Below are positions 1 to 64,000 of a stretch of 64,000 bases of DNA, in pieces (the first letter of the stretch is position 1; the number at the start of each line of letters is the position of its first letter). Made by a program: the position numbers and the translations under genes. The notes beneath the pieces were generated by a model, which saw only the letters and a program-made list of their open reading frames with translations, was not told the DNA's origin and did no database searches. The stretch comes from Martelella alba. Lineage in GTDB: Bacteria; Pseudomonadota; Alphaproteobacteria; Rhizobiales; Rhizobiaceae. Where the stretch lies: assembly GCF_006516955.1 (NCBI RefSeq), contig NZ_VHLG01000004.1, forward strand, positions 186,001-250,000, given 5' to 3'.

Positions 1-1
1 G

Positions 2-1291
2 AGCCAGGATGAAGGCTGGGGCGGCACGGATGAAAGCGATGCGCCATCCGATGACGATGGCTGGCAGCCCGAAACGCCGCAGCGTCATGCTTCGCAGCCA
101 AAATCTGCATCGCGAAATGACGCGGAAGACGACAGCTTCGACAGTGCCTATATGGCCGGGTCGATCCCACTGGCCCCTCCGCCGCCGGCACGCCCTGCCT
201 CAAACGCAGAATGGGACCATGTCGATACCATTCTTGGTCTGGCACCCGGTGGCACCCATCCGGATTTTGACGATCTTGATGACGAAGACGACGACACGCC
301 GTGGCATGATGACGACGAGCCCGGCCGGAGCAAATCCATTCTGCGCCGGATGCTTCTGCCGGTTATTGCCCTGGTTGTCGTGATAGCGCTTGGCATTGGC
401 GGATATTTCGGCTGGATGCACCGCGACCAGCTGCAAAGTCTTGTTGCCAGCGGTGAAGGCACGCCTGCCACCGAAACGGCAGCACCGGCGGCATCAAGCC
501 CTGCCACCTCCGACGATACGCCCACAGTTGCTGCCAGCGAAGGCGGCACGATCGACAAGCCTTATACGCAGCGCCTGCTGCCCGATGGCAACGAGGTTGA
601 TGAGGGGCTGCCCGCAGAAGGCTCAGGCAGCGGCACCACGCAGAGCGTTGCGGCACAGACCACGCCGAGTGCCTCGGCTGTGCCTGAGGGAACGGATACA
701 TCGACGACGCCGGCTCCACCGGTTGGCTCAGCCCAGAAAATGTATCTATATGAAGAACAGCTCGGCCAGTCCGTGCCGTCGGCCTTCCAGGGTACTGTGG
801 AATGGAACCTGAAGCAGCAGAACAACAATACATCGGTCCCTGAACCGGTGATCGAAGGCAAGATGAGCGTTCCTGATGCCAAGCTTTCCGGTACGATCAC
901 CATTCGCCGCAATGATGATCCCTCGCTTCCGGCCAGCCATCTGATCGATATTTCGTTTGATCTTGGCGATGGTTTCGATGGCGGCGCCATCGACAATCTG
1001 CAGCGCATCTCGCTGAAGGAAACCGAAGCAGCCCGTGGTGATCCGCTGGTGGCGGTTTCGGCCAAGATTACCGACAATCTCTATATGGTCGCTCTCAATG
1101 ATTTCGATCAGGCGCGCAACCAGAACCTGACCCTGCTGCAAGACCGTAACTGGATCGACATTCCGGTCACTTACAGAAATGGCCGGCGCGCACTGCTGAC
1201 GCTCGAAAAGGGCACGACCGGTGAAGCGATCTTCGACCGCGCCATTCAGGAATGGCAGGCGCTTGGAGACATCACCAGCGGCAGCAACTGA
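2..1291 (+). CDS. Membrane-anchored acidic protein, 5' truncated by window edge
   Basis: The reading frame is open to base 2, so the true start lies outside the window; an internal ATG at 152 is not needed. The visible part has a charged, Asp-rich N-terminal stretch, one strongly hydrophobic segment encoded at about 350-410 (LLPVIALVVVIALGIGGY, preceded by Arg residues), then an Ala/Thr/Ser/Pro-rich linker at about 440-720, and a folded-looking C-terminal domain of about 185 residues. The layout suggests a single-pass protein with a cytoplasmic acidic tail and a periplasmic C-terminal domain on a flexible linker. I do not recognise the C-terminal domain. A strong terminator follows 50 bp downstream, so this is the last gene of its operon. 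Confidence 0.75.
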   Translation, partial: SQDEGWGGTDESDAPSDDDGWQPETPQRHASQPKSASRNDAEDDSFDSAYMAGSIPLAPPPPARPASNAEWDHVDTILGLAPGGTHPDFDDLDDEDDDTPWHDDDEPGRSKSILRRMLLPVIALVVVIALGIGGYFGWMHRDQLQSLVASGEGTPATETAAPAASSPATSDDTPTVAASEGGTIDKPYTQRLLPDGNEVDEGLPAEGSGSGTTQSVAAQTTPSASAVPEGTDTSTTPAPPVGSAQKMYLYEEQLGQSVPSAFQGTVEWNLKQQNNNTSVPEPVIEGKMSVPDAKLSGTITIRRNDDPSLPASHLIDISFDLGDGFDGGAIDNLQRISLKETEAARGDPLVAVSAKITDNLYMVALNDFDQARNQNLTLLQDRNWIDIPVTYRNGRRALLTLEKGTTGEAIFDRAIQEWQALGDITSGSN

Positions 1292-1341
1292 TCCGCAGGA
1301 GACCACCAGAGGCAGGCCCTCTGACCCTGTCTCATCAATCG

Positions 1342-1367
1342 CCCGCCGGCAATGCCGGCGGGTTTTT
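1342..1367 (+). terminator. Rho-independent terminator
   Basis: Perfect 9-bp GC stem, cccgccggc at 1342-1350 and gccggcggg at 1354-1362, with an AAT loop and a run of five T at 1363-1367. It lies 50 bp after the stop of the left-edge gene and ends that operon. Confidence 0.9.
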
Positions 1368-1568
1368 GCTATCGGCGATGCGCCGGCCTGGATCTCCCGA
1401 TAGGAGCATTTGCGATTCTGCTCTCTATTTGGCATCACGCGGAGCGCAAAACGATGCTTTTGTCCGCCCTGCATTTTCCCTAAGCCTTGATCAGACGCAA
1501 AAACGCTCCGATTTACCCGGTCCGGCACGCCTGCCGGGGCGGACAGAACCTCAATGCGGTAGGGAACC

Positions 1569-2369
1569 ATGGCAAAACGATTTTACTGGAACGAACTGAT
1601 CAGCCGCGAATTTGCAGCGCTCGACCCGAATACGACAATTGCGGTTCTGCCGGTCGCTTCCACCGAACAGCATGGCCCGCACCTTCCCGTTGCGACGGAT
1701 GTGGCGATCGCCCGCGGCATGCTGGATGCGCTTCAGGCGCGCCTGCCGGAAGACCTCGACGTGCTGGTGCTGCCCGTTCAGGAAGTCGGCAAGGCCAATG
1801 AGCATATTTACGGCCCCGGCACCCTGTCTCTGCCGGCAGAATTGCTGATCCAGGCCTGGACCACAATTGGCGAGAAGGTTGCCGCAGCCGGCCTGCGCAA
1901 GATGGTGATCATTAACAGCCATGGCGGCAACCTTGACGTCATGAACATCGTCGCCCGCGAATTGCGCGTGCGCTACCAGATGGCCGTGGTCGCTACGCAA
2001 TGGGGCCGGTTCGGCCATCCGGAAGGCTTGATCAGCGAAGATGAGCGCACTTTCGGCATCCATGGCGGTGAGGTCGAGACATCGCTCATGCTCAAGTTCC
2101 GCCCGGAACTGGTCAGCATGGACCATGCCAAGGATTTCGTTTCGCTTGCCAAGTGGCAGAAGGAAAATACCAAACATCTTCAGCCGACCCCGCCACATAC
2201 GCTTGCCTGGATCGCCCATGACCTGAACCCTGACGGCGCGCTCGGCAATGCTTCGATCGCCACCGTGGAAAAGGGAGAGGCCATCTGCGCCCACCAGATC
2301 ACCGGCGTGATCGAACTGCTTTATGATCTGAAATCCTACCCGCTCGACAAGCTTTACAGCCCGGCCTGA
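1569..2369 (+). CDS. Creatininase-family amidohydrolase
   Basis: 266 residues, the usual length for the creatininase family of metal-dependent amide hydrolases (creatininase, FAPy deformylase ArfB, MftE). Metal-binding signature STEQHGPHLPVATD near residues 31-44 supplies E33, H35 and D44. NSHGGN near residue 120 and HGGEVETS near residue 163 supply further ligands. No signal peptide, so cytoplasmic. The ATG at 1569 follows AGGGAA. It lies upstream of a divergent LysR gene and of a transporter/deaminase/oxidase cassette, and I infer it hydrolyses an amide or cyclic amide in that pathway. Family members act on different substrates, so creatinine itself is not implied. Confidence 0.85.
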   Translation: MAKRFYWNELISREFAALDPNTTIAVLPVASTEQHGPHLPVATDVAIARGMLDALQARLPEDLDVLVLPVQEVGKANEHIYGPGTLSLPAELLIQAWTTIGEKVAAAGLRKMVIINSHGGNLDVMNIVARELRVRYQMAVVATQWGRFGHPEGLISEDERTFGIHGGEVETSLMLKFRPELVSMDHAKDFVSLAKWQKENTKHLQPTPPHTLAWIAHDLNPDGALGNASIATVEKGEAICAHQITGVIELLYDLKSYPLDKLYSPA

Positions 2370-2384
2370 GGCTGGCGAGAGGCT

Positions 2385-3326
2385 TTATTGCGCTGGCGGC
2401 GGCAGATGTTGCTGCTGCTGCAATTCCTCGATCATCGCGACCAGCTCCTGCAAAAGATAATCAACGAAAAGGCTGGTCGCGGCATCAAGTGGTGCCCGCG
2501 ACCGCGAAAACAGTTTCATTGGCTGATGGCGCATATGGGCATCGGCGAGCGGCCGGAAAACCAGCTCGCCGCGCCTGCATTCCGAATAGACATCCAGCGG
2601 ATTGAGGAAGGTCAGCCCTGTTCCCGCCTTCACCAGCAGCTTCAGCATCTCCGAGGCATTGGTTTCCAATACCGGCTCAATCGGCAGCGACAGAGGCGAC
2701 AGCGCAAGATTGATGACATTGCGCAGGCTGGTGCCCGATTGTGCCAGCACCAGCGGCTCCTGCACCACATCCGAAAGATTGACCTTTTCGGCCGACGCCA
2801 GCGGGTGATCCGGCGGCATGACGACGCCGATCGGCACATCAAAGGACGCAAGCGCCCGGATGCCGGGCGTTGCCGGAATGTTGAAGCCGAGCCCGATATC
2901 CACATCGCCGGTCAGCACCATGGCAATCGTCGTCGTTCCACCATCGGAGCGCAGATTGATCCGCACACGCGGATTGTTTCGGATAAAACGGGCAATCACC
3001 TCTGGCAGCGGCCCGGCAGCCAGCCCCACCGTGGTCACCAGCGTCACCTTGCCGGCCTGCGGCATTTTCAGCGCCCTTATCCGGCTTTCCAGCTTTTCAT
3101 AGCTCTTCAGCACTTCGCGGATATGTTCGACGCACATCTCTCCGGCCGCCGTCAGCCGCAATCCGCGCGGCAGGCGTTCAAACAGGGGGGCTCCCAGTTC
3201 TTCCTCCAGCGCAAGGATCTGTCGATTGACCGCAGACGAGGCCACATTCAGCCGCGCCGCCGCCTTTCTGATGGAGCCACAACGGGCGATTTCATCAATA
3301 TATTGCAGTTTTCTGGAATGCAGCAT
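2385..3326 (-). CDS. LysR-family transcriptional regulator
   Basis: 313 residues from the chosen ATG. The N-terminal winged helix-turn-helix (IDEIARCGSIRKAAARLNV, then SSAVNRQILALEEELG, residues about 8-45) is typical LysR; the rest is a two-lobed periplasmic-binding-like effector domain. An in-frame ATG 13 codons upstream (3365) is possible, but the HTH would then sit unusually far in. The gene ends 15 bp from the convergent creatininase-like gene and is divergent from the transporter operon starting at 3502, the classic LysR arrangement for controlling the neighbour in response to its substrate. The 3327-3501 gap should hold its T-N11-A operator; no single site stands out. Confidence 0.9.
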   Translation of the reverse strand: MLHSRKLQYIDEIARCGSIRKAAARLNVASSAVNRQILALEEELGAPLFERLPRGLRLTAAGEMCVEHIREVLKSYEKLESRIRALKMPQAGKVTLVTTVGLAAGPLPEVIARFIRNNPRVRINLRSDGGTTTIAMVLTGDVDIGLGFNIPATPGIRALASFDVPIGVVMPPDHPLASAEKVNLSDVVQEPLVLAQSGTSLRNVINLALSPLSLPIEPVLETNASEMLKLLVKAGTGLTFLNPLDVYSECRRGELVFRPLADAHMRHQPMKLFSRSRAPLDAATSLFVDYLLQELVAMIEELQQQQHLPPPAQ

Positions 3327-3501
3327 GTCAGCACCCGCGACCCTCTTTGGCACGTGTCCGCGCATGCTTAGCGCAATTTCGCGACAGCTGCAAAAAAAGC
3401 ATCGTCTCGCTCGATTTCAGGCACTTCCCAAGACGCACGCAAAACGTTCATATGATTTTGCTGATAATCAATTCCAACAGACAATAACGGGGAACAGCGG
3501 A

Positions 3502-4515
3502 ATGATAAGACATACAAAGGCAGCGGCCCTTTCGGCCACGGCCATTCTCACCCTATTGGCCGCAAGCGCGCCGGCAATGGCGCTCGACAAGGTCAAATTC
3601 GGCACCAACTGGCTCGCCGAAGCCGAACATGGCGGTTACTACCAGGCGGTGGCTGATGGCACCTATGAGAAATACGGCCTTGATGTCGAGATCGTCCAGG
3701 GCGGCCCGCAGGCGGCCAACAGCGCATTGCTGATTGCTGGCAAGATCGACTTCTACATGGGCTCGCCGCAGGGTTCGATCAACGCGATTATCCAAGATAT
3801 TCCGATCATGGACGTTGCCGCGATTTTCCAGAAGGATCCGCAGATCCTGATGGCGCACCCCGATCAGGGCATCGAAAAATTCGAAGATCTCGCCTCGCTG
3901 CCCACTATCCTGATGGGCAAGGACGGCTTTTTATCCTATTTCGAATGGATGAAAGCCAATTTTACGGGCTTCTCCGACAGCCAGTACAAGCCCTACACCT
4001 TCAATCCGGCCCCCTTCATTGCAGACCCGAAGTCGGCCCAGCAGGGCTATCTGACCTCGGAACCCTTCGCTGTCGAACAGCAGGCCGGCTGGACGCCCAA
4101 GGTCTTCCTCTTGGCAGATCAGGGCTATTCGCCCTATTCGGAAACCATAACCGTGCAGAAAAAGCTGGTGGAAGAGAACCCGGATCTCGTCCAGCGCTTC
4201 GTCGACGCGACGATCATCGGCTGGTACAACTATCTCTATCACGACAACAGCGCCGCCAACGCCCTGATCAAGAAAGACAATCCTGACATGACGGACGAGC
4301 AGCTCGCCTATTCGATCGCCAAGATGAAGGAATATGGCCTGGTCGAATCGGGCGATGCCGATGAAGGCGGTATCGGCTGCATGACAGACGCACATTACAA
4401 AAAATTCTACGATGAAATGGCCGCTGTCAGCCTGTTTGAAAGCGGCGTCGAGTTCACCAAGGCCTATACGACCGATTTCGTCTGCAAAAATGTCGGCGCC
4501 GATCTGAAACCGTAA
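3502..4515 (+). CDS. NMT1/THI5-like ABC substrate-binding protein, copy 1
   Basis: 337 residues, with a Sec signal peptide and predicted cleavage after APAMA at residue 27. The mature protein starts LDKVKFGTNWLAEAEHGGYY, typical of the NMT1/THI5-like family (NitT/TauT, ThiY, RibY types). Two late Cys residues (GGIGC and DFVCK) could form a disulfide. The start was chosen at ATG 3502 after ACGGGGAA; the frame is open upstream to 3226, but those codons overlap the LysR coding region and precede the signal peptide. It is very close in sequence to the next gene, so the pair is a tandem duplication. Its partners are the ATPase at 6079 and permease at 6909. A pyrimidine-like ligand is possible but unproven. 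Confidence 0.9.
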   Translation: MIRHTKAAALSATAILTLLAASAPAMALDKVKFGTNWLAEAEHGGYYQAVADGTYEKYGLDVEIVQGGPQAANSALLIAGKIDFYMGSPQGSINAIIQDIPIMDVAAIFQKDPQILMAHPDQGIEKFEDLASLPTILMGKDGFLSYFEWMKANFTGFSDSQYKPYTFNPAPFIADPKSAQQGYLTSEPFAVEQQAGWTPKVFLLADQGYSPYSETITVQKKLVEENPDLVQRFVDATIIGWYNYLYHDNSAANALIKKDNPDMTDEQLAYSIAKMKEYGLVESGDADEGGIGCMTDAHYKKFYDEMAAVSLFESGVEFTKAYTTDFVCKNVGADLKP

Positions 4516-4981
4516 CAGATCGATCACATTTTGCGTGCACTGCCTAAGCGCATGACGACGCGCTGCGACATCGCTATCACGCCCGGCCTCCGGGGCTTCC
4601 ATCTCGCCGGAGCATTTATCCTGACTAAAAATACACGCATTACAGATCATCGACATATGTTTACTTTTCATAGGTTGTATTTTCACCATTCGACTTCAGA
4701 CATACTGTGTTTCTGCTGCGACATCTCAGCACGTAAATGCGGCGATCGGCATAGTTTTCAAAGGAAAATCGGGCTGATACGACCTCAAAGAACCCAGCAA
4801 TTAAGCAGGTGCTGTTCAATTTTTACGCAGAACGAACACAAAAGCTTCATTTTACCAATTGGTGCAAAAAAGAGAGCGATGTGAACGAATTTTGGTGCTT
4901 CTCAAGGCGCAGTCCAGTCGCTCAAATAGACTTTCGGATCGTCAATTTCGTGACACCGTTACAGCGAAGGGGAATAGCTAA
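4516..4981. other. 466-bp intergenic region between the paired binding-protein genes
   Basis: No convincing coding sequence. AT content rises in the second half (about 4610-4870), as expected for a promoter, suggesting the second binding-protein gene and downstream operon have their own start. It contains the perfect 10-bp palindrome ACCAATTGGT at 4854-4863. I looked for TPP-riboswitch signatures because of the THI5-like context and saw none. Confidence 0.5.
4854..4863. promoter_or_regulatory. Palindrome ACCAATTGGT, possible operator
   Basis: A perfect 10-bp dyad in an AT-rich setting 119 bp upstream of the second binding-protein gene. It could be a regulator binding site for the operon from 4982 onward. 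A chance palindrome cannot be excluded. Confidence 0.3.
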
Positions 4982-5998
4982 ATGTCCATTTTTTCGAAAA
5001 CCAGTTTGCTTGGCGCAGCAGCAACCGTTGCCGTAATGGCAGCGGTATCCAGCCCGGCAATGGCGCTCGACAAGGTCAAGTTCGGCACCAACTGGCTCGC
5101 CGAAGCCGAACATGGCGGTTACTACCAGGCCGTTGCCGACGGCACCTATGAAAAATACGGCCTTGATGTCGAGATCGTTCAGGGTGGCCCGCAGGCTGCC
5201 AACAACGCGCTCCTGATCGCCGGCAAGATCGACTTCTTCATGGGCACGCCGCTGACCAATCTGAACGCCGTCGCCGAGGGTATCCCGATCGTCGATGTCG
5301 CCGCGATCTTCCAGAAAAGCCCGGAAATCCTGATGGCCCATCCCGATCAGGGCATCGACAAGTTCGAAGATCTGGCAACGCTTCCGACCATTCTGATGGG
5401 CAAGGACGGCTTCCTGTCCTATTTCGAATGGATGAAGGCCAACTTCGAAGGCTTCTCCGATAGCCAGTACAAGCCCTACACCTTCAACCCGGCCCCCTTC
5501 ATCGCCGATCCGAAGGCTGCCCAGCAGGGTTACCTGACCTCGGAACCCTATGAGATCCAGAAGCAGACCGGCTGGGAGCCGAAGGTCTTCCTTCTCGCCG
5601 ACCAGGGCTACTCGCCCTATGCCGAAACGATCACGGCCCGAACCAAGCTGGTTGATGAAAACCCGGATCTGGTTCAGCGCTTCATCGATGCCTCGCTTGA
5701 GGGCTGGTACAACTACCTCTACGGCGACAACGCCGCTGCCAACGAGCTGATCAAGAAGGACAATCCGGACATGACGGATGGTCAGATCGAATATTCCATC
5801 GCCAAGATGAAGGAATATGGCATCGTTGAATCCGGTGACGCTGACGAAGGCGGCATCGGCTGCCTGACCAAGGCCCATTATGACGGCTTCATCGCTGACA
5901 TGGTCAAGGCCGGCGTTGTCAAGGAAGGCCCGGATTACACCGCAGCCTACGATACGGACTTCGTCTGCAAGAAGGTCGGTATGGACCTGAAGAAGTAA
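4982..5998 (+). CDS. NMT1/THI5-like ABC substrate-binding protein, copy 2
   Basis: 338 residues with a Sec signal peptide ending SSPAMA at residue 28. The mature part is nearly collinear with the product of 3502: the first 45 or so mature residues are essentially identical. The differences cluster in stretches such as GTPLTNLNAVAEG here against GSPQGSINAIIQD in copy 1, which lie where the ligand cleft is expected. The start follows a strong AAGGGGA site. It is followed at 6079 by the ATPase and then the permease, so this copy is physically linked to the rest of the transporter, while copy 1 is 466 bp upstream behind a probable promoter. Confidence 0.9.
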   Translation: MSIFSKTSLLGAAATVAVMAAVSSPAMALDKVKFGTNWLAEAEHGGYYQAVADGTYEKYGLDVEIVQGGPQAANNALLIAGKIDFFMGTPLTNLNAVAEGIPIVDVAAIFQKSPEILMAHPDQGIDKFEDLATLPTILMGKDGFLSYFEWMKANFEGFSDSQYKPYTFNPAPFIADPKAAQQGYLTSEPYEIQKQTGWEPKVFLLADQGYSPYAETITARTKLVDENPDLVQRFIDASLEGWYNYLYGDNAAANELIKKDNPDMTDGQIEYSIAKMKEYGIVESGDADEGGIGCLTKAHYDGFIADMVKAGVVKEGPDYTAAYDTDFVCKKVGMDLKK

Positions 5999-6078
5999 TT
6001 CTTCCCATCTGAACGCCGCTGGCCCGCACCATATTGCGGGCCGGCTCCAGCAACGCCCAAGAAACCGGATCGAAGCGA

Positions 6079-6909
6079 ATGTCGCAAACAGGCGCCGCAC
6101 TTGCGGATACTACTCCTCCATCGCTCGCCAAACCGCTGGTCAAGATGGAGCATGTGAGCAAGGTTTTCTCCAACGGAACGCTCGCTCTCAACGATATGTC
6201 GCTCACCGTGGAACGCGGTCAGTTCATCAGCCTTCTCGGTCCCTCGGGCTGCGGCAAGTCAACGGCGCTGCGCATCATGTCGGCACTCGGCGATATCACA
6301 ACGGGCACGATCGACTGGCCGAGCTCGCGCATTTCCTCCAAGGGCCGTCCTGAAGGCGATATCAGCTTTGTCTTCCAGGAACCGACGCTGATGCCGTGGA
6401 AGACGGTGTTCGGCAATGTCTATCTGCCGCTGAAGCTGCGCGGCATCACCAAGGCTGCCGCAGCACCGGAAATCGAAAAGGTCTTGAAGACCGTCGGTCT
6501 GCAGGACTTTGCCGATGCCTATCCGCGTGAACTGTCCGGCGGCATGAAAATGCGCGTCTCCATCGCCCGTGCGCTTGTGACCAAGCCCAAGCTGCTGCTG
6601 ATGGATGAGCCCTTTGCCGCCCTTGATGAAATCACCCGCCAGCGCCTCAATGACGACGTGCTGAAACTGTGGCGCGAGACCGGCATCACGGTCATCTTCG
6701 TGACCCATTCCGTTTTCGAATCCGCTTATCTTTCCAGCCGCATCGTTGTCATGCGCGCGCGCCCCGGCCAGGTTTTTGACGACTTCCCGCTCGTCACCAG
6801 CGCCGAGCGCGACGAAGACTATCGTACCTCGGAAGAATATCGCGCCGCCTGCGAGAAGGTTTCACACTCGCTGCAGGGCGCCATCCAGGCAGCCGGAGGA
6901 CAACACTGA
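6079..6909 (+). CDS. ABC transporter ATP-binding protein (NitT/TauT type)
   Basis: 276 residues from ATG 6079, preceded by GAAG; an upstream in-frame TTG at 6034 lacks a good ribosome site. Walker A GPSGCGKS at residues 54-61, Q-loop in FVFQEPTLMPW, signature LSGGMKMR near 152, Walker B LLLMDEP near 172 and H-loop VTHSVFES near 209 are intact, so the ATPase should be active. The closest family is the SsuB/TauB/NrtD group that pairs with NMT1-like binding proteins. The stop overlaps the permease start (TGATG), indicating translational coupling. Confidence 0.92.
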   Translation: MSQTGAALADTTPPSLAKPLVKMEHVSKVFSNGTLALNDMSLTVERGQFISLLGPSGCGKSTALRIMSALGDITTGTIDWPSSRISSKGRPEGDISFVFQEPTLMPWKTVFGNVYLPLKLRGITKAAAAPEIEKVLKTVGLQDFADAYPRELSGGMKMRVSIARALVTKPKLLLMDEPFAALDEITRQRLNDDVLKLWRETGITVIFVTHSVFESAYLSSRIVVMRARPGQVFDDFPLVTSAERDEDYRTSEEYRAACEKVSHSLQGAIQAAGGQH

Positions 6910-7754
6910 TGAGCGATCAAGCCATTGAAGCCGTCAACATGCGGCCACAGCAGACTTTCTTCACCAAGAACAAGGATATGATCCTGCAGATCGGCATTCC
7001 GGTTCTGGTTATCTTGTTCCTCGTCTTCGTCTGGCAGATGATCGTTATCATCTATCAGACGCCGCCCTATATCCTGCCGGGCCCGACGCTGGTCGCCGAA
7101 GCCTTCGTGCGGGACTGGGGCATTCTGGCTCCGGCACTGTGGGTCACCACCAAGATCACCTTCATCTCGCTGTTCCTCGCCCTTGTCGGCGGTGTCGGCC
7201 TCGCCGTGATCATGGTCCAGTCACGCTGGCTGGAGCTGGCGCTCTACCCGATCACCGTCATCCTGCAGGTCACGCCGATCGTGGCGATCGCACCGCTGAT
7301 CCTGATCTATACGCCGACCACCCAGGTCGCGCTTCTGATCTGCGCCTTCCTCGTCGCCTTCTTCCCGATCCTGTCCAATATGGCGCAGGGCCTGAAGAGC
7401 GTCGATCACAACCTCATCAATATGTTCGAACTCTACGGCGCCTCACGCTGGCAGACGCTCATTCATCTGAAGCTCCCGGCCTCGCTGCCCTATTTCATGA
7501 CCGGTCTTCGGATTGGTGGCGGCCTTGCCCTGATTGCGGCTGTCGTTGCGGAATTTGCCGCCGGCTCTGCAGGCGCGGGCTCGGGCCTTGCCTTCCGCTT
7601 GCTGGAGGCACAGTTCCGCCTTAACATTCCGCGTCTCTTTGCAGCGCTGATCATGCTCGGCATGCTGGGTGTCGCAATCTTCGCGCTCACCTCCTTCATC
7701 GCCTGGCTCAGCCTGCATCGCTGGCATGAGAGCAGCATCAAGCGGGAAAACTGA
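6909..7754 (+). CDS. ABC transporter permease (NitT/TauT type)
   Basis: 281 residues with about six hydrophobic segments. The first, IGIPVLVILFLVFVWQMIVI, starts near residue 30. The EAA loop appears as ELYGASRWQTLIHLKLPASLPYF near residue 180, the contact site for the ATPase. It overlaps the ATPase stop by one base and is itself overlapped by the start of the amidohydrolase gene (TGATG), so transport and metabolism are translated together. One permease gene presumably forms a homodimer and could be served by both binding proteins. Confidence 0.9.
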   Translation: MSDQAIEAVNMRPQQTFFTKNKDMILQIGIPVLVILFLVFVWQMIVIIYQTPPYILPGPTLVAEAFVRDWGILAPALWVTTKITFISLFLALVGGVGLAVIMVQSRWLELALYPITVILQVTPIVAIAPLILIYTPTTQVALLICAFLVAFFPILSNMAQGLKSVDHNLINMFELYGASRWQTLIHLKLPASLPYFMTGLRIGGGLALIAAVVAEFAAGSAGAGSGLAFRLLEAQFRLNIPRLFAALIMLGMLGVAIFALTSFIAWLSLHRWHESSIKREN

Positions 7755-9067
7755 TGTCCATGAATTTCGTCGAACTTCCTTCAGCGCGTCGTTTCGCGCT
7801 GAAGCATTGCACATTGCCGAAAATTGCCGTGAATGGTGCCGATGACTTCACGGCCCGCGAAGGTCTGATCAAGGCTGATCTCATCATCGCCGATGGCAGG
7901 ATCGAACAGATCCTGCCCTATGGCGCAGCTGATGCCGGACTTCCCGCAGCCGATCTGCGCGACGGCATGGTCTGGCCCTGCTTTGCCGAACTCCACACCC
8001 ATATCGACAAGGGCCATATCTGGGAGCGCCGCCGCAATCCCGATGGCACCTTCATGGGCGCGCTGGAAAATGTGAAACTCGACCGCGAGGCCAACTGGTC
8101 GGCGGACGATGTGGCCGCGCGCATGGAATTCTCGCTGAAGACGGCCTATGCCCACGGCACCGCCCTTCTGCGTACCCATCTCGACAGCCTGCCGCCGCAG
8201 CACCGCATCTCCTTCGAGGTCTTCTCCGCGATGCGCGAGAAATGGAAGGGCAGGATCGAGCTTCAGGCGGTCGCGCTTTTCTCCACCGAGATGATCTTCG
8301 AGCCATTTTTTGACGACCTCGTTCAGGTGATCCGCACACATGGCGGCCTGCTTGGCGGCGTCACCATGATGCTGCCCGATCTCGACGCCCAGCTCGACAA
8401 GATGTTCCGCACCGCAAGCGATAACGGTTTCGATATCGACCTTCATGTCGACGAGACCGAAGAACGCGAAGTGCTGACGCTGAAAAAGATCGCCGAAGCC
8501 AAGATCCGCAACGGCTATGAAGGCAAGGTCACGGTTGGCCATTGCTGCTCGCTGGCGCGCCAGGATGAGGAAACGGCGAAACGCACCATTGATGTGGTCG
8601 CCAAAGCCGGTCTTTCAGTCGTCTCGCTGCCGATGTGCAACATGTATCTGCAGGACCGGCACCCGGGCCGCACACCACGCTGGCGCGGCGTCACCCTGTT
8701 CAAGGAACTGACCGCCGCCGGTGTTCCAACCTGCGTTTCCTCCGACAATACCCGCGACCCCTTTTACGCCTATGGCGATCTCGACGGTGTCGAAGTCGTT
8801 CGTGAGGCGGTTCGCATTCTTCAACTCGACCACCCTCTCGATGAGGCCGCGCGCATCATGACCCGCACGCCGGCCGAAATCATGGGGGTTGCCGACCGCG
8901 GCGTGATCGCCGAAGGCGGCCCCGCCGATCTCGTCTTGTTCAGCGCCCGGCGCTGGAGCGAGTTTCTGTCCCGTCCGCAGGCTGACCGCATCGTGATGCG
9001 GAATGGCATGGGCATCGACCGCAGCCTGCCGGATTATCGCGAACTTGACCCGCTCATGGATGAGTGA
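7754..9067 (+). CDS. Cytosine-deaminase-like amidohydrolase
   Basis: 437 residues, amidohydrolase superfamily, closest by motif to bacterial cytosine/isoguanine deaminases (CodA-like). The metal and catalytic set is present: H81 and H83 in LHTHIDKGH, H231 in DLHVDETEE (with the acidic pair that orients the substrate), H263 in VGHCC and D331 in SSDNTRDP. No signal peptide. It is translationally coupled to the permease before it and overlaps the oxidase after it. It probably deaminates or ring-opens an imported N-heterocycle. Cytosine deaminase is the nearest name, but its place with a creatininase-like hydrolase and an FAD oxidase argues for a different or modified substrate. Confidence 0.85.
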   Translation: MSMNFVELPSARRFALKHCTLPKIAVNGADDFTAREGLIKADLIIADGRIEQILPYGAADAGLPAADLRDGMVWPCFAELHTHIDKGHIWERRRNPDGTFMGALENVKLDREANWSADDVAARMEFSLKTAYAHGTALLRTHLDSLPPQHRISFEVFSAMREKWKGRIELQAVALFSTEMIFEPFFDDLVQVIRTHGGLLGGVTMMLPDLDAQLDKMFRTASDNGFDIDLHVDETEEREVLTLKKIAEAKIRNGYEGKVTVGHCCSLARQDEETAKRTIDVVAKAGLSVVSLPMCNMYLQDRHPGRTPRWRGVTLFKELTAAGVPTCVSSDNTRDPFYAYGDLDGVEVVREAVRILQLDHPLDEAARIMTRTPAEIMGVADRGVIAEGGPADLVLFSARRWSEFLSRPQADRIVMRNGMGIDRSLPDYRELDPLMDE

Positions 9068-9069
9068 AC

Positions 9070-10479
9070 ATGACTGACTATCAGCAGATCAAGGCCGAAC
9101 TTGAAGGCATTGCCATCGAAGACAATCCCGCAATGGTTCTGCGCAAGAGCCGGGACTTCTACTGGTATTCGCCGATCCTCAAGGCCCAGCTCGAAAATGT
9201 GACCGGTGACCTGATCATCTCGCCGGAAAATGAAGACGAACTGATCAAGGTGCTGAAGGTTGCCTTCAAGCATGACGCGCCCGTGACCGCGCGTGGCGGC
9301 GGTACCGGCAATTACGGCCAGTCCATGCCGCTGTCCGGCGGCATCGTGCTCGACATGACCAAAATGAACCGGATCAAGCTGATCGAGCCTGGCCGCGTCA
9401 TTGCAGAACCCGGCATCATCTGCGCCGAGCTTGATCGCCAGACCAAGGCCCATTCCGGCCAGGAACTGCGGTTTCACCCCTCCACCACCGGTCAGGCTAC
9501 CCTCGGCGGCTTCATCGCCGGTGGTTCGGGCGGCGTCGGCTCGGTTCACTGGGGCGGTCTGCGTGACCTCGGCAATGTGCTGCGTCTCAGGATCGTCACA
9601 CTGGAAGCCGAACCGCGGGTGATGGAGCTGACCTCGCTTGATCTGCTCAAGGTCTCCCATGCCTATGGCACCAACGGCATCATCACCGAAGTGGAAATGC
9701 CGCTGGCACCTGCCTATGAATGGGTGGATGTGATCGTCGGCCATGACAGCTTCATGGATGCCGTGCGCTTCTCCGATCATCTGGCAAGCTCTACCGGCAT
9801 TCTCACCAAGGAAATCGCGCCGATCGCGGCACCGGTTCCCTATAGCTACTTCACCCGGCTGAAGCCTTTCCTCGAAGAAGGCGAATCGATCTCGGTCGTC
9901 ATGGTAGCACCGCATTCGATCGAGCCGTTCAAGGCGCTGGTCGAGGTTCATGGCGGCACGATCCGCTACCGTTCCGATACGGCTGAGAACACCAAGGGCG
10001 TGCCGCGCGCCTATGAGCTTGGCTGGAACCACACGACGCTGCGCGCGATGAAGATGGAGCCTGACAACTTCACCTATCTTCAGGTTCAGTATCCGAGCCC
10101 CGGCCATGTCGCCAAGGTTCAGGAAATGTGCGAAATCTTCGGCGACGAGGTAATCGGCCATCTGGAATTCCTGCGTTTTGATGGCGCAATCCAGTGCTCG
10201 GGCCTGCCGCTGGTGCGCTACACCACGCCGGAGCGCCTGGAAGAGATCATCCGTATTCACGAAGAAAACGGCTGCCCGGTCTTCAATCCGCACCGCTACA
10301 CGCTGGAAGAAGGCGGCATGAAGCAGACAGATGAGCGTCAGCTGGAATTCAAGAAGGAAACCGATCCGAAGGGTCTGCTGAACCCCGGCAAGATGATTGC
10401 CTGGGACGACCCGGAATTCGATTTCAAGGCCGGCAAGAACTACCTGTTCAAGGGTATCACCGCCGTTACCGGAGAATAG
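9070..10479 (+). CDS. FAD-linked oxidase (GlcD-like / vanillyl-alcohol-oxidase fold)
   Basis: 469 residues from ATG 9070. A GTG at 9064 overlapping the previous stop (GTGA) is an alternative that adds two residues. The FAD-binding PCMH-type domain is clear: ARGGGTGNYGQSMPLSGG near residue 78 and HPSTTGQATLGGFIAGGSGG near residue 140. The C-terminal half is the cap domain, ending in DPKGLLNPGKM, the usual end of GlcD-type oxidases. It probably oxidises a hydroxyl or amine carbon of the imported compound, passing electrons to oxygen or a quinone. The neighbouring flavodoxin-fold protein may be a redox partner. Confidence 0.88.
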   Translation: MTDYQQIKAELEGIAIEDNPAMVLRKSRDFYWYSPILKAQLENVTGDLIISPENEDELIKVLKVAFKHDAPVTARGGGTGNYGQSMPLSGGIVLDMTKMNRIKLIEPGRVIAEPGIICAELDRQTKAHSGQELRFHPSTTGQATLGGFIAGGSGGVGSVHWGGLRDLGNVLRLRIVTLEAEPRVMELTSLDLLKVSHAYGTNGIITEVEMPLAPAYEWVDVIVGHDSFMDAVRFSDHLASSTGILTKEIAPIAAPVPYSYFTRLKPFLEEGESISVVMVAPHSIEPFKALVEVHGGTIRYRSDTAENTKGVPRAYELGWNHTTLRAMKMEPDNFTYLQVQYPSPGHVAKVQEMCEIFGDEVIGHLEFLRFDGAIQCSGLPLVRYTTPERLEEIIRIHEENGCPVFNPHRYTLEEGGMKQTDERQLEFKKETDPKGLLNPGKMIAWDDPEFDFKAGKNYLFKGITAVTGE

Positions 10480-10480
10480 C

Positions 10481-11062
10481 ATGCGCGTTCTAGTCCTCTT
10501 TTCGCATCCGGTGGAGACCAGCTACGGCGCGGCTCTCCACCGCCAGGTGGTCGAAAGCCTGACGGCGGCCGGCCATGAGGTCGATGATTGCGATCTTTAT
10601 GCCGAAAATTTCTCGCCGGTTCTGACCCGTGAGGAGCGGATGGGCTATCACACCTATCCGGAAAACACCGAACCAGTGAAAGGTTATGTCGAGCGGCTGA
10701 AGGCGGCGGAAGCGCTTGTCATCTGCACGCCGATCTGGAATTTCGGCTTCCCGGCGATTCTCAAAGGTTATTTCGACCGCGTCTGGCTGCCGGGTGTCAA
10801 CTTCTCGATCGAAAACGGCAAGGTGCAGCCGTCGCTACGCCATATCCGCAAGATCGCCGCTGTCTTCACCTATGGCGGCGACCGCAAGCGGGCCTTTCTC
10901 GCTGGTGATCCGCCGCGGAAGCTGTTCATGCGGGCGATCCGCGTTCAGGTGAAGCTTGGTGCGCCGGCGAAGTTCCTCGCCCATTACGATATGAACAACT
11001 GCACACCGGAAACACGGGCGAAATTCCTCGCCAAGGTGAAGCGGGAAATGGAAGCTTTCTGA
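10481..11062 (+). CDS. Flavodoxin-fold NAD(P)H dehydrogenase (quinone) family protein
   Basis: 193 residues starting one base after the oxidase stop. It opens MRVLVLFSHPVETSYGAAL, the flavin-phosphate loop of the Flavodoxin_2 family (NQO1, MdaB, KefF). TPIWNFGFPAILKGYFDRV near residue 85 is the second family signature. The enzyme should carry FMN or FAD and reduce quinones or a conjugated substrate with NAD(P)H in the cytoplasm. It is the last gene of the operon, followed by a 13-bp stem-loop, and probably supplies a reductive step or recycles the electron acceptor of the upstream oxidase. Confidence 0.85.
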   Translation: MRVLVLFSHPVETSYGAALHRQVVESLTAAGHEVDDCDLYAENFSPVLTREERMGYHTYPENTEPVKGYVERLKAAEALVICTPIWNFGFPAILKGYFDRVWLPGVNFSIENGKVQPSLRHIRKIAAVFTYGGDRKRAFLAGDPPRKLFMRAIRVQVKLGAPAKFLAHYDMNNCTPETRAKFLAKVKREMEAF

Positions 11063-11115
11063 TAGTTTTCTTGCGCCCGCCCTTTACAAAGCGGGTCATC
11101 TGACTAGGTCTTAAA

Positions 11116-11150
11116 GAGGCCCTGCCGTCATCAAACCACGGCAGGGCCTC
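11116..11150 (+). terminator. Long stem-loop terminator or attenuator
   Basis: Perfect 13-bp stem, 11116-11128 (gaggccctgccgt) with 11138-11150 (acggcagggcctc), and a 9-base loop. A short T/A tail follows on each side. It ends the transporter/deaminase operon and lies 37 bp before the fructosidase start, so it could also act as an attenuator for that gene. Confidence 0.75.
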
Positions 11151-11187
11151 TTGAACGTTTGTGGGAGGGGAGACGGAAAGGAAGAGA

Positions 11188-12891
11188 ATGGCCGATCAGT
11201 TCATCGTCGACGAAAGCCGGTTGCGGAAACTCCGCGGCCATGTCCCCGTCAATGCCGTGCTTCACGTCTGGCTCAAGGCGACACAGCCGCATGCGGCGGC
11301 CGAGCTTCGCCTCGCTCTCAATGACCGGATTTTCGGCAATGTCTTCGTCGAAAATGCCGAGGAATATGAATTCCGAATGTTCTTCATGCCCCATGGCGGC
11401 GAGCTGGAATGTGCCTATGATCCCGAAACCACGACGATTTCGGTCGCCTACTGGTTCACCGATGCCTCGGTGCTTGAGGAAGGCATCACGGTTTTGCGCA
11501 CCCATGCCGCCAATGCACCGGCGCCTGCCCCCGGCAGCTATCATTTCCGTCCGCCCTTCGGCTGGATGAATGATCCGAACGGATTTGGCCGCTTCAACGG
11601 CTCGGCTCACCTGTTCTACCAGCATTACTCCCATGGCCTCACATGGAACACCATGCATTGGGGTCACGCCATTTCCGAGGACTTTCTCCACTGGCGGCAT
11701 CTGCCGATTTTCCTGTTTCCGTCAGAAGACCTGACCCACCGGCCGGACCGGCGCGGCGGCGCCTTTTCCGGCTCGGCCATTCCACTCGAAGACAGCGCCG
11801 GTATTCGCGTCTTCTTTACCGAACATGTCATCGAACGCGCGCCCGAACGCGAAATCCAGATGATGGCGACCTCACAATCGCTGATCTTCGCCGGCGCGGC
11901 AAAGCTTCTGATCGGCGAGCGGCCGGCGGACCAGAACCTGACCCAGGATTTCCGCGATCCTTATGTGTTCCGCGGGCCCGATGGCTACTGGAAGATGCTG
12001 CTCGGCAGCCGCAGCGGCGAAGCCGGTGTCGTGCTGCTCTACGAAACCGCCGATGTCACTGCGGCGTCAGGCTGGGAATTTGTCTCAATTCTGCATTCCG
12101 ACAGCCGCTTCAATACCCAGGTGATCGAATGTCCCTGCCTGCTGCCGCTTGACGGCCCTGCGGGTGATCCGGCAACCCACTGGGTGCTGATTGCCGGTCT
12201 GATGCACAGCCATGACGCGGTGACGGGGCGCAAAAACCTGACCTCTGCCACTGTCGGCCATTTCGATGGCAAGCAATTCACGCCGGACTTCGAACAGGAA
12301 CTGGATTTCATCGCCGACAATTATGCCTTCCAGGCCTTTCTCGATCACGGAACGCCGGTCGGCATTGGCTGGCTTGCCAACTGGGCCGATGCCCGCCCGG
12401 AAATCGATTTCCCGACGGCCATGACGCTGCCGCGCAATATCGTCTACGAGGACGGTGTGCTGAAAACACCGCCGATCGCTGGCGTCGAAGCCTTGCGCGC
12501 CGCACTGGTCGACGAGAGCGCTCTCGCCAGCGGCGAAGCGGTGGAGCTGGAACAGGGGCAGGCAGAGATCATCATCACGCTCCATGACGACGACGCGCCC
12601 TTCGAGCTTGATCTCTACCACCACAATCTGGAAATCATTCTCCGGCTTGACGGTGATGGCCTGCGCCTCACCTATCACGACGACACGCATCAGCCGAAGC
12701 CAGACTATGTCGCCCCCGGCGCCAGGCCGCGCGAACTGCGTATTTTCCTTGATATCGGGTCAATCGAGATCTTCGCCGATAATGGCCGCTGGACCGGAAC
12801 CAAGCGCATTGCCGGCTTCGACCCCGTCCATTCACTCAGGATCCGCGAGGGCAATATTGCCTCGGCAAAGATCTGGACGCTGGCACTATGA
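11188..12891 (+). CDS. Glycoside hydrolase family 32 beta-fructosidase
   Basis: 567 residues. Start chosen at ATG 11188 with GGAAGAGA immediately upstream rather than the in-frame GTG at 11161. GH32 catalytic residues are visible: nucleophile D129 in WMNDPNG, transition-state stabiliser D257 in FRDP, acid/base E314 in IECP, plus FSGSAI. It should cleave terminal beta-fructosyl bonds of sucrose, levan or inulin. There is no signal peptide, so it is intracellular. About 110 residues before the first catalytic motif form an extra N-terminal domain; the C-terminal 140 residues are the usual beta-sandwich (LDIGSIEIFADNG). No sugar transporter or regulator for it lies beside it. Confidence 0.92.
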   Translation: MADQFIVDESRLRKLRGHVPVNAVLHVWLKATQPHAAAELRLALNDRIFGNVFVENAEEYEFRMFFMPHGGELECAYDPETTTISVAYWFTDASVLEEGITVLRTHAANAPAPAPGSYHFRPPFGWMNDPNGFGRFNGSAHLFYQHYSHGLTWNTMHWGHAISEDFLHWRHLPIFLFPSEDLTHRPDRRGGAFSGSAIPLEDSAGIRVFFTEHVIERAPEREIQMMATSQSLIFAGAAKLLIGERPADQNLTQDFRDPYVFRGPDGYWKMLLGSRSGEAGVVLLYETADVTAASGWEFVSILHSDSRFNTQVIECPCLLPLDGPAGDPATHWVLIAGLMHSHDAVTGRKNLTSATVGHFDGKQFTPDFEQELDFIADNYAFQAFLDHGTPVGIGWLANWADARPEIDFPTAMTLPRNIVYEDGVLKTPPIAGVEALRAALVDESALASGEAVELEQGQAEIIITLHDDDAPFELDLYHHNLEIILRLDGDGLRLTYHDDTHQPKPDYVAPGARPRELRIFLDIGSIEIFADNGRWTGTKRIAGFDPVHSLRIREGNIASAKIWTLAL

Positions 12892-12895
12892 TGAA

Positions 12896-13050
12896 AAGGC
12901 GCCCTAAGGGGCGCCTCAGGCTGCTGAAAAACCTCGCCACCTTTTCTGGCGTCATGCCTGTGCTGGTCACAGGCATCCAGCCGGCGCGCGTCCGCGCGGC
13001 GAAAGAACTTTTCTATTCAATGCCTTATGAATCTGGATCCCCGTGACGAG
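12896..13050. repeat. Palindromic intergenic repeat, copy 1, left half
   Basis: Left part of a mosaic palindromic repeat split by the insertion sequence. It holds a terminal hairpin (ggcgccctaaggggcgcc), the hairpin atgcctgtg (12954-12962) / cacaggcat (12968-12976), the block catccagccg, and the left arm gatccccgtg of a second hairpin ending at the insertion point. The same blocks occur in the same order at 20136-20297. On the minus strand the outer hairpin ends in four T and could terminate leftward transcripts. Confidence 0.85.
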
Positions 13051-14280
13051 TGTACGGCCTTGATACATACCTGACAGATGTTCGGAGACATGCCTGACAC
13101 TTCTCGGATTGCAATCTGGGAGGTTCGGATGGGGTGGGAGACGAAGTCTTTGGTGGATCAGCGGTTGGAGTTTTGCCGGCTTTGTGCGCTTGAGGGCGCG
13201 AATGTTTCGCAATTGTGCCGACGTTTCGGGATTTCTCGCCAGACGGGCTATGTCTGGCTGAAGCGTTTCAGGGCCTGCGAGGGGATGCAGGATCGCTCGC
13301 GGCGGCCGCATGCCAGTCCGCGGCGCACCGATCAGGCGCTTGAACAGGCTGTGCTTGAGGTGCGCGATGCGCATCCGGCCTGGGGCGCCCGCAAGATTGC
13401 GTGCCGGCTGGAACGAGCGGGGATCGATCCGCCGGCGGCGTCGACAGTCCATGCCATCCTGGTCCGACACAAGCGGATCGCAACGCCTGAGGGCGCCGGC
13501 CCGGCCTATGGACGTTTCGAGCGCGAAGCGCCAAACCTGCTGTGGCAGATGGACTTCAAGGGACGTTTTCAGCTCGTCTCGGGAGACTGGTGTCATCCGC
13601 TCACCGTCCTCGATGATCATTCGCGGTTTGCCCTCGGGCTTGAGGCCTGCGCCGACGAACGGATGATGACGGTTCGCAGACGGCTGGAACGCATCTTTCA
13701 TCACCACGGGCTGCCGATGGCAATCTATACCGACAATGGAAACCCTTGGGGAACCGGCGTTCCGCACGGCTGGACACGCTTGCGCGTCTGGCTCCTCAAG
13801 CTGGGGATAGAGCTCATTCACGCCCGCCCCTACCATCCACAGGGACGCGGCAAGAACGAACGCTTCCACCGCAGTTTCAAGGCTGAAGTTCTCGCCTTTC
13901 AACCGTTGTCAGACTTCAGGCAGGCGCAAAGGGCGTTTGATCGCTGGCGTGAACTCTATAACCATCATCGGCCGCATCAGGGCATCGCCATGGCCGTGCC
14001 CGCAAGCCGCTACAGCCCGTCGCCCCGAAGCTTTCCCGCCACTGTTCCCGAGCCCGTCTATGATCCAGGCGAAATCGTCAGGCGGGTCAGCAGCACAAAG
14101 GCCTATGTCGCATTCAACGGCAAGGCATGGCGTGTGCCGAAGGCCTTTCAAGGGGAAACCCTTGCCATCAGGCCCCTCGAAATCGACGGCCAACATGGCG
14201 TGTTCTTCGCAGCAAACCAGGTCGCCCTAATCGACCTCAACAAAGACGAATAACTGTCAGGCATGTCTCCGGGCTTTACA
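13051..14280 (+). mobile_element. IS481-family insertion sequence, complete
   Basis: 1230 bp bounded by 5-bp target duplications ACGAG at 13046-13050 and 14281-14285. Both ends begin TGTA reading inward. A 17-bp inner inverted repeat, cggagacatgcctgaca, lies at 13083-13099 and as its complement at 14255-14271; the left end carries 20-odd extra bases outside it. A single intact transposase gene fills the element. Family assignment rests on the transposase. Outer ends were set by comparing with the uninterrupted repeat copy at 20284-20306, which lacks the element. Confidence 0.9.
13129..14253 (+). CDS. IS481-family transposase
   Basis: 374 residues from ATG 13129, preceded by GGGAGG; an upstream in-frame ATG at 13078 lies in the inverted-repeat zone and is less likely. 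The N-terminal helix-turn-helix (VSQLCRRFGISRQTGYVWLK) and a DDE integrase core are present: D142 in WQMDFKG, D202 in YTDNGNP and E244 in GKNERFHRSFKAEV. The frame is uninterrupted, so the enzyme is probably functional. It ends just inside the right inverted repeat. Confidence 0.93.
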   Translation: MGWETKSLVDQRLEFCRLCALEGANVSQLCRRFGISRQTGYVWLKRFRACEGMQDRSRRPHASPRRTDQALEQAVLEVRDAHPAWGARKIACRLERAGIDPPAASTVHAILVRHKRIATPEGAGPAYGRFEREAPNLLWQMDFKGRFQLVSGDWCHPLTVLDDHSRFALGLEACADERMMTVRRRLERIFHHHGLPMAIYTDNGNPWGTGVPHGWTRLRVWLLKLGIELIHARPYHPQGRGKNERFHRSFKAEVLAFQPLSDFRQAQRAFDRWRELYNHHRPHQGIAMAVPASRYSPSPRSFPATVPEPVYDPGEIVRRVSSTKAYVAFNGKAWRVPKAFQGETLAIRPLEIDGQHGVFFAANQVALIDLNKDE

Positions 14281-14285
14281 ACGAG

Positions 14286-14388
14286 CACGGGGATGACGAC
14301 GGAGGGGGCGGCCATTCCACCCCGAACAGGCAATCTGAACGACTTTGTCAGCAGGCTGAGACGCCCGAAGCGGCGCCTCATCAGTTCC
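14286..14388. repeat. Palindromic intergenic repeat, copy 1, right half
   Basis: Continuation of the repeat after the insertion. It begins cacggggatgacgacgga, the right arm of the hairpin whose left arm is at 13036-13045, and ends with cagcaggctgagacgcc, which pairs roughly with caggctgctg at 12917-12926. It matches 20298-20397 block for block. It ends at the stop of the RidA-like gene. Confidence 0.8.
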
Positions 14389-14390
14389 GT

Positions 14391-14780
14391 TCAAAGCACC
14401 TTTGCCGCTGTGACTTCCACTTCGACGAGGAATTCTGCACGGGTAAAGCCGCCGACAACCAGCAGGGTCGAGACCGGCAGGGGATCAGACGTATAGCGGT
14501 CGCGCACTTCCATATAGGCCGGAAAATCCTCACGCATGGTGACATAGCCATTGATGCGGATGACATCGGCAAAGCTCATGCCGCCTTCTTCCAGGATCTT
14601 GCGGATCGTCTCGAAGCACAATTCGGCCTGACCCGTAACTGTACGCGGGATCACATCATCCGGCCCGATGCCGAGCTGCCCGGAGGTGACCAGCAGTGAT
14701 GCGCCTGGCGGCACGTAAAGGCCATGGCTGTAATGGCCGAAAGGTTGGCGCACGCCGGGCGGGTTGATGCTCTTTTTCAT
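14391..14780 (-). CDS. RidA-family (YjgF/YER057c/UK114) protein
   Basis: 129 residues from ATG 14780 with GGAGG seven bases upstream; the frame is open further upstream without a ribosome site. It carries the RidA fold hallmarks: the N-terminal FGHYSHGLYVPPGASLLVTSGQLG stretch, aromatic and glycine positions, and a C-terminal FLVEVEVTA. RidA deaminates reactive enamine/imine intermediates, but many relatives act in specific catabolic pathways. The conserved catalytic Arg of true RidA proteins (in an IR.QT context) is not seen where expected; the segment reads PVSTLLVVGGFTRAEFLVEV. It is therefore more likely a pathway paralogue. It lies downstream of the aldehyde dehydrogenase gene on the same strand. 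Confidence 0.8.
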   Translation of the reverse strand: MKKSINPPGVRQPFGHYSHGLYVPPGASLLVTSGQLGIGPDDVIPRTVTGQAELCFETIRKILEEGGMSFADVIRINGYVTMREDFPAYMEVRDRYTSDPLPVSTLLVVGGFTRAEFLVEVEVTAAKVL

Positions 14781-14968
14781 CAGGATTGCCTCCGAAGCCA
14801 GCACATCGCCGATGAAGCCTGACGGCCGTCTTCGGAAAACAATGTGCAATCTCACGATGTTGTTGCGGCCCATATGCACCCGACCGGGCGATATGGGCAG
14901 CCTTTATGTCAGTCACGCATGGCCGGGATGGCCGCTGCTGTCAAGCTTTTCCCACACCCTGCCGGGCC

Positions 14969-16396
14969 TTACGCGCCATAGCCGCGCACGCCCTTGATCT
15001 CAAGAAAATCATGCATGCCCCAATCGGCAAACTCCCGACCATTGCCGGATTGCTTGTAGCCGCCAAAGGGAACCTTGGTGCTCCAGGCCGGACCATTGAT
15101 CGAGACATTGCCGGCGCGCAGCTTTGCAGCCACATCGCGCGCATGGCCAAGATCGCCGGACTGGACATAGGCGGCCAGCCCGTAAACCGTGTCATTGGCG
15201 ATCGCGATTGCCTGTTCTTCGGTTTCATAAGGCAGAACCGACAAGACCGGACCGAAGATTTCCTCACGTGCAATCGTCATGTCATTGGTGACGCTGCCGA
15301 AAATGGTCGGGCGGACATAATAGCCGCGATTGAGCCCATCCGGGCGGCCGGGGCCGCCGGTCACCAGTTCGGCACCTTCGGCAATCCCCTTTTCGATCAG
15401 CCCCTCGATCTTGTTGAACTGCACTTCGGAAACGACGGGCCCGAGATCCGTCCCTTCATTGGCCGGATCACCGGTCACAAGAGCCTCCGCCGTCGCCTTG
15501 GCGATGGACAGCGCCAGATCATGCCGGCTTTCCGGCACCAGCAGACGCGTCGGCGCATTGCAGGACTGGCCGGAATTCTCGAAACATTCGGTAACGCTGT
15601 AGCGCACGGCCTTTTCCAGATCGGCGTCGGCCAGGATGATATTCGGCGATTTGCCGCCCAGTTCCTGGCAGACGCGTTTGACCGTATCCGCGGCCGTCTT
15701 GGCGACAATGATGCCCGCCCGGGTCGAACCGGTAAAGGATACCATATCGACATCCTCATGACCGGCCATGACCTGCCCGACATCGGGACCGGTTCCGTTG
15801 ACGAGGTTGAACACCCCCTTCGGCACGCCGGCCTCTTCCATGATCTCCGCAAAGATCAGCCCCGTCAGCGGCGCCACTTCCGAGGGCTTCAGCACCATGG
15901 TGCAGCCGGTGGCGATCGCCGGTGCCACCTTGGCGGCAATCTGGTTCAGCGGCCAGTTCCACGGCGTGATCAGGGCACAGACACCGATCGGTTCCCTGAG
16001 GATCATCGCCTCGCCGCAAGGGTCTGAGAAGGAAAATTCCGCCAGCGCTTCCAGCGTGGATTTGATATGCGATGCGCCAACCGGAACCTGCGAGCCTTTC
16101 GCAAGGTTGACCGGAGCGCCCATTTCCAGCCGCACAGCTTCGCTGAGATCGTCAAAGCGAGCCATATAGCAATCAAGGATCTTTTCCAGAAGCGCCATGC
16201 GCTCTTCCCGGCTGGTCTGCGAGAAGCTGGCAAAGGCGCGCTTTGCCGCCTTCACGGCAAGATCGGCATCTTCCGCCGAACCGCCGGAAATTTCCATGAA
16301 GGGCTCTTCCGTTGCCGGGTTGATCACCGGAATGATCTTTTCCCTGACGGGTGAAACCCAGCTGCCATCGATAAAGAATTTCAGATTATTGCTCAT
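14969..16396 (-). CDS. NAD(P)-dependent aldehyde dehydrogenase
   Basis: 475 residues from ATG 16396, with GAGGGAG just upstream. All ALDH superfamily motifs are present: ITPWNWPLNQ near residue 140, FTGSTRAG, the general base E245 in CQELGGKSP and the nucleophile C279 in NSGQSCNAP, 34 residues apart as expected, then EEIFGPVL. The enzyme oxidises an aldehyde to the carboxylate in the cytoplasm; the substrate cannot be read from sequence. It is 188 bp upstream of the RidA-like gene and 65 bp downstream of the uracil-DNA glycosylase gene, all leftward. Confidence 0.92.
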   Translation of the reverse strand: MSNNLKFFIDGSWVSPVREKIIPVINPATEEPFMEISGGSAEDADLAVKAAKRAFASFSQTSREERMALLEKILDCYMARFDDLSEAVRLEMGAPVNLAKGSQVPVGASHIKSTLEALAEFSFSDPCGEAMILREPIGVCALITPWNWPLNQIAAKVAPAIATGCTMVLKPSEVAPLTGLIFAEIMEEAGVPKGVFNLVNGTGPDVGQVMAGHEDVDMVSFTGSTRAGIIVAKTAADTVKRVCQELGGKSPNIILADADLEKAVRYSVTECFENSGQSCNAPTRLLVPESRHDLALSIAKATAEALVTGDPANEGTDLGPVVSEVQFNKIEGLIEKGIAEGAELVTGGPGRPDGLNRGYYVRPTIFGSVTNDMTIAREEIFGPVLSVLPYETEEQAIAIANDTVYGLAAYVQSGDLGHARDVAAKLRAGNVSINGPAWSTKVPFGGYKQSGNGREFADWGMHDFLEIKGVRGYGA

Positions 16397-16460
16397 GGAG
16401 TGCTCCCTCAATATCACGATGCGGGCCTGATGCCCGGCCTTCATGCGCCGCTTGAAAACC

Positions 16461-17153
16461 TCAGCCTTCCGGATTTTCCGGAAGCTGCCAGTCGATCGGC
16501 TCCATGCCATTCTTTTCCAGAAACGCGTTGGCCTTGGAAAAGTGCCGGCAGCCGAAGAAGCCATTATGCGCGGAAAGTGGCGAAGGATGTGGCGCTGTCA
16601 GCACCAGATGGCGATTGCGGTCGACAAAGGCCGCCTTCTTCTGTGCATAGGCGCCCCACAGGATGAAGACCACATGCGGGCATTCCTCGTTGACGATGCG
16701 GATCACCTGATCGGTAAACTGTTCCCAGCCGCGTCCGCGATGTGAGGCGGCCTGCGCCTGCTCGACCGTCAGAACGCTGTTGAGCATCAGGACGCCCTGA
16801 CGCGCCCAGTGTTCAAGAAAGCCATGGCGCACCGGTTTGAAGCCGATATCACTCGCCAGTTCCTTGTAGATATTGACCAGCGACGGCGGCGTGCGCACGC
16901 CGGGCTTGACCGAAAAGCAGAGCCCATGAGCCTGCCCCGGCCCGTGATAGGGATCCTGTCCGAGAATGACGACACGGACATTTTCAAGCGGCGTCAGATC
17001 GAGCGCGCGAAAATATTCGGACCCTTTGGGAAAAATATGCTTGCCAGCCTGTTTTTCCGCCGTCAAAAAAGCGCGCAGCGATTGCATATAGGGACTGGAA
17101 AATTCACCGGAAAGCCGCGTTTTCCAGCCTTCTTCAAGCCTGACCTCGCTCAA
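16461..17153 (-). CDS. ung: Uracil-DNA glycosylase (family 1)
   Basis: Removes uracil from DNA at the start of base-excision repair. The water-activating motif GQDPYHG, the minor-groove loop HPSPLSAH and the conserved stretch [11 protein letters not shown] are all present, so this is a canonical family 1 enzyme of about 230 residues. I place the start at TTG 17153 because a perfect GGGAGG lies six bases upstream and the product then begins [11 protein letters not shown], a sensible N terminus. A GTG at 17174 in the same frame would put that ribosome site inside the gene. It shares a 240-bp divergent region with the transporter operon at 17393. Confidence 0.93.
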
Positions 17154-17159
17154 GGTGAG

Positions 17160-17165
17160 CCTCCC
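17160..17165 (-). promoter_or_regulatory. Ribosome binding site GGGAGG that decides the ung start
   Basis: GGGAGG on the minus strand, six bases before TTG 17153. It falls inside the coding region if GTG 17174 were used, which favours the TTG start. Confidence 0.65.
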
Positions 17166-17392
17166 GTGATTCACGTTACGTCACATTCTTCGCAATTGGT
17201 TAGCGCCCTCACCCGGCAAATGCAAATCGACAACCGGTCAGGACACGTCTTTGCCTTGCTTTTCGCCAAGAGATGCAACGACAAAGATGTACAAGCAGGG
17301 CCGAGAACGATTGACCGGGCGAACGCTGCGCGCCAAACTGCCGCGCGTGATCAATCCCTACGAGAAACAATCCTGACACAAGGATTAGAATT

Positions 17393-18373
17393 ATGCGCAT
17401 GATGAACAAGACGATGCTGGCAGCTGTCGCCAGCCTGGCGCTTTGCGGCCTTGCCGGCCCGCTTGCCGCACAGGATGCAACCGAGAAGACCGTGGCCATC
17501 ACCTATATCGTCGAGCACCCGGCTCTCGATGCTGTCCGCGAAGGCATCGTTGAGGGGCTCGCAGAGGCCGGCTTCACCGAAGGTGAAAACCTCAAGGTCG
17601 TGGCTCGCTCGGCCCAGGGCAATATGACGACCCAGACGCAGATCGCCGATGAGTTTGCCGGCCTGAAGCCCGATGTCGCCGTTGGCATTTCCACGCCGTC
17701 CGCCCAGGCGCTCAAGGCCTCCATGGGTGACAGCCCCGTCGTCTTCGCTGCCGTGACCGATCCGGTCGCCGCTGGCCTGGTCACCGACAAGGAAAAGCCT
17801 GAAGCCAATATTACCGGTACATCGGATCAGCAGGATTATGCGCCGATGCTCGCCCTGATCAAGACGCTCCTGCCTGATGCCACCAAGATCGGCGTCATCT
17901 ACAATCCGGGCGAAGCCAATTCGGTCGCGCAGGTTGACGGTATGAAGGCCGTCGGCGAAACCATGGGCTTCACCATTGTCGACAGCCCTGCCGCCCAGTC
18001 GACCATGGTTCCCGATGCCGCCCGCAATCTGGTCGGCAAGGCCGACGCTATTCTGCTGCCGACTGACAATTCGGTGATTTCCGTGCTTGAAGCCATCATC
18101 ACCGTCGGTGAGCGCGCCAAGCTGCCGGTCTTCACCTCCGATACGGAATCGGTTGAACGTGGGGCCGTCGCCGCCCTCGGCTTCAACTATGGCGAGATGG
18201 GCAAGGTCACCGGCAAGATGGTCGCCGACATTCTCAACGGCACGCCGATTGCCGATATCCCGGTCGTCGTTCCCGGCAACCAGGACCTCTATCTCAACAT
18301 GAAGGCCGCAGCTGGCATGGGCGTCACGATCCCCGACGACATCAAGGCATCGGCCAAGAAGGTCATCGAATAA
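17393..18373 (+). CDS. ABC transporter substrate-binding protein (ABC_sub_bind / TrpX type)
   Basis: 326 residues with a Sec signal peptide (about residues 1-27, ending PLAAQ). The mature chain has the ABC_sub_bind family look: VAITYIVEHPALDAVREGIVEGL, VFAAVTDPVAAGLV and a C-terminal VPGNQDLYLNMKAA. The family relates to sugar-type binding proteins; one group (TrpX) is tied to tryptophan uptake, but ligands vary. ATG 17393 follows AAGGATT. It is the first gene of a compact three-gene operon: the permease starts one base after its stop. Confidence 0.9.
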   Translation: MRMMNKTMLAAVASLALCGLAGPLAAQDATEKTVAITYIVEHPALDAVREGIVEGLAEAGFTEGENLKVVARSAQGNMTTQTQIADEFAGLKPDVAVGISTPSAQALKASMGDSPVVFAAVTDPVAAGLVTDKEKPEANITGTSDQQDYAPMLALIKTLLPDATKIGVIYNPGEANSVAQVDGMKAVGETMGFTIVDSPAAQSTMVPDAARNLVGKADAILLPTDNSVISVLEAIITVGERAKLPVFTSDTESVERGAVAALGFNYGEMGKVTGKMVADILNGTPIADIPVVVPGNQDLYLNMKAAAGMGVTIPDDIKASAKKVIE

Positions 18374-18374
18374 T

Positions 18375-19316
18375 ATGACGCTTTTCGCTCTTGCCGGTGC
18401 GCTGGAAACGGGGTTGCTTTACGCGCTCGTCGCTCTCAGCATCTACATGTCATTTCGGGTTCTTGATTTTCCCGATCTGACGGTAGACGGCAGTTTTCCA
18501 CTGGGGGCGGCCGTTTCGGCCGCTGCCCTTATTCACGGCATTGACCCGTTTATCGCGACGTTTTTCGGCGCGCTGGCGGGAGCGATTGCAGGCTTTGTCA
18601 CCGCATTGCTCAATGTGCGGTTCAACATCATGAACCTGCTGGCAGGCATTCTGGTGATGGTGGCGCTGTTTTCCATCAATCTGCGCATCATGGGACGACC
18701 AAACCTGCCCGTATACGGTCATGATACGGTCTTCACCCGCGCCGATCACCTGTTCAATGCGGGGCTGTGGAGCAACTCGATTCTGCTTCTCATCATCGCC
18801 GTTGCCGCCAAGCTGATTATCGACTGGTTCTTGAAGACCGAGCTCGGGCTTGGTCTCAGAGCATCGGGAGAAAACCCGGCCATGGCAGAGGCACAGGGCA
18901 TCAGAAATGGCGCGATGACGCTTTTGGGCATGGCGATCGCCAACGCGCTCTGCGCACTTGCCGGTTCGCTCTTTGCCCAGATGCAGGGGGTTGCAGATGT
19001 CACCATGGGTGTCGGCACCATCGTAACCGGCCTTGCCGCGCTGATCATAGGTGAGGCGATCCTCGGCCGTCGCACGGTGTTTCTGGCGACACTCGGCTGC
19101 ATTATCGGCGCTGTCGTCTATCGCGTCTTCATCGCACTGGCGCTTTCGGCCGGCTTCATCGGTATTCAGCCACAGGATCTCAATCTGATCACCGCCATTG
19201 TCGTCGCCGTTGCCGTCGTGCTGTCGCAACGGCGCGGCCGTAAGGGGCGTATCAAGCCGCTGTTCAATTTCCGCCTTGTCAAGGCGCCTGAACAGGCTGA
19301 GGAGAAGGTGGACTGA
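18375..19316 (+). CDS. ABC transporter permease (BPD_transp_2 type)
   Basis: 313 residues with eight to nine hydrophobic segments, no signal peptide, of the branched-chain/ribose permease superfamily that goes with ABC_sub_bind proteins. FRVLDFPDLTVDGSFPLGAA near residue 30 and ELGLGLRASGENPAMAEAQG near residue 155 are the conserved cytoplasmic loops. The tail is basic. It starts one base after the binding-protein stop and ends overlapping the ATPase start (TGATG). Confidence 0.9.
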   Translation: MTLFALAGALETGLLYALVALSIYMSFRVLDFPDLTVDGSFPLGAAVSAAALIHGIDPFIATFFGALAGAIAGFVTALLNVRFNIMNLLAGILVMVALFSINLRIMGRPNLPVYGHDTVFTRADHLFNAGLWSNSILLLIIAVAAKLIIDWFLKTELGLGLRASGENPAMAEAQGIRNGAMTLLGMAIANALCALAGSLFAQMQGVADVTMGVGTIVTGLAALIIGEAILGRRTVFLATLGCIIGAVVYRVFIALALSAGFIGIQPQDLNLITAIVVAVAVVLSQRRGRKGRIKPLFNFRLVKAPEQAEEKVD

Positions 19317-20113
19317 TGCTGCGACTGACCGATATTCACATCACCTTCAACCCCGGCACTGCCACAGAAGTGCGGGCGCTGCGCGGCGTCAATCTCGATA
19401 TTCCCGAAGGCGAATTTGTCACCGTGATCGGCTCCAACGGCGCTGGCAAGTCGACGCTTCTGTCGGCGGTTGTCGGCACAGTCCGCCCCGATACAGGTTC
19501 GATCTGGCTCGACACCGATGATGTCAGTGACTGGCCCGCTGCCAAGCGCGCCCGCCATGTCGGCCGCGTGTTTCAGGAGCCGCGTCTCGGTACATGCTCA
19601 TCGCTGACGATCGAGGAAAATCTGGCGCTTGCGGCTGCGCGCGGCAAACACCGCTCGCTGAAGCTAGCACTTGGTGGACGCGGACAGAAAAAGCTCTTTG
19701 CCGAACAGCTTGAAAAGCTCGGCCTTGGCCTGGAAAACCGCATGGGCACGCCGATCGGCTCCCTCTCGGGTGGCCAGCGCCAGGCGGTCAGCCTGCTGAT
19801 GGCAACGCTTCTGCCGATGAAGATCCTCGTTCTCGATGAGCATACGGCAGCGCTCGACCCGTCTGCGGCGGAAAAGGTGCTGACGCTGTCGGCAGAGATT
19901 GCCGAAACCCGAAAGCTCACCACGCTGATGGTCACCCATTCCATGCGCGATGCCCTTGCCTATGGCAGCCGCACGCTGATGATGAATGCGGGCCGGATCG
20001 TGCTCGACATCAAGGGCGAGGAACGGGCGAAGCTCACCGTCACCGACCTGCTGGAGCGCTTCGGCAAGGCGGCAGGCACCGTGATCGACGACGACCAGTT
20101 GATGCTGGCCTGA
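19316..20113 (+). CDS. ABC transporter ATP-binding protein
   Basis: 265 residues with Walker A GSNGAGKST near 39-47, Q-loop RVFQEP, signature LSGGQRQA near 150, Walker B ILVLDEHTAALD and H-loop VTHSMRDALAYG, all intact. It powers uptake through the permease before it, with which it overlaps by one base. The last transporter gene; downstream lies the second copy of the palindromic repeat with a terminator. Confidence 0.92.
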   Translation: MLRLTDIHITFNPGTATEVRALRGVNLDIPEGEFVTVIGSNGAGKSTLLSAVVGTVRPDTGSIWLDTDDVSDWPAAKRARHVGRVFQEPRLGTCSSLTIEENLALAAARGKHRSLKLALGGRGQKKLFAEQLEKLGLGLENRMGTPIGSLSGGQRQAVSLLMATLLPMKILVLDEHTAALDPSAAEKVLTLSAEIAETRKLTTLMVTHSMRDALAYGSRTLMMNAGRIVLDIKGEERAKLTVTDLLERFGKAAGTVIDDDQLMLA

Positions 20114-20135
20114 TCGCCTCTCGACGGTCTGCGTA

Positions 20136-20397
20136 TTGAAGCGCCGCCTCCGGGCGGCGTTCAGCTTGCTGACAAACCCTATCCCCTTCGCTAACGTCAT
20201 GCCTGTGCTTGGTCCACAGGCATCCAGCCGCCGCGCATCCGCGTGGCGTAAAACTAAGCTTATTCAAAGCCTTAAGAATATAGATCCCCGTGACAAGCAC
20301 GGGGATGACGACGGAGGGGTGGTTATCCTTCCCCCCAAACAGACAAGCAGAATGACTTTATCAATAGTTTGACGCCGCCTCCGGGCGGCGCTTTTCT
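20136..20397. repeat. Palindromic intergenic repeat, copy 2, uninterrupted
   Basis: About 260 bp, matching copy 1 (12896-13050 plus 14286-14388) in block order: outer GC hairpin, a gct(t)gctgaca block, hairpin atgcctgtg (20199-20207) / cacaggcat (20215-20223), catccagccg, hairpin atccccgtg (20284-20292) / cacggggat (20298-20306), gacgacggagg, a tgactt block and a second outer hairpin. The mosaic resembles rhizobial intergenic mosaic elements. Like copy 1 it lies between convergent genes. Copy 2 shows what the site of the insertion sequence looked like before insertion. Confidence 0.85.
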
Positions 20398-20400
20398 TTT
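20373..20400 (+). terminator. Rho-independent terminator at repeat edge
   Basis: Stem cgccgcc (20373-20379) / ggcggcg (20384-20390), loop TCCG, then CTTTTCTTTT. It would end transcripts coming from the transporter operon and forms the right outer arm of repeat copy 2. Confidence 0.8.
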
Positions 20401-20405
20401 GCGCG

Positions 20406-20440
20406 AAAAAAGGGGCGGCCGGTCCCAAGCCAGCCACCCC
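20406..20440 (-). terminator. Rho-independent terminator for the pectinase operon
   Basis: On the minus strand, stem GGGGTGGC (20440-20433) / GCCGCCCC (20419-20412) with one G-U pair, then six T (20411-20406). It is 33 bp past the stop of the GH28-GH105 gene. Confidence 0.8.
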
Positions 20441-20473
20441 TTCGCAGGAAAGCATTTCGGTGTGCGCGGGCGA

Positions 20474-23074
20474 TCAGCCCGCCGCGCGCAACACTTCGGC
20501 AAAGGCCATCATGAACGGCCCGACGCCCTTGATATCGTCCGGATTGATCATTTCCGTCAGATAATAGCCCGGCGTGCCGTCACGGAACACACCGCCAAAG
20601 CCACCGAGACCCGCAACGCAGACGATCTTGCCAAGCACGCGCCGGCCTTCGGCACTGGTTTCGAAGGCATGGGCATAAAGCGCATCAAAAGCGTTGCGAC
20701 CGATTGCCGGATCAACGCCCGTGAGGCCAAGCCTGCCGCTCTTCATATAGGCATAGGCGAACATGACCGAGGCCGAGCTTTCGGCATAGTTGCCGCCGAG
20801 CTGCGGCATGTCGGTCACCTGAAGCCAGCGGCCATCTGCCGTACGCAGTTCGGCGAGCCGTGCGGCAAGCGCCGTCCAGCGCGCAATCAGTTGATTGCGT
20901 TTTTCACCTTCGGGCAGGCACTCGATCTCATCGACCAGCGCCATGGCGAGCCAGCCGATGGCACGCGACCAGTGCGCCGGCGCCTGACCGGTTTCCTTGT
21001 CAGCCCAGGGCTGAACCTTTTTGGAATCATAGGCATGACGATAGAGCCGGCTTTCAGGATCATAGGTCAGATCGAGCCCGGTCAGCAGTTCATCTACCGC
21101 TTCCTCCACGAGCCCGGCATTGCCATAGGCCTTGCCATATTCCAGCTTGAACGGCAGCCCCATATAGAGCCCGTCAAGCCAGACCTGTTCGGGATAGCGG
21201 AACTTGTGCCAGTGCGGCCCCTCCGCGGTGCGCGGATGGCGAGACAGCTGAAGCGCCAGCGTATCGGCGGCCTTGCGGTAACGCTGGTCGCCGGTCTTTT
21301 CCTCAAGCCAGACAAGGGCCCGGCCGGACAGTACATTGTCGATATTGAAATCTTCCAGCGTATAGCCGGCGATTTTGCCGTCCTCGCTGATCTGGCCGTT
21401 GACCAGCCGGATCAGATGCGAAAGCCAGCGCTCCTCGCCCGTCACCTCATAAAGCGAGATCAGACCGCGATAGAGGCAGCCATCCTCATAGCACCAGGAG
21501 CCGCCCTTATAAGGGCTGTAGTCGCGGGCATAGTCATCGCAATAGCGCAGTAGTGCCTGCTTGTAGAAGGGCGTCGTCGCCCCCTCGCGCTCGAACACGA
21601 TATTGGTGGCAGAGACGAAAGCATTTTCGGCAATGATGCCGCCATGGCGAACCGGATCGATATCGCAAGCCATAACCGGTGGCTGGGCGACGGCCTCAGG
21701 GGCAAAGGAAACCCGGTAATCTTCGATCGTGACGTTCTCGATCGGCATTTCCGGCAGCCCGTAAAAGGCGGCAGCGGCCGTGTGGACATTGCGGGCAACG
21801 ATCCGTTTGAAGGCGATATCGGCCATCAGCGGCGTGCGCTCATCAACGGGAAGCAGATCGCGCGACTGAACATAGTCAGACTTGCCATCGGCATCGCAGA
21901 AATAAAAGCCGTTCATGACGAAGGGACTGGCGACATTGTCCATGACGCAATCCTCAACGAGAATGCGAGAGACAAAACCGCCACGGCCACGCCGCGTCTT
22001 GACGCGCAGGCCACGATCCGTGTCGCGCATTTCACAGCGGCGAACCGTGACACCGGACACCGAGCCGCTCATCTCCGAGCCGATGACGATGCCGCCATGA
22101 CCGCGTTCCATGAAGCAGTTCTCGATCGTAACATTGCGGGTCGCACCCTCAAGGCCACCTTTGGGATCGCGCTTGCCCGCCTTGATGGCGATGCAATCGT
22201 CACCGACAGAAAAGCGGATGCCGCGCATGGCCACATCGGTGCAGCATTCCGGATCAAAGCCGTCCGTATTCGGCGAATGGGCATCGCTTTCGATCTTGAT
22301 GTCGGCCGCAAGGATGTTACGGCAGTAAACCGGATGCACCATCCAGGACGGCGAGTTGCAAACCGTAAAGCCGGTCAGTGTCAGATTTTCACAACCCGAC
22401 AGGAACAGTGAGCGGGCGCGGCGCGCGCCATTGCGGCTTTCCTTCGCCCAGCTCCACCAGTCACCCCGGTCGCCACCGGCGTCAATGCGCCCCGGACCGG
22501 TAATGGTAATATTGTTCTGATCAATGGCGGTGATCAGCGAGGCATAGCAGGGCTCGGCCACACCTTCCCAGGTGCCCAGCACCCGGCCATCTTCGTGGCG
22601 GGCCGGCAGGATCTGGTACTGATCGCGATCGGCAATACCCCAAAGCACCGCACCCTCATCCAGAAGAACCGTGAGACCGCTCTTCAAAAACAGCGGGCCG
22701 GACTTCCAGACGCCCGCACCGATCCGCAGCGTTCCACCCGCAGGCAGACCATCGATAGCCGCCTGAATGGCGCTCGCATTGTTTTCAGAGACCGTTGTCG
22801 CGCCGTGATCGGCGATATCGGCAAAACCCGTCTCTTCGGCCGTTGAAAATTCAAATGTCTCGCCGGCAATTGTCAGGCGGTATTTCGTGTCCGGCTGAAG
22901 GCCGGTCACGGTGAAGATTGTTTTCTCGGTCCTGCCCGTTTGCCGAACCTCGTCAAGCGTTTCGCTGACGATGTGCCAGTCAAGCGGCTGCTTGAGAAAA
23001 TAGTGATTTTGCGACGAAAAAGCAGCAAAAGTCGCCGTCCTCGCCGAAGCGGCGAGCAGCTCTATGGCAGTCAT
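20474..23074 (-). CDS. GH28 polygalacturonase - GH105 unsaturated uronyl hydrolase fusion
   Basis: 866 residues, start ATG 23074 after AAGGAC. Residues about 1-500: a short FnIII-like N-terminal part, then a GH28 parallel beta-helix with the catalytic set N269-T-D271-G, D292 and D293 in GDDCIA, H326 in GHGG and the RVK motif. Residues about 510-866: a GH105 (alpha/alpha)6 barrel, with CYEDGCLYRGL, WLDGLYMGLPF and WSRAIGWLAMALVDEIE. GH28 releases galacturonate from oligogalacturonides and GH105 removes the unsaturated end residue, so one chain could process both ends. No signal peptide is seen, so it probably works on imported oligomers. It is the last gene of the sugar ABC operon. Confidence 0.9.
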   Translation of the reverse strand: MTAIELLAASARTATFAAFSSQNHYFLKQPLDWHIVSETLDEVRQTGRTEKTIFTVTGLQPDTKYRLTIAGETFEFSTAEETGFADIADHGATTVSENNASAIQAAIDGLPAGGTLRIGAGVWKSGPLFLKSGLTVLLDEGAVLWGIADRDQYQILPARHEDGRVLGTWEGVAEPCYASLITAIDQNNITITGPGRIDAGGDRGDWWSWAKESRNGARRARSLFLSGCENLTLTGFTVCNSPSWMVHPVYCRNILAADIKIESDAHSPNTDGFDPECCTDVAMRGIRFSVGDDCIAIKAGKRDPKGGLEGATRNVTIENCFMERGHGGIVIGSEMSGSVSGVTVRRCEMRDTDRGLRVKTRRGRGGFVSRILVEDCVMDNVASPFVMNGFYFCDADGKSDYVQSRDLLPVDERTPLMADIAFKRIVARNVHTAAAAFYGLPEMPIENVTIEDYRVSFAPEAVAQPPVMACDIDPVRHGGIIAENAFVSATNIVFEREGATTPFYKQALLRYCDDYARDYSPYKGGSWCYEDGCLYRGLISLYEVTGEERWLSHLIRLVNGQISEDGKIAGYTLEDFNIDNVLSGRALVWLEEKTGDQRYRKAADTLALQLSRHPRTAEGPHWHKFRYPEQVWLDGLYMGLPFKLEYGKAYGNAGLVEEAVDELLTGLDLTYDPESRLYRHAYDSKKVQPWADKETGQAPAHWSRAIGWLAMALVDEIECLPEGEKRNQLIARWTALAARLAELRTADGRWLQVTDMPQLGGNYAESSASVMFAYAYMKSGRLGLTGVDPAIGRNAFDALYAHAFETSAEGRRVLGKIVCVAGLGGFGGVFRDGTPGYYLTEMINPDDIKGVGPFMMAFAEVLRAAG

Positions 23075-23098
23075 GTCCTTGATCCAACTTGGAAAACC

Positions 23099-23127
23099 GG
23101 GGCGGCAACAGCAAAGGCCGCCGCCCC
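23099..23127 (-). promoter_or_regulatory. Intercistronic stem-loop after the binding-protein gene
   Basis: GGGGCGGC (23099-23106) pairs with GCCGCCCC (23120-23127). It lies between the binding-protein stop and the pectinase start, where such hairpins typically protect the binding-protein mRNA end or reduce downstream transcription. The T-run after it is short (GGTTTT). Confidence 0.6.
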
Positions 23128-23140
23128 TTCGTTGACGCTA

Positions 23141-24415
23141 TCAGTTATTGATGCTGTCGAGGACGTCCTGAAGGTTATAGACGATTTCCTCGGCAGCCGT
23201 TTCGGAGTCGATCTGACCGTAGGCGAATTCTTCCATCACGTCGCCAAAGGCCTGAACGACCTGCGGGTGCTCATTGAGCGGCGAGATGGTCGGGCCGGTG
23301 GCATCCATGATGATCTGATGTGCTTCGATCTGTTCCGGTTCAATTTCGCCGGCAGCACTCAGCTGATCAAAAGCCTTCTTGGAGGCCGGAATACCGCGTG
23401 TGGTGCCCAGAATTTCAACGGCCTTTTCGTCGTTGAGCAGGCAGTTCACCACAGCAGCAGCATCCTTCGGGTTCTTCGAATTCTTCGAGATCGAGAACAA
23501 CATGGAAGGCTTGCGATAGACACCGTCATTGGTGGCACCGTCAGCCAGCAGGATCTTGTGCGGCACCAGCTTCTGGCCTTCCTGCAGCGGATCGGAGATC
23601 TTGAAATAGACCGTATCCCACTGGAAGGTACCGGCAATGTGACCGTCAGCCCAGTTCGGGTTTTCGTTCAGAGCCAGGTTACCGGCAGCCGCGACGTCCG
23701 GCCACGGAATGATGACGCCTTCATCCTCGAACTTCTTGTAGAGGTCGAGCGCATCCTTGAAGTCTGCCTCGGTGTAAAGAAGTTCACCCGTACCGGCATC
23801 GATCATGGTCTTGCCGGTCTTCTGCGTGAGGTAGGCCATCATCAGAAGGCGGGCATCGAGACCGTCCTGGCCGGTTGCTTCATAAGGGAAATAGTTGTCG
23901 CCAAGCTTTTCCTTGAAGGCCGCGGCTGCGGTTTCCAGATCGCTCCAGCTTTCCGGCAGGGCCACACCGGCCTTGTCGAAAGTGGTCTGGTTGAACCAGG
24001 GCAGACGACCGGTGGTCGACAGCGGAATACCCTGCAGGTGACCATTGACGGTGGACGAAGCCAGATCGGCATCGGAATACTGCGACAGGTCGATGATGTC
24101 GGCGAAGTCGTTCAGATCGGCAAAGCCCTCGCCGGTCGGCGTGAACAGCGGCAGCCAGGGCCAGTTGATCTGCATGATGTCGGCTTCCGTGCCGCCAGCA
24201 AGCTGCGTGGTGATCTTTTCCTGATGGCCCGACCAGCCGGTGAATTCCGGCGCGATCGTGTCGCCAAGTTTCTCCCCGCAATATTTCAGCGCTTCCTGCG
24301 TCGCGACGTGGCGGCTGTCGCCACCCCACCATGACATGCGCAGATCTGCGGCATGGGCTGCGGAAAGGCTGGTTGCGGCCATCAAAGTGGCCAGTACAGT
24401 CATCTTCAGTTTCAT
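23141..24415 (-). CDS. Sugar ABC transporter substrate-binding protein, likely oligogalacturonide
   Basis: 424 residues from ATG 24415 with GGGAGG upstream; Sec signal peptide ending SAAHA at about residue 22. It is a family 1 extracellular binding protein: LRMSWWGGDSRHVAT at the mature N terminus, GGTEADIMQINWPWLPLF and the hinge region are typical. Related proteins (TogB type) bind pectin oligomers, and the cotranscribed GH28-GH105 enzyme supports that ligand. It is fourth in the leftward operon permease-permease-ATPase-binding protein-hydrolase. Confidence 0.9.
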   Translation of the reverse strand: MKLKMTVLATLMAATSLSAAHAADLRMSWWGGDSRHVATQEALKYCGEKLGDTIAPEFTGWSGHQEKITTQLAGGTEADIMQINWPWLPLFTPTGEGFADLNDFADIIDLSQYSDADLASSTVNGHLQGIPLSTTGRLPWFNQTTFDKAGVALPESWSDLETAAAAFKEKLGDNYFPYEATGQDGLDARLLMMAYLTQKTGKTMIDAGTGELLYTEADFKDALDLYKKFEDEGVIIPWPDVAAAGNLALNENPNWADGHIAGTFQWDTVYFKISDPLQEGQKLVPHKILLADGATNDGVYRKPSMLFSISKNSKNPKDAAAVVNCLLNDEKAVEILGTTRGIPASKKAFDQLSAAGEIEPEQIEAHQIIMDATGPTISPLNEHPQVVQAFGDVMEEFAYGQIDSETAAEEIVYNLQDVLDSINN

Positions 24416-24449
24416 AAAATCCTCCCTGAAAAGATGAACATTGCGATAA

Positions 24450-25562
24450 TCAGGCCGACAGCGAGATATTCTCGCCCGAACGGCGGTGGAAAATGTGCAT
24501 GGCGTCCTCGCGGGGCGCGATGCTGATCTGCTGGTCACGCAGATATTGCTGACGGAAACCGGTGGCAGGCACCACGACAGTGAAGCTCTGATCCTCGATC
24601 GTCAGATAGAGGAAGATTTCATGGCCCATGAACTCAACATGGGAGACGCGGCCGTTAAGGCAATTGTCTGCACCGGCTTCAACGACTTCGAAATGCTGCG
24701 GACGAAGGCCATAGGTGACCTCGGTCGGGGCATCCTTGTCGAGACGGGCAAGCGTCTTGTCATCAAGCTTCAGCGTCTGGGTGCCGATCTTGATCGTGCC
24801 GTCATTGCCAAGCGTGGCATCGCCGATATTCATTTCCGGCGAACCGATGAAGCCGGCGACAAAGGCGTTTGCGGGCTTCTGATACAGCGTGTAGGGGTCG
24901 GCTACCTGCATGATCCGGCCTTCCTTCATCACGCAGATGCGGTTGCCCATGGTCATGGCTTCCGTCTGGTCATGGGTGACATAGCAGACGGTGGAATGCA
25001 TGCCTTCCGCGAGAAGCTGCTTGTGCAGATCGGTGATGCGCACACGCATCGAGGCACGAAGCTTGGCATCCAGGTTCGACAGCGGTTCGTCAAACAGGAA
25101 GACCTGCGGCTTCTTGATCAGCGCACGGCCAACGGCGACGCGCTGGGCCTGACCGCCGGAAAGCTGCTTGGGCAGACGTTCCAGATATTCCTCGATCTCG
25201 AGAATATGCGAGACATCTTCAGTCGCAGCCGCGATCTGATCCTTGGGCGCGTGCTTCAGACGCAGACCGAAGGAGAGATTGTTCTTCACCTTCATATGCG
25301 GATAAAGCGCGTAGTTCTGGAACACCATCGCGATACCGCGCTGGCCGGGTGCCTTGTCGTTGACGAGGTCTTCACCGATGCGGATTTCACCGCCGGAGAT
25401 CCGCTCCAGGCCTGCGATCATACGCAGGGTGGTCGACTTGGCGCAGCCCGACGGGCCGACCAGCACCATGAATTCACCGTCCTGGATTTCAAGGTTGATG
25501 CCATGCACTGCCTTGAACTTGCCGTAGACTTTTTCGAGATTCTTAAGCTCAACTCTGGCCAT
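24450..25562 (-). CDS. Sugar ABC transporter ATP-binding protein (UgpC/MsmK type)
   Basis: 370 residues: Walker A GPSGCAKST near residue 38 (Ala where Gly is commoner), Q-loop VFQNYALYPHMKVKNN, signature LSGGQAQRVA near 134, Walker B VFLFDEPLSNLDAKLR, H-loop YVTHDQTEAMTMG, and a C-terminal TOBE/OB domain from about 235. This is the multi-sugar ATPase group. It starts 5 bp after the second permease stop. Confidence 0.93.
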   Translation of the reverse strand: MARVELKNLEKVYGKFKAVHGINLEIQDGEFMVLVGPSGCAKSTTLRMIAGLERISGGEIRIGEDLVNDKAPGQRGIAMVFQNYALYPHMKVKNNLSFGLRLKHAPKDQIAAATEDVSHILEIEEYLERLPKQLSGGQAQRVAVGRALIKKPQVFLFDEPLSNLDAKLRASMRVRITDLHKQLLAEGMHSTVCYVTHDQTEAMTMGNRICVMKEGRIMQVADPYTLYQKPANAFVAGFIGSPEMNIGDATLGNDGTIKIGTQTLKLDDKTLARLDKDAPTEVTYGLRPQHFEVVEAGADNCLNGRVSHVEFMGHEIFLYLTIEDQSFTVVVPATGFRQQYLRDQQISIAPREDAMHIFHRRSGENISLSA

Positions 25563-25567
25563 GGTTG

Positions 25568-26479
25568 TTATCCTTTGACTCCGCCAGCGGAGATACCTTC
25601 GATGAAATACTTCTGTGCCATGAAGAACACGATGAGGGCGGGTGCGATCGCGAGCACGGACATGGACAGGATCTTGTTCCAGTCAAATGCTTCCGTCGTA
25701 TCGATCGACAGTTTCAGCGCCAGCGAGACCGGGTATTTGTCGACCGATGACAGGTAGATCAACGGGCCGAGGAAGTCGTTCATGGTCCACATGAACTGGA
25801 ACAGGCAGACCGAGATCAGTGCCGGTGTCAAAAGCGGCACGACGATATAGACCAGCGTCTGCCAGCTCGATGCACCATCCACACGGGCCGCTTCTTCCAT
25901 ATCGCGCGGAATGGCGCGCAGGAACTGAACCAGCATGAAGACGAAGAACGCATCACCAGCCAGCGCCGAGGGAACCCACAGCGGCAGGAAGGTGTCCAGC
26001 CAGCCGAATTCGCGGAACAGCAGATATTGCGGAATACGGGTGACGACGTTGGGCAGCAGCAGAATCGCAATCAGCGATGCAAACAGCGGGCGCTTGCCGG
26101 GGAATTCGAAACGGGCGAAGCCATAGGCCACAGCCGTTGCCGAAATCGCGGTTCCGATCATCTTCGGGATCAGGATCCAGAAGGTGTTCAGGAAGAACCG
26201 GCCGAACGTATAGGGCGTCGAGGTCTTCCAACCTTCGATATAGCCCGACAGCGTCGGATTTTTTGGCAAGAAGCCGGCACTGGAGAAGATCTCCGCATTG
26301 GTCTTGAACGATGCGCCCACCAGCCAGATCAGCGGATAGAGCATGATCAGACCGACTGCGAACAGAACGATATAGCGAATGATCGACGAGATCAGCATTT
26401 TACGCTGTTCCCGCTTGCGGGCCTCAATGGCCTCAAGATCGCGGGCGCTCATGGTTGATGACAAGGTTTGCTCGGTCAT
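25568..26479 (-). CDS. Carbohydrate ABC transporter permease (MalG type)
   Basis: 303 residues from ATG 26479, preceded by AGAGGAG; an open frame further upstream overlaps the first permease and lacks a site. A cytoplasmic N-terminal tail of about 30 residues precedes six membrane segments beginning YIVLFAVGLIMLYPLIWLVG. The EAA motif reads EEAARVDGASSWQTLVYIVVPL and the C terminus FFMAQKYFIEGISAGGVKG is the standard MalG-like end. It pairs with the permease ending at 26482, only two bases apart. Confidence 0.93.
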   Translation of the reverse strand: MTEQTLSSTMSARDLEAIEARKREQRKMLISSIIRYIVLFAVGLIMLYPLIWLVGASFKTNAEIFSSAGFLPKNPTLSGYIEGWKTSTPYTFGRFFLNTFWILIPKMIGTAISATAVAYGFARFEFPGKRPLFASLIAILLLPNVVTRIPQYLLFREFGWLDTFLPLWVPSALAGDAFFVFMLVQFLRAIPRDMEEAARVDGASSWQTLVYIVVPLLTPALISVCLFQFMWTMNDFLGPLIYLSSVDKYPVSLALKLSIDTTEAFDWNKILSMSVLAIAPALIVFFMAQKYFIEGISAGGVKG

Positions 26480-26481
26480 GA

Positions 26482-27378
26482 TCAGCTCCTCTTGTCGCCG
26501 GCATAGTAGACCCAGTGACGCGACGACCAGAAGGCGACCAGCGTCAGGACCATGATGATGGCGAACATCACCCATGCAATGGCCGAGGCGTAGCCCATCT
26601 TGAAGTGCTTGAAGGCCTCGTCATAAATGTAGAGCGGCAGCAGATAGGTAGCCTTGAGCGGCCCGCCCTGGGTGATGATGTAAGGACCGTTGAATTCCTG
26701 GAACGCCTGAACCGTCTGCATGATCAGATTGAAGAAAATGACAGGCGTGATCAGCGGCAGGGTGATGAAGAAGAAGGTCCGCCATTTGCCGGCACCATCG
26801 ATGGCCGCAGCTTCGTAAAGCGAATTGTCGACGCTCTGCAAGGCGGCCAGGAAGATGACCATTGCCGAGCCGAACTGCCACAGACGCAGAAGCGTGATGG
26901 TGAACAGCGCATTGGTGGGATCGCCGAACCAGTTGACCGGATCAAGGCCCAGGCCCATCAGCGCCATGTTGACGAGGCCTTCATGGCCCGCGCCCGACTG
27001 GAACAGATAGCGCCACAGAACCGCAATCGCGACCGAACCGCCGAGAATGGACGGAACATAGAAGGCCGTGCGGAAGAAGTTGATGAACTTCAGCTTGTAG
27101 TTCAGGATCACCGCGATGAAGAGGGCGAAGGCCAGCTTCAAAGGAACGGTACTGAACACGTAGATCAGCGTGACGTTCAACGACTTGGTGAAGGTACGGT
27201 CATGGGTGAAGAGCTTGATATAGTTCTTCAGTCCCACCCAGTGGGGCGCACTCATCAGACTGTAGTCGGTGAACGACAGCACGAAGGAAGCGATAAAGGG
27301 CACTGCCGTGAAAAGCAGAAGGCCTATGATGTACGGAGACAGATAAGCCAAGCCCATGAAACGATTTTCGCCGCTCAT
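26482..27378 (-). CDS. Carbohydrate ABC transporter permease (MalF type)
   Basis: 298 residues with six hydrophobic segments: AYLSPYIIGLLLFTAVPFI near residue 10, the EAA loop LYEAAAIDGAGKWRTFFFITLPL near 205, and PYIITQGGPLKATYLLPLYIY, all MalF-type landmarks. It is the first gene of the leftward oligogalacturonide operon, so its promoter lies in the long region toward the AraC gene. Confidence 0.92.
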   Translation of the reverse strand: MSGENRFMGLAYLSPYIIGLLLFTAVPFIASFVLSFTDYSLMSAPHWVGLKNYIKLFTHDRTFTKSLNVTLIYVFSTVPLKLAFALFIAVILNYKLKFINFFRTAFYVPSILGGSVAIAVLWRYLFQSGAGHEGLVNMALMGLGLDPVNWFGDPTNALFTITLLRLWQFGSAMVIFLAALQSVDNSLYEAAAIDGAGKWRTFFFITLPLITPVIFFNLIMQTVQAFQEFNGPYIITQGGPLKATYLLPLYIYDEAFKHFKMGYASAIAWVMFAIIMVLTLVAFWSSRHWVYYAGDKRS

Positions 27379-28232
27379 GACTTAGTTCCCATTTCTGCGG
27401 TCGCGCCAACTTTGTTTATTTGTGAGGTCGCGACCAGTTCGCCCGGCATCGTGATGGCCGTGTCAGGACCGATGAGGGCAGTGAGTGGATCGGATGCAAC
27501 GAGCCTTGAGGGCCGATTGCAGGCGTGTGCCGATGCGGCGTCGAGAACCTGATGCAAGGGCTCTTCCGGCAGATGCACTGGCACGGGGAAAAAGGCAGCG
27601 CGGAAGCCGGCATCAGCATTCCGACCGCTCAAACCCGGATCACGGGTATTGGGTCCGGCAGCGCCGGGGGCAAAAGCCCCCGGATCGCGCCGGTTACTCA
27701 GTCCGACCGCGTCAACGGTCCTGCCAGCCGTCAGTACGGTGCACGCCGCGCCGGCGATATGCTTCGCCTTGACACGATCAACACCTGGGAGGATGGCCGC
27801 GGCGGCATAGCCGGCGCCGGTCGGGACTGCAGAGCACCGGGCATCCTTCTGGACGCGCGGCAGCGCTCTGGGAAAAACATGCGGAACCTGATCGCGGTTA
27901 CGCGTAACACTTTGTGCGGGAGCGAAGCTTATGCCATAACGAAGGACGGGGCCACGAAGATGCCCGTCACGTGCCAGATCGCCCGAACGGAAAGCCATCC
28001 GCTGACAAGCGACGGCGCCAAAAACGGCGAAATTGACTGCTTCGATATGGTCTGAATTGTGCATGACACAATCAGGTCAACAGGGCGTTCTAAACCGATT
28101 TAAGGTTAACCTTTGCCACGCTGACCTCTTCCTCCCGATGAATATTTCACTCCTACACCGGTTTTCCGGTGTTCCTGAGGGTAATATCCTAGTTTATTAC
28201 TGGAATGAAAATAGAGGGTTTGGGACAAAAGG
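27379..28232. other. 854-bp divergent region between sugar transporter and AraC regulator
   Basis: Two long open frames cross it (minus 28064-27375, plus 27525-28055), but neither has a recognisable domain or a plausible start with ribosome site, and codon use looks like frame noise. Contents include the stem-loop ccgggggc-AAAA-gcccccgg near 27664-27683, a perfect 12-bp palindrome gttacgcgtaac at 27897-27908, and AT-rich DNA from about 28130 to 28220 just before the regulator. Promoters for both flanking operons must lie here. Confidence 0.55.
27897..27908. promoter_or_regulatory. 12-bp palindrome, possible operator
   Basis: Perfect dyad gttacgcgtaac in the divergent control region of the sugar transporter and AraC genes, within a run tcgcggttacgcgtaacact. 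The size and CG centre resemble LacI-family or other dimeric repressor sites, yet no LacI gene is in the window. Confidence 0.35.
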
Positions 28233-29150
28233 ATGGAGAAAATCGAAGGAGGTGTGCTGGATGGTATCGCTGTGAACGCGCTAAACCTCACACTTACGCG
28301 TTCGGCCATCAAAATGCTCCATACACAGACCTGGAAAACCGACAAGATCAACCAGGTTCACGACCTTGCCATCTGTCTGACCGGCTGTGCGGAATATACG
28401 ATTGCCGGAGAGACTTTTAACATGCAACCCGGCCGGGCACTACTGATCCCTGCAGGCCAGCGTTTTGTCGGCAAATCCCTGTCCGAAGAGCTTTATACCG
28501 GGGTTGCCCAGCATTTCACCGCTGAAGTTTTCGGCAGAATGGATCTTTTCGACCAGATGGAATGCCGCATGTGGGCCGATCTTCCGCGCTGGGACATGAT
28601 GGAACCGCTGGTGCGCCACTATCGCGAATCATCTCCGCTTTCCTCCACCACCTTCACCCAGCACCATCTCTTCATGGTGCTGCTGATCGAGTTTATCGAA
28701 GCCGCTTTCATTCGCTGGCGCCCGCAGCAGGATGTGTCGGTGAACAATCCTGACAGCCTGTCGCTGGCCGTCATGGTGGCCGCCAGCCAGATCGCCTCCG
28801 ACCCGATCAGCGATGACACGGTAGAGCGCGTGCTCGATGGCATTCCCTATAATGAAGATTATTTCCGCCGTGAATTCCGCAAGCAGGTCGGTCTCACGCC
28901 ACAGAAATATCACGAATTCAAACGTATGGAGCGTGCCATGGCGCTTCTCGCCAGCGGCCAGTCGGTCAAGCAGGCCTCCGCCTTTGTCGGCTATGGCGAT
29001 TCCTATTATTTCTCACGCATGTTCAAGCGCTATATCGGCGTCAGTCCGGCCGGCTATAAAATGCTGCAGAAACGCCACCAGGAAGGCGGTTTCCCACGCG
29101 GTGAAGAAGACGGCATGACGCCATTCCCACTGCTCAGACCGAAGCTCTGA
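28233..29150 (+). CDS. AraC-family transcriptional regulator
   Basis: 305 residues. The N-terminal cupin-like ligand domain (IAGETFNMQPGRALLIPAGQRF near residue 50) is followed by a C-terminal double HTH with YNEDYFRREFRKQVGLTPQKYHEFKRMERAM and the second helix QASAFVGYGDSYYFSRMFKRYIGVSPAGYK. It is divergent from the oligogalacturonide transporter operon and likely controls it. ATG 28233 lacks a well-spaced ribosome site. AAGGAGG lies inside the frame at 28247-28253, so a GTG at 28272 is an alternative start removing 13 residues. Confidence 0.9.
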   Translation: MEKIEGGVLDGIAVNALNLTLTRSAIKMLHTQTWKTDKINQVHDLAICLTGCAEYTIAGETFNMQPGRALLIPAGQRFVGKSLSEELYTGVAQHFTAEVFGRMDLFDQMECRMWADLPRWDMMEPLVRHYRESSPLSSTTFTQHHLFMVLLIEFIEAAFIRWRPQQDVSVNNPDSLSLAVMVAASQIASDPISDDTVERVLDGIPYNEDYFRREFRKQVGLTPQKYHEFKRMERAMALLASGQSVKQASAFVGYGDSYYFSRMFKRYIGVSPAGYKMLQKRHQEGGFPRGEEDGMTPFPLLRPKL

Positions 29151-29158
29151 CACGAAAA

Positions 29159-29186
29159 ACCGGCCGGACATGACTGCCCGGCCGGT
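29159..29186 (-). terminator. Terminator between AraC regulator and kdgK
   Basis: Perfect 9-bp stem accggccgg (29159-29167) / ccggccggt (29178-29186). On the minus strand it is followed by five T, so it mainly ends kdgK transcription; on the plus strand the tail is only TCTT. Confidence 0.8.
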
Positions 29187-29211
29187 CTTGAATTCCCACA
29201 CCTGCCACGTA

Positions 29212-30129
29212 TCAGGCGACGGCATCTTCCACGAGCGCACCGCGTGCACCGATGACCCGCGCCGACAGTGCCGAGCCCCTGGCAAGGGCATCCACCAGCG
29301 AATGACCGGTCATCAGCGCCGAAATCATCCCGGCGTTGAAGCTGTCACCGGCCGCCGTCGTATCAACGACATTTTTCGACGGCGTTGGCGCGAAGGTAAC
29401 CGGGCCTTCCACGCTGTCTTCGGCATAGATCGTCTCCGGCCCGTTCTTGACGATGACGGTATTGACGCCGATGGCGCGATAGCGGGCAATTGTTGCCTTC
29501 GGATCGGCATCGCCAAAGATCACACCATCCTCATCGAAAGAGGGCAGCACGATATCGCTGACGGCAGCCGATTGCATGATTGTCTCGGCCATGACCTCCT
29601 TGCTCGGCCACAGCCGGGCGCGCATGTTCGGATCAAAGGCAACAACCGTGCCCTCGGCCCGGGCTTCCGACAGGACATCGAGAAGGTTCTGGCGGTGCTC
29701 GGCATAGATGACGGCCATGGTGATGCCGGAAAACAGGATCATTCCCCTGCCCTTCACGGCAGCACGCAATGCATCCTTGTCTTCGGCCAGAAGCTTGGCA
29801 GCGGAAACATCGCGCCAATAGGAGAAGGAACGCTCGCCGTTTTTCAGCGCAATCATGTAGAGCCCGACCGTGCGATCGGCGATGCGGCGGATCGACGAGG
29901 TGCCGACGCCAGCCTTTTCCATGAAGGAAAGCATTTCGCCGGAAACGGCATCATTGCCAGCGCCACTGAAATAATCGACCGTGAAGTGATCCGGCAGAAC
30001 CTTGGAGAGATACCAGGCGGAGTTGAATGTATCGCCGGCAAAGCCGCGATTGTAGGCGCCATCTTCGCGCGGCGCCATTTCGACCATGCATTCGCCGATG
30101 CAAAGAATGTTTTCGGGCAGTTTTTTCAT
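29212..30129 (-). CDS. kdgK: 2-keto-3-deoxygluconate kinase (PfkB family)
   Basis: 305 residues, PfkB/ribokinase family. The N-terminal ILCIGECMVEMAP and GFAGDTFNSAWYL signatures and the C-terminal DTTAAGDSFNAG (general base Asp, anion hole) are present. In this setting it phosphorylates 2-keto-3-deoxygluconate, the shared product of the UxaA and KduI branches, to the 6-phosphate that enters the Entner-Doudoroff route. It overlaps the GntR gene upstream by ATGA, so regulator and kinase are cotranslated. Assignment to KDG over other sugars rests on context and overall resemblance. Confidence 0.85.
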   Translation of the reverse strand: MKKLPENILCIGECMVEMAPREDGAYNRGFAGDTFNSAWYLSKVLPDHFTVDYFSGAGNDAVSGEMLSFMEKAGVGTSSIRRIADRTVGLYMIALKNGERSFSYWRDVSAAKLLAEDKDALRAAVKGRGMILFSGITMAVIYAEHRQNLLDVLSEARAEGTVVAFDPNMRARLWPSKEVMAETIMQSAAVSDIVLPSFDEDGVIFGDADPKATIARYRAIGVNTVIVKNGPETIYAEDSVEGPVTFAPTPSKNVVDTTAAGDSFNAGMISALMTGHSLVDALARGSALSARVIGARGALVEDAVA

Positions 30130-30827
30130 TTTTCGTCCATTTCGAAAAAGGCAGGATGACTGAGATGGATCCGCTCGACGATCGTGCCGATCCTGGACAG
30201 GTGATCTCGCATCGCTTCTACAGCTGCAGTTCCGTTCCCCGCCTTGATCGCGCTCACGATGAATGCGTGTTCGTCAATGGCTGCCTGCGCACCGAAGGAA
30301 AGACTGAGATAACGCACCCGGTCCATATGCGCCTTATGGTCGCGGATCAATGACCAGGCATAACCATGGCCGGAAATTTCGCTGATGAGTTTGTGAAAAT
30401 TGTCGTCCAGCTCATGAAAACGCAGCTTGTCACCGGCGGCCAGAGCCAGTTTCTGCTCCTCAAGCAATTGGTCAAGCGCCTCACCATCATCTGCGGATAT
30501 CGCATCTGCCGCAGCCTGAACAGTAGCCATTTCCAGTGCGGTTCTGATAAAGTGGGCCTGCATGACCGCTTCTTCGGAAATATGGGTCACCAGCGTGGCG
30601 CGCTGCGGCCTGATCAGAAGAAAGCCCTGCTGTGACAGGCGATAAAAGGCGTCGCGCACCGGCTGGCGCGACACACCGAGCTGACGGGCGACCTCGACTT
30701 CGGACAGCTTCGCCCCCGGCGGCAGTTCGAGACCGACGACCTGGTTATAGAGGTGCTCGTAGACCAGATCAGTGACCGAAGGCAGACGCTGAGGTTCAAG
30801 CGAGCCAATTTTAAGTTTCTCGGCCAT
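30126..30827 (-). CDS. GntR-family regulator with FCD domain
   Basis: 233 residues from ATG 30827, which has GGAGG five bases upstream. Winged HTH at about residues 10-75 (LSEVEVARQLGVSRQPVRDAFYRLSQQGF), then an all-helical FCD effector domain with ELDDNFHKLI and metal-ligand His/Asp residues. This subfamily includes UxuR and ExuR, which sense uronates. It lies head to head with uxaC and the TRAP genes and is coupled to kdgK, so it most likely represses both sides until a uronate or KDG is present. The dyad ACTAA-N4-TTAGT at 30854-30867 is a candidate site. Confidence 0.9.
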   Translation of the reverse strand: MAEKLKIGSLEPQRLPSVTDLVYEHLYNQVVGLELPPGAKLSEVEVARQLGVSRQPVRDAFYRLSQQGFLLIRPQRATLVTHISEEAVMQAHFIRTALEMATVQAAADAISADDGEALDQLLEEQKLALAAGDKLRFHELDDNFHKLISEISGHGYAWSLIRDHKAHMDRVRYLSLSFGAQAAIDEHAFIVSAIKAGNGTAAVEAMRDHLSRIGTIVERIHLSHPAFFEMDEK

Positions 30828-30853
30828 GCGACCTCCATTGACACTCAATGCAT

Positions 30854-30867
30854 ACTAACATATTAGT
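30854..30867. promoter_or_regulatory. Candidate GntR operator ACTAA-N4-TTAGT
   Basis: Inverted repeat actaa (30854-30858) and ttagt (30863-30867) in the AT-rich 105-bp gap between the GntR gene and uxaC. Position and symmetry suit a dimeric GntR repressor that would control both directions. Confidence 0.5.
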
Positions 30868-30932
30868 TTTCTGGTAAATTGCAATCGCGCTTTTTCAGCG
30901 TGAGACGAAAGCCCTTTAGGGGAGGCCAAAAA

Positions 30933-32336
30933 ATGCTCGATAAAGACCGGCTTTTTCCGATCGAACCTGGCGCGCGAAACATCGCCCGCGCCCTCTACAA
31001 TGAAATCGCAGACCTGCCGATCGTGTCGCCCCACGGGCACACCGATCCGCGCTGGTATGCCGAAAATCTTCCCTTTCCGGATCCGGCCAAGCTCTTTGTC
31101 GTACCCGACCATTATGTTTTCCGCATGCTCTGCTCGCAGGGCGTTGCCCTGACCGATCTTGGCGTTCCGCGCATTGACGGCGGACAGACGGAAACCGACA
31201 GCCGCAAGATCTGGCGCCTGTTTGCCGAAAACTTCTATCTGCTGCGCGGCACACCGAGCCGCGGCTGGCTTGAACATTCCTTCGAACATGTCTTTGGTCT
31301 CACGAAGCGCTTCGGCCCGGATACGGCCGACGAGTTTTATGACCATATCAGCGACTGCTTGCAACGGCCGGAATTTCTGCCGCGTGCCTTGTTTGAACGT
31401 TTCAACATTGAAGTGATCGCCACGACAGAAAGCCCGCTCGATGATCTGAAATGGCATCAGATGATCAATGATTCGGGCTGGACCGGCGGCAAGGTCGTCA
31501 CAGCCTACCGTCCTGACCCGGTTGTCGACCCGGATTTCGAAGGCTTTGCCGAGAATATCGAGAAGTTCGGCGAAATGGCTGGCATCGATGCCACCAGCTT
31601 CGACAATTATCTCGAAGCCCACCGCATCCGCCGCGCCTTCTTCAAGCAGTATGGCGCCACCTCGACCGACCACGGCCATCCGACGGCGCGCACCGAAGAT
31701 CTGCCGAAGGCAGAAGCTGCAGCGCTCTTTGACAAGGCACTGGCCGGTAAATGCACACCAGAGGAAGCTGACGCCTTCCGCGGCCACATGCTGACGGAAA
31801 TGGCCCGCATGAGCATCGAGGACGGCCTCGTCCTGCAGATCCATCCGGGTTCAACCCGCAATCATTCCGATGAGGTCATGGCCCGTCACGGCCGCGACAA
31901 GGGCTTCGATATTCCGAGCCAGACCAATTATGTCACGGCGCTGCGTCCGCTTCTGAACGCTGTCGGCATGAACCCTGACCTCACCGTCATCCTGTTTACA
32001 CTGGATGAAACCGCCTATTCGCGTGAACTTGCACCGCTGGCCGGCGCTTATCCGGCCTTGAGGCTCGGTCCCGCATGGTGGTTCCACGACAGCCCCGAAG
32101 GCATGCGCCGCTACCGTGAAATGGTCACGGAAACGGCCGGCTTCTACAACACGGTCGGCTTCAACGACGATACGCGGGCATTCTGCTCGATCCCCGCACG
32201 TCATGATGTCGCCCGCCGTGTCGACTGCGCTTTCCTGGCGACCCTGGTCGCCACGGGGCGTCTCGCTGAGGACGAGGCCCCGGAAGTCGCGCGCGACTTG
32301 ACCTACAATTTGGTGAAGCGCGCTTACCGGCTGTAA
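30933..32336 (+). CDS. uxaC: Uronate isomerase
   Basis: 467 residues from ATG 30933 with AGGGGAGG before it. Amidohydrolase-fold isomerase converting D-galacturonate to D-tagaturonate and D-glucuronate to D-fructuronate. [14 protein letters not shown] carries metal ligands H34 and H36; [26 protein letters not shown] and the C-terminal [21 protein letters not shown] are family landmarks. First step after uptake by the TRAP transporter encoded just downstream, and head of the rightward operon. Confidence 0.95.
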
Positions 32337-32365
32337 CAACAGCCATTTTCAAGCTGGAGGACAAA

Positions 32366-33358
32366 ATGAGACGCTTGAAAGAACTGGGAGTGGGAATATC
32401 AATCGCAGCCGTCGCCATCGCGACGACTGCAGTTTCGGCGGGCGCAGCGGAGATGATGCTGCGCTCCTCCGATACACATCCGGCCGGTTATCCGACCGTG
32501 GTGGCAGTTCAGCATATGGGGGAACTGCTCGAACAATGCACCAGCGGCAAGATCGGGATCGAAGTCTATGACTCGGCCCAGCTTGGTGAGGAAAAGGATA
32601 CAATCGAACAAACACGGTTCGGCGTTATCGACATGCTGCGCGTGAGCCTTGGGCCATTCAACGGCCTGATCGAGGAAACGCAGATCCCGTCCCTGCCCTA
32701 TATCTTCCGCTCCACCGACCACATGCACAAGGTCATGGATGGCGAGATCGGCCAGGAAATCCTGGACGCCTTCCAGCCCTATGGCCTCGTCGGCCTGGCC
32801 TTTTATGATGGCGGTTCACGTTCCTTCTACAATCGCGAAAAGCCGATCACCTCGATCGACGATCTGAAGGGCATGAAATTCCGCGTCATGCAATCGGATA
32901 TCTTCGTCGACATGGTCGATGCGCTCGGCGCAAACGCCACGCCAATGCCCTATGGCGAGGTCTATTCCTCGATCCAGACCGGCGTTATCGACGGTGCTGA
33001 AAACAACTGGCCCTCTTACGAGTCATCCAGCCATTATGATGTCGCGCCCTATTACACGCTCGACGAACACCTGATCGTTCCGGAAGTCCTCGTCATGTCG
33101 AAGACCACCTGGGACAAGCTGACGCCTGAGGATCAGGCCTGCGTCAAGGAGACCGCCAAGCAGTCGGTCGCCTATCAGCGCGAGCAGTGGCAGGCCCGTG
33201 AGGCTGAATCCGAAAAGGTCGTGGAAGCCGCAGGCGTTCAGGTCGTCACTGACATCGACAAGACCCCGTTCATCGCGGCGATGCAGCCGATCTACGACAA
33301 ATATGTCACCAGCGACAAGCTGAAGGACATGGTCGCTCGTATTCAGGCTACCCAGTAA
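32366..33358 (+). CDS. TRAP transporter solute-binding protein (DctP type), likely uronate
   Basis: 330 residues with a signal peptide (about 1-27, ending SAGAA). DctP-fold landmarks: [12 protein letters not shown] at the mature start, the ligand-binding Arg region [12 protein letters not shown], and [21 protein letters not shown]. Proteins of this group bind galacturonate or glucuronate. The start has CTGGAGG and lies 29 bp after uxaC. An 11-bp stem-loop follows, as is common after abundantly made binding proteins. Ligand inferred from neighbours. Confidence 0.9.
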
Positions 33359-33365
33359 TCCCGAC

Positions 33366-33392
33366 GGACGCGGCAGTTCACCTGCCGCGTCC
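33366..33392 (+). promoter_or_regulatory. Intercistronic stem-loop after the TRAP binding-protein gene
   Basis: Perfect 11-bp stem ggacgcggcag (33366-33376) / ctgccgcgtcc (33382-33392), loop TTCAC, followed by gctcctttt. It probably stabilises the upstream mRNA or partly terminates, giving more binding protein than membrane subunits. Confidence 0.65.
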
Positions 33393-33419
33393 GCTCCTTT
33401 TGAGAGGGGAGTAAGCATC

Positions 33420-33944
33420 GTGCAAGAGACTATGAAATCGATTGCCAAGGGATTGGGCGTCCTGTCTACGATCGCGCTTTGGGGCGCTGCGATCGGGCTG
33501 GCACTCATGACAGCCTTCATCGCCTGGCAGGTCTTCGGACGTTACATTCTCAACAACACGCCGATCTGGACGGAACAGACCTCTGTCCTGCTGATGGGCT
33601 GGTTTATCTTCCTTGGTGCTGCCGTCGGCATCCGCCAGGGCTATCACTTGAGCTTCGACATTCTGCTGCATGTCATTCCGCGCAAGGTGAAGCTGGTCTT
33701 CTACACCATCTCCGACGTCTTCGTCATAGCTTTCGGCCTTGGCATGGTTGTCTATGGCTCACAGCTCGTTGCCGGCACATGGGGGGCAACCATGCCTTCG
33801 CTCGGCATTCCCGATGGGGTCGGTTATCTTTCCATCGTCGCCGGTGGCGGCCTGACCGTGCTGTTCTCGCTGGAGCGCATCGCGCGCCGCGCCTGTGGCC
33901 TGCCGACGGCCCGCTTCGGCGAAACCGATCTGTTCGAGGATTAA
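33420..33944 (+). CDS. TRAP transporter small permease (DctQ type)
   Basis: 174 residues with four hydrophobic segments, starting at GTG 33420 eight bases after GAGGGGAG; an ATG four codons later is the alternative. The conserved small-subunit stretch FIAWQVFGRYILNNTPIWTEQTSVLLMGWFIFLGAAVGIRQG is evident. It joins the large permease (next gene, four bases away) in the inner membrane. Confidence 0.9.
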   Translation: MQETMKSIAKGLGVLSTIALWGAAIGLALMTAFIAWQVFGRYILNNTPIWTEQTSVLLMGWFIFLGAAVGIRQGYHLSFDILLHVIPRKVKLVFYTISDVFVIAFGLGMVVYGSQLVAGTWGATMPSLGIPDGVGYLSIVAGGGLTVLFSLERIARRACGLPTARFGETDLFED

Positions 33945-33948
33945 GCCC

Positions 33949-35229
33949 ATGGAACTCCTCGTCCTTTTCGGAACTTTCGCCGTGCTGCTTTTGATCGGCA
34001 CGCCGGTGGCCTTTTGCCTCGGGATCTCGTCCTTTGCGACGATCCTCTATCTTGGCCTGCCGCCGCTCGTGGTCTTCCAGCGCCTCAATTCCGGCGTTTC
34101 GGTCTTCGCGCTGATGGCCATTCCCTTCTTCATCTATGCCGGCGAAATCATGGTTCGCGGCGGTATCGCCCGCAGGCTGGTAGCACTGGCAGGTGCGGTG
34201 GTCGGCCATTTCCGTGGCGGCCTCGGCCAGGTCAATATCGCCGCTTCCGTTCTGTTCGGTGGCATTTCCGGTTCGGCTGCTGCCGATGCCTCGGCCATTG
34301 GCGGCTTGATGGTGCCGCAGATGAAGGAACGCGGCTACGATCCCGACTATGCGGTCAACATCACGGTCACGGCGGCAATGATCGCCTTGATGCTGCCGCC
34401 GTCGCACAATCTGATCATCTATTCGATCGCCGGTGGCGGCCGCATTTCGATTGCCGACCTGTTCACCGCAGGCATCATTCCCGGCATCGTGCTGGCAATG
34501 TCACTGATGGTGGCGGCCTGGTTTGTCGCCACCAAGCGCGGCTACCCGACCGAAAAGTTCCCCGGCATGAAGATTGCCGGTGCGCTCTTCATCGATGCCA
34601 TTCCTGGCCTGATCCTGATCGCGATCATCTTCGGCGGCGTACGTTCGGGCATTTTCACGGCCTCGGAAAGCTCCGATATTGCCGTTGTCTATGCGCTGGC
34701 CTGTACGCTGTTCCTCTACAAGACCATGGATTTCAAGGCCTTTGTCGAGGTAACGGTGGGCGCCGTCAAGACCACAGCCATGGTGCTGCTGGTAATCGGC
34801 TGCGCGGCCTGCTTCGGCTGGCTGATGGCCTATCTCAGGGTACCGGCCAATATCGTCCACTTCATGCAGACGGTATCCGACAATCCGATCATCATCATGC
34901 TCCTGATCAATGTGGCGCTGCTGATCCTCGGTACATTCATGGACATGTCACCGTTGATCGTGATCACCACGCCGATCTTCCTGCCGGTCGCCTCCGCCTT
35001 TGGCGTCGATCCGGTTCAGTTCGGTGTGATCATGATCCTCAATCTCGGCATCGGCCTGTGCACACCACCGGTTGGTTCAGTGCTGTTTGTCGGCTGCGCC
35101 GTCGGCAAGATCCCGGTCTCGCAGGCTATCAGGACGATCTGGCCCTTCTATCTGGCGGCCGTCGTGACGCTGATGCTGGTGACATACATTCCGGCGCTGA
35201 CGCTCTGGCTTCCGGCCCTGTTCCACTGA
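33949..35229 (+). CDS. TRAP transporter large permease (DctM type)
   Basis: 426 residues with about twelve hydrophobic segments. Start at ATG 33949, nine bases after GAGGA and just past the small-subunit stop. Typical features: IPFFIYAGEIMVRGGIARRL, LFGGISGSAAADASAIGGLM (the sodium and substrate region), MLPPSHNLIIYS and LGIGLCTPPVGSVLFVG. This is the sodium-driven channel subunit for uronate import. Confidence 0.94.
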   Translation: MELLVLFGTFAVLLLIGTPVAFCLGISSFATILYLGLPPLVVFQRLNSGVSVFALMAIPFFIYAGEIMVRGGIARRLVALAGAVVGHFRGGLGQVNIAASVLFGGISGSAAADASAIGGLMVPQMKERGYDPDYAVNITVTAAMIALMLPPSHNLIIYSIAGGGRISIADLFTAGIIPGIVLAMSLMVAAWFVATKRGYPTEKFPGMKIAGALFIDAIPGLILIAIIFGGVRSGIFTASESSDIAVVYALACTLFLYKTMDFKAFVEVTVGAVKTTAMVLLVIGCAACFGWLMAYLRVPANIVHFMQTVSDNPIIIMLLINVALLILGTFMDMSPLIVITTPIFLPVASAFGVDPVQFGVIMILNLGIGLCTPPVGSVLFVGCAVGKIPVSQAIRTIWPFYLAAVVTLMLVTYIPALTLWLPALFH

Positions 35230-35350
35230 GGAATGGCGGCCGCGGCCAGGACGCCGCACCTCGCGAATTTCCCTCGCCTCTGGGCGGGGGGAGAAAACAA
35301 GAACCGGGGCATCCCACCCGGAACAAAGACCCGTTACCAAGGAGAAACTG

Positions 35351-36172
35351 ATGCTGAATATCGAAATTCGCCATGCCATTGACCCCGTCACGGCCAGCAC
35401 CTTCGGCACGGAGGAACTCCGCGATCACTTCCGGGTCAGCGACATATTCGTCGATGGCGAAATCAACCTTATCTACACCCATTATGACCGCATGATCGTC
35501 GGTGGCGCTGTCCCCGGCGATGCCGAACTCGAGCTTGACCATGTCGCCCCCTGCGGCACCGCGTCGATCCTTGATCGCCGCGAGATCACCATCGTCAATG
35601 TCGGCGGTCCCGGCAAGGTCGTGGCTGACGCCGAATATGACATGGTCAAGGGTGACATGCTTTATCTCGGCATGGGCGCCGGCAAGATCACCTTTTCCGG
35701 TGAAGGCCGCTTCTACATTCTCTCCGCCCCGGCCCATCAGACCTATCCCTCACGGCTGATCAAGATCGCCGAGGCCGCCAATGTGACGCTTGGTTCGAAA
35801 GAAACCTGCAACGAGCGCACCATCTACCAGTTCGTCCATCCTGACGTGATGAAATCCTGCCAGCTGGTGGTTGGCATGACCAAGCTTGCCGCCGGTTCGA
35901 TCTGGAACACCATGCCCGCCCATGTCCATGACCGCCGCATGGAAGCTTATCTCTATGTCGATGTGCCGGAAGGTCAGCGCGTCTTCCACATGATGGGCGA
36001 ACCCGACGAGACCCGCCATCTGGTGCTGAAGAACGAAGAGGGCGCGATCTCGCCGCCCTGGTCGATCCATGCCGGCGCGGGCACCGCGTCCTACACATTC
36101 ATCTGGGCCATGGCCGGCGACAATATCGACTACAAGGACGTCGAAATGGTCTCGATGGAGACGCTGAAGTGA
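35351..36172 (+). CDS. kduI: 5-dehydro-4-deoxy-D-glucuronate isomerase
   Basis: 273 residues, double cupin. Converts the unsaturated end product of pectin breakdown (5-keto-4-deoxyuronate) to 2,5-diketo-3-deoxygluconate. Zinc ligands H191, H193 and E198 lie in PAHVHDRRMEAY, with a later His in SPPWSIHAGAGT. ATG 35351 follows AAGGAGAAA. The GH105 half of the pectinase would generate its substrate. The next enzyme, the reductase KduD, is not in the window. Confidence 0.95.
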   Translation: MLNIEIRHAIDPVTASTFGTEELRDHFRVSDIFVDGEINLIYTHYDRMIVGGAVPGDAELELDHVAPCGTASILDRREITIVNVGGPGKVVADAEYDMVKGDMLYLGMGAGKITFSGEGRFYILSAPAHQTYPSRLIKIAEAANVTLGSKETCNERTIYQFVHPDVMKSCQLVVGMTKLAAGSIWNTMPAHVHDRRMEAYLYVDVPEGQRVFHMMGEPDETRHLVLKNEEGAISPPWSIHAGAGTASYTFIWAMAGDNIDYKDVEMVSMETLK

Positions 36173-36372
36173 TTTCTTTTGCGGTCCCCAAGCGCTGAAA
36201 GCCTGCCTGCGGACCGCGAAGCAAACGACACCGGCGGCAACCCCGCCGGCGCCATCCCCGGACGGCTTATGGCACCCTTTTCTGCCTGCTGCCCGTCGAT
36301 AAACGCGACGCGCCATTTGCGAAATGACGATCTGCCGCATCAACAACAATAACTGAAATTCCCAATCTCTAT

Positions 36373-36377
36373 GGAGG
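36373..36377 (+). promoter_or_regulatory. Ribosome site GGAGG deciding the uronate-reductase start
   Basis: GGAGG lies inside ATGGAGG and five bases before TTG 36383. If ATG 36371 were the start, the site would be within codons 1-3, so TTG 36383 is favoured. Confidence 0.55.
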
Positions 36378-36382
36378 CTGGC

Positions 36383-37840
36383 TTGGCCGATAATATTCAG
36401 GATCTCCCCCGTCTGAAGCGCCCCGACGTGAAGCGTCCGGGCTCCGGGATCGTTCACCTGGGCCTGGGAGCGTTCTACCGCTCGCATGGCGCCATCTATT
36501 TTTATGAAGCAATGCAGAAGTCCGGTGGCGACTGGGGCATTGTCGGCGTCAACCTGATGACCCCGCCGAAGCAGCGCGAAATTTTCGAGCCGCAGGGCTT
36601 TGCCTATACCGCCGTATCGCTGGCGCCCGATGGCATCAAGCCGCAGGTCATACCGGTTCTGAACGACGTCATCGACGCACCGGATGATCCGGAAGTCGTG
36701 CTGTCGCTGATGGCCGATCCCAAGATCAAGATCGTCACCTCGACGGTCACCGAAAAGGGCTATTGCCATTTCCCCTCCACCGGCAAGCTCAACCGCGAAC
36801 ATCCCTTCATCATTGAAGACCTGAAGGACCCGAACAAGCCGAAATCGGCAATCGGCTACATTGTCCGTGCGCTCGACCGCCGCCGCAAGGCCGGCATCCG
36901 CCCCTTCACCATGATGAGCTCCGACAACCTGCCCAACAACGGCCACGTCGTTCACGCCGTCGTCGTCGAGCTGGCTGGCATGATCGATCCCGAACTGCAG
37001 GCCTGGATCGAGAAGGAAGTCACCTTCCCCTGCACCATGATCGACCGCATCGTTCCGGCCACCAAGCCGGAAGATATCGTCCGCGTTGCCGAACTGACCG
37101 GCGTTTATGATCCGGTCCCGGTCATGCATGAACCCTTCCGCCAGTGGGTTGTCGAAGACAAGTTCGTTGACGGTCAGCGCCCGGATATCGGCGCCGTCGG
37201 TGCCCAACTGGTCGAAGACGTCACCCCCTTCGAGCACATGAAACTGCGCTGCCTCAACGGCACGCATTCCTCGATTTCCTATCTTGGCTATCTGGCTGGC
37301 AAGGAAACCATCTTTGACACGGTCTCCGACCCGGTCTTTGCCGCCTATTGCAAGTTCCTGTGGGAAAAGGAAATCATTCCGGCCGTTGATGCCCCTCCCG
37401 GCGTCAGCCTCGAAGAGTATACGGCTGCCCTGTTCGAACGCTATTCCAACCCCTCGATCCGTCACCTGACCTGGCAGATTGCCATGGACGGCTCGCAGAA
37501 GCTGCCGCAGCGCATTCTCGAAACCGTTGCCGAAGATATCGCCGCAGGCCGGCCAATCCCGGGCCTGACGCTCGCGGTTGCGGCATGGATGCGCTATGTC
37601 GGCGGCGTTGATGAAAAGGGCAACCCGATCGACGTTCGCGACCCGCTGGCCGAGAAGTTCAAGGCCCTGTCGGATGCAGGCGCTACGCCGCGCGCGAAAG
37701 TCGAAGCCCTGGTTGGCGTCTCCGACGTCTTCCCCAAGGCGCTGCAGGACAACAAGGCCTTTGTCGAAGGTCTGGTTGCCGCCTATGAGGGCCTCGTCAC
37801 CAAGGGCGCCCGCGCCATGGCTGAAGAAGTCGTCAAGTAA
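36383..37840 (+). CDS. Mannitol-dehydrogenase-family uronate reductase (UxaB/UxuB type)
   Basis: 485 residues from TTG 36383, or 489 from ATG 36371. Long-chain dehydrogenase of the mannitol dehydrogenase family: Rossmann start IVHLGLGAFYRSHGAIY, TVTEKGYCHF, MSSDNLPNNGHVV, MIDRIVPATKPED and the catalytic-helix region KLRCLNGTHSSISYLGYLAG. Members reduce fructuronate to mannonate (UxuB), tagaturonate to altronate (UxaB) or oxidise mannitol. Because an altronate dehydratase follows and no mannonate dehydratase is present, tagaturonate reduction is the better fit, although the sequence type resembles UxuB. Confidence 0.85.
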   Translation: MADNIQDLPRLKRPDVKRPGSGIVHLGLGAFYRSHGAIYFYEAMQKSGGDWGIVGVNLMTPPKQREIFEPQGFAYTAVSLAPDGIKPQVIPVLNDVIDAPDDPEVVLSLMADPKIKIVTSTVTEKGYCHFPSTGKLNREHPFIIEDLKDPNKPKSAIGYIVRALDRRRKAGIRPFTMMSSDNLPNNGHVVHAVVVELAGMIDPELQAWIEKEVTFPCTMIDRIVPATKPEDIVRVAELTGVYDPVPVMHEPFRQWVVEDKFVDGQRPDIGAVGAQLVEDVTPFEHMKLRCLNGTHSSISYLGYLAGKETIFDTVSDPVFAAYCKFLWEKEIIPAVDAPPGVSLEEYTAALFERYSNPSIRHLTWQIAMDGSQKLPQRILETVAEDIAAGRPIPGLTLAVAAWMRYVGGVDEKGNPIDVRDPLAEKFKALSDAGATPRAKVEALVGVSDVFPKALQDNKAFVEGLVAAYEGLVTKGARAMAEEVVK

Positions 37841-38014
37841 ATTTGACGCAGGAAGCCGCCTTGCGAAGGCATTGGCGGCTCCCTCTACCGACAAGATAAA
37901 CATGCCGGTTTGCTGCGCCTCCCCCTGATGCGTCAATGAACCGGATAGGAAGAAAATCGCTTCCAAACTCAATCGCCGGGCAATCCCCCCCAAACGCCCG
38001 CCTGGAGGTCTATT

Positions 38015-39547
38015 GTGGCTGAACATTCCGACTGTCTGAAACTGCACCCCAAGGATACGGTCTCGATCCTGACGGTGCGCGCCGATGCCGGCGCAACCCC
38101 GCTCGGCTACGGTGTACCACTTGAAAAACCCGTGACACGCGGTCACAAGATCGCCAATGTCGATATCCCTGAAGGTGGCGAAATCTACAAATTCGGCCAG
38201 CTGATCGGCTATGCCGCCCGCGACATCAAGGCTGGCGAGCATGTGCATGTGCATAACTGCACCTTCGGCGATCATGGCCGCGACTATCAGATCGGTGCCG
38301 ATCTTGAAGCCGCCAAAGCCGCCATTCCCGACGTCAAACCGGCGTCTTTCATGGGCTACCGCCGCGCCAATGGCGCTGCCGGCACCCGCAATTACATCGC
38401 CATTTGCGGTACGGTGAACTGCTCGGCGACGGTCATCCGCCGCGCCGCCGACATCATCAATCATTCCGGCATTCTCGATCAGTACCCGAATATCGACGGT
38501 ATTGCCGCCTTCGCCCATGGCACCGGCTGCGGCATGGCCAATTCCGGTCCGGGCTTTGACAATCTGCAGCGTGTTCTGTGGGGCTATGCGACGCATCCCA
38601 ATGTTGGCGCTGCGCTCTTTGTCGGCCTTGGCTGCGAGCAGATGCAGCTGGCCCGGATGCGCGAAATCCATGGCGAGATGGATGAAAGCCGCTTCTTCCA
38701 GATGACCATTCAGGAAAATGGCGGCACGATGAAGTCGATCAACATGATCGTCGATCACATCAAAGCACTGTTGCCAACGGTCAACGACGTCACCCGCGTT
38801 GAAATTCCCGCTTCCGAACTGAAGCTTGCCCTGCAATGCGGCGGTTCGGACGGCTTTTCCGGCATCACCGCCAATCCGGCCCTCGGCATCGCCTCCGACC
38901 TGCTGGTCGGCATGGGCGGCACCGTGATCCTGTCGGAAACCCCGGAAATCTACGGTGCGGAACAGCTGTTGCTGCGCCGTGCCGTCAGTGCCGACGTTGC
39001 AGAGAAACTTCTCACCCGCATCAAGTGGTGGGAAGATTACACCGCCGCAGCCCATGGCTCGATGGACAACAATCCGAGCCCCGGCAACAAGCAGGGCGGG
39101 TTGACCACGATTCTTGAGAAATCACTCGGCGCCGTTGCCAAGGCTGGCAGCACACCGCTTGCCGATGTGCTCGAATATGCCGAGCAGATCCGCGAAAAGG
39201 GATTGCTCTTCATGGACACCCCCGGCTATGACCCGGTTTCGGCCACCGGCCAGATCGCCGGCGGCGCACAGATGCTGTGCTTCACCACCGGGCGCGGCTC
39301 TGCCTTCGGCTCCAAGCCGACGCCGACTATCAAGATCGCTACCAATTCTGCCCTCTTCGCCGCCATGCCGGATGATATGGACCTGAATTGCGGCGACATC
39401 CTCTCCGATGGCGCCGATATCCAGGTGAAGGGTCAGGAGATCCTTGATTTAATCCTGAAATCGGCCTCGGGGCAGAAGACCAAATCCGAAAGCATGGGGC
39501 TTGGCGACAACGAATTCGTGCCATGGCAGGTCGGCGCGGTGATGTAA
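38015..39547 (+). CDS. uxaA: Altronate dehydratase
   Basis: 510 residues from GTG 38015, six bases after CTGGAGGT. Iron-dependent dehydratase turning D-altronate into 2-keto-3-deoxygluconate, the substrate of KdgK. The N-terminal SAF-like domain (about 1-100, with HVHVHNCTFGDHG) and the C-terminal UxaA core (FMGYRRANGAAGTRNYIAICGTVNCSATV, FAHGTGCGM, GLGCEQ) are both present in one chain as in the full-length family. It is the last gene of the rightward operon; a strong terminator follows 35 bp on. Confidence 0.94.
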   Translation: MAEHSDCLKLHPKDTVSILTVRADAGATPLGYGVPLEKPVTRGHKIANVDIPEGGEIYKFGQLIGYAARDIKAGEHVHVHNCTFGDHGRDYQIGADLEAAKAAIPDVKPASFMGYRRANGAAGTRNYIAICGTVNCSATVIRRAADIINHSGILDQYPNIDGIAAFAHGTGCGMANSGPGFDNLQRVLWGYATHPNVGAALFVGLGCEQMQLARMREIHGEMDESRFFQMTIQENGGTMKSINMIVDHIKALLPTVNDVTRVEIPASELKLALQCGGSDGFSGITANPALGIASDLLVGMGGTVILSETPEIYGAEQLLLRRAVSADVAEKLLTRIKWWEDYTAAAHGSMDNNPSPGNKQGGLTTILEKSLGAVAKAGSTPLADVLEYAEQIREKGLLFMDTPGYDPVSATGQIAGGAQMLCFTTGRGSAFGSKPTPTIKIATNSALFAAMPDDMDLNCGDILSDGADIQVKGQEILDLILKSASGQKTKSESMGLGDNEFVPWQVGAVM

Positions 39548-39582
39548 TCGCTGCGTGCAGGATATGCGATAAAAATGTTTAC

Positions 39583-39613
39583 GAGGCCGCCGGGGCAGTC
39601 CGGCGGCCTCTTT
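39583..39613 (+). terminator. Rho-independent terminator after uxaA
   Basis: Perfect 11-bp stem gaggccgccgg (39583-39593) / ccggcggcctc (39600-39610), six-base loop, then TTTCGTT. Confidence 0.88.
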
Positions 39614-39647
39614 CGTTGCACAACAAGACGGTTGTCGAAAAATAGAA

Positions 39648-39662
39648 ATGGAATAATTCTAA
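39648..39662. promoter_or_regulatory. Irr-type iron control element upstream of feoAB
   Basis: ATGGAA-TAA-TTCTAA closely follows the rhizobial ICE form TTAGAA-N3-TTCTAA (right half perfect, left half 4 of 6), in an AT-rich stretch 172 bp before feoA. Position relative to ferrous-iron uptake genes supports iron control by Irr. The consensus is quoted from memory. Confidence 0.5.
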
Positions 39663-39833
39663 AATATCATACGGTTATAAAAAGCTTCTGCAAATAGTTA
39701 AGTCTGTTGCGCCTTTTCACTAAAAGTGTCATAGATCGGAGGAAGATTTAAACAGGTGGATCTGGCACCAGTTTGAAGCGCACAAAGCCTTTCAAATAGC
39801 GCAGCCAGAAGATTTCCAGGACTGGAACTGCCC

Positions 39834-40121
39834 ATGCTAAACAATCCTGCCATGGCAACCGCCCTTGAGGGACGCATCATTTCTCTCGATATGCTCGAGC
39901 CGGGCGAAAGCGGCATTGTAGAGATTGTCGACAGTGGCACCTGCGAAATCGGCCTTTCCAACCGCTTGAAGGCACTCGGGCTTTCTGCAAGTCATGAAGT
40001 CTCGATGCTCCGCCGTGGCTGGTTCGGTGGTCCGCTTGTTGTGCGCGCCGGCCGGACAACCGAGATCGCCATCCGTCGTTCCGAAGCCGCTATGGTGCGG
40101 GTGCGCAGAAGCGAAAAATAG
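39834..40121 (+). CDS. feoA: Ferrous iron transport protein A
   Basis: 95 residues with the SH3-like FeoA fold: ISLDMLEPGESGIVEIVDSG, RLKALGL, GWFGGPLVVRAGRTTEIAIRRSEAAMVRV. A small cytoplasmic partner needed for FeoB activity. ATG 39834; an iron-control-like box lies 172 bp upstream. It is 142 bp before feoB on the same strand. Confidence 0.9.
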   Translation: MLNNPAMATALEGRIISLDMLEPGESGIVEIVDSGTCEIGLSNRLKALGLSASHEVSMLRRGWFGGPLVVRAGRTTEIAIRRSEAAMVRVRRSEK

Positions 40122-40263
40122 TCACGCAACGCCCGATGCCAAGCGGGCCTTTCTACAACATGCGACAACAAACAACAGGGCGGCCACCCTTTGAGGCAAG
40201 CCAATCCGCTGACGGCACGTTTGCGATAGGCTATTGTCCGACAGATGCATCATCGGAATAGCC

Positions 40264-42102
40264 ATGTCACATTGTTCGCCTGCCGAAGCCAACCTCTCCG
40301 AAAATGACGTGCCACGCATTGCCGTTCTGGGCCAGCCCAATACCGGCAAATCGATGCTCTATAACCGCATCACCGGCGCCAATGCCTATGTCGGCAACTG
40401 GCCGGGTATCACGGTCAGCCTGTCCAATGCGCGGGTGAAGCTTGGCGGTCAGACCGTGGAAATCGTCGATCTGCCAGGCATTTATGATCTGGAAGGCTAT
40501 TCCGAAGACGAGACCATCGTCGCGGAATTCCTGAAGACCTATCCCGTCGACATGGTGATCGTGGTCGTCAATGCCAGCCAGATTGACCGGCAGGTGCTGA
40601 TGCCGCTGCAGATTGCGCGTCTGAAATTGCCCGCTGTCGTCATGCTCAACATGGCTGACGAGGCACGCAAGAATGCCATCAGCATTGATTCGGACGGCCT
40701 GTCTGAACGCCTTGGCATGCCGGCCCACCTGATCAGCGCAAAATATGGTGAAGGCTATCCGGCCGCCATGGCCAGCGTCAGCGCGGTTCTGGCGGGCCGC
40801 GCCGGGCTGCCCCCGGTTATGGCCGATTATGAAACACTGCGGGCAACGCTGATTACCGAGGAAACCCTGCGGGACACGCTTGATGGCGTTGTCACCTATC
40901 CCGAGACGCCGCCAAAGACGCTGACGGAAAAGCTTGATCGCGTGCTTTTGAACCCCATTTTGGGGCTGCCGCTCTTCTTCGCTGTCATGCTCGGCATTTT
41001 TTACCTCATCTGGTCGATTGGCCTGCCCTCGCAAGGCGTGGTCGGCACCCTCACCGACTGGATCCAGGCGCATATGCTGGAGCCGGTGCTCCATCTGGGG
41101 CCTGCCTGGCTTGAGAATTTCGTTGTCAACGGCATCTGGCTCGGCGTTGCCACAGTTGCCTCCTTCGTGCCGCTGATCATGCTGTTCTTCTTCTGCATGG
41201 CAGCCGTCGAAGACAGTGGCTATCTCTCCCGTGCTGCCTATCTGATGGATGCCTGGATGGGGCGGATCGGGCTCGATGGCCGCGCCTTCGTCATGCAGAT
41301 GATGGGTTTTGGCTGCAATGTGCCGGCCCTGATGGGCACACGGGTGATGCGCTCACAGCCGCTCCGCTTGTTGTCGATGCTGATCATCCCCTTTTCGCTC
41401 TGTTCGGCGCGGCTGGCGGTATTCGTCTTCATCATTGCTGCTGTTTTCCCGCCCGCTCATGGCCCGCTGGTGCTGTTTTCCTTCTATGTCATCAGCTTTG
41501 CCTCGGCTTTTCTCGCCGCCGCAATCTTCTCGCGCTCGAAACAGTTCAAGAACACCGAGCCCTTTGTGCTGGAACTGCCGCCCTACCGTGTGCCAACGCT
41601 GCGCCAGGTCTGGCTGCGCGGCTATGGTGAACTGCGTGAGTTCCTGCGCCGCGCTACCCGGTTCATCATTGTCGGCACCATTGCGGTCTGGTTTCTCACC
41701 AATTTCCCGACGGATGCCACAGGACTTGATACCTGGGGCGGCAAGCTGGGCGAACTGCTGCAGCCCGTCATGGCGCCCATCGGCGTCAACCCCTATCTGA
41801 CGCTGGCGCTGATCTTCGGTTTCATTGCCAAGGAAGTGGTGATCGGCTCGCTGTCAACCATCTACGCCATGTCGTCCGGGCTGGTGGCGCATCAGATCGC
41901 CATCACGGTGTCGCCGGTCGCGGCCTATTCCTTCTGTCTGTTCTGCCTACTCTACACGCCGTGCCTCACCACGGTCGCAACGGTGAAATCCGAAAGCCGG
42001 TCATGGCGCTTCACGGCATTCACGCTGATAACCTCGCTGATCTATGCCTGGCTGGTCGCGTTTATTTTCTATCAGGGTGCCCGACTTCTGGGCTTCAGCT
42101 GA
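40264..42102 (+). CDS. feoB: Ferrous iron transport protein B
   Basis: 612 residues from ATG 40264; an in-frame TTG at 40234 is less likely. The N-terminal G domain has G1 GQPNTGKS (23-30), G2 Thr in NWPGITVSLS, G3 DLPGIYDL and G4 NMAD, then a helical GDI-like region and a C-terminal membrane domain with about eight hydrophobic segments containing MMGFGCNVPALMGTRVM and CLLYTPCLTT, the Cys-containing gating motifs. Shorter than the 770-residue E. coli protein because the loops are short. Imports Fe2+ across the inner membrane. Confidence 0.95.
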   Translation: MSHCSPAEANLSENDVPRIAVLGQPNTGKSMLYNRITGANAYVGNWPGITVSLSNARVKLGGQTVEIVDLPGIYDLEGYSEDETIVAEFLKTYPVDMVIVVVNASQIDRQVLMPLQIARLKLPAVVMLNMADEARKNAISIDSDGLSERLGMPAHLISAKYGEGYPAAMASVSAVLAGRAGLPPVMADYETLRATLITEETLRDTLDGVVTYPETPPKTLTEKLDRVLLNPILGLPLFFAVMLGIFYLIWSIGLPSQGVVGTLTDWIQAHMLEPVLHLGPAWLENFVVNGIWLGVATVASFVPLIMLFFFCMAAVEDSGYLSRAAYLMDAWMGRIGLDGRAFVMQMMGFGCNVPALMGTRVMRSQPLRLLSMLIIPFSLCSARLAVFVFIIAAVFPPAHGPLVLFSFYVISFASAFLAAAIFSRSKQFKNTEPFVLELPPYRVPTLRQVWLRGYGELREFLRRATRFIIVGTIAVWFLTNFPTDATGLDTWGGKLGELLQPVMAPIGVNPYLTLALIFGFIAKEVVIGSLSTIYAMSSGLVAHQIAITVSPVAAYSFCLFCLLYTPCLTTVATVKSESRSWRFTAFTLITSLIYAWLVAFIFYQGARLLGFS

Positions 42103-42259
42103 GGCTTTTCAGCCGCATTTGCGCTGCCTTGCACGTCAAGCATGTCTGCTGATGGCAAACTCGCTCTTTTGTTTTTATCAAAATGTGTGTATGAGCAGGC
42201 CCAAGAGCAACTGGCGCCTCCTCCCAATGTGACTGCGCCCCAGCCCCAGAGATACATTT

Positions 42260-44086
42260 ATGGCTATCCGCAATATCGCGATCATCGCGCATGTTGACCA
42301 TGGCAAGACGACCCTTGTCGATGAACTTCTGAAACAGTCCGGTTCCTTCCGCGAGAACCAGCGCGTCGACGAACGCGTCATGGATTCCAATGACCTGGAA
42401 AAGGAACGTGGTATCACGATCCTTGCCAAGGCAACTTCGGTTGTCTGGAAAGGCACACGCATCAACATCGTCGACACACCCGGCCACGCCGATTTCGGCG
42501 GTGAGGTCGAGCGCATCCTGTCTATGGTGGACGGCGCCATCGTTCTGGTGGACGCTGCCGAAGGCCCGATGCCGCAGACGAAATTTGTCGTCGGCAAGGC
42601 GCTGAAGGTTGGCCTGAAGCCGATCGTCGCCATCAACAAGATCGACCGCCCGGATGCCCGTGCGGAAGAAGTGGTCAACGAGGTTTTCGACCTTTTCGCC
42701 AATCTTGACGCGACCGACGAGCAGCTCGATTTCCACATCCTCTATGGCTCGGGCCGTGCCGGCTGGATGAACACCTCGCCGGAAGGTCCGACGGATCAGG
42801 GCCTCGGCCCGCTTCTTGACCTCGTTGTCGATCACGTTCCGGCTCCCAGCGTCGGCGACGAAGACGGCGCCTTCCGCATGATCGGCACGCTTCTGGAAGC
42901 CAACAACTTCCTCGGTCGCATCATCACCGGCCGCATCCATTCCGGTTCGATCAAGCCGAACCAGGCGATCAAGGTTCTGAACGCAGATGGCAAGACGGTT
43001 GAAACCGGCCGTATTTCCAAGATCCTCGCCTTCCGCGGCATCGAGCGCCAGCCGATCGATGAAGCCCATGCGGGCGACATCGTTGCAATCGCCGGCCTGT
43101 CCAAGGGCACGGTTGCCGATACGTTCTGCGACCCCTCGGTCAGCGAACCGCTGCATGCCCAGCCGATCGATCCGCCGACAGTGACCATGTCCTTCCTCGT
43201 CAATGACAGCCCGCTTGCCGGTACTGAAGGCGACAAGGTGACGAGCCGCGTTATCCGCGACCGTCTGCTGAAGGAAGCCGAAGGCAATGTCGCGCTGAAG
43301 ATCGAAGAGGCAGAAGGCAAGGACAGCTTCTACGTCTCCGGCCGTGGCGAATTGCAGCTCGCCGTTCTGATCGAAACCATGCGCCGTGAAGGCTTTGAAC
43401 TGGCTGTATCGCGTCCGCGCGTCGTCATGCACAAAGATGAAAACGGTACACTGATGGAGCCGATGGAAGAAGTCGTCATCGACGTCGATGAGGAACATTC
43501 CGGTATCGTCGTGCAGAAGATGTCCGAGCGCAAGGGCGAGATGGTCGAACTGCGTCCTTCGGGCGGCAACCGCGTCCGCATGGTCTTCTATGCGCCGACC
43601 CGTGGTTTGATCGGCTACCAGTCGGAACTTCTGACCGATACGCGCGGCACGGCGATCATGAACCGCCTGTTCCACGACTACCAGCCCTATAAGGGTGAGA
43701 TCGGTGGCCGCGTCAACGGCGTTCTGCTGTCGAACCAGGCAGGCGAAGCCGTGGCTTATGCCATGTTCAACCTGGAAGATCGCGGCCCGATGATCATCGA
43801 GCCCGGCGACAAGGTTTACACCGGCATGATCGTCGGCATCCACTCGCGCGACAATGATCTCGAAGTCAACGTGCTGAAGGGCAAGCAGCTCACCAATATC
43901 CGCTCGGCCGGCAAGGACGAAGCGGTGAAGCTGACGCCGCCGATCCGCATGACGCTGGACCGTGCGCTTTCCTGGATCCAGGATGACGAGCTGATGGAAG
44001 TGACGCCGAAGTCGATCCGCCTGCGCAAGCTCTACCTCGACAGCAATGAGCGCAAGCGTTTTGAAAAGGCCCGCGCCGCCAGCTGA
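42260..44086 (+). CDS. typA: Translational GTPase TypA/BipA
   Basis: 608 residues. EF-G-like GTPase associated with ribosome assembly and stress adaptation. P-loop [15 protein letters not shown] near residue 10, switch [28 protein letters not shown] and G4 NKIDRPDAR; the C-terminal TypA-specific part includes [20 protein letters not shown] and [19 protein letters not shown]. Monocistronic, with a terminator 31 bp after the stop. The ribosome site (AGAGA) is weak. Confidence 0.96.
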
Positions 44087-44116
44087 TCGGCCGCACAAGG
44101 CTTCTGAATTTGAAAC

Positions 44117-44140
44117 GGGCGCCCCATGGGCGCCCTTTTT
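44117..44140 (+). terminator. Rho-independent terminator after typA
   Basis: gggcgccc (44117-44124) pairs with gggcgccc (44128-44135) across a CAT loop, followed by five T. It ends on the stop of the convergent gene at 44140. Confidence 0.88.
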
Positions 44141-44718
44141 CATGCATCCCAGTCCATGACTTTCAGCTCCGGCCATAAGGCCTGCCAGCGTTCGGACTTA
44201 TGCTCATAGACCGTCCGCGAAACCTGTGTCTTGTTTGGCCGGACGATGCCGGACACCAGATCGCCAAGCCCGAATGGTGCTTCATGCTCGAAGCCGCCGC
44301 CATCAGCAGGTCGCAGGGCAACCGTTGTCGCTGTCGTCGGAAAGGTCGCGATTGCATCGCTCACAGACTGATAGGGGGCAATCTCGTAACCGAAGCGGCT
44401 TGCATACCATAAATGCACCCGTGCCTCGTTCTTGACGTCGATCCAGGCGGGGATGCCGGCAAAGGCCTCGCGAATCCGGGCCGCATGACGCGCCTCGCCC
44501 CGCTCGGACAGATCATCCGGATCGAAATAGACAATATCGATATCAGCAATGCCATGCCCCGCTTCGAAGCCGAACATTCGGTTCCACAATGTCTGCGCCA
44601 AAGCACCGGCCACAAGCCAACAATGCGGCAGATCCACAAGCGCCCAGTTCTCCAGAATGGGAGCGAGCAGCGGGCTCTGGCGCGCGGCATCGATCAGCAG
44701 CGACAGTTCATCCGTCAT
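44140..44718 (-). CDS. Nucleotidyltransferase-like protein (DUF925 / NTP_transf_6)
   Basis: 192 residues from ATG 44718; the frame extends upstream to a TTG at 44790 with no better site. The nucleotidyltransferase core is visible as LVAGALAQTLWNRMFGF followed by IADIDIVYFDPDDLSERGE, where the DIDIVYFD acidic residues would bind metal; VHLWYASRFGYEIAPY and FGLGDLVSGIVRPN are family features. Function of the family is not established. It stands alone on the minus strand, convergent with typA. Confidence 0.82.
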   Translation of the reverse strand: MTDELSLLIDAARQSPLLAPILENWALVDLPHCWLVAGALAQTLWNRMFGFEAGHGIADIDIVYFDPDDLSERGEARHAARIREAFAGIPAWIDVKNEARVHLWYASRFGYEIAPYQSVSDAIATFPTTATTVALRPADGGGFEHEAPFGLGDLVSGIVRPNKTQVSRTVYEHKSERWQALWPELKVMDWDA

Positions 44719-45075
44719 ATGATCGCGGCGTTCGGGCCCTTCCCGGTTTGTGGCAGATTTAAACGACAACAAGGCAACCCCTTTGATCAAAGTTTAGCGG
44801 GATCGATCGCATGGTCCAGCTTTTTGACATCAGAAAGATAAGCAAACAGACGAAAGCGGAATCTTTCAGGCACAGCTGAGCGATTTTCTGGCAAACATCA
44901 ATTGTCGCGCCTCCATACGCATTCGCACCAGCAAATCCTTTGAAAAACTTCACCTTTTGTCGCTCTTGAAATCGGCATGACAAAGCCCTTTCTTTAGGGA
45001 GGGATGAGGCCGACGAGAAACGCCACCGCCCATCCCGCTTGCCACTCAAACCGGGGGCAGAAAGGAAGGCGTAAG
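44719..45075. other. 357-bp divergent intergenic region
   Basis: Lies between the nucleotidyltransferase-like gene (leftward) and gldA (rightward). No coding sequence seen. Moderately AT-rich from 44800 to 45000, consistent with promoters for both; a good ribosome site (AAAGGAAGG) precedes gldA. Confidence 0.5.
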
Positions 45076-46176
45076 ATGATTTCCACCACTATATTCCCCA
45101 GCCGCTATGTTCAGGGCGCCGGTGCGCTTGAGCATCTGACGGAAGAAATTGCCCGCCTGGGCAGCAAGGCATTGGCCATTGTCGATCAGGGTGTTGCCAC
45201 CTTTGTCGGTGCTTATGTGAAAAGCGATGACAGGGCCGCCATCACCACGGAAATGTTCAAGGGCGAATGCTCGGATGAGGAAATAGAGCGGATCGGCAAG
45301 CTGGTCGGTGCGGCCGGTGCCAATGTCATCGTCGGCATTGGCGGCGGCAAGGCGCTCGATACCGCCAAGGCCGTTGCCCATCAGGCAAAAGTCCCGGTGG
45401 TCATCGCCCCGACGCTTGCCTCCACCGATGCACCCTGCAGTGCCCTGTCGGTGATCTACACCCAGGAGGGCGCCTTCAAGCGCTATCTGCTCTTACCGCA
45501 TAATCCCGACGTGGTTCTGGTCGACACCAAGATTATCATCGGTGCGCCGGTGCGCCTTCTGGTCGCCGGGATGGGCGATGCGCTGTCGACCTTCTTTGAA
45601 GCCGATGACTGCCGCATCTCCGGTGCTGCCAATATGACCGGCCGGCCAGGCTCTGCCACCGCGATCGGCCTGGCGCGCATGTGCTACGACACGCTTCTCG
45701 CCGACGGACCGGCCGCCAAGGCTGCCGCCTCGCAGAAGATCGTCACGCCCGAATTCGAACGGATTGTCGAAGCCAACACGCTGCTCTCAGGCCTCGGCTT
45801 TGAAAGCGGCGGCCTTTCCGGCGCCCACGCGATCCATAACGGGCTGACGGCACTTCACGGAACGCACAGCTTCTGGCATGGCGAAAAGGTGGCAATCGGC
45901 ACAGAGGCTCTGCTCTTCCTTACCGGCCGGCCGCAAAGCGTGATCAACGAGGTCTTTGGTTTCTGCGAGGCGATCGGCCTGCCGACAACGCTCGCCGATA
46001 TCGGTATCGGTGACGCCAGCGACGCCGACCTCATGGCCGTCGCGAAGCTGGCCTGCACCGAGGGTGAGACGATCCACAATATCGATGGCGACGTGACGCC
46101 CGAACGCGTAGTCGCAGCGCTGAAGGCCGCCAATGCTGAAGGCATGCGCCGCAAGGCGATGAAACTTGTGGCGTAA
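45076..46176 (+). CDS. gldA: Glycerol dehydrogenase, iron-containing alcohol dehydrogenase family
   Basis: 366 residues from ATG 45076. NAD-dependent, zinc-containing oxidation of glycerol to dihydroxyacetone. Landmarks: VIVGIGGGKALDTAKAVAH (NAD binding), APTLASTDAPCSALSVIY, and metal ligands D168 in GMGDALSTFFEA, H251 in SGAHAIHNG and H268 in HSFWHGE. No dihydroxyacetone kinase lies nearby. It converges on fdhD, sharing a hairpin. Confidence 0.92.
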   Translation: MISTTIFPSRYVQGAGALEHLTEEIARLGSKALAIVDQGVATFVGAYVKSDDRAAITTEMFKGECSDEEIERIGKLVGAAGANVIVGIGGGKALDTAKAVAHQAKVPVVIAPTLASTDAPCSALSVIYTQEGAFKRYLLLPHNPDVVLVDTKIIIGAPVRLLVAGMGDALSTFFEADDCRISGAANMTGRPGSATAIGLARMCYDTLLADGPAAKAAASQKIVTPEFERIVEANTLLSGLGFESGGLSGAHAIHNGLTALHGTHSFWHGEKVAIGTEALLFLTGRPQSVINEVFGFCEAIGLPTTLADIGIGDASDADLMAVAKLACTEGETIHNIDGDVTPERVVAALKAANAEGMRRKAMKLVA

Positions 46177-46187
46177 TCAGAGGGCAT

Positions 46188-46218
46188 AGGACCGGCCGGA
46201 CTGATGTCGGCCGGTCCT
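46188..46218. terminator. Shared bidirectional terminator of gldA and fdhD
   Basis: Perfect 11-bp stem aggaccggccg (46188-46198) / cggccggtcct (46208-46218), nine-base loop, overlapping the last base of the fdhD stop. T-runs are short on both sides. Confidence 0.6.
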
Positions 46219-47036
46219 TACACGATCCGTTCAGCACGGGTGAAGACGGAAAAACCGTCGCGCCGGGCAATCGCCACAAGCGTGATCCCGGCATTTTCGG
46301 CCGTCTCGATTGCAAGCGCCGTCGGCGCCGAAATGGCGATCAGTACCGGTGCGCCGCAAATGGCGGCCTTCTGTACCATTTCGACGGAAAGGCGTGACGT
46401 CACCACGATTGCACCATTGGCGGCAGAAATGCTGCCGCGGGCCATGCCACCAATGAGCTTGTCGAGTGCGTTGTGCCGCCCGACATCCTCACGAACCATG
46501 ACAATGCCGTGGTCGGGATGGAAGAAGCCCGCCCCATGCACAGCGCGCGTTTCGGCAAACAGCGGCTGAAGTGCGGAAAGCCCATCGACCGCCCGGTGGA
46601 TGTCAGCCTCAGTCAGCCGGAGACCCTTTTCGGCGACAGCAGGCACGCTCCGCATGGCTGCATCCAGCGATTCCAGACCGCACAGCCCGCAGCCAACCGG
46701 CCCCGCCATAGACCGCCTGCGCCGGACAAAGGCATCGCCTGGTTCATCGGCAAGCGAAATCTGCAGTTCGATCCCGGCCTCAAAAGCCAGCACCTCTATC
46801 CCGGTGATCTCGTCTGGATGGTCGATAATCCCCTCTGTCAGGCTGAAACCGACGGCAAAATCCTCAAGATCGGATGGTGTCGCCATCATGACGGCATGGC
46901 TCGATCCGCGATAGGACATGGCAATCGCCGCCTCTGCGGCAATGACACGCTCCGTGTGCCCTGCCCCATCCGGACCGTGGAAAGCCGACGGCACCGTCAG
47001 CGAAATCGGGATCGTGTCCCTATCCATCATGGTCAC
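46218..47036 (-). CDS. fdhD: Formate dehydrogenase accessory sulfurtransferase
   Basis: 272 residues from GTG 47036, which overlaps the stop of the upstream gene (GTGA); ATG codons follow at positions 3 and 4. FdhD passes sulfur from a cysteine desulfurase to the molybdenum cofactor of formate dehydrogenase. The two functional Cys are in GPVGCGLCGLESL near residue 120; DLEDFAVGFSLTEGII and GIVMVREDVGRHNALDKLIG are family motifs. No formate dehydrogenase gene is in the window, so it acts in trans. Confidence 0.93.
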   Translation of the reverse strand: MTMMDRDTIPISLTVPSAFHGPDGAGHTERVIAAEAAIAMSYRGSSHAVMMATPSDLEDFAVGFSLTEGIIDHPDEITGIEVLAFEAGIELQISLADEPGDAFVRRRRSMAGPVGCGLCGLESLDAAMRSVPAVAEKGLRLTEADIHRAVDGLSALQPLFAETRAVHGAGFFHPDHGIVMVREDVGRHNALDKLIGGMARGSISAANGAIVVTSRLSVEMVQKAAICGAPVLIAISAPTALAIETAENAGITLVAIARRDGFSVFTRAERIV

Positions 47037-48421
47037 GCCATCGCCTTGCGGGCATTGGTCCTTTCCCGCAACATGCTGGCAAGCATGCCGAGAGACGACG
47101 TCAGATCAAGTTCGGTCGTTGCCGAAAGCGAGATCCTGACGGCGGCGTGTTCCATCGGCAGGCGGCCGACATGGAAGGTAGAACCGGGAGCAACGATGAC
47201 ACCACGCGCGCGTGCAGCCTGAACGAAAGCCTCTTCGCGCATGCCGGAGGGCAGCGGCAGCCAGAGATGCAATGCCCCCGGACTGGTGCGGTAATCCACG
47301 CCTCGCAATGCAGCAGCAGCAATGCCATGACGGCGCTTCAGCGCCATGCGCTGCCAATTGATCAGCTCCATCGCCGTACCATCGACAATCCAGCGGCTGG
47401 CAATTTCGGCAATGGCCGGAGTGGCGATCCAGTTGGTCGCCAGATGCCGGTTGGCAACGGCTGCCGCATAACGTGGCGGCGCGGCCAGGAATCCCGTCCT
47501 GAGGCCCGGGATCGTGTTCTTGGAAAAATCGGTGATATAAAGCGTACGCTCTGGCGCAAAGGCTGCCAGCGGCGGCTGGCGGTTCTCGATCAACGGACCA
47601 AGAACATCATTTTCGATGATGGCAAAATCGCGCCGGCGGGCAATCGCGGTGATGGCCCGGCGGCGTGGCGCACTCATCAGCGCCGCATAGGGACCGGCAA
47701 CCGAGGGCTGGACGAAAACCGCCCGCAGACGCTTACGCCCTGCCGCCTGATCAAGCGCTTCGGGAATCAGCCCTTCCTCATCCATCGGCAAAGGTTCGAG
47801 ATCGAAGCCGAGATAGCTCGAAAGCGGTTTCAACATCGGGTGGGTCAGTTCCTCTGCCGCCACGACCGAACCGGGCGGCGCAACCCCCATCATGGCCGCT
47901 GTAATGCCTTCGCTCGCGCCATTGGTCACCGTGATACATTGCGGCGGCGCCTTCAGTCCGCAGGCGGCCAGCCAGTTGGCCCCGACAAGGCGGTAGCGGT
48001 TGAACAGCGCATTCGGCATCATCGAAAAGGCCAGTTCGGGGGGCATATCCGCCCCAAGCGCCGAAAAGGCGGCCGAAAACTTCGCCAGACTGCGGCTTTC
48101 GCAGACCGGCTTTAAGATCGACAGATCGACCAGATCACCATTGCGCTCATACATGTGGAGCTGTTCGGGCTCACGGGACTGCGCCCGGACATAGGAACCG
48201 CGTCCAACCTCACCGGTCAGAAGTCCGCGCCGCGTGAGTTCTTCATAGGCGCGACTGACGGTCTGCACCGAAATCTTCAGGTCCGCCGCCATCTGCCTTT
48301 GTGGCGGAAGCCGCATGCCGTTGATCAGCAGGCCATCACGGATTGCGCCGGAAATCTGCTCTGCGAGCGAAAGATAGGCGGGACGACGGATCAGGCGGGG
48401 ATTGGGCTTCCAACTTGTCAT
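47033..48421 (-). CDS. MocR-type GntR regulator with aminotransferase-like domain
   Basis: 462 residues. N-terminal GntR winged HTH (residues about 15-80: LPPQRQMAADLKISVQTVSRAYEELTRRGLL), then a fold-type I aminotransferase domain with the PLP-lysine region ITDFSKNTIPGLRTGFLAAP and NDVLGPLIE. MocR proteins use PLP or an aldimine as effector to control vitamin B6, GABA, taurine or ectoine genes. Its stop overlaps the fdhD start (GTGA), an unusual partner. The 110 bp upstream contain several ATTG-type repeats that may be its direct-repeat site. Confidence 0.9.
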   Translation of the reverse strand: MTSWKPNPRLIRRPAYLSLAEQISGAIRDGLLINGMRLPPQRQMAADLKISVQTVSRAYEELTRRGLLTGEVGRGSYVRAQSREPEQLHMYERNGDLVDLSILKPVCESRSLAKFSAAFSALGADMPPELAFSMMPNALFNRYRLVGANWLAACGLKAPPQCITVTNGASEGITAAMMGVAPPGSVVAAEELTHPMLKPLSSYLGFDLEPLPMDEEGLIPEALDQAAGRKRLRAVFVQPSVAGPYAALMSAPRRRAITAIARRRDFAIIENDVLGPLIENRQPPLAAFAPERTLYITDFSKNTIPGLRTGFLAAPPRYAAAVANRHLATNWIATPAIAEIASRWIVDGTAMELINWQRMALKRRHGIAAAALRGVDYRTSPGALHLWLPLPSGMREEAFVQAARARGVIVAPGSTFHVGRLPMEHAAVRISLSATTELDLTSSLGMLASMLRERTNARKAMA

Positions 48422-48531
48422 AATGCGATTGTTGATCGAATTGCCGCAACTTCACAAGCAGAATTGTTTCAATCAGTTGCAGCAAGATTGAACAACCCGC
48501 ACATTGTCACAGTTTCATGCGGGCCGAAAAT

Positions 48532-49587
48532 TCACGCCTTGCCCAGATGCTTGATCCGCGTGCAGAGCTTGTCGGCCAGCATCAGCGAACCGGCTGCGGC
48601 TGCGACCATTTGCGGCAGGGTCAGCCATTCCAAGGTCCAGGCAGCGCCGGAACGCTCCTGTTCATGCACCAGTGCGGTATGCATCGCCGAGAGATTGGCA
48701 GCGTTGAAACGGGCCAGCGACACTAAAACTTCGGCGGCAACCGGATTGCGCTTGCCCTCGATATCGGAGGATTCACCGCCTTCGATCAGTTCAATTTCAT
48801 CCCCCATTTCCGCCAGAAGGGCGATATCCAGGCCGAATTTGCCAAGATTGCCGCTGATCTGCGACATGCAGGACGCAAATTCTGCCAGCACATTGCGCTG
48901 GTTCTGCCATTGCGGCGCATCGATAAGGCCGAGGAGATCTGCCAGGGTTGCGCGGACTTCCACGCCCTGTTCCGGCAATTTGTCGAGCGTACCCGCCGCG
49001 CCACCGAACTGCACGGCAAAAAGCTGGCCATCCAGACGGAGCAGGAACTGGCGCAGATAAAGAACCGGCTCGCGCCAGGACCGCAACCTGTCCGAAACGG
49101 TGATCGGCAATGCGGGCTGCATGCGGGTGCGCGCCATCAGCTGATTGGCGCCAAAGCGGGCATCCAGCGTATCAATGCGCTGGAACAGATGATCGAGCCG
49201 GTCGAGAAACAGCGAGGACACCGTCGACAGCCGCATCATCAACGACGTATCGATCACGTCCTGGCTGGTGGCACCGAAATGGACATAGGCTGCCGCATCG
49301 CCGCCAACGGCCAGCCTGAGCTGGCGCACCAGATCCGGCACGACGATGCCGTCTCGGCTCGTCGCCTGCCTGAGCGAACCGATATCGGGTGCAAAGCCGG
49401 CACAGACTGCGGCAATACGGTCCGCGGCGTCCTGCGGGATTGCGCCGACACGCGCCTCAGCCTCGGCAAGGGCCGCCTCGAAAGCCAGCATCGCCTTCAC
49501 TTCCGCATCAAAGCTGAAGCAGGCGGCAACTTCATCGTCACCGACGAGACCGGACAGAACAGGATGGTCAAAGGCAGAATAGCTCAT
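48532..49587 (-). CDS. pcaB: 3-carboxy-cis,cis-muconate cycloisomerase-like protein
   Basis: 351 residues from ATG 49587 (MSYSAFDHPVLSGL, matching the usual PcaB N terminus). Fumarase/aspartase superfamily: GATSQDVIDTSLMMRL and LPITVSDRLRSWREPVLYL are PcaB-like. PcaB cyclises 3-carboxymuconate in protocatechuate degradation. The superfamily signature is unusual: the region reads GESSDIEGKRNP where GSS-x-MP-x-KRNP is normal, keeping the serines, Lys and Asn but losing Met-Pro. It is 200 bp downstream of pcaD. No ribosome site is obvious. Confidence 0.82.
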   Translation of the reverse strand: MSYSAFDHPVLSGLVGDDEVAACFSFDAEVKAMLAFEAALAEAEARVGAIPQDAADRIAAVCAGFAPDIGSLRQATSRDGIVVPDLVRQLRLAVGGDAAAYVHFGATSQDVIDTSLMMRLSTVSSLFLDRLDHLFQRIDTLDARFGANQLMARTRMQPALPITVSDRLRSWREPVLYLRQFLLRLDGQLFAVQFGGAAGTLDKLPEQGVEVRATLADLLGLIDAPQWQNQRNVLAEFASCMSQISGNLGKFGLDIALLAEMGDEIELIEGGESSDIEGKRNPVAAEVLVSLARFNAANLSAMHTALVHEQERSGAAWTLEWLTLPQMVAAAAGSLMLADKLCTRIKHLGKA

Positions 49588-49788
49588 GGAAAATACGATC
49601 ATTCATGAAGTTCGGCATGAATGACCGGCCTCACACCCGCCACCACGCCGCAAATGCCTCAAGGCATTGCGTTGGACCCTTTTGCGCCGCTTTCCATGGC
49701 GCAGTCTTGTTAACGCGTAACTTGCGCCAATGAGGCGATTTACGCAAGTAGGACGGCACGTCTTGTTGCAATTGCGAAGTTCAGTGCT
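49588..49788. promoter_or_regulatory. Intergenic region between pcaD and pcaB with dyads
   Basis: About 200 bp containing the inverted repeat acttgcg (49720-49726) / cgcaagt (49743-49749) and a ttaacgcgtaa dyad around 49710-49720. It suggests pcaB may have its own control, rather than being a simple continuation of the pcaD transcript. Confidence 0.35.
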
Positions 49789-50589
49789 TCAACCCGCCAG
49801 ATCATGACGCTTTGCGAAATCGACAAGAAGTCCGGCATAGAATTCAGGCCGCTCGACGCAGGGGATATGCCCGGCGCCCGCAATCACGGTAAAGGCTGCA
49901 CCCGGTATCGCATTGGCGGTTTCCTTAACCACCTCCGGCGGTGTTGAACTATCCTCATCGCCAACGAGGCAGAGAACAGGGACGGTAATGGTCGGCGCCA
50001 CATCCCGGTAATCAGCGTCACGGATCGCCGCGCAGGTGGCGACATAACCTTTCAGCGACTGGCGCACCAGCATGTTCGACAGCCCCGCAATCACTGCATT
50101 GTCGGGCCTGCGGAAGGCCGCAGTAAACCAGCGCTCCATGGTGACATCGACCAGACCGGCAATGCCTTCACGGTTCAACAGCGAAATGCGCTCGTTCCAG
50201 CTTTGCTGCGTGCCGATTTTCGATGCGGTGTTGGACAGGACCAGCCCCGGCACCAGGTCCGGACGCCTGGCCCAGAGCGCATGGGCGATGAGGCCTCCGA
50301 CCGAAAGCCCACAGACAAATGCCGGCTTCAGGGACAGGTGATCGAGCAGCGCGATCAGATCGTCGGCATGGTCATCAATCGACTGCGGCGTCTCACCGAG
50401 ATCCGAAAGCCCATGCCCGCGCTTGTCATAGGTGAGGAAGGAAAAGTGCTCGGCAAGATAAGGGATCATGTAATCCCAGAGCCTGAGATCGGTTCCGAGC
50501 GAATTGATCAGCACGATCAGCGGCTTTTGCGCCGGATCGCCATGCAGGCGATAGTGAAGCGTGACCGCGTTCAGCCGCACGAATTGCAT
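49789..50589 (-). CDS. pcaD: 3-oxoadipate enol-lactonase
   Basis: 266 residues from ATG 50589, with GGAGGAAACAG directly upstream. Alpha/beta hydrolase opening 3-oxoadipate enol-lactone in the beta-ketoadipate pathway. Oxyanion region INSLGTDLRLWD, nucleophile Ser in CGLSVGGLIAH near residue 96, acid Asp in LCLVGDEDSSTP and His in GAGHIPCVERPE. The lactonase assignment over other hydrolases rests on this motif set and on pcaB next door; pcaC, pcaH and pcaG are absent. Confidence 0.85.
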   Translation of the reverse strand: MQFVRLNAVTLHYRLHGDPAQKPLIVLINSLGTDLRLWDYMIPYLAEHFSFLTYDKRGHGLSDLGETPQSIDDHADDLIALLDHLSLKPAFVCGLSVGGLIAHALWARRPDLVPGLVLSNTASKIGTQQSWNERISLLNREGIAGLVDVTMERWFTAAFRRPDNAVIAGLSNMLVRQSLKGYVATCAAIRDADYRDVAPTITVPVLCLVGDEDSSTPPEVVKETANAIPGAAFTVIAGAGHIPCVERPEFYAGLLVDFAKRHDLAG

Positions 50590-50624
50590 TCTGTTTCCTC
50601 CCCGGATAGCCCTGTTCGTCAATA

Positions 50625-50664
50625 TCAAAAGAAACGGCGGCTGCGACTATAGCGCAACCGCCGT
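50625..50664 (-). terminator. Rho-independent terminator after leuC
   Basis: On the minus strand ACGGCGG-x-TGCG pairs with CGCA-x-CCGCCGT (50664-50653 with 50645-50634, one mismatch), followed by TTTCTTTT. It separates leuC from pcaD. Confidence 0.78.
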
Positions 50665-50698
50665 ATCCGTTAAGTCCTTTCGAACGAAGCCGGAGCCA

Positions 50699-52108
50699 TC
50701 AGGCCCAGTCGCGAATATCGACGAAATGACCCGCAATCGCTGCGGCCGCCGCCATCGCCGGCGAAACCAGATGGGTACGCCCCTTATAGCCTTGACGGCC
50801 TTCGAAATTGCGGTTCGACGTCGAGGCGCAACGCTCTTCCGGCTTCAGCCGGTCGTCATTCATTGCCAGACACATGGAACAGCCCGGCTCGCGCCATTCA
50901 AAACCGGCTTCGAGGAAGATTTTGTCGAGGCCTTCGGCTTCCGCCTGTTCCTTGACCAGTCCGGAGCCCGGAACAATCATGGCGTTGACCGTTTCGGCAA
51001 CCTTCTTGCCCTTGGCAACGGCAGCGGCTGCGCGCAAATCCTCGATACGGCCATTGGTGCAGGAACCGATGAAGACGCGATCAACAGCGACATCCGTCAT
51101 TTTCGTGCCTGGCTCGAGCCCCATATATTTCAGCGCCCGCCACTTCGAAGCCCGCTTGGTCTCATCGGCGATATCATCCGGGTTCGGCACGGTCGCGGTT
51201 ACCGAGACGACGTCCTCCGGCGACGATCCCCAGGTCACGATCGGCGGCAGATTTGCGGCATCGAGAACGACGACACGATCATATTCAGCGCCCTCGTCGG
51301 AGACGAGCGACGACCAGTAGGCAATCGCACGCTCCAGCGCCTCTCCCTTCGGCGCGCGCGGACGCGACTTGATATAGTCGAAAGTCTTCTCGTCAGGCGC
51401 GATTAGACCAGCGCGGGCACCGCCTTCGATCGTCATGTTACAGACGGTCATGCGGCCTTCCATCGAAAGCGAACGGATCGCCTCACCGGCAAATTCAATC
51501 ACGTGGCCCGTGCCGCCAGCGGTCCCGATCTCGCCAATGATGGCAAGAATGATATCCTTGGCCGTCACGCCTTCCGGCAGCTGGCCATCGACACGCACCA
51601 GCATGTTCTTGGCCTTCTTCTGGATCAGCGTCTGGGTCGCCAGCACATGTTCAACTTCGGAAGTGCCGATACCGTGCGCAAGCGCACCGAAGGCGCCATG
51701 GGTCGAGGTATGGCTATCGCCACAGACAATCGTCATGCCCGGCAGGGTGAAACCCTGTTCCGGCCCGACGATGTGGACGATCCCCTGACGCTTGTCCTTC
51801 TCCGAATAATATTCAACGCCGAATTCAGCGGCATTGCTGGCAAGGGCTGCCACCTGAATGCGGCTTTCCTCGTTCTTGATGCCATTGACGCGATCGGGCG
51901 TGGTCGGAACATTATGGTCGACAACAGCCAGCGTCTTTTGCGGCGCATGAACCTTGCGGCCGGCAATCCGCAGCCCTTCAAAGGCCTGCGGCGACGTCAC
52001 CTCATGCACGAGATGACGGTCGATATAGAGAAGACAGGTACCGTCATCCTGTTGATCCACCAGATGATCGTCCCAGATTTTGTCGTACAGCGTGCGGGCT
52101 TTGCTCAT
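50699..52108 (-). CDS. leuC: 3-isopropylmalate dehydratase large subunit
   Basis: 469 residues. Aconitase-family [4Fe-4S] enzyme of leucine synthesis, interconverting 2- and 3-isopropylmalate with LeuD. Cluster Cys residues are in [14 protein letters not shown] and [41 protein letters not shown] is the usual signature. leuD is not in the window, as is common where the subunits are unlinked. The ribosome site is weak. Confidence 0.96.
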
Positions 52109-52765
52109 GATCGTTTGAACCCTGTTCTGATTGGTATAGCAGGCATGGGCGACGGAACCGTCGCCGCTGGAATTCAGCGCGATCAGCTAAGTCGGGCGTT
52201 CAAGGCGCCGGAAATCATCGCAAAGAAACGGCTCGGCAGGCGCTTGTGGTCCTGCAGAACGAAGGCCCTTACGAAACGGGCATCCTTGCGGTCTGTCATC
52301 CTGATCATGGGCTGCTCATACCAGCTTTCATGACATGCGGCAATTCAAAGATTTCTGCGTTTTGGCGAACACATTATCGCCATAATCAACGATCGCCGTC
52401 GGGGAATTTGATCGAAGCCAAAACCAGCGCTGTGATCTGACAATAAGCAATTGATCGCGCTCGATAATCGAAAAACCTGATGAAATTTAACTCAGATTAG
52501 AAATGTCATCTTTTGAAATCTACCATTGATTGCATTCATGCAATCCGAAGTCGTAAAAACCTGTATGATGCAGCAAATTGTGGCAAAGTCTGCCTTATTA
52601 GTCACACGCAACTGTCATCAACCGGTCCTAGCTTCCGCATCGTCCGACGGAAGGGCGAGGTTCCGGGCCAGTTGCCGTCGCTGCGGTGTGCAGCAATTGG
52701 CAAGCGGCATTATGGAACTGTCATGCGCCGGGCGATCTGTTCCAACCAGAAGCAAGGAAATCCTC
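52109..52765. other. 657-bp divergent region with candidate Pho box
   Basis: Lies between leuC (leftward) and the phosphoesterase gene (rightward). Frames crossing it have no recognisable product. The part from 52330 to 52620 is AT-rich, fitting promoters. A PhoB-like box is at 52612-52629 and a second isolated CTGTCAT at 52718-52724. Confidence 0.5.
52612..52629 (+). promoter_or_regulatory. Candidate PhoB box
   Basis: CTGTCAT-CAAC-CGGTCCT fits the Pho-box pattern of two 7-bp CTGTCAT-like repeats 11 bp apart (first 7 of 7, second 5 of 7). It lies 137 bp before a phosphoesterase gene, a typical phosphate-starvation target. Confidence 0.45.
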
Positions 52766-54397
52766 ATGTCTTTCGTTTCTCGCCGCGCAGCCCTTGCTGC
52801 CTGCAGCGCGCTCGCCATCGCCTGTCCGCTCAGCGTCCATGCCGCCGACACTGCCAATCGCAACACGGCAACGCCGATCAAGCATCTGGTGGTGATCTTC
52901 CAGGAAAACGTCTCCTTCGACCACTATTTCGCGACCTATCCGAAGGCCGCCAATCCGGAGGGCGAACCGGCCTTCACCGCCGCCGCCGACACGCCGAGCG
53001 ATATCAACACGCTTGCCCATGCAGGCCTACTCGACAATAACCCCAACAAGACCAATACGGATAATGGCGAAGACGCTGCGGCGCCCTTCCGTCTTGACCG
53101 CACCCAGGCGGCCAGTGCCGACCAGAACCACGGCTACACGGCAGAACAGGCCGCCTACAACAACGGCAAGATGGACCTGTTCCCGAAATATACCGGTCGC
53201 GGCAGCAAGGGCGGCGCTGGTTCCTTTGGCACCAAGGGCCAGGTCATGGGCTATTATGACGGCAACACCGTCACGGCACTGTGGAACTACGCCCAGCATT
53301 TCGCCATGAGCGACAATGCCTTCTCCACCCAGTTCGGCCCCTCGACCCCCGGTGCCATCAACCTGATTTCCGGCCAGACCAACGGCATGGCACTGCCGCC
53401 CGGCTACCAGCTGGAAAAGGACGGTACCTATGATGGCGGCCGCGTCGTTCCTGACGGCAACGGCAACTGGACGATGATCTCCGACCTCGATCCGACCGAC
53501 GATGTCTGCTCCAATCCGAAATATCCCACCGCCTTGATGACCGGCCGCAATATCGGCGACATGATGAATGACCGCGGCATCAGCTGGGGCTTTTTCGAGG
53601 GCGGCTTCGACCTGACGCTGACCAATACCAATGGCACGACCGGCTGCGCCCGCACCACCATGTCGGATGTCACCAAGTCAGCCGAAGTTGATTACATCCC
53701 GCATCACCAGCCATTCCAGTATTACCCCTCCACCGCCAATCCCAAACATATCCGCCCGGCCTCACCTGAGGTTGTCGGTACCAGCAACGATGGTGGCGCC
53801 AACCACCAGTATGACATTCACGATTTCTACGATGCGCTCAAAGCCGGCAACATGCCGACAGTCAGCTTTCTCAAGGCGCCGGGCTATCAGGATGGCCATG
53901 CCGGCTATTCCGATCCGCTTGACGAGCAGGAATTCGTGACCAACGCCGTCAACACGATCGAAGACAGCCCGTTCTGGAAGGATACCGCCATCGTCATCAT
54001 GTATGACGATTCCGATGGCTGGTATGATCATGCGCAGGCTCTGGTGAACCCGTCCGACATTCCGGTCGCCGGCTACGATGTTCTGACCGGCGACAGCTGC
54101 GGCACCGGCACCCCGCTTCCGGGCGTCTCCGGTCAGCCGGTTCAGGGCCGTTGCGGCTACGGCACGCGCCAGCCGCTTCTCGTGGTCTCGCCCTATGCCA
54201 AGGTCAATTTCGTCGATCACACGCTGACCGACCAAACCTCGGTCATGCGCTTCATCGAGGATAACTGGATGGGCGGTCAGCGCCTCGGCCAGGGCTCCTT
54301 CGATGCCATTGCTGGCTCGCTCGACACCATGTTCGACTGGACCAAGGGCGATACGGCAGCGCTGAAGCTAGACACCAAGACCGGCCAGGCGATGTAA
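52766..54397 (+). CDS. Exported phosphoesterase (phospholipase C / acid phosphatase family)
   Basis: 543 residues from ATG 52766 with AAGGAAA upstream. The N terminus SFVSRRAALAACSALAIA, with cleavage near HAADT, looks like a twin-arginine signal. Family features: IKHLVVIFQENVSFDHYFATYP (metal-binding Glu and Asn), FGPSTPGAINLISGQ, and AIVIMYDDSDGWYDH. Such enzymes hydrolyse phospholipids or phosphomonoesters in the periplasm or outside the cell. A Pho-type box upstream supports a phosphate-scavenging role. It is 17 bp before a di-haem peroxidase gene. Confidence 0.88.
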   Translation: MSFVSRRAALAACSALAIACPLSVHAADTANRNTATPIKHLVVIFQENVSFDHYFATYPKAANPEGEPAFTAAADTPSDINTLAHAGLLDNNPNKTNTDNGEDAAAPFRLDRTQAASADQNHGYTAEQAAYNNGKMDLFPKYTGRGSKGGAGSFGTKGQVMGYYDGNTVTALWNYAQHFAMSDNAFSTQFGPSTPGAINLISGQTNGMALPPGYQLEKDGTYDGGRVVPDGNGNWTMISDLDPTDDVCSNPKYPTALMTGRNIGDMMNDRGISWGFFEGGFDLTLTNTNGTTGCARTTMSDVTKSAEVDYIPHHQPFQYYPSTANPKHIRPASPEVVGTSNDGGANHQYDIHDFYDALKAGNMPTVSFLKAPGYQDGHAGYSDPLDEQEFVTNAVNTIEDSPFWKDTAIVIMYDDSDGWYDHAQALVNPSDIPVAGYDVLTGDSCGTGTPLPGVSGQPVQGRCGYGTRQPLLVVSPYAKVNFVDHTLTDQTSVMRFIEDNWMGGQRLGQGSFDAIAGSLDTMFDWTKGDTAALKLDTKTGQAM

Positions 54398-54414
54398 CCC
54401 TGAAAGAGGCAAAT

Positions 54415-55788
54415 ATGCTGCACCTGTTCAAGCGGGTGCAGGTCCTGCCCGCCATCGCACTCGCAAGCCTTGCGCTTGCGGGTGCCGTGGCCGCTCTTGC
54501 CGACAGTGACCTGCCCTCTTCCGACCCGAGACCGGCTGATGCCGACCAGAAGCTTTCCGCCGTGGCCCGTCTGGGCGAGGACATGTTTTTCGACACGGGC
54601 CTGTCAGGCTCCGGCGCCATGTCCTGCGCGACCTGTCATGACCCGAAGAACCACTACGCCCCTGCCAATGACCGCGCCGTTCAGTTGGGCGGCCCCCAAC
54701 TTGACCAGCCTGGCTACCGCACCGTGCCGACCCTGACCTATGCATTCGAGACCCATCCCTTCTCCATCGGGCCGCTTAGCGCCGCTGAAGAGGTCAATGA
54801 GGCCGCTCCGATGGCGGTTGCCGCTGGCGGACAGGCATCCTCTGCCAGTGCCCCCCTTTCCTCAGCCGGTGCCAGGCAGCCCAAGGCCGCCAATATCGCT
54901 CAGGCGGCAGCAGCGCTGGTACCGGAAGGCGGGCTGTTCCGTGACGGGCGCGTCGATACGCTGGAGGAACAGGCGCATGCGGTATTGCGCACCCCTTTTG
55001 AAATGGCCAATGACAGCGATCATGCGCTCTATCAGCGCATCAGCGCGCATTATGGCGAGCGGATCGCGGCGCTTTTTGGCAAGAATGTTCTGTCTGACGA
55101 AAGCATGACCATTGCAGAAGCCGCCTTCGCGCTTGCCCGCTACCAGAGCGAAGCACCGAGCTTTCATACCTTCGACAGCAAATATGATTTCTATCTGCGT
55201 GGCGAGGCGGCGCTTTCGGCGGCAGAGACACGTGGCCTGAAGCTGTTTGACGATCCGGCCAAGGGCAATTGCGCCTCCTGCCATATCGACACGCCCTCGC
55301 GCGACGGCCGTCCGCCGATGTTCACCGATTATGAATATGAAGCGCTCGGCGTACCGCGCAATCCGGAAATCCCGGCCAATGCCGATCCGGACTGGCATGA
55401 TCTCGGCATATGCGGGCCGATGCGTGATGATGCCTATGCCAGGCAGCCGGAAAATTGTGGCCTCTTCAAAACGCCGACGCTGCGCAATGTCGCCACCCGC
55501 CACGCCTTCTTTCACAATGGCCGCTATCACACCCTTGAGGATGTGCTGCATTTCTATGTCGAGCGCGACACCGACCCGGCGAAATTCTATCCGAAAAACG
55601 CCGATGGCACGGTCGACAAATATGACGACCTTCCAGCGCAATATCGCGGCAATATCGATGTGATCGACGCACCTTTCGACCGCAAGCCAGGAGACACGCC
55701 CGCCCTTGACGAACAGGAGATCAAGGATATCGAGGCCTTCCTTAACACATTAACGGATGGCTACCGGCCAGATGGATCGGCTGAGTGA
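54415..55788 (+). CDS. Di-haem cytochrome c peroxidase family protein
   Basis: 457 residues with a Sec signal peptide of about 29 residues. Two c-type haem sites: C71-A-T-C-H75 and C286-A-S-C-H290, matching the bacterial cytochrome c peroxidase/MauG layout. LFRDGRVDTLEEQA near 180 and TPTLRNVATRHAFFHNG near 360 are family motifs. An Ala/Ser-rich insertion of roughly 35 residues (about 123-160, APMAVAAGGQASSASAPL) interrupts the first domain. It is tightly linked to the phosphoesterase gene. It may remove peroxide or oxidise a protein partner; which cannot be told. Confidence 0.9.
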   Translation: MLHLFKRVQVLPAIALASLALAGAVAALADSDLPSSDPRPADADQKLSAVARLGEDMFFDTGLSGSGAMSCATCHDPKNHYAPANDRAVQLGGPQLDQPGYRTVPTLTYAFETHPFSIGPLSAAEEVNEAAPMAVAAGGQASSASAPLSSAGARQPKAANIAQAAAALVPEGGLFRDGRVDTLEEQAHAVLRTPFEMANDSDHALYQRISAHYGERIAALFGKNVLSDESMTIAEAAFALARYQSEAPSFHTFDSKYDFYLRGEAALSAAETRGLKLFDDPAKGNCASCHIDTPSRDGRPPMFTDYEYEALGVPRNPEIPANADPDWHDLGICGPMRDDAYARQPENCGLFKTPTLRNVATRHAFFHNGRYHTLEDVLHFYVERDTDPAKFYPKNADGTVDKYDDLPAQYRGNIDVIDAPFDRKPGDTPALDEQEIKDIEAFLNTLTDGYRPDGSAE

Positions 55789-55794
55789 TACCCG

Positions 55795-56595
55795 TCAGCG
55801 CCTCTGGGCGCGCATCCGCGCCTCCAGGCGGCGCAGAATGAGCGACAGGCCGATGGTCAGCAGCAGATAGACATAGGTGACGATCGAATAGGTCTCGAAA
55901 AAGCGAAACGACGAGGCGGCGTAAACCTTGCCCATCTGGGTGATATCGGCCACGCCCAGTACCGAAACCAGCGACGAATCCTTCACCATCGAGACGAAGT
56001 CATTCGACAGAGGCGGCAATATGGTGCGGATCGCCTGTGGAAAGATGATGAAGCGGAAACGGTGAAACCGGCTGAGGCCCAGCGCCTTGGCGGCTTCGAT
56101 CTGGCCGATCTCAACCGACTGGAATCCGGCCCGGAAGATTTCAGCGATGAAGGCAGCATAGCCGATCATCAGCGCCAGAATGGCGCGCCACATCAGCGAA
56201 AAATCGCGGATCACGAATTTCGTCATGGCCCCGGCATCGATCAGCGGCGTGCAGAGCGTGTTGACCAGCGCGATGATCGCCGGTGCACCGACAAAGGCGA
56301 CGTAAAACAGCAGCACCAGGATCGGAATGCCGCGGATGATCTCGACATAAAAGCGCGAGACCTGCCGGGCAACAAGACTGCCGGAAAGGCCCAGAAGCGC
56401 AATGCCAAGCCCCAGAGCCGTTGCCAGCGCGAAGCCGGTCAGCGTGACGAAAACGGTGATGCCGATGCCCTTGGAAACGATGCCGAAAACCTCACGGTAG
56501 AGCCCGTTTACGGCAATCAGCACGCCACCTGCCAGCATCAGCAGCACAAAGGCATAGAGCCACCAGGGGCGGTCTTCACCGGCAGATCCGGGCAT
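55795..56595 (-). CDS. Polar amino acid ABC transporter permease
   Basis: 266 residues with about five hydrophobic segments. VFVTLTGFALATALGLGIALL is the HisM/GlnP-type start, EIIRGIPILVLLFYV and EAAKALGLSRFHRFRFIIFPQAIRTILPPLSNDFVSMVKDSSL form the conserved cytoplasmic loop. Its ATG overlaps the binding-protein stop by one base. No cognate ATPase gene is adjacent, so it must borrow one. Confidence 0.9.
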   Translation of the reverse strand: MPGSAGEDRPWWLYAFVLLMLAGGVLIAVNGLYREVFGIVSKGIGITVFVTLTGFALATALGLGIALLGLSGSLVARQVSRFYVEIIRGIPILVLLFYVAFVGAPAIIALVNTLCTPLIDAGAMTKFVIRDFSLMWRAILALMIGYAAFIAEIFRAGFQSVEIGQIEAAKALGLSRFHRFRFIIFPQAIRTILPPLSNDFVSMVKDSSLVSVLGVADITQMGKVYAASSFRFFETYSIVTYVYLLLTIGLSLILRRLEARMRAQRR

Positions 56596-57401
56596 TACTG
56601 CCCCATCTTGTAATCAACAAACCATTTCTGGTTCAGCGCATCCAGCGTGCCATCCGCCTTCATCGCTGCAATCGCCTGATTGACCGGCTCTTCAAGATCG
56701 GAGCCGATCGGGAAGATAAAGCCGAAATCTTCAGCCCCGAGCGGATCACCCGTCAGCTTCAACGCGCCGGAAGAGGCGTCGACATAGCCATGCGCTGCCG
56801 TGCTGTCGGTCAGCACCAGATCGACATCACCGATCCTGAGCGCCTGAACGGCCGCGCCGATGGTCTCGTAGAGCTTGATACGCGGATTGGCCTCATCGCC
56901 ATCCAGAACATCATAGACGGCCGTATAGAACGGTGTGGTGCCGGCCTGGGTGCCAATCAGGCCGTCGGACAATTCGGCAAAGCTCGCTGCATTGTCAAAA
57001 CGGTCCTCGTCGGAACGCACCAGCATCAGCATTTCCGAATGCATATAGGGCACAGAGAAATCGACCATTTCTGCACGATCTTCGCGGATTGTAATACCGT
57101 TCATCGCCATGTCGTACTGCCCGTCATGCACGGCCTGGATCATCGTGTCCCAGCTGGCATTTTCGATCTCGACATTGAGGTTGAGGCGTTTGGCGATTTC
57201 GGCGACCGCGTCATATTCCCAGCCGATCGCCTTGCCCGTCTTCGGGTCGATGAATTGCAGCGGCGGATAGGTGTTTTCTGTCACGACCGTGATCGTGCGG
57301 CCTTTCAGATCCGGCAATTCGTCAGCATTGACCGGACCGACAACGGCACCAAGTGAAATGAGAGCAAGAGCGCCGGTAAAAAAGGCGCGGCGGGAGATCA
57401 T
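56595..57401 (-). CDS. Polar amino acid ABC transporter substrate-binding protein
   Basis: 268 residues from ATG 57401, with GGAGGGG upstream. The signal sequence [20 protein letters not shown] contains SRRAFF, so export may be twin-arginine dependent. Family 3 binding protein: [31 protein letters not shown], the ligand Asp/Arg region [22 protein letters not shown] and [10 protein letters not shown]. Likely ligand a polar amino acid or opine-like compound. First gene of a two-gene leftward unit. Confidence 0.9.
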
Positions 57402-57485
57402 GAGCCCCTCCAGGATTGTTTTTCGTTCTGCCCCTGAAATGGCACCAGCCATGGCAGGGCAAGGCACCCTTTGGCTCATACGACA

Positions 57486-57511
57486 AAAGGCGCTTCCAAA
57501 GAAGCGCCTTT
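57486..57511. terminator. Terminator after rplS
   Basis: Perfect 11-bp stem aaaggcgcttc (57486-57496) / gaagcgccttt (57501-57511), CAAA loop. On the minus strand the stem ends in CCTTTTG, so it terminates the rplS transcript. Confidence 0.85.
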
Positions 57512-57539
57512 CATAAGCAAATTGGCAGTCTCGCAGATC

Positions 57540-58001
57540 TTATTCTGCGTTTTCAGCCTTGGCGGCTTCCTTGGCAGCCTTGGCGGCTTCGCGCTCGGCA
57601 GCTGCGATGTCACGGGCTTCGTCGTTGAGGCGACGGGCGCGAACGCTGCTGTCTTCGGCGATACGGGCAGACTTGCCGCGACGGCCACGCAGGTAGTAGA
57701 GCTTGGCGCGACGGACCTTACCGCGGCGAACAACTTCTACGCTTTCAACCTGGGGCGAATAAACAGGGAATACACGCTCAACACCTTCGCCATAGGAGAT
57801 CTTGCGAACGGTGAAGCTTTCGTTCAGGCCGCCACCCGAACGGGCGATGCAGACGCCTTCATAAGCCTGTACGCGGGTGCGGTTACCTTCCGTCACGCGG
57901 ACATTGACGCGAACGGTGTCACCAGCGGAAAATTCCGGGATCTTGCGCTGCTCCTGGATGCGGGCGCTTTCTTCAGCTTCGAGCTGTTCGATGATGTTCA
58001 T
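57540..58001 (-). CDS. rplS: 50S ribosomal protein L19
   Basis: 153 residues from ATG 58001 ([11 protein letters not shown]), with AAAAGG upstream; the open frame continues 39 codons further but no homologue would start there. Core: [76 protein letters not shown]. An Ala/Glu/Lys-rich C-terminal tail of about 30 residues extends past the E. coli length, as in many alphaproteobacteria. Separated from trmD by three genes. Confidence 0.96.
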
Positions 58002-58211
58002 CGGTTCAACCTTTTCATTTCTTGCTTCAACAGCCAGAGCGCCCAGCGAAAATCCTTTGGTCAATGCCGCCGGATGTGCCACGCTTTCCGTGACGGGAGC
58101 GAATACGCGGTTCTTCATTCAGGCGACCGGCATCTCCGGTCAGCGCGGGTCCATAACGCAATTCAGCGTCGCTGTCACCCCCTTGCGTGCATGGATGCCG
58201 CCTTTTCACCC

Positions 58212-59228
58212 TCAAGCGGGCTCAATTTCCACCGTCAGGTGCGCAAGACCGTTCAGGCTAGCCAGTTTTTCGCGGTAATAGGCAGGTGACTTCGGGTGAG
58301 CGGAGACAAGCGACACGGCCGCCGCCTGATGGCCGGGGCCCAGATACCAGACATGGAGATCCTGCACCCGGTCGCCCTCTTTCTCGATCGTGGCACGGAT
58401 TGCCGGGGCAAGCCCGCTGTCTTCGTGGTTGAAATCGACAAGAATCGCACCCGTATCGCGGATCAACGTCCAGGACCAGCGCGCGATCACCACCGCGCCG
58501 ACAATGCCCATAAGGGGATCAAGAAAGGCCCAGCCCCAGATCCGGCCGAAGGACAAGGCGACAATCGCCAGCACCGAAGTCAGCGCATCGGCCAGCACAT
58601 GAAGATAGGCGGCCCGCAAATTGTGATCATGCTCGCCATGGTGATGCCCGTGGGCGTGACCGTGGCTGTGGCCATGATCGTGACTTTCATGCAGTAGCAC
58701 GGCGCAGACGAGATTGACGACAAGGCCGATCACCGCCACCAGAATGGCATCGCCGAAATTGATCTCGACCGGGTTTTTCAACCGCACCAGGCTCTCCCAG
58801 CCGATCAGAAGCGCGACCAGAGCCAGAACAATGGCGCTGCCGAAAGCGGCCAGGTCGCCGATCTTGCCTGTACCAAAAGTAAAACGCGGGTTCTTCGCAT
58901 TGCGTCGCGCGTAAAGATAAGCCAGCGCGGCAATCAGCATCGCTGCGGCATGGGTGGACATGTGCCAGCCATCGGCCGTCAGCGCCATCGAGCCGAACAG
59001 CGCGCCGCAGACAATCTCGACCACCATCATCGTCGCGGTGATCGCTATCACCACCCAGGTGCGTTTCGCGTTTCGGTCATGGTTTTCGCCGAGAAAGACA
59101 TGATCGTGATGCGCGGTCAGCACTGGCCCATGATGATGTGCGTGATCATGGTCATGGTCATGGTCATGGTCATGGTCATGGTCATGGTCATGGTCATGGT
59201 CATGAGGGTGTTCGTGGTCGTGGCTCAT
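58212..59228 (-). CDS. dmeF: Cation diffusion facilitator, Ni/Co efflux (DmeF type)
   Basis: 338 residues, six membrane segments. The N-terminal tail is a run of alternating His-Asp encoded by a hexanucleotide repeat. A second His-rich loop (HGHSHGHAHGHHHGEHDH) lies between segments IV and V. Metal-site residues are in LTADGWHMSTHAAAM (HxxxD-type site, here ADGWHMSTH) and AYLHVLADALTSV. The cytoplasmic C-terminal domain begins near residue 255. Exports Co, Ni or Fe in exchange for protons. It overlaps dmeR by ATGA. Confidence 0.9.
   Translation of the reverse strand: MSHDHEHPHDHDHDHDHDHDHDHDHDHDHAHHHGPVLTAHHDHVFLGENHDRNAKRTWVVIAITATMMVVEIVCGALFGSMALTADGWHMSTHAAAMLIAALAYLYARRNAKNPRFTFGTGKIGDLAAFGSAIVLALVALLIGWESLVRLKNPVEINFGDAILVAVIGLVVNLVCAVLLHESHDHGHSHGHAHGHHHGEHDHNLRAAYLHVLADALTSVLAIVALSFGRIWGWAFLDPLMGIVGAVVIARWSWTLIRDTGAILVDFNHEDSGLAPAIRATIEKEGDRVQDLHVWYLGPGHQAAAVSLVSAHPKSPAYYREKLASLNGLAHLTVEIEPA
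59145..59204. repeat. Hexanucleotide microsatellite (gtcatg)n in dmeF
   Basis: Nine perfect tandem gtcatg units at 59151-59204, with an imperfect atcatg unit before. They encode the alternating His-Asp tail of the transporter. Unit length is six bases, so gain or loss changes tail length without breaking the frame. Confidence 0.95.
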
Positions 59229-59503
59229 TTCAAGTAACGCCTTATGACATCCATGAGTTCATCGGCTCCGGCAGCACTTTGCTCATTACCGGGCGACATG
59301 GGGGCAATCACATGCTCGCGCATATGATCCTCGATCAGTTCCAGCGTCAGCCCGTTTGCCGCCCCGCGCACCGAAGCGACGAGATTGAGAATGTCGACGC
59401 AGGGCGCTCCGCCCTCAAGATGCCGCTCGACCGCCTCGATCTGCCCTTTAAGCCGCCGGACGCGGGCAAGAAGCTTTGCCTTGTTATGCTGAGTATGTGT
59501 CAT
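59225..59503 (-). CDS. dmeR: Ni/Co-sensing repressor of the RcnR/CsoR family
   Basis: 92 residues from ATG 59503. All-helical CsoR/RcnR fold. The four nickel/cobalt ligands of E. coli RcnR are matched by position: H3, C35, H60 and H64, which separates it from copper or formaldehyde sensors. It represses the dmeRF unit until Ni or Co binds. It overlaps dmeF by four bases. The start lacks a purine-rich ribosome site and instead abuts a GGGTACCC dyad, a likely operator. Confidence 0.92.
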   Translation of the reverse strand: MTHTQHNKAKLLARVRRLKGQIEAVERHLEGGAPCVDILNLVASVRGAANGLTLELIEDHMREHVIAPMSPGNEQSAAGADELMDVIRRYLK

Positions 59504-59505
59504 AG

Positions 59506-59525
59506 GATAGGAGGGTACCCTATAT
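59506..59525. promoter_or_regulatory. Candidate DmeR operator
   Basis: gataggagggtaccctatat: a G/C tract around the palindrome GGGTACCC (59513-59520) with AT flanks, immediately before the dmeR start. RcnR-like repressors bind G/C tracts flanked by short inverted repeats, and the position would block ribosome or polymerase access. Confidence 0.55.
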
Positions 59526-59571
59526 TGAACCAGCTTACAATGGCGCATCTCGCCAGAACCGCACGCGCCGA

Positions 59572-60102
59572 TCAGAGATTTCCGATTTCCCAATCCTGCC
59601 TGAGAATAGCCATCACACCAGTATTCCAGCGCTCATCCCCGAAACGGGCCGATGACCGGCGTATACCTTCCAGCTGAAAGCCGGTCGCCTGATAGGCATG
59701 GATCGCCGCGCTGTTGAAGTCATAGACATTGAGCTCGACCCGCATGATCGCCTGATCGCCGAAGGCCATATTCAAAAGAGCAACAAGCATCGACCGCGAA
59801 AGCCCTTTTCCGCGCTGCTCAGGCGCAAGCGCAATCCGGCAAAGCCTAGCAACACCGTCATTGCGATCGAAGAAAATCTGGCCGTGACCAACCACAATCT
59901 CGCCCAGCATTGCGGAGAATAGCGCCCAGCTTGGGGCTTCACCGTCGCAAAGAGCCAGCATCGCATCCAATTGCCGATCATCCAGAGGGAAGGAAAGCCG
60001 CGTCCCACCCCATTGGGCAAGGGCTCTGGCCTCTTCAAACCAGCTGCAAAGCACTGGAAAATGCGCCCTGGAGAAAGGTTCAAGGCGCAGGGTTTCAGTC
60101 AT
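59572..60102 (-). CDS. GNAT-family N-acetyltransferase
   Basis: 176 residues. RimJ/RimL-like GNAT fold: [14 protein letters not shown] at the start, the acetyl-CoA loop [22 protein letters not shown] (Q/RxxGxG/A), and [24 protein letters not shown]. The substrate is unknown; the ribosomal setting makes a protein N-terminus or tRNA possible. Its start overlaps the trmD end by eight bases (ATGACTGA), so it is translated with the trmD operon. Confidence 0.88.
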
Positions 60103-60790
60103 CGTCGCGTTCCTTTTGCAGAAGATCCGGTCGCCGCGCCACCGTCAGCTTCAGCGCCTCTTCATGCCGCCATTTATCAATGGCCGCATGGTTGCCCGAG
60201 GTCAGCACATCCGGGATCATCCGCCCTTCCCATTCGGCGGGCCTCGTATAATGGGGATGTTCCAGCAACCCGTTTTCAAAGCTTTCATGGGTGCCGGATT
60301 CGAAATTGCCCATCACGCCCGGCAGAACACGCACCACGGCATCAAGCAGTGTCAGTGCCGCGGGCTCGCCGCCAGACAGAACATAGTCGCCGATCGAGAC
60401 CTCTTCGAGACCGCGCCCATCGATCACCCGCTGGTCCACCCCCTCGAACCGGCCGCAGACGATCACGGCGCCGGGCCCTTCGGCCAACGCACGCACACGC
60501 GCCTGGGTCAATGGCTGGCCACGCGGGCTCATCAGCAGGCGCGGTCTGCCGTCATCACCTGAAACCGCATCAATGGCAGACCCCAGAATATCGGCGCGCA
60601 ACACCATGCCGGCTCCGCCGCCTGATGGCGTATCGTCGACGCTTCGATGCCTGTCGGTGGCAAAATCGCGAATATTGACGGCATCAAGCGACCATTGCCC
60701 GCGCTCAAGCGCCCGGCCGGCCAGCGACATGCCGAGATGGCCGGGAAACATTTCCGGGTAAAGCGTGAGAATAGTGGCCCTAAAGGTCAT
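60095..60790 (-). CDS. trmD: tRNA (guanine-37-N1)-methyltransferase
   Basis: 231 residues. SPOUT-class methyltransferase forming m1G37 in tRNAs and preventing frameshifts. [14 protein letters not shown] at the N terminus, [15 protein letters not shown], and the trefoil-knot segment [22 protein letters not shown] are present, followed by [15 protein letters not shown]. It begins three bases after rimM and overlaps the GNAT gene downstream. Confidence 0.96.
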
Positions 60791-60793
60791 TGC

Positions 60794-61360
60794 TCAGGCG
60801 CCGTTGCCGCCGGAAAAACCATCGCCATCATTATCATTATGATCGATCAGGCCTGCAGCTGTCGGGTCGACAAGGATCCGCTTTGCTTCGAAATCAACCT
60901 CCAGCACCGCACGCTCATTGAAGGGGATCAACACCGGACGCCGGCCAGGGCCCTTCAGTTCCAGCAGATCGCCAGCGCCGAAATCAAAAATCGCGCTGAC
61001 CGAACCATAGCTGTTGCCACCGGCATCGAAAACCTCCAGCCCTTCGAGATCGGCGTAGAAATATTCCTCGTCATCCAGCTCATCATCCGGCAGATTGTCG
61101 CGCTCCAGATAGAGCGACAGTCCACGCAGCGCCTCGGCCGCGTTGCGATCATTCACGCCGCGAAAGCGGATCACGACCATATTATTCTTGCCGGGCCGAA
61201 TTTCGAGCACTTCGAAAACCCGGCCATCTTCAGCATGGAGATTGCCGTAATCGCCAACGGAAAGCGGGTTGCCGGTAAAGCATCGCACGCGAACATCGCC
61301 GCGCAGCCCTTGAGCTGCTCCGATTGTCGCCAAAAGAACGGGGTCTTTAAGCTTCGTCAT
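60794..61360 (-). CDS. rimM: Ribosome maturation factor RimM
   Basis: 188 residues. Binds S19 and helps 30S maturation. N-terminal RimM domain (LLATIGAAQGLRGDVRVRCFTGNPLSVGDYG) and C-terminal PRC barrel (DEEYFYADLEGLEVFDAGGNSYGSVSAIFDFGAGDLLELKGPG, then VLIPFNERAVLEVDFEAKRILVDP). The tail is Asp/Asn/Gly-rich. Lies between rpsP (168-bp gap) and trmD. Confidence 0.95.
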   Translation of the reverse strand: MTKLKDPVLLATIGAAQGLRGDVRVRCFTGNPLSVGDYGNLHAEDGRVFEVLEIRPGKNNMVVIRFRGVNDRNAAEALRGLSLYLERDNLPDDELDDEEYFYADLEGLEVFDAGGNSYGSVSAIFDFGAGDLLELKGPGRRPVLIPFNERAVLEVDFEAKRILVDPTAAGLIDHNDNDGDGFSGGNGA

Positions 61361-61455
61361 TATCCCTGCCCGCCTCGCTTTTCATCTGCCCGCTTCTAGA
61401 ACGCCAGAGAAGCGGAGTAAATGTTTTTCGCCGCATTCTACGGCCTCTCATCAAA

Positions 61456-61489
61456 ACGAAACGGACCGCACGGCAAGCGCGCGATCCGT
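61456..61489 (-). terminator. Stem-loop after rpsP
   Basis: acggaccgc (61461-61469) pairs with gcgatccgt (61481-61489) with one mismatch. On the minus strand it is followed by TTTCGTTTTG. It could partly terminate after rpsP, letting ribosomal protein S16 be made in excess of RimM and TrmD. Confidence 0.5.
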
Positions 61490-61528
61490 CGAAAGCTCAA
61501 GTCAACACCGGCATGCCGGTCGTAAGAC

Positions 61529-61912
61529 TTACTCGGAAGCTTCAGCAGCGGCCTCAGCGGCAGCGGCAGCAGCTTCTTCAGCCTTCTGCTTCTTTTCGGC
61601 TTCGCGCTCGATGGCCTTCTTGCCCGGCTTTGCCTTGTTCGGGTTCGAACGCTCGGCACGCTCGGCCAGGCCAGCCTCGGCCAGGAAACGCAGAACGCGA
61701 TCGGTCGGCTGGGCGCCGGTCGACAGCCAGTACTTGGCGCGCTCGGCATCAAAGACAACACGCTCAGCCGAATCCTTCGGCAGCATCGGGTTCCAGTGGC
61801 CGAGCTTTTCGAGGAAGCGGCCGTCACGCGGTGCGCGCTCGTCGGCAACGACGATGTGGTAGTAAGGACGCTTCTTGGAGCCGCCGCGGGCGAGACGAAT
61901 TTTCAGTGCCAT
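61529..61912 (-). CDS. rpsP: 30S ribosomal protein S16
   Basis: 127 residues from ATG 61912 with AAGGAGA upstream. Core [43 protein letters not shown] is unmistakable. It has an Ala/Glu/Lys-rich C-terminal extension of about 40 residues compared with E. coli (82 residues), typical of alphaproteobacterial S16. Confidence 0.97.
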
Positions 61913-62018
61913 TGTAATTCTCCTTCAAGGCATTTCACCGCTTCGTGGGCGGTTCTGTTCTTATGTTCGTTGCATTTCAGGGCGAAAGAACCGGTTTGAG
62001 CCTTCCGCCGGTTTCAGT

Positions 62019-62321
62019 TCAGCCACCGTGTTCGGCAGCAATCTGCTCATGGTGCCGGATCACTTCCTTGATGATGAAATTCAGGAAGGTTTCGGCGAAA
62101 TCCGGATCAAGGTCGGCACTCTTAGCCAGCGCCCTGAGCCTTGCAATCTGTGTTTCCTCGCGGGCCGGATCGGCCGGCGGGAGATCATGCATTGCCTTTA
62201 GATGCCCGACTGCCTTGGTGCAGCGGAACCGTTCTGCCAGGACATGCACCAGTGCAGCGTCGAGATTATCGATCGACTGGCGGTATTGGGTGAGCTGTTC
62301 CTTGACCTTGGGATCAATCAT
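62019..62321 (-). CDS. Chorismate mutase (AroQ class)
   Basis: 100 residues, all-helical. Converts chorismate to prephenate for phenylalanine and tyrosine synthesis. Active-site positions of the AroQ class are present: R14 (QYRQSIDNLD), R31 (ERFRCTKAVGHLK) and K42. Stand-alone domain without a dehydratase or dehydrogenase partner. It overlaps the ffh stop by ATGA, placing it in the ffh-rpsP operon. Confidence 0.93.
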   Translation of the reverse strand: MIDPKVKEQLTQYRQSIDNLDAALVHVLAERFRCTKAVGHLKAMHDLPPADPAREETQIARLRALAKSADLDPDFAETFLNFIIKEVIRHHEQIAAEHGG

Positions 62322-63886
62322 TTCTTTTTCCCCTTGCCGAGGCCCGGCATGCCGCCAAGACCGGGCAGTTTCGGCCCGCCAAGCCCCGGAAGACCGCCCG
62401 GCAGGCCACCACCGGGAAGCCCGGCCATGCCACCGCCAAGGCCGGAGCCTTCGGCCTGCTTCTGCAGTTCGGCGAGCTGGCGCGCATCAAGCTTGGACAG
62501 ATCCGGCATGCCGCCACCCATGCCGCCAAGCCCCATCTTGCCGCCCAGAGCACCCATCATCTTCTGCATGGCGCCGGCGCCCTTGCCCTTGCCACCCATG
62601 GCCTTCATCATATCGGCCATCTGACGGTGCATCTTCAAAAGCTTGTTGATATCGGCCGCCGTGGTGCCGGAGCCGGCGGCAATGCGCTGCTTGCGCGAAT
62701 GCTTCAGCACATCCGGATTGGTGCGCTCCTGCCTGGTCATCGACGAGATGATCGCCAGCTGTCGCTTGAACACCGAATCATCAAGACCGGCAGCGCTCAT
62801 CTTGTCCTTCATGCCGGACATACCGGGCATCAGCCCCATAATACCGCCCATGCCGCCCATCTTCTGCATCTGCTTCAGCTGCTCGGCGAGATCGTTCATA
62901 TCGAACTTGCCCTTGGCCATCTTCTGGGCCATGGCCTGCGCCTTTTCGGCGTCGATCGTCTCGGCCGCCCTCTCGACCAGGCTGACAATGTCACCCATGC
63001 CGAGAATGCGGTCAGCAATGCGCTTGGGATGAAATTCCTCCAGCGCATCCATCTTTTCGCCGGTACCGATCAGCTTGATCGGCTTGCCGGTGACGGCGCG
63101 CATGGAAAGCGCAGCACCGCCGCGTCCATCGCCATCCATACGGGTCAGAACCAGACCGGTAATGCCGACGCGCTCATCAAAGTTGCGGGCCAGATTGACG
63201 GCGTCCTGACCGGTCAGGCTGTCGGCCACCAGCAGGATTTCATGCGGGTTCGACTGCTTGCGGATGTCGGCCATCTCGACCATCAGCGGCTCGTCGATAT
63301 GGGTACGGCCAGCGGTGTCGAGGATCACGACATCATGGCCGCCAAGCTTTGCGGCCTGCACGGCGCGCTTGGCAATGGCCACAGGATCCTGCCCGGCGAT
63401 GACCGGCAGCGTATCGATGCCGGTCTGGGTACCGAGCTGCTTGAGCTGTTCCTGGGCGGCCGGGCGGCGCGTATCGAGCGAAGCCATCAGCACTTTCTTG
63501 CGATCGCGCCTGGTCAGACGGCTGGCAATCTTGCCCGTGGTGGTGGTTTTACCCGAACCCTGCAGACCGACCATCATAATGACAACGGGTGCCGGGGCGT
63601 TCAGATCGATGGTGACGCCCTCGGCGCCCAGCATGTCGACAAGCTCGTCATGGACGATCTTGACGACCATCTGGCCGGGCTTGATCGACTTCAGCACATC
63701 CGCGCCAATAGCCTTTTCGCGCACGCGATCGGTGAAGGCGCGCACGACCTCCAGCGCAACGTCAGCTTCCAGCAGCGCGCGGCGTACTTCACGCAGCGCG
63801 GCCGCAACATCGGCTTCCGAAAGCGAGCCGCGTCCAGTCAGTCCCTTGAGGACGGAACCAAGGCGGTCCTGGAGGTTTTCAAACAT
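62318..63886 (-). CDS. ffh: Signal recognition particle protein Ffh
   Basis: 522 residues from ATG 63886 (MFENLQDRLGSVLKGL). SRP54 homologue that targets nascent membrane proteins. N domain about 1-90, G domain with GLQGSGKTTTTGK, DTRRPAAQEQL, DTAGRTHIDEPL and TRMDGDGRGGAALS, then the Met-rich M domain from about 300 (MGGMGGIMGLMPGM, KLLKMHRQMADMMK). The C terminus has a long Gly/Pro/Leu-rich low-complexity tail ending in GKGKKK, longer than in E. coli Ffh. First gene of the leftward operon in the window. Confidence 0.97.
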   Translation of the reverse strand: MFENLQDRLGSVLKGLTGRGSLSEADVAAALREVRRALLEADVALEVVRAFTDRVREKAIGADVLKSIKPGQMVVKIVHDELVDMLGAEGVTIDLNAPAPVVIMMVGLQGSGKTTTTGKIASRLTRRDRKKVLMASLDTRRPAAQEQLKQLGTQTGIDTLPVIAGQDPVAIAKRAVQAAKLGGHDVVILDTAGRTHIDEPLMVEMADIRKQSNPHEILLVADSLTGQDAVNLARNFDERVGITGLVLTRMDGDGRGGAALSMRAVTGKPIKLIGTGEKMDALEEFHPKRIADRILGMGDIVSLVERAAETIDAEKAQAMAQKMAKGKFDMNDLAEQLKQMQKMGGMGGIMGLMPGMSGMKDKMSAAGLDDSVFKRQLAIISSMTRQERTNPDVLKHSRKQRIAAGSGTTAADINKLLKMHRQMADMMKAMGGKGKGAGAMQKMMGALGGKMGLGGMGGGMPDLSKLDARQLAELQKQAEGSGLGGGMAGLPGGGLPGGLPGLGGPKLPGLGGMPGLGKGKKK

Positions 63887-64000
63887 ACCTGTCTTCCCTT
63901 GTCGTTTCGGCTTAAATGTCAGACGAAACGTTGGCATCCTCGCCAGCAAATGCAAGACGCAAAGCAAAATTGCACCCGAGGGCGCAACGCGCTGTCGGAT

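Follow-up and report, generated by a model that had tools for sequence, protein, structure and literature searches.

We have identified in Martelella alba a conserved gene cassette that probably serves the import and the oxidative and hydrolytic breakdown of a pterin, most likely a breakdown product of folate (vitamin B9). Computation establishes the gene content, its conservation as a unit, the homology of its FAD enzyme to PDB 6v42 and the presence of intact active-site motifs. Bacterial breakdown of folate's pterin ring is largely open, and the cassette, at about nine genes, offers a concrete way to approach it. You et al. 2022 (PMC9513972) follow degradation as far as deaminopteroate and leave the later fate open. 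Tentatively, we suggest that the cassette could supply the missing later steps by which bacteria mineralise folate, with an arginine-free, non-canonical Rid protein as catalyst. The labels "cytosine deaminase", "creatininase" and "RidA" carried by genes of the cassette may mislead.

Layout and conservation of the cassette

The window is the whole stretch of DNA that was analysed, 64,000 nucleotides of M. alba contig NZ_VHLG01000004.1. Its relevant genes are as follows:

1569..2369, + strand, creatininase-family hydrolase (PF02633, 234 bits)
2385..3365, - strand, LysR-type regulator, divergent from the binding-protein gene (PF00126, PF03466)
3502..4515, + strand, NMT1/THI5-like binding protein 1 (PF09084; translated from the ATG at 3502)
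4982..5998, + strand, NMT1/THI5-like binding protein 2, tandem copy (PF09084)
6079..6909, + strand, ABC transporter ATPase (PF00005; start codon 6079 is our choice within the open reading frame 6034-6909)
6909..7754, + strand, ABC transporter permease (PF00528)
7754..9067, + strand, CodA-like amidohydrolase (NF005759, 660.6 bits)
9064..10479, + strand, VAO-type (GlcD-type) FAD enzyme (PF01565; homology to PDB 6v42)
10481..11062, + strand, flavodoxin-fold NAD(P)H oxidoreductase (PF02525, 107 bits)
14391..14780, - strand, Rid-family (L-PSP) protein, a displaced member of the set (PF01042, 67 bits)

Every family that a first-pass annotation had named between 1569 and 11062 was recovered by Pfam or NCBIfam matches, and the coordinates agree with its description of genes that overlap or lie one base apart from the ATPase on. 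The permease gene shares its first base (6909) with the end of the ATPase gene, and the amidohydrolase gene likewise shares its first base (7754) with the end of the permease gene; the amidohydrolase and FAD genes overlap by four bases (9064/9067), and the stop of the FAD gene at 10479 is followed by the flavodoxin-fold gene from 10481. Since the creatininase-family gene points towards the LysR gene, it does not form one transcription unit with the other cassette genes. Across 315 residues the two binding proteins share 80% identity, and they represent a tandem duplication. A GH32 gene and an insertion element separate the Rid-family gene from the remainder of the cassette; this gene had been omitted from the first-pass annotation. 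An Rfam scan of window positions 1-17000 gave no match up to E 1, the promoter scan returned 0 sites against 3.2 in shuffled sequences, and terminator-like sites numbered 10 where shuffled sequences gave 9.8.

The genes form a conserved cassette, with co-location beyond chance. FAD gene places were counted as close at E <= 1e-130 in a sample of 297 genomes of the order of Martelella (Rhizobiales). An amidohydrolase over the NF005759 cut-off lay within 300 bp at 95 of the 101 close places and at 0 of the 36 weaker ones (41-46% identity), giving 95 of 137 when both were pooled. Conversely, one of the 101 close FAD genes was found at 95 of 111 amidohydrolase places, leaving 16 without. Neighbours were also surveyed on 20 contigs retrieved with the FAD protein, some of them truncated: the amidohydrolase was present on all 20, the ATPase and the permease on 18 each, the binding protein and the flavodoxin-fold gene on 17 each, the creatininase-family and Rid genes on 15 each, and LysR on 4. 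The Rid-family gene belongs to the cassette set and LysR is not a constant member. Whether these genes travel together, a question raised at first pass, is thus answered in the affirmative for the core by the close FAD places and the contig survey.

The cassette is common in the order, and divergent versions of it occur in Rhodobacterales, Burkholderiales and Enterobacterales. The Rid gene accompanies the amidohydrolase in Klebsiella, Pantoea, Rahnella and at loci L160, L162 and L163. When the Pantoea amidohydrolase was used as a query, aimed at the Variovorax pterin deaminase, matches were obtained in 4 of 398 genomes.

The FAD enzyme and the probable link to folate

The window FAD enzyme matched PDB 6v42 with 670 bits over residues 7-466 (phmmer), the next PDB sequence scoring 64 bits, and 6v42 was also the first-ranked Foldseek hit (E 2.1e-50, about 62% identity over its length). 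The title of that entry reads "flavin oxygenase ... involved in folate catabolism", and the folate assignment rests on this title. The likeness to 6v42/6v43 extends over the full length of the enzyme, although it provides a counterpart for one enzyme of the set only. A tree of 59 rows, built from gene caller output with five loci removed by hand, placed the window enzyme and 6v42 in one 37-row clade (support 100/99). Within the tree, seven enzymes from Mesorhizobium form a group with 6v42 (100/99), and the locus of each carries genes for a creatininase-family protein, a Rid protein, the transporter, the amidohydrolase and a flavodoxin-fold protein. At loci L060, L067 and L069 of the same clade, only the amidohydrolase, FAD and flavodoxin-fold genes are found, together with a distant ATPase gene. 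These reduced loci tell against the pterin reading, as do the 36 weaker FAD places that lack a nearby amidohydrolase over the cut-off and the replaced arginine of the Rid protein described below. Membership of one clade with 6v42, combined with similar cassettes, points to a common class of substrate, although the clade also includes the FAD enzyme of a paralogous cassette from the same M. alba genome. By homology, the window enzyme is of the 6v42 type, and a role in pterin oxygenation is predicted for it. The literature search brought up no paper that we recognised as describing the cassette or 6v42. The first-pass description of the cassette as uncharacterised is only partly right, because the FAD enzyme shares a clade with a protein filed under folate catabolism.

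The paralogous cassette is flanked by two FolD-type genes, an arrangement retained in two other genomes of the genus Martelella. This supports folate ambiguously. FolD genes lie beside the paralogue only, being absent from all other loci examined and from the Nitratireductor relative of the paralogue, and for these reasons FolD was demoted as proof of folate.

Proposed roles of the cassette proteins

In the pathway that we propose, an NMT1/THI5-like binding protein would work with the ATPase and permease to import the ring compound, and the CodA-like amidohydrolase would remove a ring amino group, converting a pterin to a lumazine type. The FAD enzyme would oxygenate or oxidise the ring, as its homology to 6v42 suggests, presumably with electrons from the flavodoxin-fold NAD(P)H oxidoreductase. 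The creatininase-family enzyme may hydrolyse a cyclic amide and so open the ring, and the Rid-family protein may process an intermediate that contains nitrogen, without relying on the usual arginine. Against folate, the Pfam and NCBIfam matches of the cassette proteins included no recognisable carboxypeptidase G.

The amidohydrolase passes NF005759, a model labelled cytosine deaminase, well above its cut-off of 403 bits. Alignment with E. coli CodA (26% identity) showed that the metal ligands and the catalytic Glu and His are kept (H81, H83, H231, E234, H263 and D331), whereas two positions of the cytosine pocket are altered, to N332 from Asp and to F337 from Trp. In CodA, this Asp and Trp belong to the cytosine pocket. 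Owing to these two changes, plain cytosine deamination was demoted; the label "cytosine-deaminase-like" is doubtful for the substrate. The pterin deaminases Arad3529 and that of Variovorax sp. F1, compared here by superfamily and context, are likewise deaminases of the amidohydrolase superfamily. According to the portion of the pterin deaminase paper available (PMC9513972), Variovorax deaminates folic and pteroic acid with a pterin deaminase, and an "endoribonuclease" gene lies downstream of the V. paradoxus deaminase gene, comparable to the Rid gene in some cassettes; that portion mentions no such cassette.

The nearest folds to a model of binding protein 2 were 3ix1, 4nmy and Thi5, so that its predicted fold is nearest to binders of an aminopyrimidine (formylaminopyrimidine) and of thiamin, in keeping with the pterin reading. 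The fold is close (E 5e-17 for 3ix1 and 3e-16 for 4nmy) but identity is about 20%, a likeness from which the ligand is not inferable. A ThiY-like site would appear small for folate, which speaks against that ligand.

At the position of the catalytic Arg (Arg105 in E. coli RidA), the aligned window Rid protein has Ser, as do all 55 Rid rows (51 distinct, window included). Imine hydrolysis of the RidA type, an early idea by analogy with Rut, was withdrawn because this arginine is replaced. In outline the set appears to resemble E. coli Rut, with a flavin enzyme and reductase, C-N hydrolases and a Rid-family protein; it differs in that RutC's Arg is missing from the window Rid protein. Among the matches listed for ten proteins in Pfam and NCBIfam, there was neither a RutA-family mono-oxygenase nor a RutB-family hydrolase.

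Alternative substrates

The first-pass proposal that the cassette takes up and degrades an N-heterocycle has good support. Its suggested substrate, an aminopyrimidine, came near to the pterin now preferred, in which such a ring is fused to a pyrazine. Catabolism of a simple pyrimidine (the thiamin pyrimidine HMP, a formylaminopyrimidine or a cytosine derivative) by import, deamination and Rut-style oxidative ring opening is unlikely. The binding-protein fold, the label of the amidohydrolase model and a Rid gene and reductase reminiscent of Rut would all suit it, as would an isochorismatase-like gene in the variant cassettes L102, L103 and L108, whose product in L108 is RutB/BiuH-like by a model match below cut-off. 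It sits poorly with the folate filing of the FAD enzyme's near relative, with the altered CodA pocket and with the arginine-free Rid protein.

Still less probable, in our estimation, is a general module that opens lactam-type N-heterocycles oxidatively, with members differing in substrate and the window copy perhaps using a non-pterin, for example an N-methylated heterocycle or a breakdown product of flavins or purines. Several variants would fit such a module: a PDR/VanB reductase in the Enterobacterales versions, a 2OG-dioxygenase nearby in Agrobacterium F2 and Klebsiella, an AtzE-type amidase in L103, a Rieske oxygenase, hydantoinase B and ureidoglycolate lyase in the surroundings of the Nitratireductor relative, and at least two FAD copies in several genomes. 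Against it stands the shared clade of the window enzyme and 6v42, with its similar cassettes, which suggests one class of substrate, though the paralogue also lies inside that clade.

The creatininase-family protein keeps motifs common to five other cassette members and failed both the creatininase model TIGR04448 (90.4 bits, cut-off 235) and the MftE model (100 bits, cut-off 172); its match to the model of ArfB, an enzyme acting on formylamino-pyrimidine, was weak (28 bits, cut-off 180) and counts towards the pterin reading. Its family assignment at first pass is borne out by PF02633. The retained fold and motifs would suit use of creatinine or hydantoins as a nitrogen source, with this enzyme acting first. 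That use is highly improbable and was rejected as the main reading, because the true-creatininase model failed; it would also leave the FAD enzyme and its relative 6v42 unexplained.

One Rhizobium etli operon, considered as a hint of guanidine release, was set aside as a single locus. This guanidine-type operon adjoins the cassette and encodes two DUF1989 proteins, urea carboxylase and allophanate hydrolase.

Conservation and layout of the cassette

The cassette at 1569-11062 is a real, conserved unit. Every gene family named in the first-pass annotation was found there, and the tight gene spacing that it described was borne out. Binding proteins 1 and 2 are tandem copies (80% identity over the 315 residues compared), and the creatininase-family gene converges on the LysR gene, which places it outside the transcription unit of the transport and enzyme genes. 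The FAD product is 99% identical to its counterpart in Martelella sp. HB161492, and the source genome is, judged by sequence, Martelella-type. The following genes lie 3' of the cassette, among them a Rid-family gene overlooked in the first-pass annotation:

11161-12891, GH32 gene (fructan/sucrose hydrolase-type), directly 3' of the cassette and standing between it and the Rid gene
13078-14253, IS481-like transposase gene (Pfam rve, LZ_Tnp_IS481), between the GH32 and Rid genes
14391-14780, minus strand, Rid-family gene, past the GH32 and IS481-like transposase genes

The GH32 gene directly follows the cassette in the window and in Martelella loci L036-L038; a similarity search of the remaining named loci found none. 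Only ~260 bp separate the GH32 and Rid genes in L036 (a 99% relative), so the IS481-like insertion looks recent. Elsewhere in the window, a row of lyase, alpha/beta-hydrolase and aconitase-family genes occupies the minus strand at 48535-52108.

An amidohydrolase over the cut-off of NF005759, the NCBIfam model labelled cytosine deaminase, occurs in 108 of 297 genomes of the order. Adjacency to the FAD gene was counted for 111 such amidohydrolase places and for FAD places found with the FAD paralogue as query, 101 at E <= 1e-130 (100 genomes) and 36 weaker. The gene-neighbourhood search proposed at first pass thus has an answer, as the core co-occurs: an over-cut-off amidohydrolase lies <=300 bp away at 95 of the 101 close FAD places, and at 0/36 weaker ones. 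Conversely, 95/111 amidohydrolase places were paired with a FAD gene from the close set of 101, leaving 16 that were not. Within the window's genus, 12 of 13 genomes carry the FAD gene at E <= 1e-100.

Twenty named loci from the FAD protein search (distant hits L056 and L057 excluded; several contigs end early) contained the amidohydrolase in 20/20, the ATPase and the permease in 18/20 each, a binding protein and the flavodoxin-fold protein in 17/20 each, creatininase-family and Rid proteins in 15/20 each and LysR in 4/20. Among 15 plasmid loci (L085 excluded; one without annotation), the counts by similarity to the window proteins were 15 for the binding protein, 14 each for the creatininase family and amidohydrolase, 11 for Rid and 9 for the flavodoxin-fold protein. 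For 17 loci from a class-wide search, more distant from the window overall, they were 12, 10, 11, 6 and 9, respectively, for the binding protein, creatininase family, amidohydrolase, Rid and flavodoxin-fold protein. One cassette near the Rhizobiaceae type (L053; FAD 77%) lies in a bin labelled Arenimonas, reflecting horizontal transfer or a mis-binned contig.

The FAD enzyme and PDB entry 6v42

The window FAD protein matched PDB 6v42 across residues 7-466, scoring 670 bits (runner-up PDB sequence, 64 bits), and 6v42 was also the top match of its AlphaFold2 model (mean pLDDT 69.7; E 2.1e-50, 62% identity; runner-up 5.5e-17). The entry is titled "Crystal structure of the flavin oxygenase with cofactor bound involved in folate catabolism"; a literature search found no paper describing it, and the folate role is the depositors' statement in that title. 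At least one enzyme of the set, 6v42, has already been studied by others.

A maximum-likelihood tree of 59 sequences yielded by gene calling (five loci excluded) placed 6v42 and the window enzyme in one 37-row clade (100/99). Within the tree, 6v42 groups with seven Mesorhizobium enzymes (100/99), and since all 7/7 of their loci contain creatininase-family, Rid, transporter, amidohydrolase and flavodoxin-fold genes, the 6v42 gene probably sits in a similar cassette. The 37-row clade also includes the FAD paralogue of the window's genome and the enzymes of L060, L067 and L069, near which only amidohydrolase, FAD and flavodoxin-fold genes occur, apart from a distant ATPase.

Plasmid records of Klebsiella, Pantoea and Rahnella combine creatininase-family, Rid, amidohydrolase, transporter and FAD genes with a PDR/VanB reductase, and no flavodoxin-fold gene is annotated inside these cassettes; a Comamonadaceae plasmid carries the flavodoxin-fold type. 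The pairing of one FAD enzyme with two unrelated reductases suggests a need for an electron donor.

A candidate pterin/folate catabolic pathway

The substrate class proposed at first pass, an N-heterocycle such as an aminopyrimidine, was correct in outline, and pterin/folate catabolic cassette is the best current name. In the proposed pathway, the ABC transporter would import a pterin, which would be deaminated to a lumazine. The FAD enzyme may perform flavin-dependent oxygenation, a role assigned through homology to 6v42, with the flavodoxin-fold reductase as its putative partner; the creatininase-family hydrolase would open the ring, and the Rid-family protein may add one further step of unspecified chemistry.

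The nearest structures to the binding-protein model (mean pLDDT 80.8) are the formylaminopyrimidine binder 3ix1, thiamin-bound 4nmy and Thi5, and the PQQ binder PqqT ranks 31. The model fits a flat, aminopyrimidine-like ligand, as a compatible class and not an identity. Whole folate is less likely as the import than the preferred pterin fragment, because the cassette proteins include no recognised carboxypeptidase G and a ThiY-like site would probably be small for it.

Metal and catalytic residues of E. coli CodA are conserved in the window amidohydrolase, but two pocket residues are changed: Asn replaces Asp and Phe replaces Trp. The creatininase-family protein has the motifs of its family in common with five other cassette members but fell short of the creatininase model's cut-off. 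It matched weakly (28 bits; cut-off 180) the model of ArfB, which hydrolyses a formylamino-pyrimidine. The window Rid protein has Ser at the position of Arg in E. coli RidA and RutC, as in 55/55 Rid hit rows (51 distinct, window counted in), so RidA-type imine hydrolysis should not be assumed for it.

You et al. 2022 (PMC9513972) report that the Variovorax sp. F1 pterin deaminase deaminates folic and pteroic acid and that V. paradoxus has 'endoribonuclease' genes 3' of predicted deaminase genes, and leave later folate breakdown open. For those steps the cassette offers a concrete gene set. In gene order alone, the arrangement described there for V. paradoxus resembles that of some cassette loci: an L-PSP/Rid gene lies directly 3' of the amidohydrolase in the Klebsiella, Pantoea and Rahnella records and in L160, L162 and L163, and does not directly follow it in L161 and L090. 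This analogy makes the Variovorax enzyme a lead.

The paralogous cassette and variant loci

The window's genome carries a second cassette, L058 (G000:C53:62000-81000), with creatininase-family, amidohydrolase (36%), FAD (50%), flavodoxin-fold and transporter genes. It is flanked by two FolD-type genes, 2/3 of the genome's over-cut-off FolD matches. Its putative binding protein (385 residues; no Pfam match at E 1e-5) is present in 3/13 genomes of the genus, the window's included, and both FolD-type genes adjoin its gene in the other two as well. The FolD proteins had no match among the called genes of the other cassette loci compared, nor in L168, a relative of L058 on a Nitratireductor sp. OM-1 plasmid. 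The FolD genes are compatible with folate chemistry and could equally handle one-carbon units from N-methyl groups. Genes near L168 encode a Rieske-type oxygenase/ring-hydroxylating dioxygenase, a Rid protein, ureidoglycolate lyase and hydantoinase B, along with a ferredoxin-type protein and a member of the glutamine synthetase family.

In Mesorhizobium erdmanii (L041:12622-19647), two large proteins and a homocysteine methyltransferase-like gene lie 3' of the cassette on the opposite strand; the large protein tested is FAD plus GcvT-like, making these one-carbon neighbours. Variant FAD/creatininase loci L102, L103 and L108 contain isochorismatase-like genes (that of L108 is RutB/BiuH-like, below cut-off). 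L103 and L108 also have cupin-like genes, and L103 an AtzE-type amidase. In L153 and L078 (Rhizobium etli CIAT 652 pC), a guanidine/urea-type operon (transporter, two DUF1989 proteins, urea carboxylase and allophanate hydrolase) runs directly into the creatininase gene of the cassette.
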